A stretch of 41,101 nucleotides of DNA from an uncultured Flavonifractor sp. (lineage in GTDB: Bacteria; Bacillota; Clostridia; Oscillospirales; Oscillospiraceae). Each line of letters starts with the position of its first letter. Position 1 is the stretch's first letter. Under the pieces are notes generated by a model. That model was given only the letters and a program-made list of their open reading frames with translations. It searched no databases and had not been told where the DNA came from. The DNA is taken from assembly GCA_944385575.1 (NCBI GenBank), contig CALWXT010000010.1, forward strand, positions 1 to 41,101. The letters run 5' to 3'. The position numbers and the translations under genes were made by a program. Shown one piece after another: positions 1 through 41,101 of the stretch.

Positions 1-19
1 AGGGTCGAATGTCTATCAT
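1..19 (-). CDS. 5' end of a gene running off the window (partial)
   Basis: An ATG on the minus strand at 19-17 begins a frame reading M-I-D-I-R-P before the window ends. It follows a good ribosome binding site (AAAGGAG, about 25-32). It starts 16 nt after the stop of the DUF2156 gene on the same strand, so the two are probably one operon. Six residues do not allow a function call; many GNAT acetyltransferases start in a similar way, but that is only a guess. Confidence 0.5.
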
Positions 20-35
20 AGGAACGCTCCTTTCT

Positions 36-950
36 TCAGGCGCGCAGAATAGCGGCGAACTTTTCCACCATCAGGTCGGGATAATAGGACTCCTTGGCCT
101 TCCTCAGACCCTCCACACCCATGTCATCCTCCCGGTTGAGGTACTTGATCTCCGGATGCTTCTCCCGTACCCAGCGGGCAAATTCCCGGTTGATCATGGC
201 ATAGGCGCCCTGGAGCTCACTGTAAGCCTTTTCAAAATGCACATCAAAAGTGTCCGTGGTGAGCCGGTCTCCCATGGTGAAGGCCACCACCTCACCGTAC
301 ACCCGGATCAGGCCGCCCTCCAGCCCCAGCTGGTCGTAATACTCCATGGCGGTGCGCAGGGCGATGCCCTCATCACCCAGATCCCGCTCCTCCGCCTCCC
401 CCTCCCGGGTCAGAGAGCGCAGGTACCACTGCTTGTCCATTTCCAGACACTCAGGCAGACTTTCGGGGGTGATCTCTTCATACACCCAGGTGGGGTTGTT
501 ATCAATAAAGCGGTTGATATGGTTGCGCTTGGCGTGGAGTTTTTTACCGCCCAGGTCGGCCAGGCGGTCGATCTCATAGAGATAGTCGTAGCCGTCCCGG
601 TCGGAAATATAGTCAAACCGGCCGGGGAAAAATTCCTCCAGCTCCGCCATCTGCCGCCGGGTCAGGCACACCAGGCGGAGAGGCTCGCCCCGGCGGGCGG
701 CATCCTCCGCCAGCGCCCGGATAGCGCCGGCAATGTCGCCCGAGCCGGCGGGGTACATGTAGCTGCACCCCATCCGGCCGCACAGATGGGTCACCACAAA
801 GTCACCCACCCGTCCGATCTCCAGCCCGTAGGCCTTCTTCCAGACAAACATGTTGGTAAAATTATAATCACAGCCCCGGTGATTGCTCCGGGCCAACAGC
901 TCGTCCACCCAGGGCTTATCCGCCGGAACCGGCGTGTGAAATTCGATCAT
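36..950 (-). CDS. DUF2156 (phosphatidylglycerol lysyltransferase C-terminal-like) protein
   Basis: A 304-residue cytosolic protein with the look of the DUF2156 family, a tandem GNAT fold also found at the C-terminus of MprF and in tRNA-dependent aminoacyl transferases. Visible hallmarks are an N-terminal segment with an NFTNMFVWKKAYG-like stretch (about residues 31-43), a central KRNHINRF segment (about 141-148), and a C-terminal KYLNREDDMG motif (about 273-282) followed by LRKAKESY, typical of the family. There are no membrane segments, so unlike MprF it is not a flippase fusion. The ATG at 950 has AAGGAG about 8 nt upstream. The substrate is unknown; aminoacyl or acyl transfer to a peptide or lipid is the family expectation. 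Confidence 0.8.
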   Translation of the reverse strand: MIEFHTPVPADKPWVDELLARSNHRGCDYNFTNMFVWKKAYGLEIGRVGDFVVTHLCGRMGCSYMYPAGSGDIAGAIRALAEDAARRGEPLRLVCLTRRQMAELEEFFPGRFDYISDRDGYDYLYEIDRLADLGGKKLHAKRNHINRFIDNNPTWVYEEITPESLPECLEMDKQWYLRSLTREGEAEERDLGDEGIALRTAMEYYDQLGLEGGLIRVYGEVVAFTMGDRLTTDTFDVHFEKAYSELQGAYAMINREFARWVREKHPEIKYLNREDDMGVEGLRKAKESYYPDLMVEKFAAILRA

Positions 951-975
951 ACAGAGTTTCTCCTTATATTGGTCT

Positions 976-1007
976 AGTATACCGGTATGATATCACGCTT
1001 ATACCGG
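976..1007. promoter_or_regulatory. Operator-like dyads upstream of the DUF2156 gene
   Basis: The 10-bp palindrome ATACCGGTAT lies at 979-988 and a third ATACCGG half-site at 1001-1007. The palindrome overlaps a possible minus-strand -10 (TATACT, 976-981), although no good -35 is seen. A repressor site is plausible but unproven. Confidence 0.35.
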
Positions 1008-1015
1008 ACATGGCA

Positions 1016-1050
1016 AGAAAAACAGGCGGGCCGGACAGGGTCCGGCCCGC
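1016..1050 (-). terminator. Intrinsic terminator of the DEAD-box helicase gene
   Basis: A perfect 10-bp GC stem (1026-1035 with 1041-1050) with a 5-nt loop is followed, reading the minus strand, by TGTTTTTC. It starts 3 nt past the helicase stop. Confidence 0.9.
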
Positions 1051-1053
1051 AGT

Positions 1054-2232
1054 TCAGGACTCCACCAGCATCAGGCAGCCGTCCTTGTCATATTTCAGCC
1101 GCTGGACCTCCGCCTTGGTGTTGCGGATGATGTCGTCCATACGGATGCCCTCGGTCACGGTGGCAATAAAGGTGTAGGCCACGCCGTGGCGCTTGGCCCG
1201 GCCGGTACGGCCGATCCGGTGGGTATAGTTCTCCAGCTCATCGGGCACATCGTAGTTGAACACGGCGTCCACATCGTCGATATCCAGGCCCCGGGCCGCC
1301 ACGTCGGTGGCCACCAGCACCCGGATCTCACCCTTCTTGAACTTATCCAGGGTCTTTTCCCGGATGCGCTGCTGAATGTCACCATGGATGGCCTCGCAGG
1401 AGATGCCCCGCATCTTCAAAAGGCCCGCCAGGCGGTCGGTCATATTCTTGGTATTGCAGAAGGCAATGGCCCGCTCGTACTCCCCGTGGGTGATGAGGGC
1501 CACAATGGTGTCCAGCTTCTGCTCCCGGCCGTCCAGGTCGATGCGGTACTGGGTGATATCCGGCTTGGATTCCTCCACCGGGCGAACGGTGATCTCAATG
1601 GGGTCCCGCTGGTACACCCAGGAGATATCCATGACCTCCCGGCTGATGGTGGCGGAAAACATACCCAGATTCTTCCGGTGCTTGATCTGATCCAGGATGC
1701 GGGTCACGTCCCGGACAAAGCCCATGTCCAGCATCCGGTCGGCCTCGTCCAGCACCACCGTCTCCACCTTGTCCAGTTTGACGGTGCGCCGCTTCATGTG
1801 GTCCATCAGGCGGCCGGGGGTGGCCACCACGATCTGGGGGCGTTTCTTCAGAGTGTTGATCTGCTTGTCAATGGGAGCGCCGCCGTACAGACATACGGTA
1901 CGCACTCCCTCCTTAAATTCACACAGATCCCGCAGCTCCTCCTGGATCTGCACCGCCAGCTCCCGGGTAGGCGCCAGCACCAGGGCCTGCACATCCTCGC
2001 TGGTCGGATCAATATGCTCCACCATCGGGATGCCGAAGGCAAAGGTCTTGCCCGTACCGGTGGGCGCCTTGGCAATGACGTCCTTCCACTGCATAAAATA
2101 GGGGATGGCTCCCGCCTGCACCGGAGTGGCCTGGACATAGCCCTTCTTATCGATGGCACGCATTACTTCCGGAGACAGACCCAGGTCGGCATAGTTTACG
2201 ACCTCGTTGACCTGCTCGCCGTTGATCTCCAT
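1054..2232 (-). CDS. DEAD-box ATP-dependent RNA helicase
   Basis: A 392-residue core-only DEAD-box helicase that unwinds structured RNA with ATP, probably in ribosome assembly or mRNA turnover. Motifs in order: Q motif with QATPVQAGAIP (about 34-44), motif I APTGTGKT (about 55), PTRELA (about 88), TPGRLMDH (about 138), DEAD (about 162), SAT (about 194), then RecA domain 2 with VATDVAARGLDI (about 308) and HRIGRTGRA (about 338). It ends shortly after motif VI, with no long basic tail or DbpA-type RNA-binding domain, so it is shorter than CshA or DeaD. The ATG at 2232 follows AAAGGAAG. It has its own promoter and a structured leader of about 145 nt, which suits cold- or structure-responsive control. 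Confidence 0.95.
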   Translation of the reverse strand: MEINGEQVNEVVNYADLGLSPEVMRAIDKKGYVQATPVQAGAIPYFMQWKDVIAKAPTGTGKTFAFGIPMVEHIDPTSEDVQALVLAPTRELAVQIQEELRDLCEFKEGVRTVCLYGGAPIDKQINTLKKRPQIVVATPGRLMDHMKRRTVKLDKVETVVLDEADRMLDMGFVRDVTRILDQIKHRKNLGMFSATISREVMDISWVYQRDPIEITVRPVEESKPDITQYRIDLDGREQKLDTIVALITHGEYERAIAFCNTKNMTDRLAGLLKMRGISCEAIHGDIQQRIREKTLDKFKKGEIRVLVATDVAARGLDIDDVDAVFNYDVPDELENYTHRIGRTGRAKRHGVAYTFIATVTEGIRMDDIIRNTKAEVQRLKYDKDGCLMLVES

Positions 2233-2375
2233 GGGTACAAAACTTCCTTTCGTTTCAGTCTGCCTGATTTAAGGTCCCCACAGGCATCGAAACTCCCTTT
2301 CGTACCCAAACGCCAGCCGTTCCTCCGGGGCGCGACCTCAAATCCAGCCGCCGGACCATTTTCCGGCGGATTTTG
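2233..2375 (-). promoter_or_regulatory. Structured 5' leader of the helicase mRNA
   Basis: On the minus strand the leader carries an 8-bp hairpin (2348-2355 with 2362-2369) just after the predicted start of transcription. It also has a long-range pairing in which the stretch at 2298-2307 (GGGTACGAAA as RNA) matches the stretch just before the start codon, 2233-2242 (TTTTGTACCC), over 10 bp with one G-U. The second pairing would close a structure around the AAAGGAAG ribosome binding site. Confidence 0.5.
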
Positions 2376-2382
2376 CCCAATT

Positions 2383-2411
2383 ACTATATCATAGCCCGAC
2401 TTATTGTGCAA
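2383..2411 (-). promoter_or_regulatory. Promoter of the helicase gene
   Basis: The minus strand has a -35 TTGCAC and a -10 TATAGT with a 17-nt spacer. The -35 lies inside the last codons of the upstream methyltransferase gene. Confidence 0.75.
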
Positions 2412-3249
2412 GAGGGGCCCTATCTCGCCGGAACACGTGGATGCGGAAATCCGCCGTGATATCCAGGCCGTCCAGCTCCGCCAGACGGGCAGCCCCCTCC
2501 TTGGGGGTCTTCCAATAATAGGGCGTCATCTGGAACAGGTCCTTCAAATCCTCACCCGAAACCCCCATCCGGGCCCGCACCGGCACTACGGTGTCATAAA
2601 AAAACCCCTCGTAGGGGACGTTCTCCTCCTTATTGCGGTACGGGGTGTCGTACAGCACCTGCTTGAGCTCCCACAGGTGGTCTGCCCCCGGCACCACATA
2701 CAAAAACGCCCCGCCTGGGCGTAGCACCCGGTGAAATTCCTCCAGCGCCAGAGGGGAGAAGCAGTTGAGCAGCAGATCCACCGTCTGCGTCCCCACCGGC
2801 AGATGATAGGCGGAGGCCACAGCAAACTCCCCTGCCGGCAGCCGTCTGGCCGCCAGACGCACTGAGGGCTTGGACAGGTCGATGCCTGCCAGGCGGATGG
2901 CCTTCCCCGCCCCGGTCAGGGCCTGAAACACGCCCTGGGTATAGTACCCTTCCCCGCAGCCGGAGTCCAGCACATCCCCCTCTCCGCCGATCCGTTCCAG
3001 AGCCAGGGCCTGGAGCGCCTCCAGCAGAGGGGCATAATACCCTTTGGAGAGAAACCGGTTCCGGGCGGCAGTCATGCCCTTGTCATCCCCCGGCTCCTTG
3101 GCGTGCTTCCGGTTGGCCGGCAGAAGGTGGACATACCCCTCCCTTGCCCGGTCATAGCTGTGGCCGCCGGGGCAGAGATAGCGTCCCGCCTCCCGGCTCA
3201 GCCCCTGTCCGCAAATGGGACAGCACAACAGGCTGCTCTTTTCCTCCAT
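2401..3249 (-). CDS. rlmA: RlmA-type 23S rRNA (guanine-N1)-methyltransferase
   Basis: A 282-residue SAM-dependent methyltransferase that modifies N1 of a guanine in helix 35 of 23S rRNA (G745 or G748 in the family). The N-terminus carries the family zinc site: Cys10, Cys13, Cys26 and His30, with the same spacing as E. coli RlmA. A Rossmann methyltransferase domain follows, with motif I DSGCGEGYY (about 96-104), an acidic motif II GIDLSKP (about 122-128) and motif IV LLLNCFSPLA (about 159-168). The ATG at 3249 follows a GGGAGG sequence. It has its own consensus promoter, divergent from that of the carboxypeptidase gene. Whether it is RlmA-I or the TlrB-like RlmA-II specificity cannot be told from the sequence. 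Confidence 0.85.
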   Translation of the reverse strand: MEEKSSLLCCPICGQGLSREAGRYLCPGGHSYDRAREGYVHLLPANRKHAKEPGDDKGMTAARNRFLSKGYYAPLLEALQALALERIGGEGDVLDSGCGEGYYTQGVFQALTGAGKAIRLAGIDLSKPSVRLAARRLPAGEFAVASAYHLPVGTQTVDLLLNCFSPLALEEFHRVLRPGGAFLYVVPGADHLWELKQVLYDTPYRNKEENVPYEGFFYDTVVPVRARMGVSGEDLKDLFQMTPYYWKTPKEGAARLAELDGLDITADFRIHVFRRDRAPLAQ

Positions 3250-3292
3250 GGCCGCTCCTCCCTTCCGGGCCCATTCCGACCCATTCTTTCAG

Positions 3293-3321
3293 ATTATACG
3301 GCCCTTTTTCCCCCTTGTAAA
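3293..3321 (-). promoter_or_regulatory. Promoter of the rlmA-like gene
   Basis: The minus strand has a -35 TTTACA and a perfect -10 TATAAT with a 17-nt spacer. Confidence 0.85.
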
Positions 3322-3370
3322 GCGCGTACATCCCTCCCTCGACATTTTTCATCCAAATCCTTCCGTTTTC

Positions 3371-3399
3371 TTGCCTTTTCCGATGCTTCGTACTACAAT
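3371..3399 (+). promoter_or_regulatory. Promoter of the SLH/M15 carboxypeptidase gene
   Basis: A -35 TTGCCT and a -10 TACAAT with a 17-nt spacer lie 39 nt before the chosen start codon. Confidence 0.8.
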
Positions 3400-3437
3400 G
3401 AAACCATCGAAAATAATAAGGGAGCGTGAGGAATTCC

Positions 3438-4919
3438 ATGTCTGTCAAACGCCGTACACAATGCCTGCTTTTGGCCGGGGCTCTGGCTCTGACCCTGACC
3501 GTTCCTGCCCTGGCCGCCGGGTACAGCGACCTGCCTGAAAGTCATTGGGCCTATTCCGATTTGATGGAAGCGTCCGATCTCGGTATCATTCAGGGCGTCG
3601 GAAACGGGCAGATGGCCCCTTCCGCTGCCATGAGTTGGGGCCAGTTTTTGACCATGCTTACCCGTACCTTTGCCCCTGAGGTCTATCAGAGTGCATCTGC
3701 CGCAGGTATGGCCTGGGATCAGGCCGGCTACGCGGCCGCGGTGGAGTCCGGCCTGCTGCGGGAGGAGGACGGGCTGCCGGTCACCACAGAGACCCTGAGC
3801 GGCAATATCTCCCGTCAGGACGCGGCTGTGCTGCTGTATAACGCCCTTCCGGAAGATGCCTGGGACGCCTACTATGTCTGGGGAGAGACCCAGGACCCCA
3901 CTCTGCTCTCCGATTGGGCCTCCATGGACCCGCTCCATCAGCAGGCGGTAGCCGGCCTGGCAGAGCTGGGGATCATCAATGGCAAGAGCGACGGCTCCTT
4001 TGGCTGTGCCGACTCTATCCAGCGCTGCGATGGCACGGTGCTGGTCATGCGGGTGCTGGAGGTAGTTGATTCCTGTCTGCGATATACCCCCAAGGAAATC
4101 ACCCTGCGTATTCTCGACTCTCAGACTGAACAGCCCATTTTGCCTGACCAGCAGATGTCCTCCCAGGTGGGCACCTCCCTCAATTACCTGCTCAGCGATG
4201 ACGCGCTGAAATACTACAACTACGACTGGGAGCGCAGTTCGGTCAGTGAGGTCAGCTCGGCCTGCAGCACCTATACCCTGTATTACGCCCCCATGACCCA
4301 GGCAGAGCGGGAGGAAGCCGATTTCTGGGACAAGGTGGAGCAGGGCCTTGCTACCTATGAAGACTACTGGCAGCAGGATTTCTGGCTGAGCTATCAGGGG
4401 GAAAACCAGCGCAAGTGTCAGCTGCTGTTCGGCGATCCCATGAAGCGCCGCTTTGCCAGCCAGGATGAGGCAAAGGCCGCCATGACCACTATTACCATTC
4501 CGGTATGGAAGCTCCAGGGCGGCAAAAAGGTCGGCTCCACCCTCTCTCTGACCGTCCACAGTGCCATTGCCGAGGATGTGAAGCAGATTTTTACCGAAAT
4601 TTACAATGACCCGGAGCAGTTCCCCATTCACGACATCGGCGGTTACTCCTGGCGGGGCGACTCCGCCACCGGCGAGCATAACTGCGGCACCGCCATTGAC
4701 ATCAACGCCAACGAAAATTATCAGATTCGGGATGGCCAGGTGCTGGTGGGCAGCCTGTGGGAGCCGGACAGCAATCCCTACTCCATCTCGCCCGATAGTT
4801 CGGTGGTGCGCATCTTTGCCGAGCACGGCTGGAGCTGGGGCGGCGACGCCTGGGCCTACGACAGCGATGACAGCCAGGGGTACCACGACTACATGCATTT
4901 CTCCTATATGGGAGGTTAA
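3438..4919 (+). CDS. Secreted SLH-domain D-alanyl-D-alanine carboxypeptidase (M15/VanY-like)
   Basis: A 493-residue cell-wall enzyme. A Sec signal peptide (KRR, then a hydrophobic core ending near PALAA, about residue 27) is followed by about three SLH repeats (about 30-210: YSDLPESHWAYSDL, GIINGKSDGSFG), which tether proteins to secondary wall polymer. A linker of unknown fold follows, then a C-terminal M15 peptidase domain with EHNCGTAIDIN, HGWSWGGDA and DYMHFS, supplying the zinc ligands and catalytic residues. It should trim D-Ala from peptidoglycan stems. The start is ATG 3438, with GAGG 7 nt upstream; a GTG 12 nt earlier sits too close to its Shine-Dalgarno sequence. It is the first of two M15 peptidases in the window. 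Confidence 0.85.
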   Translation: MSVKRRTQCLLLAGALALTLTVPALAAGYSDLPESHWAYSDLMEASDLGIIQGVGNGQMAPSAAMSWGQFLTMLTRTFAPEVYQSASAAGMAWDQAGYAAAVESGLLREEDGLPVTTETLSGNISRQDAAVLLYNALPEDAWDAYYVWGETQDPTLLSDWASMDPLHQQAVAGLAELGIINGKSDGSFGCADSIQRCDGTVLVMRVLEVVDSCLRYTPKEITLRILDSQTEQPILPDQQMSSQVGTSLNYLLSDDALKYYNYDWERSSVSEVSSACSTYTLYYAPMTQAEREEADFWDKVEQGLATYEDYWQQDFWLSYQGENQRKCQLLFGDPMKRRFASQDEAKAAMTTITIPVWKLQGGKKVGSTLSLTVHSAIAEDVKQIFTEIYNDPEQFPIHDIGGYSWRGDSATGEHNCGTAIDINANENYQIRDGQVLVGSLWEPDSNPYSISPDSSVVRIFAEHGWSWGGDAWAYDSDDSQGYHDYMHFSYMGG

Positions 4920-5074
4920 ACAATTCTTAGATTCCTTTATAATACCTTTATATTCTGTTCACAGTCCGTTCACCAACAGGAGAGGTTTCTCGTGTATGAT
5001 GAGCATGTCAGGAAGAAATGACAAACCAACCTCCTCTCTACTCTCTCTTTTACCTCTCTGTTCACACACACACA

Positions 5075-5121
5075 AACAAGAGCGGCCCGCTCCAAAGGAG
5101 CGGGCCGCTCTTGTTTTTTCT
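5075..5121 (+). terminator. Strong intrinsic terminator after the carboxypeptidase gene
   Basis: A perfect 19-bp stem (5075-5093 with 5097-5115) has a 3-nt loop and a following T-rich tail. The 155 nt between the stop codon and this hairpin hold nothing else recognisable. Confidence 0.9.
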
Positions 5122-5130
5122 TTCTTTGGT

Positions 5131-5148
5131 GTACAATATCGTACAATA
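5131..5148. repeat. Tandem GTACAATA repeat upstream of the lysis cassette
   Basis: Two copies of GTACAATA at 5131-5138 and 5141-5148 are separated by TC. Each contains a TACAAT -10-like hexamer, and together they form a near-palindrome GTACAATATCGTAC. This is a candidate operator or promoter; no good -35 is visible. Confidence 0.4.
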
Positions 5149-5152
5149 ACTA

Positions 5153-5190
5153 TCTCTGTTTCCTCCTTTTTAGAAAGGAGGAAGCAGAGA
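5153..5190 (+). promoter_or_regulatory. Hairpin burying the ribosome binding site of the lysis cassette
   Basis: Bases 5153-5169 pair with 5174-5190 over 17 bp (one G-U) around a 4-nt TTAG loop. The 3' arm contains the whole AAAGGAGGAA ribosome binding site and ends on the A of the ATG at 5190. No T-tract follows, so it is not a terminator. Translation of the first gene should be off unless the stem is opened or transcription begins inside it. Confidence 0.75.
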
Positions 5191-5462
5191 TGCTGACTAT
5201 TATTGAAATTGAAGCCCGCGAGGATGGCGGGCACGGACTGCAGAGCCAGAGCCACCGGACGGAATGCTGGCTGGACGGCTGGATCGCAGTACCCCGGGAG
5301 TTGGAGGAGACGGTATGGGGGTGCCGGGGCTACTGCCAGCTGGAAATCCAGGACGGCGTGCTCACCGGGGTGACGTCCGGAGAACCACCAGCTCCGCCTG
5401 AGGCCGAGCCGGGTGTGGATGAGGTATTGAATGCATTACTGGGGGTGAGTGAGCGTGAGTGA
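5190..5462 (+). CDS. Small phage-type protein of unknown function, first in lysis cassette
   Basis: A 90-residue protein with no signal or membrane segment. It has a folded-looking N-terminal part (about 1-60) with a Trp-rich stretch TECWLDGWIAVP, then an acidic, Pro-rich tail (EPPAPPEAEPG). It resembles the short uncharacterised proteins found between tail-fibre and lysis genes of Clostridia phages; that comparison is from memory, not a search. The ATG at 5190 has a perfect AAAGGAGG that is locked in a 17-bp hairpin. Its last codons overlap the next gene, suggesting translational coupling. Confidence 0.7.
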   Translation: MLTIIEIEAREDGGHGLQSQSHRTECWLDGWIAVPRELEETVWGCRGYCQLEIQDGVLTGVTSGEPPAPPEAEPGVDEVLNALLGVSERE

Positions 5463-5895
5463 CCGGCTACAGAGGGCGGAGCAGTTCCGCCGTACCTTAC
5501 AGCTTTTTGCCGCTTCTCTGGAGGAGGAGCGGGCATTGGAAATCCCCACTGTTTTCCCCGCCTACGAGACGGGGAAATCTTATGTCATGGGGGAATATTT
5601 GATCTGCGGCACAAACGCTTTGGGCGATCCACAGCTTTACCGGGTGGTGCAGGACCACATCAGCGCGGCAGAGTGGCCGCCCGCCTCCACCCCCACCCTT
5701 TACACTCCCCTGGGTCTGGACAACAGCGGCTATCCCATCTGGTCCCAGCCCAGCGGCGCCCATGACGCCTACAGCAAAGGAGACATCGTCAATTACAAGG
5801 ACACGCTTTACATCTCCCTCGTGGATGGGAACGTCTGGGCTCCAGACGCATATCCTGAGGGGTGGGAGGTGTATAGCCATGCTGAACAGCCGTAA
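5449..5895 (+). CDS. Phage-type carbohydrate-binding (ChiC/CBM5-12-like) protein
   Basis: A 148-residue protein. After a helical N-terminal segment (about 1-35) it has two units with the pattern of small chitin- or glycan-binding modules: YETGKSYVMGEYLICG (about 39-54) with YRVVQDH and W/P residues, then AYSKGDIVNYKDTLYIS (about 107-123), ending in PEGWEVYS. Such modules occur in phage tail and lysis-region proteins and bind surface glycans. The start is GTG at 5449 (or GTG 5455), overlapping the previous gene by 14 nt. It overlaps the endolysin gene by 17 nt, so the genes are tightly coupled. Confidence 0.7.
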   Translation: MSVSDRLQRAEQFRRTLQLFAASLEEERALEIPTVFPAYETGKSYVMGEYLICGTNALGDPQLYRVVQDHISAAEWPPASTPTLYTPLGLDNSGYPIWSQPSGAHDAYSKGDIVNYKDTLYISLVDGNVWAPDAYPEGWEVYSHAEQP

Positions 5896-6532
5896 CATCG
5901 ACGACCTGCGCTCCGACGTGGCCGCCAACTGCCGGGTCTGGCAGAAACTGTGCAGTCAGGCCGGGCTGCCGGTGTTGGTGACCGGCACCGTGCGGGACGA
6001 GGAATATCAGCTCTACTGTTACAGCATCGGTACCAGTAAAGCCAAGGTACCCAGCTTCCACAGCGTGAAGGCCGGTCTGGCTTTCGACTTCTGTAAAAAC
6101 GTCAAAGGCCACGAGTATGACGATCTGGCCTTTTTCAAGAAAGCCGCTGCTATTGCCAAGGACATGGGCTTTGACTGGGGTGGGGACTGGAAATCCTTTC
6201 CCGACCGGCCCCATATCCAGTGGAGCGATGGCGGACGGTACACCAGCGCCATGATCCGGGCGGGAAACTATCCGCCCGCCATGCCCCTGTACGGCGCCAC
6301 TCAGAAGCCGGAAAAACCCGCTGCGCAGGAACCCAAGGAGGAGAAGGAGGACGACATGCTCATCTATCATCAGATTAAGGAGATGCCCGACTGGGCCCAG
6401 GCCAGCGTGGAAAAGGCGGTGGCCAAAGGCGTGATCAACCAGTCCGCCGACGGCACGGTTAACATTTACGAGCCCAACCTACAGACCATCGTACTGCTGG
6501 ACCGGCTGGGCCTGTTCGACAAGGAGGTGTGA
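5879..6532 (+). CDS. Phage endolysin, M15 family L-Ala-D-Glu / D-Ala-D-Ala type peptidase
   Basis: A 217-residue cell-wall endopeptidase without a signal peptide, so it needs a holin or lysis to reach the wall. The catalytic domain (about 1-125) has the M15 pattern: His61 in SFHSVKAGLAFDF with Asp70, FDWGGDW (about 98-104) and DRPHIQW with His112. A Pro/Glu/Lys-rich linker (about 138-158) leads to a C-terminal module of about 58 residues (MLIYHQIKEMPDWAQASVEK...) like the C-terminal repeats of clostridial phage amidases. The ATG at 5879 follows GGGAGGTG by about 9 nt. It lies between the glycan-binding and holin-like genes, the classic order of a lysis cassette. Confidence 0.85.
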   Translation: MLNSRNIDDLRSDVAANCRVWQKLCSQAGLPVLVTGTVRDEEYQLYCYSIGTSKAKVPSFHSVKAGLAFDFCKNVKGHEYDDLAFFKKAAAIAKDMGFDWGGDWKSFPDRPHIQWSDGGRYTSAMIRAGNYPPAMPLYGATQKPEKPAAQEPKEEKEDDMLIYHQIKEMPDWAQASVEKAVAKGVINQSADGTVNIYEPNLQTIVLLDRLGLFDKEV

Positions 6533-6536
6533 GCCG

Positions 6537-6725
6537 GTGTGGGAACGGCTTGCAAGGCTCATCGATGTTAAAAGCATCGTGACCATCATTTTGACCGGGG
6601 TGTTTTCCGTGCTGGCGATCACGGGCCGAGTACAGGCGGATCAGTTTCTGACGGTCTTTACCGTTATCATCGCTTTTTATTTTGGCACTCAGGCTCAGAA
6701 AATCGCTGACGGCAAAGGGGAATAG
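6537..6725 (+). CDS. Holin-like small membrane protein
   Basis: A 62-residue protein with two likely membrane helices (about 12-31 and 38-54) separated by a short polar turn, and a charged C-terminus (QKIADGKGE). This is the build of small two-helix phage holins, which make the membrane lesions that release endolysin. It starts with GTG 6537, four nt after the endolysin stop, behind an ideal AAGGAGGTG that lies in the last endolysin codons. No paired antiholin is seen. The name rests on size, topology and position rather than a specific motif. Confidence 0.7.
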   Translation: MWERLARLIDVKSIVTIILTGVFSVLAITGRVQADQFLTVFTVIIAFYFGTQAQKIADGKGE

Positions 6726-6805
6726 CGGCCAGGACCGCTTTATCTCTCCACTCCATCTAAAGTGGCATATCTGTCGGCTCGGCCGCAAATAAACGACAAA
6801 AATTC

Positions 6806-6843
6806 AAAGTGGGACGTGCATTACAGCGCGTCCCACTTTTTTA
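6806..6843. terminator. Shared terminator between the holin-like and recombinase genes
   Basis: The 11-bp stem AAAGTGGGACG (6806-6816) pairs with CGTCCCACTTT (6829-6839) and a run of T follows. It sits between convergent genes and has A-rich sequence on the left, so it may act in both directions. The 80 nt before it (6726-6805) show no gene; if this is phage order, attP would be expected here. Confidence 0.85.
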
Positions 6844-7989
6844 TTGCCTGCTGGCGGCAATACAGGCAGCCACGGTATTGAGCACCTCCTGGTGGGTCTG
6901 GTCAAAAATATGGGTATAGACCCGTCCTGTGATGGCACAGTCCTTATGCCCCAATGTCTTTCCTATATCCAGCAAAGGCACCCGGGCGCTGTTTGCCAAG
7001 CTGGCAAAGGTATGGCGCAGCCCGTGGATGGTAATGGGGGGCAGTTCATGTTCCTGGATAAAGCTGTGAAAGTCTCCTGTGACCCGGTTGGGATCGCACG
7101 GTTGGCCATCGGCGCGTACCACCACGTACCCGCTGTCGGTCCAGTGAGGGTCCCCTTGTTTTTTCTGCGCCTGCCGCCCGGCTTCCCGGCGGAGCAGCTC
7201 CTCCAAATCCTCCAAGCCACCAATCCCCAGCCTGCGAATGGAGTGACTGGTCTTTGGCTGCTTGAGCACCACCGTTCCGCCCGCGGTGGTGCGGACCGTG
7301 CGGACATGGATCAGGTGCCGCTCCAGGTCTACATTTTCCCAGCGCAGGCCGCAGATCTCGCTGCGGCGGAGGCCCAAATAGCCCGCCAGCTTGACCACCA
7401 GCTCCAGCGGATGGCCCTCTACCGCAGAAAAGAGGGTGCTCAGCTGCTCAGGCGTGTAAAAATACTGCCGCGGGCAGGCCAAACGGGGCGGCTCCACCCG
7501 GTCCACCGGATTTTCCGAAAGAATGCCCTGCCGGTAAGCCGCCTTCAGGGCGGTGTGGAGCAAAATGTGGTGCTTATGCACCGTATTGGTACTCAGCTTT
7601 TTCTCCCGGAGCATGTCACCGTAGTAGTGCTGAATGGCGCGAGAATCCAGGCTTTGAATCGGGATGCGGCCCAGGGCGGGAATAATATGATTCCACACCA
7701 TTCCCCGGTAGCAATAATACGTGGTCTCCTCCCGGTGTGGGCGAACGATCTCCTCCAGCCAGTAGTCCAGCCATTCTCCCACCGTCATGCGGACCGGAGC
7801 GCGCAATCGGTGTTGAAGCCGCCTGAGCTCAAACTGGCACAGTGCCTCCCGGGCCGTTTCCAGCTCACGGAAAGTCTGGGAGCCCCGTACCCGGCGGCCG
7901 CTGCTGTCACTACCATAATCAAAATAGACGTAATAGCGGCCCTTTTCCTCATCAAAGGCCAGATTTTTTTCAATCCGCTTTCTTGCCAT
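6841..7989 (-). CDS. Tyrosine recombinase (phage integrase family)
   Basis: A 382-residue full-length integrase. It has an N-terminal arm-type DNA-binding region (about 1-60), a SAM-like core-binding domain (about 68-160) and a catalytic domain (about 175-375). All catalytic residues are visible: Arg208 in LGLRRSE, Lys247 in KTSHSIRR, His322 and Arg325 in HGLRHTF, His348 in LGHKD, and the nucleophile Tyr358 in VYTH. It should be active. The ATG at 7989 follows GGGAGGATATC. It converges on the lysis cassette and its 5' end faces SLH-A, 193 nt away, so it could act on its own element or on the inverted repeats of the SLH locus; nothing in the sequence decides this. Confidence 0.95.
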   Translation of the reverse strand: MARKRIEKNLAFDEEKGRYYVYFDYGSDSSGRRVRGSQTFRELETAREALCQFELRRLQHRLRAPVRMTVGEWLDYWLEEIVRPHREETTYYCYRGMVWNHIIPALGRIPIQSLDSRAIQHYYGDMLREKKLSTNTVHKHHILLHTALKAAYRQGILSENPVDRVEPPRLACPRQYFYTPEQLSTLFSAVEGHPLELVVKLAGYLGLRRSEICGLRWENVDLERHLIHVRTVRTTAGGTVVLKQPKTSHSIRRLGIGGLEDLEELLRREAGRQAQKKQGDPHWTDSGYVVVRADGQPCDPNRVTGDFHSFIQEHELPPITIHGLRHTFASLANSARVPLLDIGKTLGHKDCAITGRVYTHIFDQTHQEVLNTVAACIAASRQ

Positions 7990-8033
7990 GATATCCTCCC
8001 TTTCTTTCTCTGTGGCAGGTGGTAAACATTTCT

Positions 8034-8062
8034 ATTTTGTCAGTACCTGCCGCAGCCGTCAA
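8034..8062 (-). promoter_or_regulatory. Possible promoter of the recombinase gene
   Basis: The minus strand has a -35 TTGACG and a 4/6-match -10 CAAAAT with a 17-nt spacer, 45 nt before the start codon. Confidence 0.45.
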
Positions 8063-8088
8063 GCCGGCGACCAATATGGCTACCTGTC

Positions 8089-8129
8089 AGCCCTGTGGCC
8101 TTTGGGCCACAGGGCTTTTTTCTTTTTTT
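8089..8129 (+). terminator. Orphan intrinsic terminator just upstream of SLH-A
   Basis: The 12-bp stem AGCCCTGTGGCC (8089-8100) pairs with 8105-8116, followed by a long T-rich tract (8117-8129). It points along the plus strand, but there is no plus-strand gene upstream that it could serve; the nearest ends at 6725 and has its own terminator. It lies where the SLH-A promoter would be expected. Confidence 0.85.
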
Positions 8130-8152
8130 GCATAAGAGGTCTTCTCCTCTGA

Positions 8153-8253
8153 TGGACAAAATTTTAGAAGGAGGAATTCCGAATGAGAAACCTCAAGCGG
8201 GCGCTGAGCCTGGCTCTGGCTGCCATGATGCTGATCGGCATGATGGTCGTCTC
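8153..8253 (+). repeat. 101-bp inverted repeat, SLH-A copy
   Basis: It is identical over 101 bp to the reverse complement of 14440-14540. It covers the last 30 nt of the 5' UTR, the AAGGAGG site and the first 23 to 24 codons. Similarity continues with scattered, mostly synonymous changes to about 8830. Immediately upstream only the short block GAGGTCTTCTC is shared. Confidence 0.95.
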
Positions 8254-10753
8254 TGCCGGCGCCGCCTACAAGGATTTCACCGACAAGGATGAGATCCAGC
8301 ACACTGAGGCTGTCAACACTCTCGTTACCCTGAATGTGATCGGCGGTAAGGAAGACGGCAGCTACTTCGATCCCACTGGCACCCTGACCCGTGCCGAGAT
8401 GGCCAAGCTGGTCACCTTCGTGCTGAACGGCGGCGTGGAGCCTGTTCTGGGCGAGAAGGTCACCCCCACCTACAAGGACATCGACGGCCACTGGGCTGAG
8501 AAGTACATCGAGTACTGCACCAGCATGGGCATCATTGTGGGCGACGGCTCCGGCAAGTTTAATCCCGAGGGCACTCTGACCGCTTCTCAGTGCGCCAAGA
8601 TGCTGCTGACCGCTATGAACTACAAGGACGACATCTTTGGGTTCACCGGTAGCAGCTGGGAGATCAACGTCAACCGTGAGGCTAATGCCGCCGGCCTGTA
8701 CAAGGAGCTGAAGGGCATTTCCGCTTCCGCTCCCATCAGCCGCGACAACGCTGCTCAGATGGTGTACAACGCCATCCAGTCCCAGACCATGGAGCTGTCC
8801 TGGACTCAGGACAAGGAGACTGGCGAGATCAGCCAGCACTATGAGCTGAAGGGCCCCTCTCTGTTCGCTGACAAGTTCGACGGCGAGATCTGGGAGGGTG
8901 TGCTGCAGGCCAGCGGCAACATGAATGCTTATGGCAACACCGCTGCCGGCAAGGAGAAGGTTGCCATCAACGCCACCGTGAAGGACGGCGACGAGATCAC
9001 CGCCACCGATAAGGGCTTCAAGTACGCTGTTGACTGCACCGACCTGATGGGCGAGTACGTCAAGGTTCTGTACAGCACCAAGGAGAAGGAAGCTTACGGC
9101 GTCTATCCTGTTGCCTCTGAGAACACCATCGTGATCGACACCACCGTGGGCGCTCTGAGCGACATCGGCAAGACCGCCAACACCCTGAAGTTCGACGGCA
9201 CCACCTATGATGTGAAGGCTGGCGCTGTTGTAGTCTACTACAACGGTACCGCTTGGGATAACTCCAAGGCCATCATGACTCTGGGCACCGACACCGCTTT
9301 CACCAACTATGACAACGTCAAGCTGGTGGACAACGACGGCGACGAGAAGATCGACACCGCTATCGTGACCGTCAACCAGATCGAGAAGGTCACCTACGTT
9401 GGCTCCGATGCCATTACCCTGACCAACAAGGGCCAGGTGAAGGCTTCTGACGCTGTGTACTCCGATCTGGCTGTGAACGACTATGTCAGCTATGTGAACG
9501 CTGCTTACAGCTACGACAGCAAGGCTGTTCTGACCGAGGCCACCACCATGTCCGGCGAGGTCAACGAGGTCAGCAAGAACAGCTCCAACCAGGTCAACAA
9601 GGTGAAGGTTGACGGCGAGTGGTACACTCTGGGCCAGCAGGATGGCACCGCCACCCCCGTCGTCGACAAGGACGGCAACGAGCTGAGCTACAAGTCCACC
9701 TATGACTTTGTGCTGTACAACGGCTATGTCGTTGTGGCTGACAAGACCCTGGGCAACGGCACCAAGATCGCTGTCATCACCGGCACCACTTCTAACAGCG
9801 ACTACGACGGCAACACCCAGGTCCGCCTGCTGCTGGCCGACGGCACCACTGTTGAGGGTTACGCCAAGACCGCTTCCGGTGCTAACACCACTGGCGATCT
9901 GGTGACCTACACCATCAAGGACGGCATCTATCAGCTGAAGGCCGCTTCCAACACCGACGACGAGACCCGTGCCGGCTATGATGCCTATGTTTCCGGCGCT
10001 GGCTGGGACAAGGACGCCAAGACTGTTGCTGGCAAGAAGATCAACGACTCCGCCGTTGTCTTCGTGCAGTACGACAAGGATCTGAGCACCTCCGCCATTG
10101 AGCAGGGCTTCAAGGTCACCACCGGTGCTGAGATCAACTCCTGGAAGGCTGCCACTTGGGGCACTGCCGGCGAGGTTCTGTACAACAACACCGGCCTGGG
10201 TTACGCTGACGTCGTCTACATTGTGGGCAATGCTCAGACTGCCACTCCCGGTATCAAGAGCAACGCCGCTTACATCACCTCTGGTATCACCCAGGGCAGC
10301 GATTCCACCGGCGACTACTCTGCCTTCACCATCTGGGATGGCACCGACTCCATCAACGTGATTGTCCGCTCCACTCTGACTTCCGGCATCACCAAGGGCG
10401 CTGTCATTACCTTCGACTGGGATGGCGAGAACGAGCTGAAGAATGTTGTTGCTGTTGACGCCGCCACCAAGACTGGTGCTCTGACCTTCAGCAACGGCAA
10501 GCAGGTGAAGATCGACACCACCGGCTATGATCTGGCTGATGACGTGACTATCATCAACGTTTCCACCAAGGATTACGCTGGTGTGGCCGGCAACGCCATT
10601 GCTACCGCCGCTCAGACCTCTACCGTTGGTACCTACAACAAGAACTGCTGGTACACCACCAACGGTGACGGCGAGATCGATCTGCTGGTCATCGACGTGA
10701 CCTCCAACAAGCTGGATAACGTCGGCGCTGGCACTGTCGTTGTTAATCCCTGA
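8183..10753 (+). CDS. SLH-domain surface protein A (S-layer type), probably silent
   Basis: An 856-residue secreted surface protein. A Sec signal peptide (cleavage near SAGA, about residue 27) is followed by three SLH repeats (about 30-205: GGKEDGSYFDPTGTLTRAEM, DIDGHWAEKYIEY, GIIVGDGSGKFNPEGTLT). These anchor proteins to wall polymer. A Gly/Thr/Val/Asp-rich beta-type region of about 640 residues with few or no Cys follows, as in S-layer exposed domains. Codon use is narrow (GGC, AAG, ACC, CTG), typical of very highly expressed genes. The ATG at 8183 has AAGGAGG 8 nt upstream. The first 210 residues are about 85% identical to SLH-B and the remainder is different. No promoter is seen; an orphan terminator occupies that place. 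Confidence 0.9.
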   Translation: MRNLKRALSLALAAMMLIGMMVVSAGAAYKDFTDKDEIQHTEAVNTLVTLNVIGGKEDGSYFDPTGTLTRAEMAKLVTFVLNGGVEPVLGEKVTPTYKDIDGHWAEKYIEYCTSMGIIVGDGSGKFNPEGTLTASQCAKMLLTAMNYKDDIFGFTGSSWEINVNREANAAGLYKELKGISASAPISRDNAAQMVYNAIQSQTMELSWTQDKETGEISQHYELKGPSLFADKFDGEIWEGVLQASGNMNAYGNTAAGKEKVAINATVKDGDEITATDKGFKYAVDCTDLMGEYVKVLYSTKEKEAYGVYPVASENTIVIDTTVGALSDIGKTANTLKFDGTTYDVKAGAVVVYYNGTAWDNSKAIMTLGTDTAFTNYDNVKLVDNDGDEKIDTAIVTVNQIEKVTYVGSDAITLTNKGQVKASDAVYSDLAVNDYVSYVNAAYSYDSKAVLTEATTMSGEVNEVSKNSSNQVNKVKVDGEWYTLGQQDGTATPVVDKDGNELSYKSTYDFVLYNGYVVVADKTLGNGTKIAVITGTTSNSDYDGNTQVRLLLADGTTVEGYAKTASGANTTGDLVTYTIKDGIYQLKAASNTDDETRAGYDAYVSGAGWDKDAKTVAGKKINDSAVVFVQYDKDLSTSAIEQGFKVTTGAEINSWKAATWGTAGEVLYNNTGLGYADVVYIVGNAQTATPGIKSNAAYITSGITQGSDSTGDYSAFTIWDGTDSINVIVRSTLTSGITKGAVITFDWDGENELKNVVAVDAATKTGALTFSNGKQVKIDTTGYDLADDVTIINVSTKDYAGVAGNAIATAAQTSTVGTYNKNCWYTTNGDGEIDLLVIDVTSNKLDNVGAGTVVVNP

Positions 10754-10781
10754 TCTAGTTGATCAGCAGGTTCTTTAACTA

Positions 10782-10830
10782 AAACAATGGGCTTCCCGGT
10801 TTATCCGGGAAGCCCATTGTTTCTTTTTTA
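10782..10830. terminator. Terminator between SLH-A and fibre-like gene 1
   Basis: An almost perfect 18-bp stem (10782-10799 with 10805-10822) is followed by TTTCTTTTTT. Its left flank is A-rich, so it can serve both convergent genes. Confidence 0.9.
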
Positions 10831-11226
10831 CCGGAAAGCCAGGTATTGAAAGACAGTGGCCTCGGTATTCGGAACTCCGCTTACTTCAAAACCATCTTCC
10901 ACAATACGTTGCGTGCCTCTTTCCCAACCAGTGGCGCCTTCACATGTGACATCAGGGTAAATCACATTGCAGTTGCTGCTGACGCCATGGGTTGGCACAT
11001 ATTCAAAGTTCGCTGATCCGAGAATCACAAATTTGGGTTTGAAGCCAAGGTTGATCGTGTTTTTCTCAGTGTTGACGCCGGTACCCGTGTATGTTCCGGC
11101 TACTACCTCGCACTTGCCTCCCAAAGCCGTATCAATTTTCCCAAGGTCCGTGTTGAAGTCGGTGCGCAGAAAGTCATCATTGGGCTCCCATTGATGCAGC
11201 CCATAGTGTTCCGTATAAGATGCCAT
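10828..11226 (-). CDS. Phage tail-fibre-like small protein 1
   Basis: A 132-residue protein with no signal peptide. The N-terminal 40 residues (YTEHYGLHQWEPNDDFLRTD) form a motif common at the start of phage tail-fibre proteins in Clostridia. The C-terminal part has the pattern GTYTGTGVNTEKNTINLGFKP, then a variable middle and an aromatic end (VFQYLAFR), like a small beta-sandwich receptor-binding head. Function in this context is unknown. The ATG at 11226 follows AAAGGGAGG. It converges on SLH-A and is paralogous to the fibre-like gene at 11436 (about 70% identical over the first 38 residues, different middle). Confidence 0.75.
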   Translation of the reverse strand: MASYTEHYGLHQWEPNDDFLRTDFNTDLGKIDTALGGKCEVVAGTYTGTGVNTEKNTINLGFKPKFVILGSANFEYVPTHGVSSNCNVIYPDVTCEGATGWERGTQRIVEDGFEVSGVPNTEATVFQYLAFR

Positions 11227-11435
11227 GTTGCATTCCTCCCTTTACCCTTGCGCGGCAGCGCCTTCAAGGTGTACGCCTGCCGCGCCGGGGTATTTGTCAT
11301 GCTCCGGTCCGGAGATTTTCCCTTTAAAAGGGACTTTCTTCGGCCTTTTTGTTTCGCCCGGGCACGGAAAAAGCCCCCGCCTTTTTGCTGTACAACAAAA
11401 GCCGAGGTCCCAAGAGGTATAGAGGGGGTTATAGC
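11227..11435. other. Intergenic region between the two divergent fibre-like genes
   Basis: This 209-nt stretch has no gene that I can support and no convincing promoter for either fibre-like gene. It contains a 9-bp inverted repeat, GCGCGGCAG with CTGCCGCGC, around an 18-nt loop (about 11249-11284), and the short palindrome CCCTTTAAAAGGG (about 11320-11332). Confidence 0.5.
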
Positions 11436-11849
11436 ATGGCAAACTATACACAGAACTATCAGCTCCACCAGTGGGAGCCGGACGACCATTTTCTGCGCAC
11501 CGATTTCAACACGGACCTTGAAAAAATAGACGACGCCCTGGGGGAAAAAAGCGGGATCGTGACAGGCACATATACCGGTAACAGCAGCGCCAGCCAGTCT
11601 GTCAATCTGGGTTTTCAGCCCAAGGCTGTTCTGGTCATGGAAAGCTCCGGCCTGGCAGCTTCCACCAGCGGCTCCACACCTCAGGTATATGGCGGCCTGG
11701 CCTTGTGGAACAAACCAGTACAGAACACGGCAGACAAAATATCTCTAAAGCTGACCACCACGGGCTTTACCGTATACAACTACTCTGATTACGACTATAT
11801 CCGGATTAACCGCAGCGGCAACACCTATCACTATATGGCGGTACGCTGA
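11436..11849 (+). CDS. Phage tail-fibre-like small protein 2
   Basis: A 137-residue paralogue of fibre-like protein 1, divergent from it. The conserved N-terminal block YTQNYQLHQWEPDDHFLRTD (about 4-23) is followed by a C-terminal domain with GTYTGNSSASQSVNLGFQPKA, a Ser/Gly-rich middle and an aromatic end (YHYMAVR). There is no signal peptide or membrane segment. The ATG at 11436 has AGAGGGGG upstream; longer frames start inside the intergenic region without a binding site. It converges on SLH-B, so each SLH gene is paired tail-to-tail with one fibre-like gene. Glycan or surface binding is the family-based guess. Confidence 0.75.
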   Translation: MANYTQNYQLHQWEPDDHFLRTDFNTDLEKIDDALGEKSGIVTGTYTGNSSASQSVNLGFQPKAVLVMESSGLAASTSGSTPQVYGGLALWNKPVQNTADKISLKLTTTGFTVYNYSDYDYIRINRSGNTYHYMAVR

Positions 11850-11867
11850 ACGGGCGCAGAATGCAAG

Positions 11868-11907
11868 AACAAGCCCCCGGACATTGTCCGGGGGCTTGTT
11901 GCTTGTT
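11868..11907. terminator. Terminator between fibre-like gene 2 and SLH-B
   Basis: A perfect 15-bp stem (11868-11882 with 11886-11900) has a 3-nt loop, then GCTTGTTT. It is the mirror-image counterpart of the terminator at 10782. Confidence 0.8.
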
Positions 11908-11930
11908 TACCTGTATCTGTTCAGAACAGA

Positions 11931-14510
11931 TTAGGCAATGTCAGCCTCATTGGAGGTCTCGATGATGATGTGAGTGATCACGTCATCGGAGTTCACAATG
12001 ATCAGAGCATTGTACAGGTCGGTGATGTCATCATAGGTGTTGATGCCGATCTCGTCGCCAGCCTTGTCGTCCTTGCAGTTGACGTACAGGACAGTCAGGT
12101 CATCAGCAACAGCCTTGGTGGTGGTGGTGCTGAAGGTGGCGTCGGGAGCGGAGCCGGAGCGGCCGGTCAGGTAGGTCAGCAGCTTGTCGGACTCATCATA
12201 GGTCTTGATGGCAGCCTGAGTACCGCCGTGAGCCTGGAAAGCGGTGGAAGCATAGGTGTCGTCGGAGGTGGGCTCGTACTTGTAGATGGTGCCAACAGTC
12301 AGAGTGCCACCGGTCTTCACCTTAACGGTCTTCTCGCCGTCGGTGGTCCACAGGGTGTAGCTGGTGTACACGGTGTCGTCAACCTTGACGGTACCGTTGT
12401 CGGCGGTCACCATGCCGTAGATGGCAGTGGAGGTGGCGCCAGAGGGAGTGCTGCCCAGCTCGATGGAGGCGGCAACAACCTTGCCGTCCTTCACGATGAT
12501 CTTGCAAGCCTTGCCGGCGGTGTCGATGTCGCCCAGGCTGCGGATGTTGTAGGCCTTGTACTCGCTGCCCACGTTCACGAACAGAACGGCGTCGCCAGCG
12601 GTCACAGTGCCCTCAACGGTCTTGGAGGTCTTGTTGTAGAAGTTGGCAGTGCTGGTGGAAGCGCCGCTGGTGGCCTCAACCTTCACCAGAGCCTTGTCGG
12701 CAGAGCCAGTGTAGGTGACGATGTCGCCCACGTTGGGAGTGGCGGTGGAGTCCTTGTCAACGGTGATAATGGTCTTGGTGCCGTCGGCAGCCAGAACCTG
12801 CAGCTTCAGGGGGTTGAAGGTGTCGCCCTTGATACCGTCCTTAGCCAGGACCAGGGAGTAGTTGCTGGCAGACTCGGTGGTCTGAACAGCAGCGCGGACA
12901 TAGCCGTTCACCAGATACAGGTCGAACTTCTCGCCGATCTCGGTGCTGGTGATACCAGTCTTCACGCCGGACAGGCCAGCCAGGGAGCCCATCATGGCCA
13001 CCTTGCCATACACCTTGTAGGCGGTGCCGTCCAGGGTGATGGTCTCGTTGGGAGTGCCCTTGTAGCCGTTCACGGTACCGGACACGACCTCAGCCTTCTC
13101 CACGATGGTGTAAGCACCGTCAGCGGTGGCGGAGGACTTGTACAGGGTGGTAACAACGACAACGTCGTTCTTGGCAATGCCCTCGTACAGCTCGTTGTCA
13201 GCGATGGTGATGGAGCCGACGCCGTTCAGGCTGACCTTCTCCTTGTTGACAGCGGTCACGTAGGACAGGGTGGACTCAACAACGTAAGCCTTGGCAATCT
13301 TGCCGTCGGAGTTGAAGATGAACTTCACGGTGTCGCCCTTCTGAGAGGCCAGGCCCTCGATGGCAGCCTTGGTGCCAGCAGCAGTAGCAGCACCGGCGGT
13401 CACGGAGGAAGCGCCGTAGTTCTTCACAACAACAACAGTGGTAGCAGCGGCAGCGGCGGCCACGTCATACTTCACGCCGTCGATCTGGACCTTGCCAGCG
13501 TTCTCGCCAGCGCTGCCCAGGTCGCCCTTGATGCCGTTAACAGTGCTGTTCAGCACCTGGGTGGAACCGGTGTTGTACACACCATAGATGGTGTCCTTCT
13601 TGTCGGGCTGGTTGGCGATGCCGCCAGTGCCGTCCTTGAAGAGCACGCGAACCTGCTCGCCGATGTTGGACAGAGCCAGGTCGGAGGGGAAGCTAGCGGT
13701 GCGGTCGCCGGTGTTCTCGGTCTCCAGGCGGCCGTACACAGCGATCTCGCCGTCCACGCCAGTAGCGCCGGAAGCCTTGTTGCCGTTGAAGGTGCCGACG
13801 AACACCTGGCCGCCGAACTTGTCAACGAACAGGGGGTTGCCGGACAGGGTGTACTGCTGAGTGATCTGACCAGTGGTCATGTCCTGGCTCCAGGACAGCT
13901 TCATGGTCTTGGACTGGATGGCGTTGTAAACCATCTGAGCGGCATTGTCGCGGGTGATGGGGTCGGAAGCAGAGACGCCGCCCAGCTCCTTGTACAGACC
14001 AGCGGCATTAGCCTCACGGTTGACGTTGATCTCCCAGCTGTTGCCAACAAAGCCGAACACGTCGTCCTTGTAGTTCATGGCAGTCAGCAGCATCTTGGCG
14101 CACTGAGAAGCGGTCAGGGTGCCCTCGGGATTGAACTTGCCGGTGCCGTCACCAACAATGATGTTCATGCTGGTGCAGTACTCGATGTAAGCCTCAGCCC
14201 AGTGGCCCTTGATGTCCTTGTAAGTAGGAGTGACCTTGGTGCCCAGGACAGGCTCGACACCGCCGTTCAGCACGTAGGTGACCAGCTTGGCCATCTCGGC
14301 ACGAGTCAGGGTGCCATTGGGGTCGAAGTAGCTGCCGTCCTCCTTGCCGCCGATAACATTCAGGGCAACGAGAGTGTTGACAGCCTCAGAGTGCTTGATC
14401 TCATCCTTATCGGTGAAATCCTTGGTAGCCGCGCCGGCGGAGACGACCATCATGCCGATCAGCATCATGGCAGCCAGAGCCAGGCTCAGCGCCCGCTTGA
14501 GGTTTCTCAT
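11931..14510 (-). CDS. SLH-domain surface protein B (S-layer type), expressed copy
   Basis: An 859-residue secreted surface protein. The signal peptide is identical to that of SLH-A up to residue 23-24. Three SLH repeats follow (about 30-205), then a long beta-type, Thr/Gly/Ala/Val-rich exposed region unrelated in detail to SLH-A. Codon use is strongly biased toward a few codons, as in major S-layer genes. The ATG at 14510 follows AAGGAGG. Unlike SLH-A it has a near-consensus promoter 70 nt upstream with a dyad over the -35, and it is therefore the likely expressed copy in this orientation. The first 210 residues are about 85% identical to SLH-A. It is likely to be a dominant cell-surface protein. 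Confidence 0.92.
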   Translation of the reverse strand: MRNLKRALSLALAAMMLIGMMVVSAGAATKDFTDKDEIKHSEAVNTLVALNVIGGKEDGSYFDPNGTLTRAEMAKLVTYVLNGGVEPVLGTKVTPTYKDIKGHWAEAYIEYCTSMNIIVGDGTGKFNPEGTLTASQCAKMLLTAMNYKDDVFGFVGNSWEINVNREANAAGLYKELGGVSASDPITRDNAAQMVYNAIQSKTMKLSWSQDMTTGQITQQYTLSGNPLFVDKFGGQVFVGTFNGNKASGATGVDGEIAVYGRLETENTGDRTASFPSDLALSNIGEQVRVLFKDGTGGIANQPDKKDTIYGVYNTGSTQVLNSTVNGIKGDLGSAGENAGKVQIDGVKYDVAAAAAATTVVVVKNYGASSVTAGAATAAGTKAAIEGLASQKGDTVKFIFNSDGKIAKAYVVESTLSYVTAVNKEKVSLNGVGSITIADNELYEGIAKNDVVVVTTLYKSSATADGAYTIVEKAEVVSGTVNGYKGTPNETITLDGTAYKVYGKVAMMGSLAGLSGVKTGITSTEIGEKFDLYLVNGYVRAAVQTTESASNYSLVLAKDGIKGDTFNPLKLQVLAADGTKTIITVDKDSTATPNVGDIVTYTGSADKALVKVEATSGASTSTANFYNKTSKTVEGTVTAGDAVLFVNVGSEYKAYNIRSLGDIDTAGKACKIIVKDGKVVAASIELGSTPSGATSTAIYGMVTADNGTVKVDDTVYTSYTLWTTDGEKTVKVKTGGTLTVGTIYKYEPTSDDTYASTAFQAHGGTQAAIKTYDESDKLLTYLTGRSGSAPDATFSTTTTKAVADDLTVLYVNCKDDKAGDEIGINTYDDITDLYNALIIVNSDDVITHIIIETSNEADIA

Positions 14511-14540
14511 TCGGAATTCCTCCTTCTAAAATTTTGTCCA
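14440..14540 (-). repeat. 101-bp inverted repeat, SLH-B copy
   Basis: It is the exact reverse complement of 8153-8253. Weaker identity continues inward to about 13860. Recombination between the two copies would invert about 6.2 kb. Confidence 0.95.
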
Positions 14541-14580
14541 CCTAGGAGAGAAGACCTCCCCTTCATGAACTTACATGCAT

Positions 14581-14609
14581 AATATACACGACCACCCCCC
14601 AACCGTCAA
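14581..14609 (-). promoter_or_regulatory. Promoter of SLH-B
   Basis: The minus strand has a -35 TTGACG and a -10 TATATT with a 17-nt spacer. It gives a leader of about 65 nt that contains the repeated block. Confidence 0.85.
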
Positions 14610-14620
14610 GCGTTTGACGG
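14603..14620. promoter_or_regulatory. Operator-like dyad over the SLH-B -35
   Basis: A perfect inverted repeat, CCGTCAA, 4 nt, TTGACGG, overlaps the -35 element. It is a candidate binding site for a regulator of S-layer expression. Confidence 0.5.
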
Positions 14621-14817
14621 GCTTTGTAACGAAAGCGTAATATAAGCCCCGCTCTTTTTCCGAGCTTTTTCTTCTGCTTCCAGATCGTGCAGTTTTACGC
14701 ATGCTTTCTATGGTTTTAGACGCTAATTGTGGAATTTTGTTCCCACCCTTTTTGGTTTTTTCAAAAAAGTTGCACGGGCACGTACACCTATCTGTTATAT
14801 ATTTAAGGTAGGCCCCG
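14621..14817. other. AT-rich gap without a gene
   Basis: About 200 nt between the SLH-B promoter and the tRNA terminator. I see no gene, no repeat and no duplicated tRNA end in it. Confidence 0.6.
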
Positions 14818-14855
14818 GGCAAAACAAAAAGGACATCCTTTCGGATGTCCTTTTT
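14818..14855 (-). terminator. Terminator of the tRNA cluster
   Basis: On the minus strand AAAAAGGACATCC pairs with GGATGTCCTTTTT around a GAAA loop (14826-14838 with 14843-14855), followed by GTTTTG. It starts 3 nt after the CCA of tRNA-Val. Confidence 0.9.
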
Positions 14856-14857
14856 GC

Positions 14858-14933
14858 TGGTGGAGACGACAGAACTCGAATCTGTGACCCCTTGCGTGTG
14901 AAGCAAGTGCTCTACCGGCTGAGCTACGCCTCC
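14858..14933 (-). tRNA. tRNA-Val (anticodon CAC)
   Basis: A complete 76-nt cloverleaf with encoded CCA. The acceptor is GGAGGCG with CGTCTCC, the D arm GCTC/GAGC, and the anticodon stem CTTGC/GCAAG around TTCACAC, giving anticodon CAC. The T arm is ACAGA/TCTGT. It reads GUG codons and is the last of three tRNAs in the cluster. Confidence 0.97.
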
Positions 14934-14937
14934 ATAT

Positions 14938-15012
14938 TGGTGACCCGTACGAGACTCGAACTCGTGTTACCGCCGTGAAAGGGCGGTGTCTTAACCACTT
15001 GACCAACGGGCC
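14938..15012 (-). tRNA. tRNA-Glu (anticodon TTC)
   Basis: A complete 75-nt tRNA with encoded CCA. The anticodon stem is CCGCC/GGCGG around CTTTCAC, giving TTC. It is 4 nt from tRNA-Val, so the two are surely co-transcribed. Confidence 0.97.
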
Positions 15013-15054
15013 ATGTTGCCCAAGCGGGCGGGAACCGCTTCCCATAAATGGAGT

Positions 15055-15084
15055 CCCAAAAGACGGCGTGTGCCGTCTTTTGGG
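15055..15084 (-). terminator. Terminator-like hairpin between tRNA-Met and tRNA-Glu
   Basis: A 13-bp stem (15055-15067 with 15072-15084) has a 4-nt loop. Its core GACGGC/GCCGTC is flanked by AAAA and TTTT, as in a weak bidirectional terminator, and it lies 3 nt after the tRNA-Met CCA. It may attenuate transcription into the next two tRNAs or guide 3' processing. Confidence 0.55.
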
Positions 15085-15087
15085 TCT

Positions 15088-15164
15088 TGGTAGCGGCACC
15101 TGGATTTGAACCGGGGACACTGCGGGTATGAACCGCATGCTCTAGCCAACTGAGCTATGCCGCC
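15088..15164 (-). tRNA. tRNA-Met (anticodon CAT), elongator type
   Basis: A 77-nt tRNA with encoded CCA. The anticodon stem is TGCGG/CCGCA around TTCATAC. The body (GGCGGCA acceptor, GCATGCGG region) is that of elongator tRNA-Met rather than initiator or the lysidine-modified tRNA-Ile2. The T stem has one C-A mismatch (CCCGG against CCAGG), which is unusual. Confidence 0.9.
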
Positions 15165-15195
15165 GTTTCTTGCCCGGACGAACAGGGCAAGAGAT

Positions 15196-15224
15196 AGTAT
15201 AGCCGATTCTTTTCCACTTGTCAA
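15196..15224 (-). promoter_or_regulatory. Promoter of the tRNA cluster
   Basis: The minus strand has a perfect -35 TTGACA and a -10 TATACT with a 17-nt spacer. Confidence 0.9.
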
Positions 15225-15248
15225 CAGCTTTTTTCTATTTTTTCAAAT

Positions 15249-15944
15249 TTAATCGATCTTATACCCGACGCCCCAAACCGTCTTGATAAAACGGGGGTTC
15301 CGGGAGGGCTCGCCCATCTTCTCCCGCAGGCGGCGGATATGGACCATCACCGTATTGTTCCGATCCAGATACTTCTCCTTCCACACCGACTCAAACAGCC
15401 GCTCGGCGGAGATTACTTGCCCCCGGTTCTCGCACAGCATCCACAGGATATCAAATTCAATGGGGGTGAGCCCCAGCTCCTTGTCGTACAGCCAGCACTC
15501 ATGGGTAGAGCGGTTGATGACCAGGCCGTTGAAGTCGATGATGTCCCGGCTGTCGGGGGCCTTCTCTGCCTCATTGTACCGGGTGTACCGGCGCAGCTGG
15601 GCCTTCACCCGGGCCATCAGCTCCAGGGGATTGAAGGGCTTGGTAATATAGTCGTCTGCCCCGATGGTCAGGCCGGTGATCTTGTCGATGTCCTCCGCCT
15701 TGGCAGTCACCATGAGCACGGGGAAATGGTGATCCTTGCGGATCTCCCCGCAGAGGGTAAAGCCGCTGATATCGGGCAGCATGACATCCAGAATGGCCAG
15801 ATCCAGCCGCTGGCTGTTTACCACCTCCAGGGCCTGAGTGCCGGTGAGACACTTGAACACGGTGCAGCCCTCGCTTTTCAGATAGACCTCCACCAGGTCG
15901 GCAATCTCCGGCTCGTCATCCACCACCAGGATATTGGCGTCCAT
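15249..15944 (-). CDS. OmpR/PhoB-family response regulator, VanR-like
   Basis: A 231-residue two-component regulator. The receiver domain (about 1-120) has Asp10, the phospho-acceptor Asp53 (AILDVMLPD), Thr80 and Lys102 (TKPFNP). The C-terminal winged helix (about 135-231) has the family ending FIKTVWGVGYKI. Overall it resembles VanR-type regulators. The start is ATG 15944, behind AAAGGAGGGG; an upstream in-frame ATG lacks a binding site. No kinase adjoins it on its own strand; the VanS-like kinase lies 1.7 kb away in the divergent operon, so the pair appears split. It is divergent from the SprT-like gene. Confidence 0.9.
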   Translation of the reverse strand: MDANILVVDDEPEIADLVEVYLKSEGCTVFKCLTGTQALEVVNSQRLDLAILDVMLPDISGFTLCGEIRKDHHFPVLMVTAKAEDIDKITGLTIGADDYITKPFNPLELMARVKAQLRRYTRYNEAEKAPDSRDIIDFNGLVINRSTHECWLYDKELGLTPIEFDILWMLCENRGQVISAERLFESVWKEKYLDRNNTVMVHIRRLREKMGEPSRNPRFIKTVWGVGYKID

Positions 15945-15968
15945 GCTCTCCCCTCCTTTTTCCGCTAC

Positions 15969-15998
15969 ATTATAATATGTATCAGGCAAGACCGTCAA
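15969..15998 (-). promoter_or_regulatory. Promoter of the VanR-like gene
   Basis: The minus strand has a -35 TTGACG and a perfect -10 TATAAT with an 18-nt spacer. Confidence 0.75.
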
Positions 15999-16052
15999 GG
16001 CGCGGGGCATATCGTAAGAAAATCATCATAACTTCCCTTCCCGGTGCAAGTA

Positions 16053-16081
16053 GTGACTTTTGCTGGGAAAAATGATACAAT
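16053..16081 (+). promoter_or_regulatory. Possible promoter of the SprT-to-GNAT operon
   Basis: A -10 TACAAT lies at 16076-16081 with a weak -35 GTGACT 17 nt upstream. Confidence 0.45.
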
Positions 16082-16112
16082 GCCTGGTATGCAAATCCCC
16101 TGGAGGCAGAGT

Positions 16113-16598
16113 ATGGATCGTTTTGATGAATTGCTCTCCCGGGTACTGGAACAAGCCCGGTCCCTGGGCATTCCGGTATCGGGACGCATTGACCCTCATG
16201 TGCGGGTCAACCGCCGGGCAGTGACCCGGTTCGGCTGCTGCATCCGCCAAAAGGACGGCAGCTTTGTTATTGAGCTGACCCACCGGCTGCTGGACGCCTC
16301 CGACCGGGCCTGTCTTCAGACCCTGGCCCACGAAGCCCTCCACACCTGTCCCGGCTGCCGGAACCACGGTGCGCTATGGCGAACCTATGCCGGGCAGATG
16401 AACGCCGCCTTTGGCTACGCCATCTCCCGTACCGGCACCTGCGGGGAGCTGGGGGTGCCGGATGAGCGGCCGGTGCGCTATCTGCTGGTATGCAGCCGCT
16501 GCGGGCGTGAATTCCCCCGGATGAAGGCTTCGCCCCTGGTGCGCCACCCGGAACGCTACCGGTGCAGGTGCGGCGGAACGCTGCTGCGGAAGGATTGA
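16113..16598 (+). CDS. SprT-like zinc metallopeptidase
   Basis: A 161-residue SprT-like protein. The zincin motif HEALH (His73, Glu74, His77) is followed by CPGCRNHG with a third His at about 85. A C-terminal zinc ribbon has CSRCG and a CRCGG pair. SprT proteins resemble the protease core of eukaryotic Spartan; the bacterial role is not settled. The start is ATG 16113, behind TGGAGGC; earlier in-frame ATGs lack a binding site. It heads a four-gene run with the flippase-like protein, the kinase and the acetyltransferase. Confidence 0.8.
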   Translation: MDRFDELLSRVLEQARSLGIPVSGRIDPHVRVNRRAVTRFGCCIRQKDGSFVIELTHRLLDASDRACLQTLAHEALHTCPGCRNHGALWRTYAGQMNAAFGYAISRTGTCGELGVPDERPVRYLLVCSRCGREFPRMKASPLVRHPERYRCRCGGTLLRKD

Positions 16599-16617
16599 TG
16601 ATAAGGAGGGACTCTCC

Positions 16618-17673
16618 ACGGAAAAACGGAGCAAGAAGGCCCTGTTCAACCGGATCTTCTCCATTGTCGGCTTAACCATTGGCGGAGGAATCCTAGCGGG
16701 GCTGGTGGTCCATGTGGGCCGCACCATGGACCTGCGGGCACTGCTGGCGGGTATGGAGCCGCTGTGGCTGGCGGCCGCCGCCCTGTGCGTGCCGGTGAGC
16801 GAGAGCGTGGACGCCCTCATCTTCTACGGTATGGGCCGCTCCCTGGACTGTCCGGTGCGGCTGGCCGGCTGCTTTGACGCGGCCTATATCGGAGAATTTT
16901 ATTACAAGCTGGGCCCCGCCGGCGCGCCGGTGCAGCTCAAGCTAATGTATGACGCGGGAATGCCCGCCACCCAGACCGCCTCTATTTACACCTGGAAGGC
17001 GGTGGCCAACACCATGGTGTACACCTGCTACGCCGTGGCCGCCCTGGCCTACGAGCTGTTCTGGCGGCAGGAGGGACTGGGCTCAGCGGTGATCGGGGCG
17101 GGCCTGCTCATCGCCCTGTACCTGTTCCTGTGCGGCCTGGCCCTGTTTACCGCCGTGCGGCCGGAGCCCATCCAGCGGCTCATCCGGCGCATTCTCACCT
17201 TTCTCTCCCGACACTGGAAGGTGATGGCCAAACCGGGGATGGTAGACAAGGGCATGGACAAGGTGGCAGAATTCTGCGGCCAGCTGCGCTCCCTGAAGGA
17301 AAACCGCAGGATGTTTTTGGGTCTCTACCTGGGCATGTTTGTGGAACTCACCGTGCTGTTTTCCGTTCCCTTCTTCCTCTACCGGGGTCTGGGGCTTACC
17401 GGCTGCTCCTACTGGGAAATGGTGATGGTCCAGTGCCTGGTGATGGTGCTCTCCCGCATCATCATGCTCCCCGGCAACGCCGGCGGCGCGGAGGGCAGCT
17501 TCTATCTGTTTATGGGTCCCATCTTCGGCCGGCATCTGGCAGTGGGGATGGTGCTGTGGCGGTTCGCCACCTTCCTGGATGTCATGCTGGTGGGCGGGCT
17601 GTGGTCGGTGGTGCGGTTTGCCAAGCGCTCCGTGGCCCGGCATCATACGGAAGGAAGGCAGAGCCATGAATGA
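16618..17673 (+). CDS. Lysylphosphatidylglycerol-synthase-TM / flippase-like membrane protein, probable ACG start
   Basis: A multi-spanning membrane protein of about 351 residues with the build of the UPF0104 family (the MprF flippase-like domain). Helices lie near residues 14-33, 47-65, 130-165 and 225-320, and the family-like segment LPGNAGGAEGSF is near 280. The first ATG/GTG/TTG in frame is GTG 16705, which would remove the first helix and has a poor binding site. In contrast AAGGAGG at 16603-16609 stands 8 nt before an in-frame ACG at 16618, which opens a basic N-terminus (EKRSKKALFNR) and a proper first helix. I therefore take ACG as the start, or as a mutated ATG. It overlaps the kinase gene by 8 nt. 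It probably moves a lipid-linked substrate. Confidence 0.75.
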   Translation, partial: TEKRSKKALFNRIFSIVGLTIGGGILAGLVVHVGRTMDLRALLAGMEPLWLAAAALCVPVSESVDALIFYGMGRSLDCPVRLAGCFDAAYIGEFYYKLGPAGAPVQLKLMYDAGMPATQTASIYTWKAVANTMVYTCYAVAALAYELFWRQEGLGSAVIGAGLLIALYLFLCGLALFTAVRPEPIQRLIRRILTFLSRHWKVMAKPGMVDKGMDKVAEFCGQLRSLKENRRMFLGLYLGMFVELTVLFSVPFFLYRGLGLTGCSYWEMVMVQCLVMVLSRIIMLPGNAGGAEGSFYLFMGPIFGRHLAVGMVLWRFATFLDVMLVGGLWSVVRFAKRSVARHHTEGRQSHE

Positions 17674-18847
17674 AAAATACACCCGTCTGAAGCTGAAAAT
17701 GCTGCTGTGGGTCATTGTAGGCACCCTCATCACCGGTGCTGTGGGTATCTTCCTGCTGGAAGTGGTGGTGGACGGCGTGCTCCAGGACCCCATCTATCGT
17801 TTCTTCGTGTGGTGCGCCCAGACTTTGTTCGGCCAGTCGGCTGAGACTGCCGACCAGCTCTATCAGCAGTATCTCCGCAACAACAAGCAGGAGATCCTCA
17901 CCCTGGGCACCATGGTGCTGATGCTCATTGCCTTCTACATTGCCATGGGCCGGTTCACCCGCTGGCTGGACGAGATCCGCACCGCCACCCGGCGGCTGCT
18001 CTACCCCGGTGCCGAGCCGGTGGAACTGCCCCGGGAGCTGCACCCCATTCAGGAGGATCTCAATGCCATCCGCCAGCAGCTCTCCGCCCGGGAGGAGGCC
18101 GCCAAGGAGACTGAGCAGCGCAAGGGAGATCTGGTGGCCTTCCTGGCCCACGACCTCAAGACCCCACTCACCTCGGTGGTGGGCTACCTCACCCTGCTGC
18201 GGGACGATCCCGGCCTGACGGCGGAACAGCGGGCCAAATTTACCGGCATCGCCCTGGACAAGGCCCAGCGGCTGGAAGAACTGCTGGCAGAGTTTTTCGA
18301 CATCTCCAAGATGGGTCTGGACAGCGACGCGGAGGAAAAGGTACCCATCCAGCTGTCCATGCTGCTGGAGCAGCTGGCCGACGAGTTTTATCCTCTGTTT
18401 GCGGAAAAACACCTCACCTGCGTCCCTCAGATCCAGTCCCATCTGGTGGTGCGGGGCGACCCGGACAAGCTGGCCCGGGTGTTTGACAACGTGCTGCGCA
18501 ATGCGGTAAGTTACTCCACCCCCGGCGGCCAGGTGGACATCGAGGCCGCCGCCCAGGGCCAGTATGTGGAAATCGCCATCCGCAACCAGGGGCTGGAGAT
18601 CCCCGAGGGGGAGCTGTCCAACATTTTTGATAAATTCTACCGGCTGGATGCCGCCCGCTCCTCCCGCACCGGCGGGGCGGGGCTGGGTCTGGCCATCGCC
18701 AAGGAGATCGTGGAGCTCCACCAGGGCACCATCCGATGCGAGAGCAACGGGTCGCTGACCAGCTTTGTTATCTCCCTGCCGCTATATAAGAAGGAGGCGC
18801 GCCATGGTCTGCGCAGAAACCGCGCTGGCGTTTCTGAATCGAAATAA
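17666..18847 (+). CDS. VanS-like sensor histidine kinase
   Basis: A 393-residue membrane kinase. Two helices (about 11-32 and 76-96) bracket a short extracytoplasmic loop of about 43 residues. A HAMP-like linker and a DHp domain with the phospho-acceptor His162 in FLAHDLKTPLTS follow, then an ATPase domain with N box (DNVLRNAVSYS), IFDKFYRLD and GGAGLGLAIAKEI. The small sensor loop and the LAHDLKTPL block are VanS-like. The ATG at 17666 follows GGAAGGAAGG. The VanR-like regulator at 15249 is the likely partner. With a D,D-carboxypeptidase nearby, a cell-wall stress role is plausible; no vanH, vanA/B or vanX is present, so this is not a resistance operon. Confidence 0.9.
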   Translation: MNEKYTRLKLKMLLWVIVGTLITGAVGIFLLEVVVDGVLQDPIYRFFVWCAQTLFGQSAETADQLYQQYLRNNKQEILTLGTMVLMLIAFYIAMGRFTRWLDEIRTATRRLLYPGAEPVELPRELHPIQEDLNAIRQQLSAREEAAKETEQRKGDLVAFLAHDLKTPLTSVVGYLTLLRDDPGLTAEQRAKFTGIALDKAQRLEELLAEFFDISKMGLDSDAEEKVPIQLSMLLEQLADEFYPLFAEKHLTCVPQIQSHLVVRGDPDKLARVFDNVLRNAVSYSTPGGQVDIEAAAQGQYVEIAIRNQGLEIPEGELSNIFDKFYRLDAARSSRTGGAGLGLAIAKEIVELHQGTIRCESNGSLTSFVISLPLYKKEARHGLRRNRAGVSESK

Positions 18848-19508
18848 GCTGCTCTATCTGGACATGCTGGAACCCATCCGGCGGGGCTCGGCGGAGCTGC
18901 TGTACACCGCGGAGGACGGGGTGCTGCTCTACGACCGGCTGGCGGAGGCCCACATGCTGGGGGCAGACAGCCGGCAGGCCCTGGACCGCATGCTGCCGCT
19001 GATGGAGGGCTGCGATATCCTCACCGGCCACCAGCTGTGGTATAAAGAGGAGCTGGCCGCCCGGTTTTCGCTGAAAACGGAGCAGATCTGCCGTCAGTCC
19101 GCCTGGATGGAAGCCGCACCTCCCGCCCCCCTGCCCTTCGGCGGGGAGCTGCGGCTGCTGGACCGCTCCTGGGCGGCATGGGTGTACGAGCATTACAGCC
19201 ACGCCTTCGGCGGGGTAGCCTATATCGAGGGTGCCATCGACCGGGGCATGCTTGGGGCTTTTGTGGACGGACAACCCGCCGGGTTTGCCGGGTTCCACAT
19301 TGAGGGAGCCATCGGCATGCTGGAGGTGCTGCCCGCCTACCGCCGCCTGGGTATCGGGGAGGCTCTGCTCCGGGGGGTGGTGTCCCTGGCTCTGTCCCGC
19401 GGACAGTACGCCTACGGCCAGGTATTTACCGACAATGCCCCCTCCCTCGCCCTCCAACGCAAGGCCGGAATGGCGGTGTCGGAGGACATCCTGTTCTGGC
19501 TGTTCTGA
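18804..19508 (+). CDS. GNAT-family N-acetyltransferase
   Basis: A 234-residue protein. The N-terminal half (about 1-115) is a degenerate GNAT-like domain. The C-terminal half has the acetyl-CoA loop in LPAYRRLGIGEALL (about 182-195) and a typical GNAT end (NAPSLALQRKAGM). This two-domain layout is common in Firmicute acetyltransferases of unknown substrate. The ATG at 18804 has an ideal AAGGAGG and lies 44 nt inside the end of the kinase gene, so it is translationally coupled. Confidence 0.8.
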   Translation: MVCAETALAFLNRNKLLYLDMLEPIRRGSAELLYTAEDGVLLYDRLAEAHMLGADSRQALDRMLPLMEGCDILTGHQLWYKEELAARFSLKTEQICRQSAWMEAAPPAPLPFGGELRLLDRSWAAWVYEHYSHAFGGVAYIEGAIDRGMLGAFVDGQPAGFAGFHIEGAIGMLEVLPAYRRLGIGEALLRGVVSLALSRGQYAYGQVFTDNAPSLALQRKAGMAVSEDILFWLF

Positions 19509-19519
19509 GGGCGGCAGCC

Positions 19520-19547
19520 TTGACTTTTCCCCTCTATGGGTTATAAT
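19520..19547 (+). promoter_or_regulatory. Promoter of the radical SAM gene
   Basis: A -35 TTGACT and a perfect -10 TATAAT with a 16-nt spacer. Confidence 0.85.
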
Positions 19548-19609
19548 AATCCTGTTCATACCCAATTTTTGCGTGTTTTTTCGGATTTTTGTCAGGAGGC
19601 TCTTTTATC

Positions 19610-21139
19610 ATGCCGGAGATCTCGAACGCCGCCAAACCCACCGTGGTGCTGGTGGCCTTTTATAACAAGAAGGCGCTGGGGGTGCGCTACCTCCAGGCCG
19701 CCCTGGAGCGGGCGGGCTACGCCGTGCGCACTGTGTTTTACAAGGACTTCAACTCCGTCCGGCCCAGCGCCACCACTCAGAAGGAGCTGGAGCTGTTCCG
19801 CCAGGTGGTGGCAGAGGCCAAACCGGTGCTGGTGGGTCTGTCGGTGATGAGCTCCATGTATCTGGACACAGTGTATCAGGTGCTGGATGCCGCCCTGTCT
19901 GCCACCTCCGCCCCGGTGGTGTGCGGCGGCGCCTTTGCTACCATGTTCCCCCAGAAGATGCTGGAGCGGGGCGCCAGATTCGTCCTGCGGGCCGACGGCG
20001 AGGACACGCTGTGCCGCCTGGCCAATGCCCTGCGCAACGGCACCGACTATACCGACATCCCCTCCCTGTGCTGGACGGAGGGGAACGAGGCCCACTGCAA
20101 CGAGATCGGCGGCCTGGTGAATGAAGTGGACCGCTGCGGCCTGCCGGTGGTGGACAGTATCGGCTCCTGCTACATCGAGCACGACGCTCTGGTGGAAGGC
20201 GACCCCCAGCTTTCCACCCGCAGCTATGAGGTCATCGCCTCCCGAGGCTGCCCCTTCACCTGCTCCTACTGCTGCTGCGTCAATCTGCGGCGGCTGCTGC
20301 CCAAGGGCATCCACGGGGTGCGCACCCGCTCGGTCAAGAGTGTGATTGACGAGCTGGTGGAGGCCAAGAAGAAGTGCAAGAAGCTGGTGTTCGTCCACTT
20401 CTATGACGAGATCTTCCCCAACCTGCCCGGCTGGGTGGATGAATTTGTGGAGGAGTACGGCAAGCGGATCCATCTGCCCTTCACCATCTGGTCCCATCCC
20501 AAGATGGTGGAGCTGGAAACCCTGAAGAAGCTGAAATCCGTGGGCCTTACCGAGGTCATCATGGGCATCCAGTCCGGTTCGGAGCGGGTGCGCCGGGATA
20601 TCTTCCACCGGTATGAGACCCAGGAGGAGATCCTGAACGCCATCAAGGCCATCCGGGAGGCCGGAGTGTTCTGGGGCAGCTTTGACCTGATGCTCCAGCA
20701 CCCCTTTGAGACGATCCAGGACCTGAAGGAGTCCTACTACCTGGTAAAGCAGTTCCCCTCTCCTTACGAGCTGCAGCTTCACGGCCTGAACTTCCTGCCC
20801 GGCACCGACATCGTGGACATGGCCATTGACCAGGGCCTGTGCACCCCCGAGGAGATGGACGGGGTGATGTTCGCCCCCATGGAGGAGCAGTTCGGGGCCT
20901 ACTGGAAGCAGGACGCCTCTCAGGAGAGCCAGGCCTGGTACCGGATGATCTACTGCTGGCAGTTTGAAAAATTCCGCAAGAAGCTGGTGTCCTGGGAGTC
21001 CGACCCGGTGGCCCACATGGCGGAGCTGGACGCCTGCTACGCCCAGGCACAGAAAATGGCCCGCACCCGCTATCTGTACAAGAAGGGCTACGTGGTGTGG
21101 CGCCGGATGGTCATGGGTCTCTATCCCACCAAAAAGTAA
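19610..21139 (+). CDS. B12-binding-domain radical SAM protein
   Basis: A 509-residue cytosolic enzyme. The N-terminal part (about 1-150) is a cobalamin-binding-like Rossmann domain (VVLVAFYNKKALGVRYL, VVCGGAFATMFP). The radical SAM domain (about 190-400) has the cluster motif CPFTCSYC within ASRGCPFTCSYCCC and an extra Cys straight after it. A C-terminal region of about 100 residues follows. No typical DxHxxG B12 motif stands out, so cobalamin binding is uncertain. Substrate unknown. The ATG at 19610 follows CAGGAGG. It is monocistronic, with its own promoter and terminator. Confidence 0.85.
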   Translation: MPEISNAAKPTVVLVAFYNKKALGVRYLQAALERAGYAVRTVFYKDFNSVRPSATTQKELELFRQVVAEAKPVLVGLSVMSSMYLDTVYQVLDAALSATSAPVVCGGAFATMFPQKMLERGARFVLRADGEDTLCRLANALRNGTDYTDIPSLCWTEGNEAHCNEIGGLVNEVDRCGLPVVDSIGSCYIEHDALVEGDPQLSTRSYEVIASRGCPFTCSYCCCVNLRRLLPKGIHGVRTRSVKSVIDELVEAKKKCKKLVFVHFYDEIFPNLPGWVDEFVEEYGKRIHLPFTIWSHPKMVELETLKKLKSVGLTEVIMGIQSGSERVRRDIFHRYETQEEILNAIKAIREAGVFWGSFDLMLQHPFETIQDLKESYYLVKQFPSPYELQLHGLNFLPGTDIVDMAIDQGLCTPEEMDGVMFAPMEEQFGAYWKQDASQESQAWYRMIYCWQFEKFRKKLVSWESDPVAHMAELDACYAQAQKMARTRYLYKKGYVVWRRMVMGLYPTKK

Positions 21140-21148
21140 ATGGAATGC

Positions 21149-21183
21149 AAAAAGGACGCGCCTGACGGCGCGTCCTTTTTTCT
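21149..21183. terminator. Bidirectional terminator between radical SAM and citrate synthase genes
   Basis: AAAAAGGACGCGCC pairs with GGCGCGTCCTTTTT (21149-21162 with 21167-21180), with A-tract and T-tract on the two sides. Confidence 0.9.
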
Positions 21184-21188
21184 GCTTT

Positions 21189-22556
21189 TTACCGCTGATC
21201 CAGAGGCACGAAGGTGCGCATGGGAGCCACGGCCTTGTAGGCCGGGCGGATGATGCGGTTGCCGGGCTGATAGACCTCCTCAATGCGGTGGGCGCACCAG
21301 CTGACGATACGGGCCACGGCAAACAGGGGGGTGTACAGCTCCTGGGGAATGCCCATCATCTTGTACACCATACCGGAGAACAGGTCCACGTTGCCGCACA
21401 CCACCTTGCTCTCCCCCTTGACGGAGAGAAGCACCTCGGGAGTAAGCCGCTCCACCGTCTCATAGAGGCCGAACTCGTCCTCCATACCCTTGGTCTCCGC
21501 CAGCTGGCGGGCGAATTTCTTCAGGATCACCGCGCGGGGATCGGACAGGGTGTAAATGGCGTGGCCCATACCGTAGATAAGGCCGGAGCGGTCCCCCGCC
21601 TCCTTCCGCAGCAGCTTGGCCAGGAAGGCTTTCACCTCATCGTCGTCCTTCCAGTCCTTTACCTCCTTCTCAATATAGCCGAACATCTCCATAACCTTCT
21701 TGTTGGCGCCGCCGTGCCGGGGGCCCTTCAGGGAACCCACTGCCGCGGCAATGGCAGAGTAGATGTCGGTACCGGAGGAGGAGAGCACCCGGCAGGCGAA
21801 GGCAGAGTTGTTGCCGCCGCCGTGCTCGGCGTGGAGCACCAGGCACAGGTCCAGCAGCCGGGCCTCCTGCTCGGTGAATTTGTTGTCGTGGCGGACAGAG
21901 TAAAGGAAGTTCTCCGCCACGCTCAGCCCCGGCTGGGGCCGGTGGAGGTAGAGGGACTCATCGTCATAGTAGTGCCGCTTCACCGCGAAGGCGTGAGCTA
22001 CGATGACAGGCACCCGGGCGATGAGCTGGATCGCCTGCCGCAGCTGGTTGGGCAGGGACATGTCGTCGGGGTTGTCGTCATAGGAATAGAGGGCCAGCAC
22101 CGACCGGGCCAGCTTGTTCATCACGTCGGGGCTGGGGGCCTTGAGGATCATATCCTCGGTAAACATATGGGGCAAGGTGTGGTTCTCGCTGAGCAGCTTC
22201 TGGAACGTGGTCAGCTGCTCCCGGGTGGGCAGCTGGCCGAACAGGAGCAGGTAGGCCGTCTCCTCGAAGCCAAACCGGTCCTCACTGACGAAGCCGTTCA
22301 CCAGTTCCTCCACGTCGATGCCCCGGTAAACCAGCTTGCCGGGCGCAGGGATGCGCTCGCCGTCCTGCACATAATAGCCCATAACGTTGCCCAGCTGCGT
22401 TACGCCGGCCATGACGCCGGTGCCGTCTGCGTTGCGCAGGCCGCGCTTTACGTTGTACCGCTCATAATACGCCGGATCAATCTGGTTATGCTTCTGATAT
22501 TCCGCGCATAGACTGTTAAGGAAGCCCGTCAGGGACTCCTGATCCGTGTTTTGCAT
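21189..22556 (-). CDS. gltA: Citrate (or 2-methylcitrate) synthase
   Basis: A 455-residue enzyme that condenses oxaloacetate and acetyl-CoA. Catalytic residues are visible: the His in HAEHGGGNNSAF (about 250-261), the His in YGMGHAIYTL and the Asp in GNVDLFSG. The 75-residue N-terminal extension before the fold begins (YRGIDVEELV) is typical of the long-form enzymes of Clostridia. The ATG at 22556 follows GAAGGAGT. Monocistronic with a consensus promoter; no aconitase or isocitrate dehydrogenase gene is adjacent. It probably feeds glutamate synthesis in an incomplete TCA pathway. Confidence 0.95.
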   Translation of the reverse strand: MQNTDQESLTGFLNSLCAEYQKHNQIDPAYYERYNVKRGLRNADGTGVMAGVTQLGNVMGYYVQDGERIPAPGKLVYRGIDVEELVNGFVSEDRFGFEETAYLLLFGQLPTREQLTTFQKLLSENHTLPHMFTEDMILKAPSPDVMNKLARSVLALYSYDDNPDDMSLPNQLRQAIQLIARVPVIVAHAFAVKRHYYDDESLYLHRPQPGLSVAENFLYSVRHDNKFTEQEARLLDLCLVLHAEHGGGNNSAFACRVLSSSGTDIYSAIAAAVGSLKGPRHGGANKKVMEMFGYIEKEVKDWKDDDEVKAFLAKLLRKEAGDRSGLIYGMGHAIYTLSDPRAVILKKFARQLAETKGMEDEFGLYETVERLTPEVLLSVKGESKVVCGNVDLFSGMVYKMMGIPQELYTPLFAVARIVSWCAHRIEEVYQPGNRIIRPAYKAVAPMRTFVPLDQR

Positions 22557-22593
22557 CCGAACCCACTCCTTCTCCCAAATTTGAATTGCACCC

Positions 22594-22622
22594 ATTGTAG
22601 TCCCTTTTTGAACCGCCGTCAA
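22594..22622 (-). promoter_or_regulatory. Promoter of the citrate synthase gene
   Basis: The minus strand has a -35 TTGACG and a -10 TACAAT with a 17-nt spacer. Confidence 0.85.
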
Positions 22623-22700
22623 TCCAAAAACCGTCCATTCCGCGCATTTTTGGAAAAACGCCCGGAAGACAGTAGCGGCAGCACAGCCGGAAAGTGAATT

Positions 22701-23750
22701 ATGATGAAGAATAACTTGCAAAAAAGTGGACAAAGGTGGGGAACCCGGCAGGTAACGGCCACGGCGCTGATCCTGTTGCTGGTCCTGTTCCTGCTCCCGC
22801 TGCTTCTGTTCGGCACAGCGGGGCTGGACGCGCCGGAGGAGGCCGCCCCCACCGGGGAGCTGCCCATTGACCGGACGGTGGTAACGCCCCAGCCCTCCAT
22901 GGACAGCCAGACCCAGATCCGGGTGGCGCTGGACGACGGCAGCGTGCTCACCCTGGGGCTGGACCAGTACCTGTGGCGGGTGGTGGCGGCAGAAATGCCC
23001 GCCTCCTTTGAGCCGGAGGCGCTGAAGGCCCAGGCCGCAGCAGCCCGGACCTACACGCTGTCCAAGCTGGGCCGCACGGTGGAAAATCACCCGGACGCCG
23101 ACGTGTGCACCGACATCACCTGCTGTCAGGCCTACATAGATCCCGACCAGGCCACTGCCAACTGGGGCGATTCCGCAGCGGCGTATACAGCCAAAATCAC
23201 CGCCGCCGTGTCCGAGACCGACGGCATGGCTATTCTGTACGGCGGCCAGCCCATTCAGGCGGTATTTTTCTCCTCCGCCGCCGGCCGGACGGTGGACGCG
23301 GTGGAGGTGTGGGGCAATTCAGTCCCCTACCTCACCAGTGTGGACAGCCCGGAAGGGGAAGAAGTGCCCAACTACCACTCCACGGCCACCTTTTCTCTGG
23401 ACGATTTTAAAAGCAAGCTGCTGGGCCAATACCCCGACGCCGACCTGTCCGGAGATCCCGCCGGCTGGTTTCAGAATCTGACCCCCAACTCCGCCGGCGG
23501 GGTGGAGACCATCGACGTGGGCGGGGTCACCATTTCCGGCGGGGCGCTGCGCACCCTGTTCGACCTGCGCTCCACCAGCTTTACCGTCACTGCCTCCGCC
23601 GACGGGGTGACCTTTTCCGTCACCGGCTACGGCCACGGGGTGGGCATGAGCCAGTACGGAGCCAATGCCCTGGCCAAGGAGGGCAAAACCTATGACGAGA
23701 TCCTGAAATGGTACTACACCGGGGTGGAGGTGGCGCCCTATACGCCCTGA
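22701..23750 (+). CDS. spoIID: Stage II sporulation protein D
   Basis: A 349-residue membrane-anchored lytic transglycosylase. One N-terminal helix (about 19-39) is followed by a Pro-rich linker and the SpoIID domain. Key segments are YLWRVVAAEMPASFEPEALKAQ (split: YLWRVVAAEMP, about 92-102, with the catalytic Glu), AAARTYTL, ITCCQAY, FFSSAAGRT, and the family end GYGHGVGMSQYGANALA. In sporulation it degrades peptidoglycan during engulfment with SpoIIP and SpoIIM. The start is ATG 22701 or 22704, with a weak GGAAAG site. No sigma-A promoter is seen, consistent with sigma-E control. It shows that the organism is, or descends from, an endospore former. Confidence 0.93.
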   Translation: MMKNNLQKSGQRWGTRQVTATALILLLVLFLLPLLLFGTAGLDAPEEAAPTGELPIDRTVVTPQPSMDSQTQIRVALDDGSVLTLGLDQYLWRVVAAEMPASFEPEALKAQAAAARTYTLSKLGRTVENHPDADVCTDITCCQAYIDPDQATANWGDSAAAYTAKITAAVSETDGMAILYGGQPIQAVFFSSAAGRTVDAVEVWGNSVPYLTSVDSPEGEEVPNYHSTATFSLDDFKSKLLGQYPDADLSGDPAGWFQNLTPNSAGGVETIDVGGVTISGGALRTLFDLRSTSFTVTASADGVTFSVTGYGHGVGMSQYGANALAKEGKTYDEILKWYYTGVEVAPYTP

Positions 23751-23780
23751 ATATTTTTTAGCTTTCATAACAAATCGCCA

Positions 23781-23809
23781 TTGTAAAAGGGGCGGCTCTT
23801 TGCTATAAT
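23781..23809 (+). promoter_or_regulatory. Promoter of the flavoprotein gene
   Basis: A -35 TTGTAA and a perfect -10 TATAAT with a 17-nt spacer. Confidence 0.85.
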
Positions 23810-23869
23810 ATCAAATTGGATAGGCATGTGCTGTGCCATCCTAATACGACGTAAAGTGAGAGATCGCGC

Positions 23870-25264
23870 ATGAACACACGCTATGACGTTGCCATTCTGG
23901 GCTGCGGAGAGGCCGGTATTTTCGCCGGGTACGAGCTGATGCACCGCAATCCCGGACTGAAAGTGGTGGCCCTGGACCAGGGCGCCGACATCTACACCCG
24001 CAGCTGCCCTATCGTGGCGGGCAAGGTGAAAGAGTGCATCCACTGCAAGGTGTGCGGCACCATGTGCGGCTTCGGCGGCGCCGGCGCCTTCTCTGACGGC
24101 AAATACAACTTCACCACCGCTTTCGGCGGCTGGCTCACCGACTTCATGCCCCGGGACGAGGTCATGAGCCTGATCGACTATGTGGACTCTATCAACATGA
24201 AGCACGGGGCCACCGACAAGGTCTTCTCCACCGATACTCCCGCCGCCCGGGAGCTGGAGAAGAAGGCCCTGGAGCACGACCTGCACCTGCTCCAGGCCCG
24301 CTGCAAGCATCTGGGAACCGAGAACAACCTGAAAATCCTCCAGAGCATCTATGAGGAGTGCCGCAAGGGCGTGGAGTTCCACTTCCACACCGCGGTAACC
24401 AAAATCGAGAACCTGAATGGGGAGGGCTACCGGCTCATCACCGACAAGGGGGACGAGGTGGACTGCACCTGGCTCATCGCCGGCCCCGGCCGCTCCGGCG
24501 CCGAGTGGTTCTCCAACCAGTGCAAGGAGCTGGGCATCCAGCTCATCAACAACCAGGTGGATATCGGCGTGCGGGTGGAGCTGCCCGCCAAGGTGTTCCA
24601 GCACATCACCGACGTGGTGTACGAGTCCAAGCTGGTCTACCGCACCAAGCAGTACGGCGACCAGGTGCGCACCTTCTGCATGAACCCCTACGGCCACGTG
24701 GTGGCTGAGAGCGTGGAGGGCATCAACACCGTCAACGGCCATTCCTACTCCGACCCCGCCCTCCAGAGCGAGAACACCAACTTCGCCCTGCTGGTGTCCA
24801 ACCGGTTCACTCAGCCCTTCAACGAGCCCTACCGCTACGGCAAGCACATCGCCTCCCTGTCCAACATGCTGGCAGGCGGCGTGCTGGTGCAGCGCTTCGG
24901 CGATCTGGTCAGCGGCATCCGCACCAATGAGCACCGGATGAGCAAGTCCTTCGTCCGGCCCACCCTCACCGCCGCCGTGCCCGGCGACCTGTCTCTGGCC
25001 CTGCCCAAGCGGCAGCTGGACGACATCATCGAGATGATCTACCAGCTGGACAAGCTGGCTCCCGGCACCGCCAACTACGACACCCTGCTCTACGGCGCGG
25101 AGGTCAAATTCTACTCCGCCCGGCTGGCCCTGTCTGGCGAGCTGGAGACCTCTCTGCCCGGCTTCTTTGCCGTGGGCGACGGCGCGGGCATTACCCGCGG
25201 CCTGGCTCAGGCTGGCGCTTCCGGCGTCAAGGCCGCCCAGGTCATCCTGAGCCGGCTGAAATAA
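23870..25264 (+). CDS. FAD-dependent dehydrogenase (COG2509-like) with a Cys cluster
   Basis: A 464-residue flavoprotein. It has an N-terminal dinucleotide fold (ILGCGEAGIFAGYEL, about 9-23) and a C-terminal FAD end (GFFAVGDGAGITRGLAQA, about 430-447). In between is an FAD/substrate region as in the COG2509 family of uncharacterised dehydrogenases. Between them is a Cys cluster, Cys56-x2-Cys59-x2-Cys62-x3-Cys66 plus Cys46. This is the spacing of a 4Fe-4S ferredoxin motif, suggesting bound iron-sulphur or redox-active thiols. The ATG at 23870 has only a weak GTGAGAG site. An 82-bp copy of its 3' end lies 193 nt downstream; the final two codons differ between copies. Confidence 0.85.
   Translation: MNTRYDVAILGCGEAGIFAGYELMHRNPGLKVVALDQGADIYTRSCPIVAGKVKECIHCKVCGTMCGFGGAGAFSDGKYNFTTAFGGWLTDFMPRDEVMSLIDYVDSINMKHGATDKVFSTDTPAARELEKKALEHDLHLLQARCKHLGTENNLKILQSIYEECRKGVEFHFHTAVTKIENLNGEGYRLITDKGDEVDCTWLIAGPGRSGAEWFSNQCKELGIQLINNQVDIGVRVELPAKVFQHITDVVYESKLVYRTKQYGDQVRTFCMNPYGHVVAESVEGINTVNGHSYSDPALQSENTNFALLVSNRFTQPFNEPYRYGKHIASLSNMLAGGVLVQRFGDLVSGIRTNEHRMSKSFVRPTLTAAVPGDLSLALPKRQLDDIIEMIYQLDKLAPGTANYDTLLYGAEVKFYSARLALSGELETSLPGFFAVGDGAGITRGLAQAGASGVKAAQVILSRLK
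25177..25258 (+). repeat. 82-bp direct repeat, copy 1 (inside flavoprotein gene 3' end)
   Basis: It matches 25370-25451 at 80 of 82 positions. Both differences are synonymous in the reading frame (ATT/ATC, GCT/GCC). Confidence 0.95.
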
Positions 25265-25283
25265 GCCCGCCCGGAGCCCACAC

Positions 25284-25368
25284 AATGCGAAGCATTGCCG
25301 CCGGCGGAATTCATTTCCGCCGTGCGAACCAAATTATCAGGGTTCCCGCGGGGCCTTGCCCCGTGGGA
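25284..25368. repeat. Hairpin-rich insert between the duplicated gene ends
   Basis: Three short hairpins lie in a row: AATGC with GCATT (25284-25296), GGCGGAA with TTCCGCC (25303-25321), and an 11-bp stem at 25344-25354 with 25358-25368. It looks like a small palindromic repeat element with no coding potential. Confidence 0.6.
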
Positions 25369-25369
25369 T

Positions 25370-25451
25370 CGACGGCGCGGGCATCACCCGCGGCCTGGCC
25401 CAGGCTGGCGCTTCCGGCGTCAAGGCCGCCCAGGTCATCCTGAGCCGGCTG
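25370..25451 (+). pseudogene. Detached duplicate of the flavoprotein C-terminus, copy 2
   Basis: In frame it encodes the last 27 residues of the flavoprotein (DGAGITRGLAQAGASGVKAA...), then Gly and TGA instead of Lys and TAA. It has no start, so it is a fragment. It is followed directly by the terminator, so this may be the original gene end left behind by an insertion-duplication. Confidence 0.8.
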
Positions 25452-25471
25452 GGCTGAGCCCCCAAATAGAC

Positions 25472-25510
25472 AAAAAACTGCCGCGAGCCAATGGCTCGCG
25501 GCAGTTTTTT
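25472..25510. terminator. Bidirectional terminator
   Basis: A perfect 18-bp stem (25472-25489 with 25493-25510) begins with AAAAAA and ends with TTTTTT. It serves the flavoprotein gene and the convergent membrane-protein gene, whose stop codon overlaps the T-run. Confidence 0.95.
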
Positions 25511-26171
25511 AAGCATGTGCAGCTGTCCCGGCGTGACGCTGCCGCAGGTGGTTGATCCTGCGGCAGAAAAAGCGGGAAATAGTGCCTACCGTAAGCGCAC
25601 ACACCACAGTGCCCTCACGCAGGCCGTGAATGGTACCCAGGCAGAGGAAGGAAACCAGGGCCGCCGTCCCCACCATGGTCAGGTCGTAACTTGTCTTGGT
25701 CTTGCCGAACTCCCAGCCGAACACCTGGCTGCAGGTACGCACGAAGCCCTCGCAGGGGAGGATGAGCACATTGGGCACCACCTCCAGCGCCACACCCAGG
25801 CCCAGGAAAGTACAGCCCAGCAGCAGCACCACCCACCGACCGGCATAAGCAGCCGGAACCAGTGGCTTCAAAAGGGTCATCCACAGGTCGATGCAGCAGG
25901 AAAACACAAAGGTAAAGGGGATCTGAAGCAGCTGAAGGGGCTTGAACTTCCGCCGCAGCAGCAGGATCTGCCCGCCCAGCATGGCACAGTTTACAATAAA
26001 GGTAAAGCATCCCAGGGACACGCCCGGAAACACAAAGGTCAGCACATAGGCCAGGCTGGACACCGCCGACGTACCCATGCCGGCCAGGGTAATAAGCGCG
26101 ATACCCAGCGCCGAGCACACTACACCGGCAAAGAACATCAAGTACCGCCACAGCAGCTCACGATGGCCCAT
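25509..26171 (-). CDS. YczE/YyaS/YitT-family integral membrane protein
   Basis: A 220-residue protein with about five or six membrane helices (near 8-30, 40-62, 75-97, 110-130 and 160-190). The Gly-rich first helix ALGIALITLAGMGTSAVSS is typical of the COG2364 (YczE-like) family. The biochemical role of the family is unknown; YczE in Bacillus affects lipopeptide production. A basic C-terminus is cytosolic. The ATG at 26171 has the weak GGAGGCGG site upstream. No operon partner. Confidence 0.75.
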   Translation of the reverse strand: MGHRELLWRYLMFFAGVVCSALGIALITLAGMGTSAVSSLAYVLTFVFPGVSLGCFTFIVNCAMLGGQILLLRRKFKPLQLLQIPFTFVFSCCIDLWMTLLKPLVPAAYAGRWVVLLLGCTFLGLGVALEVVPNVLILPCEGFVRTCSQVFGWEFGKTKTSYDLTMVGTAALVSFLCLGTIHGLREGTVVCALTVGTISRFFCRRINHLRQRHAGTAAHA

Positions 26172-26392
26172 GCGACCGCCTCCAAAAAATTATTTTTTAG
26201 TACTAATAATAGTTTAGCATCAAAAACAGTGAGGTTCAAGGGGCACTTTGCCTAAATTTGATGTACATTTTTTGCCAAATTGACAGAGAAGCCCTGCCGG
26301 AAACCATAAATTCCTTTTGACAAATCTTATGCAGGGAAATATACACTCTCTTTACCGTGTAAGCTATAGGCAAAATCCAGTTCTACAAATGG

Positions 26393-26444
26393 TTTTCCAC
26401 ATTGTCCACATGGTTATCCACACTTTTGCACCGGCTGTGGATAT
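26393..26444. promoter_or_regulatory. Cluster of four DnaA-box-like 9-mers
   Basis: TTTTCCACA (26393-26401), TTGTCCACA (26402-26410), the perfect consensus TTATCCACA (26414-26422), and on the other strand ATATCCACA (26444-26436). Four sites in 52 bp is far above chance. The cluster is candidate oriC, or a DnaA-titrating or DnaA-regulated site. Confidence 0.75.
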
Positions 26445-26530
26445 GCAAAAATCGTTGACATAAAACTCGTCAAGCAGAAAAACAACGTCGCTTTCGCCAA
26501 AGTTTTTCCCTCCCCAAGTGGGACGAAATC

Positions 26531-26539
26531 TGGTATAAT
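26531..26539 (+). promoter_or_regulatory. Extended -10 promoter of mnmE
   Basis: TGGTATAAT is an extended -10 with a perfect TATAAT. The -35 is poor. Confidence 0.6.
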
Positions 26540-26573
26540 CTGAGCAACCAAATTCTCTCTCCGAGGTGATCCC

Positions 26574-27944
26574 ATGTCCGATACCATCGCTGCCATTGCC
26601 ACCGGCCCGGCGCCTGGGGCCATCGGCATTGTACGGCTTTCCGGCCAGTCTGCCATTGCCGCCGCTTCCGCCGTGTTTCGTCCCGCCGGAGGGCAGCCGC
26701 TGGCCGCCTGCCGGGACCGCAGTCTGGTGTACGGCACTCTGCTGGGCGCGGACGGCGCACCCATCGACCAGGCTCTGGCCACCATCTCCCACGGCCCCCA
26801 CAGCTACACGGGGGAGGACACGGCGGAATTGCAGTGTCATGGCTCCCCCATGGTGCTGACCCTGGCGCTGGAGGCTCTGTTTGCCCAGGGGGTGCGCCAG
26901 GCGGGGCCGGGGGAGTTCACCCGCCGGGCACTGCTCAATGGGCGGCTGGACCTGACCCAGGCGGAGGCGGTCGCCGACCTCATCGACGCGGAAACTCCGG
27001 CCGCGGTGCACCAGGCCGCCGGACAGCTGGCCGGTGCCCTGAGCCGCCGGGTCCAGGGGATCTATGACACTCTGGTGGATCTGCTGGCCCACTTCCACGC
27101 GGTACTGGACTATCCGGATGAGGACATCGACCCCTTCCGGGCGGACACCATCCACAAGGGGCTGGAGCAGGCCAGAGGGGAGCTGTCCGCCCTGCTGGCT
27201 ACCTACGACCGGGGCCGGTATCTGGCGGGAGGCATTCCCTGTGCCCTCATCGGCCGGCCCAATGCAGGCAAGTCCTCCCTGCTCAACGCCCTGGCAGGGT
27301 ATGAGCGGGCCATTGTCACCTCAGTGCCCGGCACCACCCGGGACACGGTGGAGGCCCGCTGCCGGCTGGGAAACGTGACCCTGCGGGTCATCGACACCGC
27401 CGGCATCCGGGAGGCGACGGACGAGGTGGAGCGCATCGGGGTGGAGCGCAGCCGGGCCGCCCTGGAGGAAGCCGCCCTGGTGCTGCTGCTGTGCGATGGC
27501 TCGGTGCCCTTTACGGAGGAGGACGCTGATCTGCTGGCCCAGGCCATGGCTCACGCCCCCACCATCCTGGTGTGGACCAAGGGGGACCTGCCCGCCGCGC
27601 CCATCCCCGTTCTGGCGCTGGACCCCATGCCTCCGGTGGTGGAGGTGAGCGTGAAAACCGGCCAGGGGCTGGATGAGTTGGTGAAGGCGGTGGAGGCATA
27701 TTTCCCCGCCGGGAGCCGGGGGATGGCGGGGGAGCTGCTTACCAACGCCCGGCAGGCCCAGGCCGCCCGCCGCGCCCTGGACAGCGTGGCCCGGGCAGAG
27801 GACAGCCTGGCGGCGGGAATCACCCCCGACGCCCTGCTCACCGACGTGGAGGAGGCCCTATCCGCCCTGGGAGAGCTCACCGGCGCCAACCTGCGGGAGG
27901 ACGTCACCGCCCGGATCTTTGAGCGGTTCTGCGTGGGAAAATAA
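26574..27944 (+). CDS. mnmE: tRNA modification GTPase MnmE
   Basis: A 456-residue potassium-activated GTPase that, with MnmG, installs 5-carboxymethylaminomethyl-type groups on U34 of tRNAs. The N-terminal folate-binding domain starts with DTIAAIATGPAPGAIGIVRLSG (split: DTIAAIATG, about 3-11). The GTPase domain sits within the helical domain: G1 GRPNAGKSS (about 223), G2 GTTRD, G3 DTAG (about 271), G4 TKGD. It ends with the catalytic Cys motif FCVGK. The ATG at 26574 follows CCGAGGTG. mnmG is not adjacent. In many Firmicutes mnmE lies close to oriC, which matches the DnaA boxes upstream. Confidence 0.97.
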   Translation: MSDTIAAIATGPAPGAIGIVRLSGQSAIAAASAVFRPAGGQPLAACRDRSLVYGTLLGADGAPIDQALATISHGPHSYTGEDTAELQCHGSPMVLTLALEALFAQGVRQAGPGEFTRRALLNGRLDLTQAEAVADLIDAETPAAVHQAAGQLAGALSRRVQGIYDTLVDLLAHFHAVLDYPDEDIDPFRADTIHKGLEQARGELSALLATYDRGRYLAGGIPCALIGRPNAGKSSLLNALAGYERAIVTSVPGTTRDTVEARCRLGNVTLRVIDTAGIREATDEVERIGVERSRAALEEAALVLLLCDGSVPFTEEDADLLAQAMAHAPTILVWTKGDLPAAPIPVLALDPMPPVVEVSVKTGQGLDELVKAVEAYFPAGSRGMAGELLTNARQAQAARRALDSVARAEDSLAAGITPDALLTDVEEALSALGELTGANLREDVTARIFERFCVGK

Positions 27945-27950
27945 AAAGGA

Positions 27951-27982
27951 AACGCCCGCCGCAAATGCGGCGGGCGTTTTGT
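27951..27982. terminator. Terminator between mnmE and the csoR-like gene
   Basis: AACGCCCGCCGC pairs with GCGGCGGGCGTT (27951-27962 with 27967-27978), followed by TTGTT, between convergent genes. Confidence 0.85.
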
Positions 27983-28258
27983 TCAGCTCATACGGGAAAA
28001 GTGCTCAATGGCCTTGGCAAACTCGGAAATGGTCTTGTCCGCGTCTCCATGCTCGATGCCGTCCCGGACGCAGTGGTTGAGATGCCCCTCCAGCACCACC
28101 TGGCCCACCTTGTGGAGGGCGCTTTTGGCGGCGTTGATCTGCATGAGCATCTCCTCACAGGGGATGTCCTCGTCCACCATCCGGTCAATGGCATTGAGCT
28201 GCCCAATGATCTTTCTCAACCGGCGGTGGAGGTTGTCGGCGTCCATACACTGTCTCAT
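27983..28258 (-). CDS. CsoR/RcnR/FrmR-family metal-sensing repressor
   Basis: A 91-residue all-helical DUF156 repressor. It has the CsoR-type ligand set: Cys34 (DIPCEEML), His about 59 and Cys about 63 (GHLNHC). This fits Cu(I)-sensing CsoR better than the sulphide sensor CstR, which lacks the His. An additional Cys4 is present. A copper ATPase or chaperone gene would be the usual target but none is adjacent. The ATG at 28258 has GAGCGGG upstream. Confidence 0.85.
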   Translation of the reverse strand: MRQCMDADNLHRRLRKIIGQLNAIDRMVDEDIPCEEMLMQINAAKSALHKVGQVVLEGHLNHCVRDGIEHGDADKTISEFAKAIEHFSRMS

Positions 28259-28284
28259 TCGTTCACCCGCTCTCTGTCAAAAGG

Positions 28285-28318
28285 CTGCAAAAAGCCGGCG
28301 CGCCGGGGGCGCGCCGGC
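28285..28318 (-). terminator. Terminator of the zinc-ribbon protein gene
   Basis: The 11-bp stem GCCGGCGCGCC pairs with GGCGCGCCGGC (28294-28304 with 28308-28318), followed on the minus strand by TTTTTGCAGCCTTTTG. Confidence 0.8.
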
Positions 28319-28334
28319 CGGGAGGCGCAAAGGC

Positions 28335-28730
28335 TCAGCTCCGTTCCTCAAAACTGGCGCCGCAGTTGCGGCAGCTCACTGTGATCTTGCCCTTACCCCG
28401 GGGCACCCGCAGGTACTGCCCGCAGTTGGGGCACTTGAAATAGCGGTGCTCCTTGTCCCTGTGGATGGTGCGGCGCATCTTCACCCAGCGGATGGCAGGG
28501 CCCGCCATCGCCAGGAACCGGGCGTTCTCCGCCCGGCGGCGGTCAAACCGGCGGGAGAACATGCGGTAGATATCCCACACCAGCACCGCCAGAGCGATCC
28601 AGGACAGGAACGCCATGTAGGGCAGGCCGGACAGCAGAATCAGGATCACATAGAGAATGAGGAGGAAAAAGGAGAGCTGGTCGCTGCCATACCGCCCGTA
28701 CATCAGTTTTCTGAAAAAGTTCATCAGCAT
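28335..28730 (-). CDS. Small zinc-ribbon membrane protein of unknown function
   Basis: A 131-residue protein. Two closely spaced helices (about 19-35 and 38-55) are followed by a basic region (MFSRRFDRRRAE). A C-terminal zinc ribbon has CPNCG (about 100-104) and CRNCG (about 119-123), with LRVPRGKGKITVSC between them. Similar proteins are common and uncharacterised in Clostridia. The start is ATG 28730 behind GGAGACGA; an ATG two codons later is also possible. Confidence 0.75.
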   Translation of the reverse strand: MLMNFFRKLMYGRYGSDQLSFFLLILYVILILLSGLPYMAFLSWIALAVLVWDIYRMFSRRFDRRRAENARFLAMAGPAIRWVKMRRTIHRDKEHRYFKCPNCGQYLRVPRGKGKITVSCRNCGASFEERS

Positions 28731-28853
28731 GAGCTATGGTCGTCTCCTTCAATCGGAAAGCTTACATTTTTCTGAATATTATGATACCGCCTGCGGCTTT
28801 TTTCGTCAAGGAAGCAAACGTAAACAATATGTGAATTCAGCTCAGAAACCCTC

Positions 28854-28882
28854 TTGCGCCATGGGGAAAAAGCCGGTATACT
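28854..28882 (+). promoter_or_regulatory. Promoter of the dCMP deaminase gene
   Basis: A -35 TTGCGC and a -10 TATACT with a 17-nt spacer. Confidence 0.7.
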
Positions 28883-28909
28883 GGGTAAAAAACCATCGGA
28901 GGACAGGAT

Positions 28910-29392
28910 ATGGGACGCATCGACAAGGAAAATTACTATCTGGACATTGCCCAGACCGTGGCGGAGCGGGCCACCTGCCTGCGGCGGCACTATGGGGCCA
29001 TCATCGTGAAGAGCGACGAGATCATCGCCACCGGCTACAACGGCGCCCCCCGGGGCCGGAAGAACTGCGTGGATCTGAACTACTGCACCCGGGAGGCGCT
29101 GAACATTCCCTCCGGCGAACGGTATGAGCTGTGCCGCTCCGTCCACGCCGAGGCCAACGCCATCATCTCCGCCGCCCGGAGCGAGACCCTGGGCGCCACG
29201 CTGTACATGGCGTGTGTGGACCCCGACAGCGGGGCCCTTATCCCCGGCTCCACCTCCTGCTCCATGTGCCGCCGGCTCATCATCAACGCCGGCATCCAGC
29301 GGGTGGTCATCCGCAACACAGAGACAGACTACTCCGTGGTCCATGTAGAGGACTGGATTCGGGAGGACGATTCCCTGCCCGCCCAGCCTTGA
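28910..29392 (+). CDS. Deoxycytidylate (dCMP) deaminase family protein
   Basis: A 160-residue zinc enzyme that converts dCMP to dUMP for thymidylate synthesis, related to ComEB. The zinc and catalytic motifs are HAEANAI (about 80-86) and SCSMCRR (about 121-127), with the substrate loop TGYNGAPRG (about 41-49). An insertion with extra Cys (CVDLNYCTRE) is typical of the family. The ATG at 28910 follows GGAGGACAGG. Monocistronic. Confidence 0.92.
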   Translation: MGRIDKENYYLDIAQTVAERATCLRRHYGAIIVKSDEIIATGYNGAPRGRKNCVDLNYCTREALNIPSGERYELCRSVHAEANAIISAARSETLGATLYMACVDPDSGALIPGSTSCSMCRRLIINAGIQRVVIRNTETDYSVVHVEDWIREDDSLPAQP

Positions 29393-29408
29393 TTTTACTG
29401 CATATTTG

Positions 29409-29438
29409 CCCCCGGGCCGGTTCCGGCCCGGGGGTTTT
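29409..29438 (+). terminator. Terminator of the dCMP deaminase gene
   Basis: CCCCCGGGCCGG pairs with CCGGCCCGGGGG (29409-29420 with 29423-29434), followed by TTTT. Confidence 0.85.
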
Positions 29439-29457
29439 CCTGCGTATACGAATTTCC

Positions 29458-29487
29458 TTGACAGAAGGATGCTTTAGGTCTTAAAAT
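29458..29487 (+). promoter_or_regulatory. Promoter of rny
   Basis: A perfect -35 TTGACA and a -10 TAAAAT with an 18-nt spacer. It gives a leader of about 135 nt. Confidence 0.75.
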
Positions 29488-29506
29488 AGTCTAGGTGTAG
29501 TATTTT

Positions 29507-29536
29507 GAAGAACGAGGGGTACGTTCTTCGGTTTTT
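29507..29536 (+). promoter_or_regulatory. Terminator-like hairpin in the rny leader
   Basis: GAAGAACG (29507-29514) pairs with CGTTCTTC (29522-29529), followed by GGTTTTT. It begins about 14 nt after the predicted transcription start. It may act as a weak attenuator or a 5'-protective stem. Confidence 0.5.
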
Positions 29537-29626
29537 GTGCGGTTTGGACAAGCATGCCCAGCCGCATCCGTTTAATATGCCAATTACGAACTTTGAAAAT
29601 CCAAGAAAGGGAGGTGTGTTTCAACC

Positions 29627-31174
29627 TTGATGCAGACAATCATCGCCTGTGTGATCACCGCTGTGGTCGCACTTGCCATAGGCTTCCCCGCCGGCATCCA
29701 GTGGCGCAAGAAGGTCGCCGAGAAGGAGATCTCCAGCGCGGAGGAGGAAGCCAAGCGCATCATCAACGAGTCCATCAAGTCCGCCGAGAGCAAGAAGCGT
29801 GAGGCGCTGGTGGAGGCCAAGGAGGAAATTCTCCAGGCCCGCAATGAGTATGAGCGCGAGGTGAAGGAGCGTCGGGCCGACCTGCAGAAGCAGGAGCGCC
29901 GGCTCCAGCAGAAGGAAGAAAACCTGGACCGCAAGACCGAGAACATCGAGAAGAAGGAAGACACCCTGCAGCGGAAGCTGGCTGAGCTGGACGAGGTCCG
30001 TGAGGAAGTGGCCACCGTCAAGAAGACCCAGATGGAGGTCCTGGAGCGGATCTCCGGCTTCACCGCCGAGGAGGCCAAGAACTACCTGATCGACCAGCTG
30101 GCCGAGGAAGTGACCCACGAGTCGGCCATGAAGGTCCGTGAGATCGAAGCCCAGTTCAAGGAGGAGGCCGACCAGAAGGCCAAAGAGATTCTGTCCCTGG
30201 CCATTCAGCGCTGCGCCGCCGACCATGTGGCGGAAGCCACCGTCAGTGTGGTACCCCTGCCCAATGACGAAATGAAGGGCCGCATCATCGGCCGCGAGGG
30301 CCGCAACATCCGCACCCTGGAGACCATGACAGGTGTGGATCTCATCATCGACGACACACCGGAGGCTATCACGGTCTCCTGCTTCGACCCGGTTCGCCGG
30401 GAAATCGCCCGCATCGCCCTGGAGAAGCTCATCCAGGACGGCCGCATCCATCCCACCCGCATCGAGGAAATGGTGGAGAAGGCCAAGCGGGAGGTGGACG
30501 CCACCATCAAGGCCGAGGGCGAGCGCGCCGTGTTCGAGACCAACGTCCACGGCCTGCACCCCGAGCTCATCAAGCTGCTGGGCCGGATGCGCTACCGCAC
30601 CAGCTACGGCCAGAACGTGCTCAACCACTCCATCGAGGTGGCCCATCTGGCGGGGCTCATCGCCGCCGAGATCGGCGCCGACGTGACCCAGGCCAAGCGG
30701 GCCGGCCTGCTCCACGACCTGGGCAAGTCCATTGACCATGAGGTGGAGGGCTCCCACGTGCAGATCGGCGTGGAGCTGGCCCGGAAGTACCGGGAGAACG
30801 AGGACGTGGTCCACGCCATCGAGGCCCACCACAACGATGTGGAGCCCCGCACCATCGTGGCCTGCATCGTCCAGGCCGCCGACGCCATCTCCGCCGCCCG
30901 GCCCGGCGCCCGGCGGGAGAATCTGGAGAACTATATCAAGCGTCTGGAGAAGCTGGAGGAGGTCACCTCCTCCTTCCCCGGAGTGGAAAAGTCCTTTGCT
31001 ATCCAGGCGGGCCGGGAGGTCCGCATCATGGTGGCTCCCGACAAGGTCAGCGAGGACCAGATGGTGCTGCTGGCCCGGGATATCGCCAAGAAGATCGAGG
31101 AAGAACTGGAGTACCCCGGTCAGATCAAGGTGAACATGATCCGGGAGACCAAAGTGGTGGATTACGCCAAATAA
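29627..31174 (+). CDS. rny: Ribonuclease Y
   Basis: A 515-residue membrane-bound endoribonuclease that starts mRNA decay. One N-terminal helix (about 3-24), a long charged coiled coil (about 28-180), a KH RNA-binding domain with [17 protein letters not shown] (about 207-223), and an HD domain with [22 protein letters not shown] (metal-binding His-Asp, about 363-372) and AHHNDVEP. Length is normal for the family. GGGAGGTG is spaced for the TTG at 29627; the ATG one codon later is the alternative. It has its own promoter and hairpin leader, which could allow feedback. Confidence 0.97.
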
Positions 31175-31178
31175 AACC

Positions 31179-31217
31179 AAAGAGCCCGTCCGCGCAGCGG
31201 ACGGGCTCTTTTTTTAT
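31179..31217. terminator. Bidirectional terminator between rny and the GH3 gene
   Basis: AAAGAGCCCGTCCGC pairs with GCGGACGGGCTCTTT (31179-31193 with 31197-31211), followed by more T. Confidence 0.95.
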
Positions 31218-32500
31218 GGCATCACAGCCTGGATCTGCTCATTCAGGGCGTCTACGTCGGGCACTTCCACCGGATCGTTGGTCAGCTCCCAGTCCAGTTT
31301 CAGGGAGAGGAGGCGGTATACGCTCTCATCCAGGCGTTCCTGGGAGATCCGACCGCTGTTCACCGCTTCCAGCAGGGCGTCCCGGGCGGCAGTCAGATTA
31401 TCCGCCTCATGGCACACCAGCAACAGGTCGCAGCCCGCCTCCACCGCCAGCACCGCCGCCTCGCCTATGCCATAGCTGTCGGACACGGCGGCCATGGTGA
31501 GGTCATCAGTACACACCACCCCGTCAAAGCCCATCTCCTGCCGCAGCAGGCCGGTAACTACCGGCTCAGACAGGGAGGCGGGCCGGCCCGGGTCAATGGC
31601 AGTCATCAGGATATGGCTCACCATAATAACCGGGATGGCAGGGTTGCCCACATACGCGCCATAGACGCAGGTATTCTCAATCGCCTGGCGGAAGGGTACC
31701 AGCTCAAAGTCCAGCAGTTCCTCCACACTTTTATCCACCACCGGCAGGCCATAGTGGGAGTCCACCGCCGTGTCCCCGTGGCCGGGGAAATGCTTGGCCG
31801 CGGCGATGACTCCGCCGCTGAGAATGCCATAGGCGGTCTCGTTGGCGGCAGAGGTCACCGACGCCAGGTCAGAGCCAAAGGCCCGATCCCCGATCACCGT
31901 GTTATCCGGATTGGACCAAATGTCCATGACGGGAGCAAAGTCCAGATTGAGGCCAAAGGCGGCACACTGGGCCGCCAGGGCCTGACCCAGGGCAAAGCAG
32001 GCATTCATGCGCTGGTCCGGATCGGCGATCTGTCCAAACTGATAGGCCGCCGGCAGATCGGCCACCTCCGGCGGCATCCGATCCACCCGTCCTCCCTCCT
32101 GATCCACGGACAGGAACAGAGGGATGTAGTCCCCGTTTAGCCCCTTCAGGCCATTGGTCAGGGCCGTCAGCTGCTCCGCGCTCTCCACATTGCGGCCAAA
32201 GAGGATAATACCCCCCACCTGGTAATCAGCCACCGCCTGGGCACCGTCTTCGCCGGGTTCCAGACCGTTGATGCCCGCCACCAGCAGCTGGCCCACCTTC
32301 TGCTCCACGGTCATGCCCGCCAGCAGCTCCGCTGCCGGGTCAGGGGTGGGCGTGGGCTCCGGCGTGGGGCTGGGTGTTGGCTCTGCTACAGGGGTCGGCG
32401 TGGCTGCTGCGGGGGTGGGGTCAGCCGCTTTTTGGCTGCCGCAGGCCGCCAAAGCAAATACGATCAGTAATATAACAGGTATTAAATATCGTTTTGTCAT
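31214..32500 (-). CDS. nagZ: NagZ-like GH3 beta-N-acetylhexosaminidase, lipoprotein
   Basis: A 428-residue exported glycosidase. A lipoprotein signal ends at the lipobox LAAC (Cys20), and a linker rich in Pro and Thr (TPTPVAEPTPSPTPEP) follows. The GH3 domain has DQEGGRVDRM (about 131-140), the NagZ catalytic loop KHFPGHGDT (about 223-231) and the nucleophile region VCTDDLTM (about 338-345). It should release GlcNAc from muropeptides at the outer face of the membrane. The ATG overlaps the stop of rnr as ATGA, so the two are co-transcribed and coupled. The binding site is a run of Gs. Confidence 0.88.
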   Translation of the reverse strand: MTKRYLIPVILLIVFALAACGSQKAADPTPAAATPTPVAEPTPSPTPEPTPTPDPAAELLAGMTVEQKVGQLLVAGINGLEPGEDGAQAVADYQVGGIILFGRNVESAEQLTALTNGLKGLNGDYIPLFLSVDQEGGRVDRMPPEVADLPAAYQFGQIADPDQRMNACFALGQALAAQCAAFGLNLDFAPVMDIWSNPDNTVIGDRAFGSDLASVTSAANETAYGILSGGVIAAAKHFPGHGDTAVDSHYGLPVVDKSVEELLDFELVPFRQAIENTCVYGAYVGNPAIPVIMVSHILMTAIDPGRPASLSEPVVTGLLRQEMGFDGVVCTDDLTMAAVSDSYGIGEAAVLAVEAGCDLLLVCHEADNLTAARDALLEAVNSGRISQERLDESVYRLLSLKLDWELTNDPVEVPDVDALNEQIQAVMP

Positions 32501-34521
32501 CGCTTTCGCCCCCCTTTGCGGCGTTTGGGCACATGCATGGCGCGCCCTCTCCGCTCCTTCCGGCGGGGCGGCTGGGACTTCTCCTCCTTCTTGGGCTTTC
32601 GGGGCGGCACGGGCATGCCGCCGGGCAGGATGAAGTCCACCTGTCCGCTCACCGGGTCGGCGGCGGCACACTCTACCTCCAGCTCCATGCCCAGGCCATA
32701 GCGGCCATTGGGTCCCTGGAGGGTGAGCCGGGTCTCGTCGTACTCCCAGGGGCCGCCGGGCAGAGCCTCCGCGGGCAGCAGACCCTCCACACCTCCGGCC
32801 ACCATGACGAACAGGCCGAACCGGGTGACGCCGGTAATGGCGCCAGTGAATTTCTCCCCGATCTGATGGGACATATATTCCGCCAGGTACCGCTTTTCGA
32901 TCTCCCGTTCGCTCTCCTGGGCGGCCAGCTCCCGCTGGGAGGACTGGAGGGCGGAGCGGGGCACAGCAGCGGTGAGCTTCCGGCCCTCCTTGTCCCACTT
33001 GCCGTCCAGGATAGCGGTCAGAATGCGGTGGACCATCAGGTCGGGATAGCGGCGGATGGGGGAGGTGAAGTGGCAGTAGTAGGGGGCGGCCAGGCCGAAG
33101 TGGCCCAGGTTCTCCCCGTCGTATCGGGCCTTCATCAGGGAACGGAGCACCATCAGGGACACCGCCCCCTCCTCCGGCTTGCCCTTGGCCCAGTCCAGCA
33201 GTTTCTGCAATCCGGGGCCGTCGGCGGTTTTCAGGTCGTAGCCCAGGGGCGCCACCAGGGTACGCAGGGCGTCGGTCTTCTCCTGGGAGGGCTTTTCATG
33301 CACCCGGTAGACACAGGGCTTCCCCGCCCTGGCCAGGTGCTCAGCTACGCACTCATTGGCGGCCAGCATAAAGGCCTCAATAAGCTTTTCGCTCTCCCCC
33401 TGGCGGCGGAGCACCACCGCCACCGGCTCACCGTTCTCGTCACACAGCACCTGGCTCTCCTGGGTCTCCAGATCCAGGCCGCCCCGCCGGCGGCGGCGGG
33501 CCTCCAGCACCTGGGCCAGGGCAGCCATATCCCTGAGCATGGGCAGAATGTGGTCATATTTTACCGCCAGGGCAGGGTCCTCTCCCGCCAGCAGCTTGTT
33601 ACAGTCCCCATAGGTCATCCGCTCGGTGGAGCGGATCACCGTCTTGGCGATCTGATGATCCACCACGGTTCCCTCCCGGTCCAGGGTCAGGATGCAGGAC
33701 AGGGTAAGTCGGTCCACCTGGGGGTTGAGGGAGCAGATGCCGTTGGACAGGGCCTCAGGCAGCATGGGCACCACCTGGTCGGCAAAATAAACCGAGGTAC
33801 CCCGCTCGTAGGCCTCTAGATCCAGGGGGGTGCCCGGCTGCACATAGTGGCTCACGTCGGCGATGTGGACCCCCAGCACCCAGCGGCCCTTGCCATCCTG
33901 CTCCAGGCTGACCGCGTCGTCAAAATCCTTGGAGGATGCCCCGTCGATGGTGATGATAGTCTTGTCCCGCAGATCCAGGCGGCCCGCCATGGCGGCGGTC
34001 TGAACAAACTGGGGGATGGCCCGGGTCTGCTCCATCACCTCCGGCGGAAAATCCCGGTGGATATCGTGGCTGTACAAAATGGCGGCCACGGCGCTCTGGC
34101 GCTGGTCGGCAGGGCCGAAGGTCTCCTTCAGGGTGCCCATGGGCGGATGCCGGTCCCCGCCGAAGCCCGTCATGGACACCGCCGCCCGCTCGCCCGCATG
34201 AAGATTCCGGCGGCGGGCCACCACCTGGATGAGGCCGGGCAGCCGCTCGCTGTCCGGCCGGAGCCACAGGGCATGGTCGTGCTTTTCCAGCACACCTACC
34301 ACCGTCTTGTTGGCCCGCTCCAGCACCTGGGTCACCTTGGCCACCCGGCGGCCGGTCTGGGGGTCCTCCTCGGTAATCCGGACGGACACTGTGTCTCCGT
34401 TCCAGGCACCACCCTGGGCGCGGGGCGGGATGAAGCAGTCCTCCCCCTCCTCCGGGATGAGAAAGCCGAAGCCCCGGCCGGTGGCCTGATATTTGCCGAT
34501 CAATTCCTCTGACCGTTTCAT
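32497..34521 (-). CDS. rnr: Ribonuclease R (RNB/VacB exoribonuclease)
   Basis: A 674-residue 3'-5' exoribonuclease for structured RNA. N-terminal cold-shock-type domains (about 1-150), an RNB catalytic domain with TIDGASSKDFDDAVS (Asp cluster, about 206-220), YVQPGTPLD, SNGICSLNP, HFTSPIRRYPDLMVHR (about 510-525), and a C-terminal S1 domain (about 580-640). A basic Arg/Lys-rich tail ends the protein. It lacks the long N-terminal helix-turn-helix of E. coli RNase R. The start is ATG 34521, six nt after AAGGAA; an ATG two codons upstream abuts the binding site. Downstream of secG, as in many Firmicutes. Confidence 0.96.
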   Translation of the reverse strand: MKRSEELIGKYQATGRGFGFLIPEEGEDCFIPPRAQGGAWNGDTVSVRITEEDPQTGRRVAKVTQVLERANKTVVGVLEKHDHALWLRPDSERLPGLIQVVARRRNLHAGERAAVSMTGFGGDRHPPMGTLKETFGPADQRQSAVAAILYSHDIHRDFPPEVMEQTRAIPQFVQTAAMAGRLDLRDKTIITIDGASSKDFDDAVSLEQDGKGRWVLGVHIADVSHYVQPGTPLDLEAYERGTSVYFADQVVPMLPEALSNGICSLNPQVDRLTLSCILTLDREGTVVDHQIAKTVIRSTERMTYGDCNKLLAGEDPALAVKYDHILPMLRDMAALAQVLEARRRRRGGLDLETQESQVLCDENGEPVAVVLRRQGESEKLIEAFMLAANECVAEHLARAGKPCVYRVHEKPSQEKTDALRTLVAPLGYDLKTADGPGLQKLLDWAKGKPEEGAVSLMVLRSLMKARYDGENLGHFGLAAPYYCHFTSPIRRYPDLMVHRILTAILDGKWDKEGRKLTAAVPRSALQSSQRELAAQESEREIEKRYLAEYMSHQIGEKFTGAITGVTRFGLFVMVAGGVEGLLPAEALPGGPWEYDETRLTLQGPNGRYGLGMELEVECAAADPVSGQVDFILPGGMPVPPRKPKKEEKSQPPRRKERRGRAMHVPKRRKGGRKR

Positions 34522-34555
34522 AAGCATTTCCTTTCTTACGTGCGCTTTCCAGATT

Positions 34556-34584
34556 ATTATACCCCCCTTTGGGGGTGCGCTCAA
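34556..34584 (-). promoter_or_regulatory. Promoter of rnr with a GC dyad in the spacer
   Basis: The minus strand has a -35 TTGAGC and a perfect -10 TATAAT with a 17-nt spacer. The spacer contains the dyad CCCCC-AAA-GGGGG, a possible operator. Confidence 0.7.
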
Positions 34585-34621
34585 CAAAAAAACGCCCTTC
34601 CGAAATCGGAAGGGCGTTTTT
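34580..34621 (-). terminator. Terminator of secG
   Basis: A 15-bp stem (34588-34602 with 34607-34621) has an AAAT loop on the plus strand. The minus strand continues TTGTTG. Confidence 0.9.
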
Positions 34622-34631
34622 CTTGCTTTTC

Positions 34632-34865
34632 TCAGAGCAGGCAGATGACAAAGGTCAGGATCATAAATCCAATGGCAACCCACTTGGTCATCTTGGCCAG
34701 CTTGGCGTCCCAGCTCTTGGCCTTGTTTTTGGCCATAAAGGTATCCGCCACACCGGCGATGGCGCCGGACAGGCCCGCGCTCTTGCCGGACTGGAGCAGC
34801 ACCACAGCGATCAGGAACAGGCAGGCCGCCACATCAATAATGCTCAGAACCAGCTTTACGATCAC
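34632..34865 (-). CDS. secG: Preprotein translocase subunit SecG
   Basis: A 77-residue membrane protein with two helices (about 4-24 and 54-74). The conserved loop is LLQSGKSAGLSGAIAG (about 22-37), the family signature. It assists SecYE in protein export. The start is GTG 34865, placed 8 nt after AAAGGACG; an upstream in-frame ATG would add a non-conserved basic stretch. Confidence 0.93.
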   Translation of the reverse strand: MIVKLVLSIIDVAACLFLIAVVLLQSGKSAGLSGAIAGVADTFMAKNKAKSWDAKLAKMTKWVAIGFMILTFVICLL

Positions 34866-34951
34866 GCTACATCGTCCTTTCGACCCCGGCATGGGGTATG
34901 TTGCTATCGTTTGGCGCGGCAAAGCCACACCTACTCTCACACGTAAATGGT

Positions 34952-34980
34952 ATAATAGCACATTTCAGGAACGATTGCAA
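34952..34980 (-). promoter_or_regulatory. Promoter of secG
   Basis: The minus strand has a -35 TTGCAA and a -10 TATTAT with a 17-nt spacer. Confidence 0.7.
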
Positions 34981-34996
34981 GGGTTTTTTCATATTT

Positions 34997-36769
34997 TCAC
35001 CGGGAAGTGCGCAGAATCCTGCGGCTTCCCCAACAGGTAGCCAGAAAGTAACCCCCGTATACTACCACCAGTAGCAGGGCGGTGACGGCGGAGGATGCGG
35101 CGGCGTCCACCTTTCCCACCTCGGCAATGACGGCGTTGGCGGCAGTCATACCCACCACCGCGTGGACCAGAGCCAGGGACAGCGGGAGGAAGAAGGCCAG
35201 GAACACCTGGGCGGTCACCGCCCGCCCCCGCATTCTGGCCGGGGCACCCAGCAGAGAGAGCACCCGGTACTGACCGGCACAATCGGCGGCCTGGGTGAGC
35301 TGCTGGAGAGCCAGCACCGCCGCCGCGGCCAGTAGGAACACCACGCCCAGATACAGGCCGATAAAAAGCACCAGCACCTTGGTGCCCATCAGGTCCATCC
35401 AGTTTTGCAGCTTGCTGGACCAGCTGAAGCCGCCCAGCTGAGCCAGGCCGGACACCGCCCCCTCAAATTTCTCCTCGGCGGCGCTTTTGTCCCCGGCGTA
35501 GTCGGCCAGGAAGTAGCAGTAATTCAGCGAGGCATTCTGGTCTGCCTGGTCAGCGGCCACCTTCAGCCACTCACGCTCCAGGAATGCGTCCGCCTCTTTC
35601 TTACCCCAGCGCTCTACTATGGCGTCATAGTCGGCCTGGGTCAGGATGTTGGACTGTTCCCCCTGATAAACAGGGAAGGAGAACCAGGCGGAGCACTCTG
35701 TCTTCGGGTCAAAGCCGCCCTCCTTTAGCATGGCTGCCAGGTCAGGCTGGGGGTCCTCCGGCTCGTTCCAGAAGATCAGCTGCACATCCCGGGGGTACAT
35801 CTCATTGGTCATCTGCTCCACGGTGTTGTTCAGTCCCACCGAGCTTGCGGTGATGCCCAGAGCCAGCAGCAGCATAAGGCAGATCACCGTCATGGAGCGG
35901 TAAGTGGTGTTGATGCGGGCATTGAACTGCCGCAGCACGAACATGTTGAGGTTTTTGTACCACAGCCCCTTGCTGCTCTGGCAGATGCGCAGCAGGAAAC
36001 CGGACAGGGACCGGAAAAACAGCAGGGTGCCCAGGCTGCCCAGGCCAATCATCACCCAAAACAGAGCATCCACCCGCAGCAGGCCCCGGGTGAGCAGCAT
36101 GGCATAGGCGATGACCAGCAGGACGATCCCCACCAGGAACAGGGCCACCGACACCCCCAAGCTCCGCTGAGGCAGGGTCTGGTTCACCCGGTTGGCCTGC
36201 ATCAGGTCGATAAGCTTGCATCGGGAGACGGCGAAGGCATGGTACACCATGACCAGCAGGAAAATGGCGGCGAAAGCCAGGGCCGTCTTGACCAGGGCGG
36301 GGATGGAGACACTAAAGGTAAAAAAGGTCATCGGTACGGCAAACAGCCTGGCGGTGAAGCCGCTCAGGCCCCAGGCGGCCAGCACACCCAGCACCAGCCC
36401 CAGGGCCAGGGCAGCGGCGCCGATGCACACCGTCTCAGCCAGCAGCAGCCGGGCCACCTGCCACCGCTCCATGCCCAGCAGCAGATAGGTGCCCAGCTCC
36501 TTTTTCCGGCGGCGGATCAGAAAGCCGGAGGCGTAGAGGATCAGAAAGGCCAGCACCACCCACACGAAGACGGACAGCATACCGATCAGGTTCTTGATGG
36601 AATCCACGATATACACCCTGGGGCTCTGGGCCAGATAGCGTAGCACCGACTGGCTCTCCAAGGCGTTGAACACGTAGAACAGGCACACGCCGAAGACGAT
36701 GGTGAGGAACCACACCCCGTAGTCCTTCACGCTGCGGCGGACGTTTTTGAGGGCCAGCTTAGAGAACAT
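34997..36769 (-). CDS. BceB-like ABC transporter permease (FtsX domain)
   Basis: A 590-residue membrane protein with about ten helices. The first helix is at about 15-35. An FtsX-type block of three helices lies at about 50-175, more helices at about 205-310, an extracytoplasmic domain of about 130 residues at about 315-445, and a C-terminal FtsX block at about 470-585. This is the BceB/YxdM/VraG layout, linked to resistance to peptide antibiotics. The start is ATG 36769 (or GTG 36772 or 36781); GGGAGGTG is best spaced for the ATG. It overlaps the ATPase gene. No BceRS-type two-component pair adjoins it. Confidence 0.85.
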   Translation of the reverse strand: MFSKLALKNVRRSVKDYGVWFLTIVFGVCLFYVFNALESQSVLRYLAQSPRVYIVDSIKNLIGMLSVFVWVVLAFLILYASGFLIRRRKKELGTYLLLGMERWQVARLLLAETVCIGAAALALGLVLGVLAAWGLSGFTARLFAVPMTFFTFSVSIPALVKTALAFAAIFLLVMVYHAFAVSRCKLIDLMQANRVNQTLPQRSLGVSVALFLVGIVLLVIAYAMLLTRGLLRVDALFWVMIGLGSLGTLLFFRSLSGFLLRICQSSKGLWYKNLNMFVLRQFNARINTTYRSMTVICLMLLLALGITASSVGLNNTVEQMTNEMYPRDVQLIFWNEPEDPQPDLAAMLKEGGFDPKTECSAWFSFPVYQGEQSNILTQADYDAIVERWGKKEADAFLEREWLKVAADQADQNASLNYCYFLADYAGDKSAAEEKFEGAVSGLAQLGGFSWSSKLQNWMDLMGTKVLVLFIGLYLGVVFLLAAAAVLALQQLTQAADCAGQYRVLSLLGAPARMRGRAVTAQVFLAFFLPLSLALVHAVVGMTAANAVIAEVGKVDAAASSAVTALLLVVVYGGYFLATCWGSRRILRTSR

Positions 36770-37526
36770 CACTCTGGTCACCTCCCAGCCGGGTCACCAC
36801 GTCGATAATCTGCCGGAAGAATTCCCTGCGGCTCTGTCCGCCCCGCTCCAGCTGTGTGAGCACCGCCCCGTCCTGAAGGAACAGAATGCGGTGACAGTAG
36901 CTGGCGGTAAAGGCGTCGTGGGTAACCATTAAAATGGTGGCCTCCCGCTGGCTGTTTAACGCCTCGAATCGGTCCAGCAGCAGCTTGGCAGACTTGGAGT
37001 CCAGGGCGCCGGTGGGCTCGTCGGCCAGCACCAGGGCGGGGCTTGTGACAATAGCCCGGGCAGCAGCCGTCCGCTGGCGCTGGCCGCCGGACATCTGATA
37101 GGGATATTTGTTCATGCAGTCGGCAATTTCCAGCAATCCCGCTGTCTCCTTCACCTTTTTCTCCACCAGGCTGGGAGCCGTGCCCCGGATGGTGAGGGCC
37201 AGGGCAATATTTTCAAAGGCAGTGAGGGTGTCCAGCAGATTGCAGTCCTGAAACACAAAGCCCAGACGCTCCCGACGGAACCGGGAGACCTGCTTGGGCT
37301 TCATGCGGGTCACCTCTTTTCCCTCCACCCAGATCTTACCGGCGGTGGGACTGTCAATGGTGGAGACGCAGTTGAGCAGGGTGGACTTGCCGCTGCCCGA
37401 CGCCCCCATGATGCCCACAAACTCCCCCTGATTGACAGAAAAACTGACGTCGTCAATGGCTCGGGTCACGCTGCCTCTGCCGCCATACTCCCGCACCAGA
37501 TGTTCTACACGCAGAATCGGTTCCAT
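36759..37526 (-). CDS. BceA-like ABC transporter ATP-binding protein
   Basis: A 255-residue ATPase. Walker A GASGSGKST (about 40-48), Q-loop FVFQDCNLL (about 90-98), signature MSGGQRQR (about 144-151), Walker B ALVLADEPTGALD (about 163-175) and the switch His in VTHD (about 200-203). It belongs to the MacB/BceA group that works with FtsX-type permeases. In the signature region TAAARAI replaces the usual VAIARAL. The ATG at 37526 follows GGGAGGAAAG. It overlaps the permease gene by 11 nt, so both form one operon. Confidence 0.93.
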   Translation of the reverse strand: MEPILRVEHLVREYGGRGSVTRAIDDVSFSVNQGEFVGIMGASGSGKSTLLNCVSTIDSPTAGKIWVEGKEVTRMKPKQVSRFRRERLGFVFQDCNLLDTLTAFENIALALTIRGTAPSLVEKKVKETAGLLEIADCMNKYPYQMSGGQRQRTAAARAIVTSPALVLADEPTGALDSKSAKLLLDRFEALNSQREATILMVTHDAFTASYCHRILFLQDGAVLTQLERGGQSRREFFRQIIDVVTRLGGDQSDVL

Positions 37527-37656
37527 ATTCTTTCCTCCCTCTCGTTTGTCTCAGGATAACAAAAACTTCTTAAAAAGATGTAAAAACCCTCTTACCCTTT
37601 TGTGAAGGCTTCCCTACGATTTTCTGGCTGGTATACAAAAAAATTTTAAGTAGTCC

Positions 37657-37684
37657 TTGATTTTTTTCTTTGCTCCTTTATAAT
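37657..37684 (+). promoter_or_regulatory. Promoter of ridA
   Basis: A -35 TTGATT and a perfect -10 TATAAT with a 16-nt spacer. Confidence 0.8.
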
Positions 37685-37720
37685 GAAATCAGCTACTATA
37701 TTTTTTAGGAGGGATTTTCC

Positions 37721-38095
37721 ATGAATCAGACGATTACTGCTACTAACGCTCCCGCCGCCGTGGGCCCCTACTGCCACGCCAAGCTGGCTGGCAACACCCT
37801 GTACACCTCCGGCCAGCTGGGCCTGATTCCCGCTACCGGGGAACTGCCCGCCGGTGTGGAGGCTCAGGCCCGTCAGGCTCTGGACAACCTGGGCGCCGTG
37901 CTGAAGGCCGGCGGCATGGACTTCTGCGACGTGACCAAGACCACCGTGTTCCTGGCCGATATCAACGACTTCGCCGCCATCAATGCCATCTACGCCGAGT
38001 ACTTCACCGGCGAGGCTCCCGCCCGCTCCTGCGTCCAGGTGGCCGCCCTGCCCAAGGGTGCTCTCTTTGAGATCGAGGCTGTCGCTGTTAAGTAA
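37721..38095 (+). CDS. ridA: RidA family reactive enamine/imine deaminase
   Basis: A 124-residue protein of the YjgF/YER057c/UK114 family, normally a trimer that hydrolyses reactive enamines and imines. The family blocks are visible: APAAVGPYCHA (about 10-20), SGQLGLIP (about 30-37), KTTVFLADINDFAAIN, and the C-terminal PARSCVQVAALPKGA (about 101-115) with the catalytic Arg. The ATG at 37721 follows TAGGAGGG. It has its own promoter and terminator. Its neighbours suggest it protects against by-products of nucleobase catabolism. Confidence 0.96.
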   Translation: MNQTITATNAPAAVGPYCHAKLAGNTLYTSGQLGLIPATGELPAGVEAQARQALDNLGAVLKAGGMDFCDVTKTTVFLADINDFAAINAIYAEYFTGEAPARSCVQVAALPKGALFEIEAVAVK

Positions 38096-38108
38096 ATTTT
38101 TGTTCTGT

Positions 38109-38143
38109 AAAAGCGGCCATCCGGTTGGATGGCCGCTTTTTTG
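38109..38143 (+). terminator. Terminator of ridA
   Basis: AAAAGCGGCCATCC pairs with GGATGGCCGCTTTT (38109-38122 with 38127-38140), followed by TT. Confidence 0.92.
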
Positions 38144-38261
38144 AACCGCAGAGTTTATTTATCGGCGCTTTATAGCATATTGTCTTCCTTTCGCCGCTTC
38201 ATTTTGTACGTTTTATACAATTTTTTGCCTTACTTTTTGGCTGCCGGACTTGATTTTCCAC

Positions 38262-38290
38262 TTGCATCCACCGCCCAAATCGGTTATAGT
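38262..38290 (+). promoter_or_regulatory. Promoter of the nucleobase permease gene
   Basis: A -35 TTGCAT and a -10 TATAGT with a 17-nt spacer. The leader is only about 45 nt, too short for a riboswitch. Confidence 0.75.
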
Positions 38291-38342
38291 TTGGTTGTAA
38301 AAAATGTTGTTTGTGCTAAAAAAAATTTGTGAGGTGAAAGGA

Positions 38343-39671
38343 ATGGGTACTCCAAAACTGAGCAACACTGATACCGTATTCCAGTGGAAAGGCATTCCCC
38401 AGCCGGGCCAGTTGATTCCTCTTGGCCTGCAGCACGTGGTAGCGGCCGTGGTTGGCATCATTACCCCTGCCATCCTGGTCTCCAACACCTGCGGCCTGTC
38501 TGAGGCGGAAAAGACCCTGATGATCCAGGTTTCCCTGATCCTGACCGCTCTGGCCACTCTGCTCCAGCTTTTCCCCATTTTCGGACGCATCGGCTCCGGC
38601 CTGCCCGTCATCATGGGTATCAGCTTTGCGTACATCCCCACGCTCCAGGCCATCGGCGCAGAATTTGATATCGCCACCATCCTGGGTGCTGAGATCGTAG
38701 GCGGCATCGTTGCCATCATCTTCGGTATTTTCGTCAAGTGGATTCGTCCCCTGTTCCCGCCCCTGGTCACCGGCACCGTCATCTTCACCATCGGCCTGTC
38801 CCTCTATCCCACCGCTGTGAAGTACATGGCCGGCGGTGCGGGCACCGAGTGGTTCGGCAACGTCCGCAGCTGGGTGGTGGCTCTGGTCACCCTGGCGGTG
38901 GTGGTCATCCTGTCCAACTTCACCAAGGGCATCTTTAAGCTGGGCGCCATTCTCTTTGGTATGATCGTGGGCTATATCCTGGCCTACTTCCTGGGTATCG
39001 TGGATCTGTCCGGCATCGGCTCCTCCGCCTGGTTCGCCCTGCCCGAGGTCATGCCTTTTGAGATCAAGTTCGTACCCTCCGCCTGCGTCTCTCTGGCCAT
39101 CGTGTACGTGGTCAACGCCGTGCAGACCATTGGCGACCTGTCCTCCACCACCATGGGCGGTATGGACCGGATGCCCTCTGACAAGGAGCTGTCCGGCGGC
39201 ATCATCGGCCAGGGCGTCATGAGCATCCTGGGCGCCTTCTTCGGCGGTCTGCCCACCGCCTCCTACAGCCAGAACGTGGGTATCGTCACCGTCAACAAGG
39301 TCATCAACCGGGCCGTGTTCGTGCTGGCCTCCCTGATTCTGCTGGTGGCCGGCCTGGTGCCCAAGTTCGCCTCCCTGCTCACCACCATTCCCCAGTGCGT
39401 CATCGGCGGCGCCACCATCTCCGTGTTCGCCACCATTACCATGACCGGCATCCGCATGATCACCGAGGGCGGCTTCACGCCCCGCAAGAGCTCCGTGGTC
39501 GGTCTGTCTGTGGCGCTGGGCGTGGGCATCACTCAGGTGCCCGGCTGCCTGGGCGGCGAGGGCTTCCCCGCCTGGATGAACACCGTGTTCGGCTCCTCCT
39601 CCGTGGTGGTTGCCACGATCATGGCCATCATCCTCAATCTGGTCCTGCCCAAGGAAAAGACCTCCAAATAA
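38343..39671 (+). CDS. NCS2-family uracil/xanthine permease
   Basis: A 442-residue transporter with about 13-14 helices. NCS2 signatures include GLQHVVAAVVGIITPAILV (about 28-46), the substrate-site segment ALPEVMPFEIKF with its Glu, TIGDLSSTTMGG (about 261-272) and GGLPTASYSQNVGIVTVN (about 302-319). The last segment is close to the QNxGxxxxT motif of xanthine/urate carriers. It should import a purine base by proton or sodium symport. The ATG at 38343 follows GAGGTG. It converges on the PAS regulator gene. Confidence 0.92.
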   Translation: MGTPKLSNTDTVFQWKGIPQPGQLIPLGLQHVVAAVVGIITPAILVSNTCGLSEAEKTLMIQVSLILTALATLLQLFPIFGRIGSGLPVIMGISFAYIPTLQAIGAEFDIATILGAEIVGGIVAIIFGIFVKWIRPLFPPLVTGTVIFTIGLSLYPTAVKYMAGGAGTEWFGNVRSWVVALVTLAVVVILSNFTKGIFKLGAILFGMIVGYILAYFLGIVDLSGIGSSAWFALPEVMPFEIKFVPSACVSLAIVYVVNAVQTIGDLSSTTMGGMDRMPSDKELSGGIIGQGVMSILGAFFGGLPTASYSQNVGIVTVNKVINRAVFVLASLILLVAGLVPKFASLLTTIPQCVIGGATISVFATITMTGIRMITEGGFTPRKSSVVGLSVALGVGITQVPGCLGGEGFPAWMNTVFGSSSVVVATIMAIILNLVLPKEKTSK

Positions 39672-39674
39672 CAA

Positions 39675-39704
39675 AAAGCGCCCGGCTCCGCAAGGAGCCG
39701 GGCA
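39675..39704. terminator. Terminator between the permease and regulator genes
   Basis: GCCCGGCTCC pairs with GGAGCCGGGC (39681-39690 with 39695-39704) around a GCAA loop. The T-run (GCTTTTTGTT) is on the minus strand, so it mainly serves the regulator gene. Confidence 0.85.
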
Positions 39705-39719
39705 CTTTCCGGACCATTT

Positions 39720-40358
39720 TCACTCTTTGGCCTCATCAATATAGCTGTACAGGGTATACTTGGAGATGCCGAAGAACTTGCACACCTTGTCGCCGCTCTT
39801 AGTGATGAGGAAGGCGCCGGTGTCATTGAGGAACTGCACCGCCTTCACCTTGTCCTCCTTGCTCATGAGGGCCACCGGCTTGCCTACGATCTTCACGCTC
39901 TGCTGGATCAGCTCGTCCAGCAGGTCGGACACGTTGCGGGAGATGGCCTCCGGTTCCTTCTCCTCCGGCTCGGTAGCGGTGAACTGCTTCAGGGCGGTCT
40001 CCATGGCCAGCATCAGGGTGATGTCGTAGTTGATGCCGAAGATACCGATGGGGGCCCCGTCATCGTCCCGGATGTAGATGGTGGTGGACTTGAGGATCTT
40101 ACCGTCTTTGGTTTTGGTCAGATAGCTCAGATGGTCGTGCAGTTCGCTGTTCTCTCCCCGCAGAGCCTCCAGCACCACATGAGACGGACCGTCGCCCACC
40201 TTCCGGCCGGTGACCTGCCCATTTTCAATGGCGACAATGGAGCTTTCGGGGTCGTTGGTGGCCAGGTCGTGGACCACCACCTCGCAGTTGGGCCCAAACT
40301 GGCTGGCGATCCCCTTGGCCAGTTTGAACAGGAATTGCAGGGTCGAGGCTTCTAACAT
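39720..40358 (-). CDS. YheO/DauR-like PAS and helix-turn-helix transcriptional regulator
   Basis: A 212-residue regulator. The N-terminal YheO PAS-like domain (about 1-120) contains NCEVVVHDLATNDPESSIVAI, split as CEVVVHDL (about 24-31), and IFGINYDIT (about 108-116). The C-terminal domain (about 150-212) is the DauR-type HTH with GAFLITKSGDKVCKFFGISKYTLYSYI in two helices, the recognition helix being about ISKYTLYSYI. Relatives sense small metabolites and control amino-acid or nucleobase catabolic genes. The ATG at 40358 follows AAAGGAGAG. It lies between the permease and ssnA and is a candidate regulator of both. Confidence 0.85.
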   Translation of the reverse strand: MLEASTLQFLFKLAKGIASQFGPNCEVVVHDLATNDPESSIVAIENGQVTGRKVGDGPSHVVLEALRGENSELHDHLSYLTKTKDGKILKSTTIYIRDDDGAPIGIFGINYDITLMLAMETALKQFTATEPEEKEPEAISRNVSDLLDELIQQSVKIVGKPVALMSKEDKVKAVQFLNDTGAFLITKSGDKVCKFFGISKYTLYSYIDEAKE

Positions 40359-40477
40359 GTGCGTCTCTCCTTTGCTGGAAGTTGTCGCTTCCTGTTGCCT
40401 TTATTTTACCACAGCCCGCTGTAATTGCAATAAAATTATGTGGCCTAAAAATTTTTTAGTTTTTCAAAACAAAGGTG

Positions 40478-40506
40478 TTGCATGTCCGTGCTTTTCGTGG
40501 TAATAT
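40478..40506 (+). promoter_or_regulatory. Promoter of ssnA
   Basis: A -35 TTGCAT and a -10 TAATAT with a 17-nt spacer. Transcription should start near 40513, giving a leader of about 215 nt. Confidence 0.75.
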
Positions 40507-40512
40507 AGACCC

Positions 40513-40727
40513 GTAGAGCAAAATATTCTGTTCATGTTTCACAAATTTCATGATTTTGGTTGTGGCTGCAACGGAGTGCTTTCGCGCACGGGCTGGATGG
40601 ACCTGGAATTCGTCTGGAGGTTGTGCGCACACCGCCGCCCTCCCGGAACACCGGCGTCCATTCTCTGAGGAATGGACGTTTTTTTCTTACAAAAAAGAAC
40701 ATCATATATGAATAGGAGGAACCGCAC
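40513..40727 (+). ncRNA. Candidate riboswitch / attenuator leader of ssnA
   Basis: The leader folds into nested helices: GCGCAC (40584-40589) with GTGCGC (40623-40628), and inside it ACCT (40601-40604) with AGGT (40618-40621). The segment GGATGGAC (40595-40602) can instead pair with GTCCATTC (40656-40663), the 5' arm of the terminator, over 8 bp with one G-U. The two states exclude each other. The CUCCCGGA-type segment near 40640-40648 and the gene context make the molybdenum cofactor class one candidate, but I cannot assign a class. Confidence 0.65.
40655..40688 (+). terminator. Intrinsic terminator within the ssnA leader
   Basis: CGTCCATTC pairs with GAATGGACG (40655-40663 with 40670-40678), followed by TTTTTTTCTT. 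It lies 40 nt before the ssnA start, so it must be conditional. Confidence 0.88.
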
Positions 40728-41101
40728 ATGCTGCTGGTTGGAAACGGAAAACTGATTACCCGCGACCCGGCCCTGCCCTACCTGGAGGACGGCGCCGTGG
40801 TGCTGGACGGCGAGGCCGTCAAGGAAGTAGGCACCCTGGCCGATATGAAGGCCAAGTACCCTGACGCCGAATTTGTGGATGCCAAGGGCGGGGTGATCAT
40901 GCCCGGCCTCATCAACGTCCACACCCACATTTACTCCGGCCTGGCCCGCGGCCTGGCCATTGAGGGCAACAACCCCACCAACTTCCTGGAAGTGCTGGAG
41001 GGCATGTGGTGGAACATCGACCGTCACCTGACCCTGGACGGCACCCGGGCTTCCGCCTACGCCACCGTGCTGGACTGCATCCGGGACGGCGTGACCACCA
41101 T
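40728..41101 (+). CDS. ssnA: Putative aminohydrolase SsnA (5' part)
   Basis: The first 124 residues of an amidohydrolase-superfamily enzyme that runs off the window. The start MLLVGNGKLITRDP and the metal-site segment PGLINVHTHIYSG (about 59-71, HxH) followed by ARGLAIEGNNPTNF are typical of SsnA, a guanine-deaminase-like protein of purine catabolic and selenium/molybdenum hydroxylase clusters. The ATG at 40728 follows TAGGAGGAA. Control by the leader attenuator is expected. Related genes (xanthine dehydrogenase subunits, carbamoyltransferases, hydantoinase) would be expected downstream. Confidence 0.85.
   Translation, partial: MLLVGNGKLITRDPALPYLEDGAVVLDGEAVKEVGTLADMKAKYPDAEFVDAKGGVIMPGLINVHTHIYSGLARGLAIEGNNPTNFLEVLEGMWWNIDRHLTLDGTRASAYATVLDCIRDGVTT

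Follow-up and report, generated by a model that had tools for sequence, protein, structure and literature searches.

A probable site-specific inversion switch for SLH surface proteins beside a lambda/Tn1549-type integrase in Flavonifractor

In Campylobacter fetus, the S-layer proteins of the sapA family are switched by inversion between conserved 5' regions at one promoter, and this inversion proceeds by homologous recombination and is not known to involve a dedicated integrase. In Lactobacillus acidophilus, a 6-kb chromosomal segment reportedly inverts so that the active and silent genes slpA and slpB are interchanged, as is said of the work of Boot in 1996; to our knowledge, Lactobacillus S-layer proteins are not of the SLH type. 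The integrases of Tn1549 and phage lambda integrate and excise mobile DNA, and the sites of lambda integrase are composed of arm plus core.

In the Vpma/Xer1 system of Mycoplasma agalactiae, inversion joins silent genes to one unique promoter. According to the available part of the article, the recombination sites lie in the 5' UTR and span 72 nt, with 21 bp fully identical, and inversion was demonstrated with mutants and complementation (PMC2268961). In the CwpV/RecV system of Clostridioides difficile, the invertible element is bounded by 21-bp repeats spaced 195 bp from each other, holds neither promoter nor ORF, and by its inversion toggles a single gene; recV is unlinked (PMC2784873).

Here we describe a locus in a 41,101-nt stretch of DNA from an uncultured Flavonifractor sp. 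(the window), whose genome is a 2.65-Mb MAG with a completeness of 82%. We consider the locus, with a probability of about 0.82, to be a switch by which the adjacent integrase exchanges surface proteins through site-specific inversion. Like Vpma, it has one promoter (as do 17 of 20 genomes), putative recombination sites in the 5' UTR, terminators and a tyrosine recombinase gene of its own, and both orientations occur, as seen between species. It differs from the larger Vpma cluster, which encodes lipoproteins, in that it encodes SLH proteins and is known by comparison only; it also carries asymmetric arm-like sites, of which the available part of the Vpma article makes no mention (PMC2268961). 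With slpA/slpB it shares two S-layer-type genes, one presumably active and one presumably silent, and the proposed inversion, but it has a linked integrase, which the accessible text on slpA/slpB does not mention (PMC6015585). With CwpV/RecV, to the extent that source is available, it shares a clostridial cell-wall protein, a tyrosine recombinase and the terminator logic, but whole genes would be exchanged rather than one gene toggled (PMC2784873). The first-pass annotation had likened the locus to slpA/slpB and sapA. The inversion logic of that analogy is supported, but the closest working analogue is Vpma/Xer1. The locus would work in a Vpma/Xer1-like way, with SLH proteins and lambda-like asymmetric sites; among the matches listed, from a search mostly outside subscription journals, no title reported a switch of this kind for Flavonifractor, Oscillibacter or Dysosmobacter. 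The features of the locus are as follows.

6841–7989, minus strand: Int, tyrosine recombinase of lambda/Tn1549 type, 382 aa (Pfam, alignment, model and fold match)
8034–8062, minus strand: possible Int promoter, TTGACG-17-CAAAAT (9 of 12 consensus letters)
8066–8084, plus strand: arm-like direct repeat GGCGACC-5-GGCTACC, with its two units beginning 71 and 59 bp to the left of the core
8089–8116, plus strand: intrinsic terminator before SLH-A (hairpin and T run)
8137–8146, plus strand: candidate recombination core, integrase side, AGGTCTTCTC (putative crossover site)
8153–8253, plus strand: 101-bp identical block, copy 1, with RBS, start and signal-peptide codons
8183–10753, plus strand: SLH-A, promoterless surface-layer-type gene, 856 aa
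10828–11226, minus strand: small gene 1, in the inner segment, 132 aa, not assigned to any family at the cut-off
11436–11849, plus strand: small gene 2, 137 aa, with a weak, sub-threshold match to DUF7483
11931–14510, minus strand: SLH-B, the gene at the promoter, 859 aa
14440–14540, minus strand: 101-bp identical block, copy 2
14548–14557, minus strand: candidate recombination core, promoter side, AGGTCTTCTC (putative crossover site)
14581–14609, minus strand: locus promoter, TTGACG-17-TATATT (a similar site occupies this position in 17 of 17 promoter copies)
14623–14640, minus strand: TTACGCTTTCGTTACAAA box upstream of the promoter (pattern TTACGCTTNNGTTACAAA in relatives)

Much of this architecture had been proposed in the first-pass annotation and was borne out: the convergent SLH pair, with Pfam SLH domains (PF00395) in both genes; the identical inverted block, which comprises 30 nt before the ATG and 71 nt from it; a protein identity of some 85% over the SLH repeats (202 of the 236 N-terminal residues, 86%); differing C-terminal regions (27% identity between the bodies over 387 aa); the SLH-B promoter; the terminator before SLH-A and the lack of any sigma-70-like site on the plus strand between integrase and SLH-A; and a complete tyrosine recombinase next to one repeat, intact and with a Phage_integrase domain. 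SLH-A and SLH-B each have two stretches of PF00395 that pass 0.001 and, as judged by eye, a signal peptide, as SLH surface proteins do. The block lies within longer inverted arms (8153–8887 and 13806–14540; 735 nt, 88% identical). A search of the window's own genome with a 791-nt query returned two long hits plus a 32-nt one (E 9.5e-4), compared with 85 domain matches for PF00395.

Exact repeats measure 101 bp in G000, 65 bp in G013 and 529–530 bp in G017 and G002, and the first 150 leader columns are 100% identical within genomes G060 and G061; to judge by these identities, leader copies are homogenised within genomes. Identity over 101 bp, or over the 529–530 bp of G017 and G002, needs gene conversion or recent duplication, and core recombination alone does not yield it. 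Turnover of the SLH bodies is rapid: of those compared, the five that match the SLH-A body best share 27–30% identity with it.

Among the fetched loci, 17 of the 20 Flavonifractor genomes have the conserved promoter at one leader copy and no more, and none was found in G005, G006 and G012. In scans for the sigma-70 consensus, which define the scope of these results, a sigma-70-like site lies upstream of 17/17 promoter copies, 0/24 assessable silent copies with a core and 3/19 copies without one. The pattern TTACGCTTNNGTTACAAA occurs once each in 12 of the 20 genomes and is absent from the other 8 (reversed control, 0). A stricter, badly drawn promoter pattern matched 2 of 20 genomes, and a looser one was preferred. 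All nine promoter copies of clade 2 share the upstream gene cluster C0, and seven also share C2. The terminator has a z of −5.8 relative to 58-nt mononucleotide shuffles, and G004, G009 and G013 also have hairpins in this position, of different sequence. The logic of one promoter copy and one silent copy holds genus-wide, and SLH-A is presumably silent in the orientation of the window.

The Int gene adjoins SLH-A divergently. Its residues R208, H322, R325, H348 and Y358, which we take to be catalytic, form the R-H-R-H-Y set and are invariant in a 14-row alignment of relatives, and Int is predicted to be active as a recombinase. In the structure model, the N-terminal domain comprises beta strands and then a helix; no Pfam arm domain was found in it. 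The fold matches include 6en2 (TMt 0.79) and lambda Int (1z1b, over 371 columns with an rmsd of 10.7). Int thus shares a fold with the Tn1549 and lambda integrases but resides instead at an SLH locus. Relatives of at least 58% identity are present in 17 of the 20 genomes of the genus, the window's own included, and in 13 of these 17 the gene lies beside a promoterless core; no core was found beside the integrase in G003, G007, G011 and G019. The integrase, noted earlier as lying next to one repeat, is a conserved partner of the locus.

The two copies had been said to diverge just outside the 101-bp block. They do not do so cleanly: after 6 and 7 nt they again share AGGTCTTCTC, which has three matches in the window (the third at 24219–24228) compared with 0.07 expected. 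The earlier inversion model is supported, but with the exchange point moved outside the block to the 10-bp core; the crossover would most likely occur there, at 8137–8146 and 14548–14557. As in Vpma, genes are preceded by a short identical site: in the 42 of 62 copies in which the search pattern located a core (the 20 without were excluded), core letters 2–8 are identical in 41 of 43 within-genome pairs versus 113 of 818 between-genome pairs, and since the pattern itself fixes some letters, only the variable ones carry weight. Permutation tests gave p values of 0.009 (clade 1) and 5e-5 (clade 2). Within genomes, identity is 0.19–0.78 across the ten letters that flank the core on its left and 0.95–1.00 at letters +1 to +8; in G015, the copies share only ATGTTCCCT and then diverge again.

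Of the 24 assessable silent copies that have a core, 21 are accompanied by GGCTACC arm-like repeats at near-fixed spacing, compared with 0 of 17 promoter copies; the repeats were not found in G002, which has a full-length Int, or in G017. The repeat at 8066–8084 is the single match in the window and in its own genome, in a search whose reversed control also gave one match at up to three mismatches. A fine crossover map drawn from the letters right of the core is weak: it fits G000 and G013 and not G018, in which these letters depart from the B haplotype.

Comparison of orientation in relatives had been named beforehand as a check, and at the level of species it was positive. Window positions 2281–8883 and 13899–19982 are collinear with G013, whereas 11406–14558 is inverted. 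Between the same flanks, the window has the SLH-B cassette next to the promoter, and G013 and G017 have it next to the integrase; in these two genomes the integrase-side genes match the SLH-B body at 59% and 76%, respectively, and small gene 2 sits in the block that accompanies it. At the G018 promoter there is a B-like body (63% over 93 aa, contig cut). Silent and promoter copies on the same contig are inverted in 8 of 9 pairs; the pair in G002 is direct. Because relatives carry part of the stretch flipped, the locus looks like a built-in coat-protein switch. The promoter-side body of G013 is not an orthologue of SLH-A, so inversion alone cannot turn G013 into the window, and a cassette was replaced as well.

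Inversion could be real and yet result, as in C. fetus sap, from homologous recombination that uses the long conserved 5' regions, with the integrase a mere neighbour. The homogenised leaders speak for this reading, which we nevertheless regard as unlikely: the integrase adjoins the core in most genomes that have it, identity starts sharply at the same core even where, as in G015, little else is shared, the arms keep a near-fixed distance, and a second lineage (below) likewise couples the layout with an integrase. It is more doubtful that both SLH genes are expressed, SLH-A by read-through or from a promoter outside the sigma-70 class to which the scans were confined, given the terminator, the hairpins in the three relatives and the contrast between silent and promoter copies in sigma-70-like sites.

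Slightly less probable again is a static pair, that is, diverged paralogues of an inverted duplication whose differences between species reflect gene replacement without switching. Rapid body turnover, with distant matches of the SLH-A body, fits such a pair, as does the fact that the evidence for switching comes from between species and not from within a strain; yet the flanks are collinear while the inner cassette is inverted together with small gene 2, most genomes have one promoter copy, and core and leader are identical within genomes. That repeats in fragmented genomes created the orientations as assembly artefacts seems very improbable. The assemblies of the window, G013 and G017 are indeed incomplete and fragmented, and contigs of several relatives stop at the leader, but facing leader-SLH pairs adjoin the integrase also in contigs titled strains An112 and AGMB03687, and the exact repeats in G000 and G013 are short.

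Other candidates were set aside. A promoter inverton of the fim/cwpV type was rejected because the promoter lies outside the segment 8137–14557. A prophage or mobile-element integrase was also rejected; among the matches listed (80 loci), integrases of 42–51% identity lack a facing SLH pair, and six of these loci (L122, L138, L144, L145, L149 and L155) contain a different SLH gene (E 1e-14 to 1e-22). In the seven integrase neighbourhoods judged by eye, the integrase comes after an smpB-like gene in one case and after a common chromosomal gene in three. The leader-bearing IMG/VR contig L224, in which DGR-like phage genes are joined to a truncated SLH N-terminus, is probably a chimera and was left out of the analysis; it presumably starts with Illumina adapter sequence.

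In the integrase-run switch that we favor, the single promoter would stay at a fixed chromosomal site, and each SLH gene would bring its own RBS and signal peptide with a short core in front. Int, presumably the agent, would bind the GGCTACC arms through its N-terminal domain and recombine the promoter core with the integrase-side core, so that the 6.4-kb segment between them flips; SLH-A or SLH-B would be joined to the promoter and the other gene left behind the terminator, presumably reversibly within one strain. We give even odds to the more specific proposal that silent sites are attP-like (core plus arms) and the sole expression site attB-like (armless core). Since the flipped DNA does not include the arms, each exchange would regenerate the same two site types, and one lambda-type integrase could thus keep swapping coat genes at one promoter. 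If the locus is indeed such a switch, much of the gut-commensal genus Flavonifractor has a phase-variable surface protein, which would bear on phage receptors, on recognition by the immune system and on the typing of strains, and a lambda/Tn1549-type integrase serves as a coat-protein switch whose asymmetric sites fix one expression site. The switch is testable in strains with public genomes, namely An10, An112, An82 and AGMB03687.

The same layout is found with another integrase in a second lineage, in the three genomes that have this integrase among 59 searched; its occurrence in this clostridial lineage possibly reflects a separate recruitment. The bodies within G060 and within G061 are too similar for orthologue calls, and G061 resolves neither pairing of the N-termini. 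At the DNA level, the integrase-side N-terminus of G060 is 84.1% identical to the promoter-side one of G064, and the promoter-side one of G060 is 78.0% identical to the integrase-side one of G064, versus 75.3% and 76.2% for like sides.

The window is contig C10 of a MAG of 2.65 Mb that is 82% complete. The facing pair of SLH (surface-layer-type) genes reported in the first-pass annotation was confirmed: SLH-A and SLH-B are convergent and carry a 735-nt inverted repeat at 88% identity, inside which lies the identical inverted block of 101 bp. Their three SLH repeats were put there at about 85% protein identity; the first 236 residues measured 86%, and the C-terminal regions do differ, the bodies being 27% identical over 387 aa. 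The claims of a promoter at SLH-B only and of a complete tyrosine recombinase by one repeat also held: TTGACG-17-TATATT precedes SLH-B, a terminator and no sigma-70-like site were found ahead of SLH-A, and the recombinase, Int, is divergent from SLH-A. The leader block, from the conserved 5' region of the SLH genes, has two long matches in its own genome, against 85 SLH domain matches genome-wide.

Features of the SLH locus
6841-7989 (-): Int, tyrosine recombinase
8137-8146 and 14548-14557: core AGGTCTTCTC, the proposed crossover site, outside the 101-bp block
8183-10753 (+): SLH-A, on the integrase side
10828-11226 (-) and 11436-11849 (+): small genes 1 and 2, mutually related and divergent, in the middle of the putatively invertible segment; small gene 2 has a weak DUF7483 match below cut-off
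11931-14510 (-): SLH-B, on the promoter side

Relatives of the small genes were found between SLH genes of several species; in G007, G011 and G019 they lie, by eye, directly upstream of the integrase and divergent from it.

A 791-nt leader-region query gave some match in all 20 genomes of the genus. Fetched loci yielded 65 rows of leader copies, 62 of them at E 1e-10 or better, and 42 of these 62 had a core. The conserved promoter region was present in exactly one copy in 17 of the 20 genomes (fetched loci); in G005, G006 and G012 no promoter copy was found, even at 3 mismatches with the clade-2 pattern. The string TTACGCTTNNGTTACAAA occurs once genome-wide in 12 of the 20 genomes and is absent from the other 8, with slight variants in G002, G004, G009, G014 and G017. 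A sigma-70-like site lies upstream of all 17 promoter copies, of none of the 24 silent copies having a core and enough upstream sequence, and of 3 of 19 copies without a core (e.g. G002:C10:212048). In clade 2, gene cluster C0 is beside every promoter copy (9/9) and C2 also beside 7 of the 9, while most SLH bodies at these copies differ, one being common to G003 and G007 (77%).

Within a genome, leader copies are different on the left and identical from the short core onward. The core, WKGTYYCCT in most copies, lies 43-51 nt ahead of the ATG, or 60 nt in a single copy, and varies among species (AGGTCTTCT, AGGTCTCCT, AGGTTTCCT, ATGTTCCCT, ATGTCCCCT, ATGTTTCCT). Of the pairs compared within genomes, 41 of 43 agreed fully at core letters 2-8, as against 113 of 818 between genomes; since the core-finding pattern itself fixes some letters, weight falls only on the variable ones. 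Label permutation gave p 0.009 for clade 1 (6/8 pairs) and 5e-5 for clade 2 (35/35). The overlap region of tyrosine recombinases demands such identity within a genome, as the core shows. No such core was found in 20 of the 62 copies, including 12 in G002, 3 in G006 and 3 in G014, one of the 20 being cut by a contig end; these copies may lie outside the switch. The G002 copies are 12 further SLH genes on G002:C10 and G002:C5 (L092-L099) with the same kind of leader; ten have another upstream stretch in common, with CGTCATACG.

GGCTACC-type repeats (arms) are located on the flank side of silent sites. A strict arm pattern gave 12 matches in 8 of the 20 genomes and 0 in a reversed control; 11 were at silent leaders, and the remaining one was at a contig end, with a core and RBS. 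For 15 of the 17 clade-2 copies the arm start is exactly 79 and/or 68 bp to the left of the core (67 in two), a near-fixed spacing, while the distance from core to ATG ranges between 43 and 50. In the 4 clade-1 copies the start lies 71-72 and/or 59-60 bp left of the core. Of the assessable silent copies with a core, 21 of 24 have arms; none of the 17 promoter copies does. The three silent copies lacking them are the integrase-side copy of G002, whose integrase is full length, and both silent copies of G017, whose integrase has no recognisable N-terminal domain (match from residue 61, tblastn from 27; frame read).

In the AlphaFold model of Int (mean pLDDT 86) the N-terminus consists of strands and then a helix. 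Among solved folds its best matches are the integrase of Tn1549, at TMt 0.79, and that of lambda, where the match spans 371 columns. Relatives at 58% identity or more occur in 17 of the 20 genomes, 13 adjoining a core and 4 not. Three more distant relatives (L125, L126 and L174, 46-49%) have tandem direct repeats in the locus, which could be another recombination system.

We propose that Int would exchange the cores at 8137-8146 and 14548-14557, so flipping a 6.4-kb segment; the promoter and arms would stay put because both are outside it, and the terminator would keep the parked gene off. We infer that this gene is silent, that Int is active and that the inversion is reversible. Exchange of the cores by homologous recombination instead of Int is less likely; gene conversion may also act besides the proposed core exchange, as the long stretch of leader identity suggests. 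Inversion is seen as placements that differ between species, and within one strain it is predicted.

Comparing orientation across species, along the lines of a check that the first-pass annotation proposed for closely related strains, revealed opposite placements of the SLH-B cassette. In G013 both flanks run in the same direction as in the window (2281-8883 and 13899-19982), and the inner part, 11406-14558, with SLH-B and small gene 2, is inverted. In G017 the SLH-B cassette adjoins the integrase (81.5% over 3.5 kb); tRNA-Val and the promoter copy lie at the opposite end. In G018, on a 3.6-kb contig, the body next to the promoter is B-like. Thus, B is at the promoter in two species and at the integrase in two. 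The other slot is non-orthologous: the promoter-side gene of G013 is not SLH-A, so cassettes have been replaced as well as inverted. Same-contig pairs are inverted in 8 of 9 cases, but the G002 pair, in direct orientation, counts against the switch, as do the letters right of the core in G018, which do not fit the B haplotype, and the contig ends at leaders in a number of relatives, which any repeat would give. In G010 (C1 and C11; L073, L074) the promoter flank and the integrase flank are not opposed; each faces another silent copy, which suggests long-range rearrangement via leaders.

A scan of GTDB genomes covering 80 of 413 loci found strong SLH-leader matches beside integrases at least 58% identical, and beside one distant integrase, L184 (31% identical), from an uncultured Clostridia with isolate name Lapin, in G060. 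Its leader block occurs twice in G060. Among 59 genomes searched, this integrase type was found in G060, G061 and G064 (96-100%; others 50% or less), and all three have the same layout: integrase, promoterless SLH gene, and convergent SLH gene with a promoter region, the pair being 5.9-6.1 kb apart. At L184 the far gene is preceded by TTGCAA-17-TATTAT (9 of 12), and no + strand promoter site was found ahead of the near gene. The first 150 leader columns are 100% identical within G060, 100% within G061 and 95% within G064, and 89-94% between species.

Vpma/Xer1 and the L. acidophilus slp segment work in the way proposed for this locus. Whole genes would be exchanged here, unlike in fim or cwpV, where a promoter or leader element is. 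An inverton survey published in 2025 on a defined gut community links Clostridia inverton groups to tyrosine recombinases; the terms S-layer, SLH and surface layer do not occur in its main text.

A further locus, L224 (IMGVR_UViG_3300018479_000093), was set aside as probably chimeric: it starts with adapter-like sequence and ends in an SLH N-terminus, and its genes, read by eye, include those of a DGR-like reverse transcriptase and a variable protein. By the integrase in the window are SLH-M15 peptidase, CBM and endolysin-like genes (3426-6532), some matching phage families. On the promoter side, a flippase-like gene separates a VanR-family response regulator (15249-16010, -; passing the cut-off of one NCBIfam model) from a VanS-like kinase (17579-18847, +; below cut-off). 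A 92-nt direct repeat at a gene end (25177-25268 and 25370-25461, 93% identical) is a partial gene-end duplication, and an ssnA RNA motif at 40556-40604 (+) scores above the Rfam gathering score.
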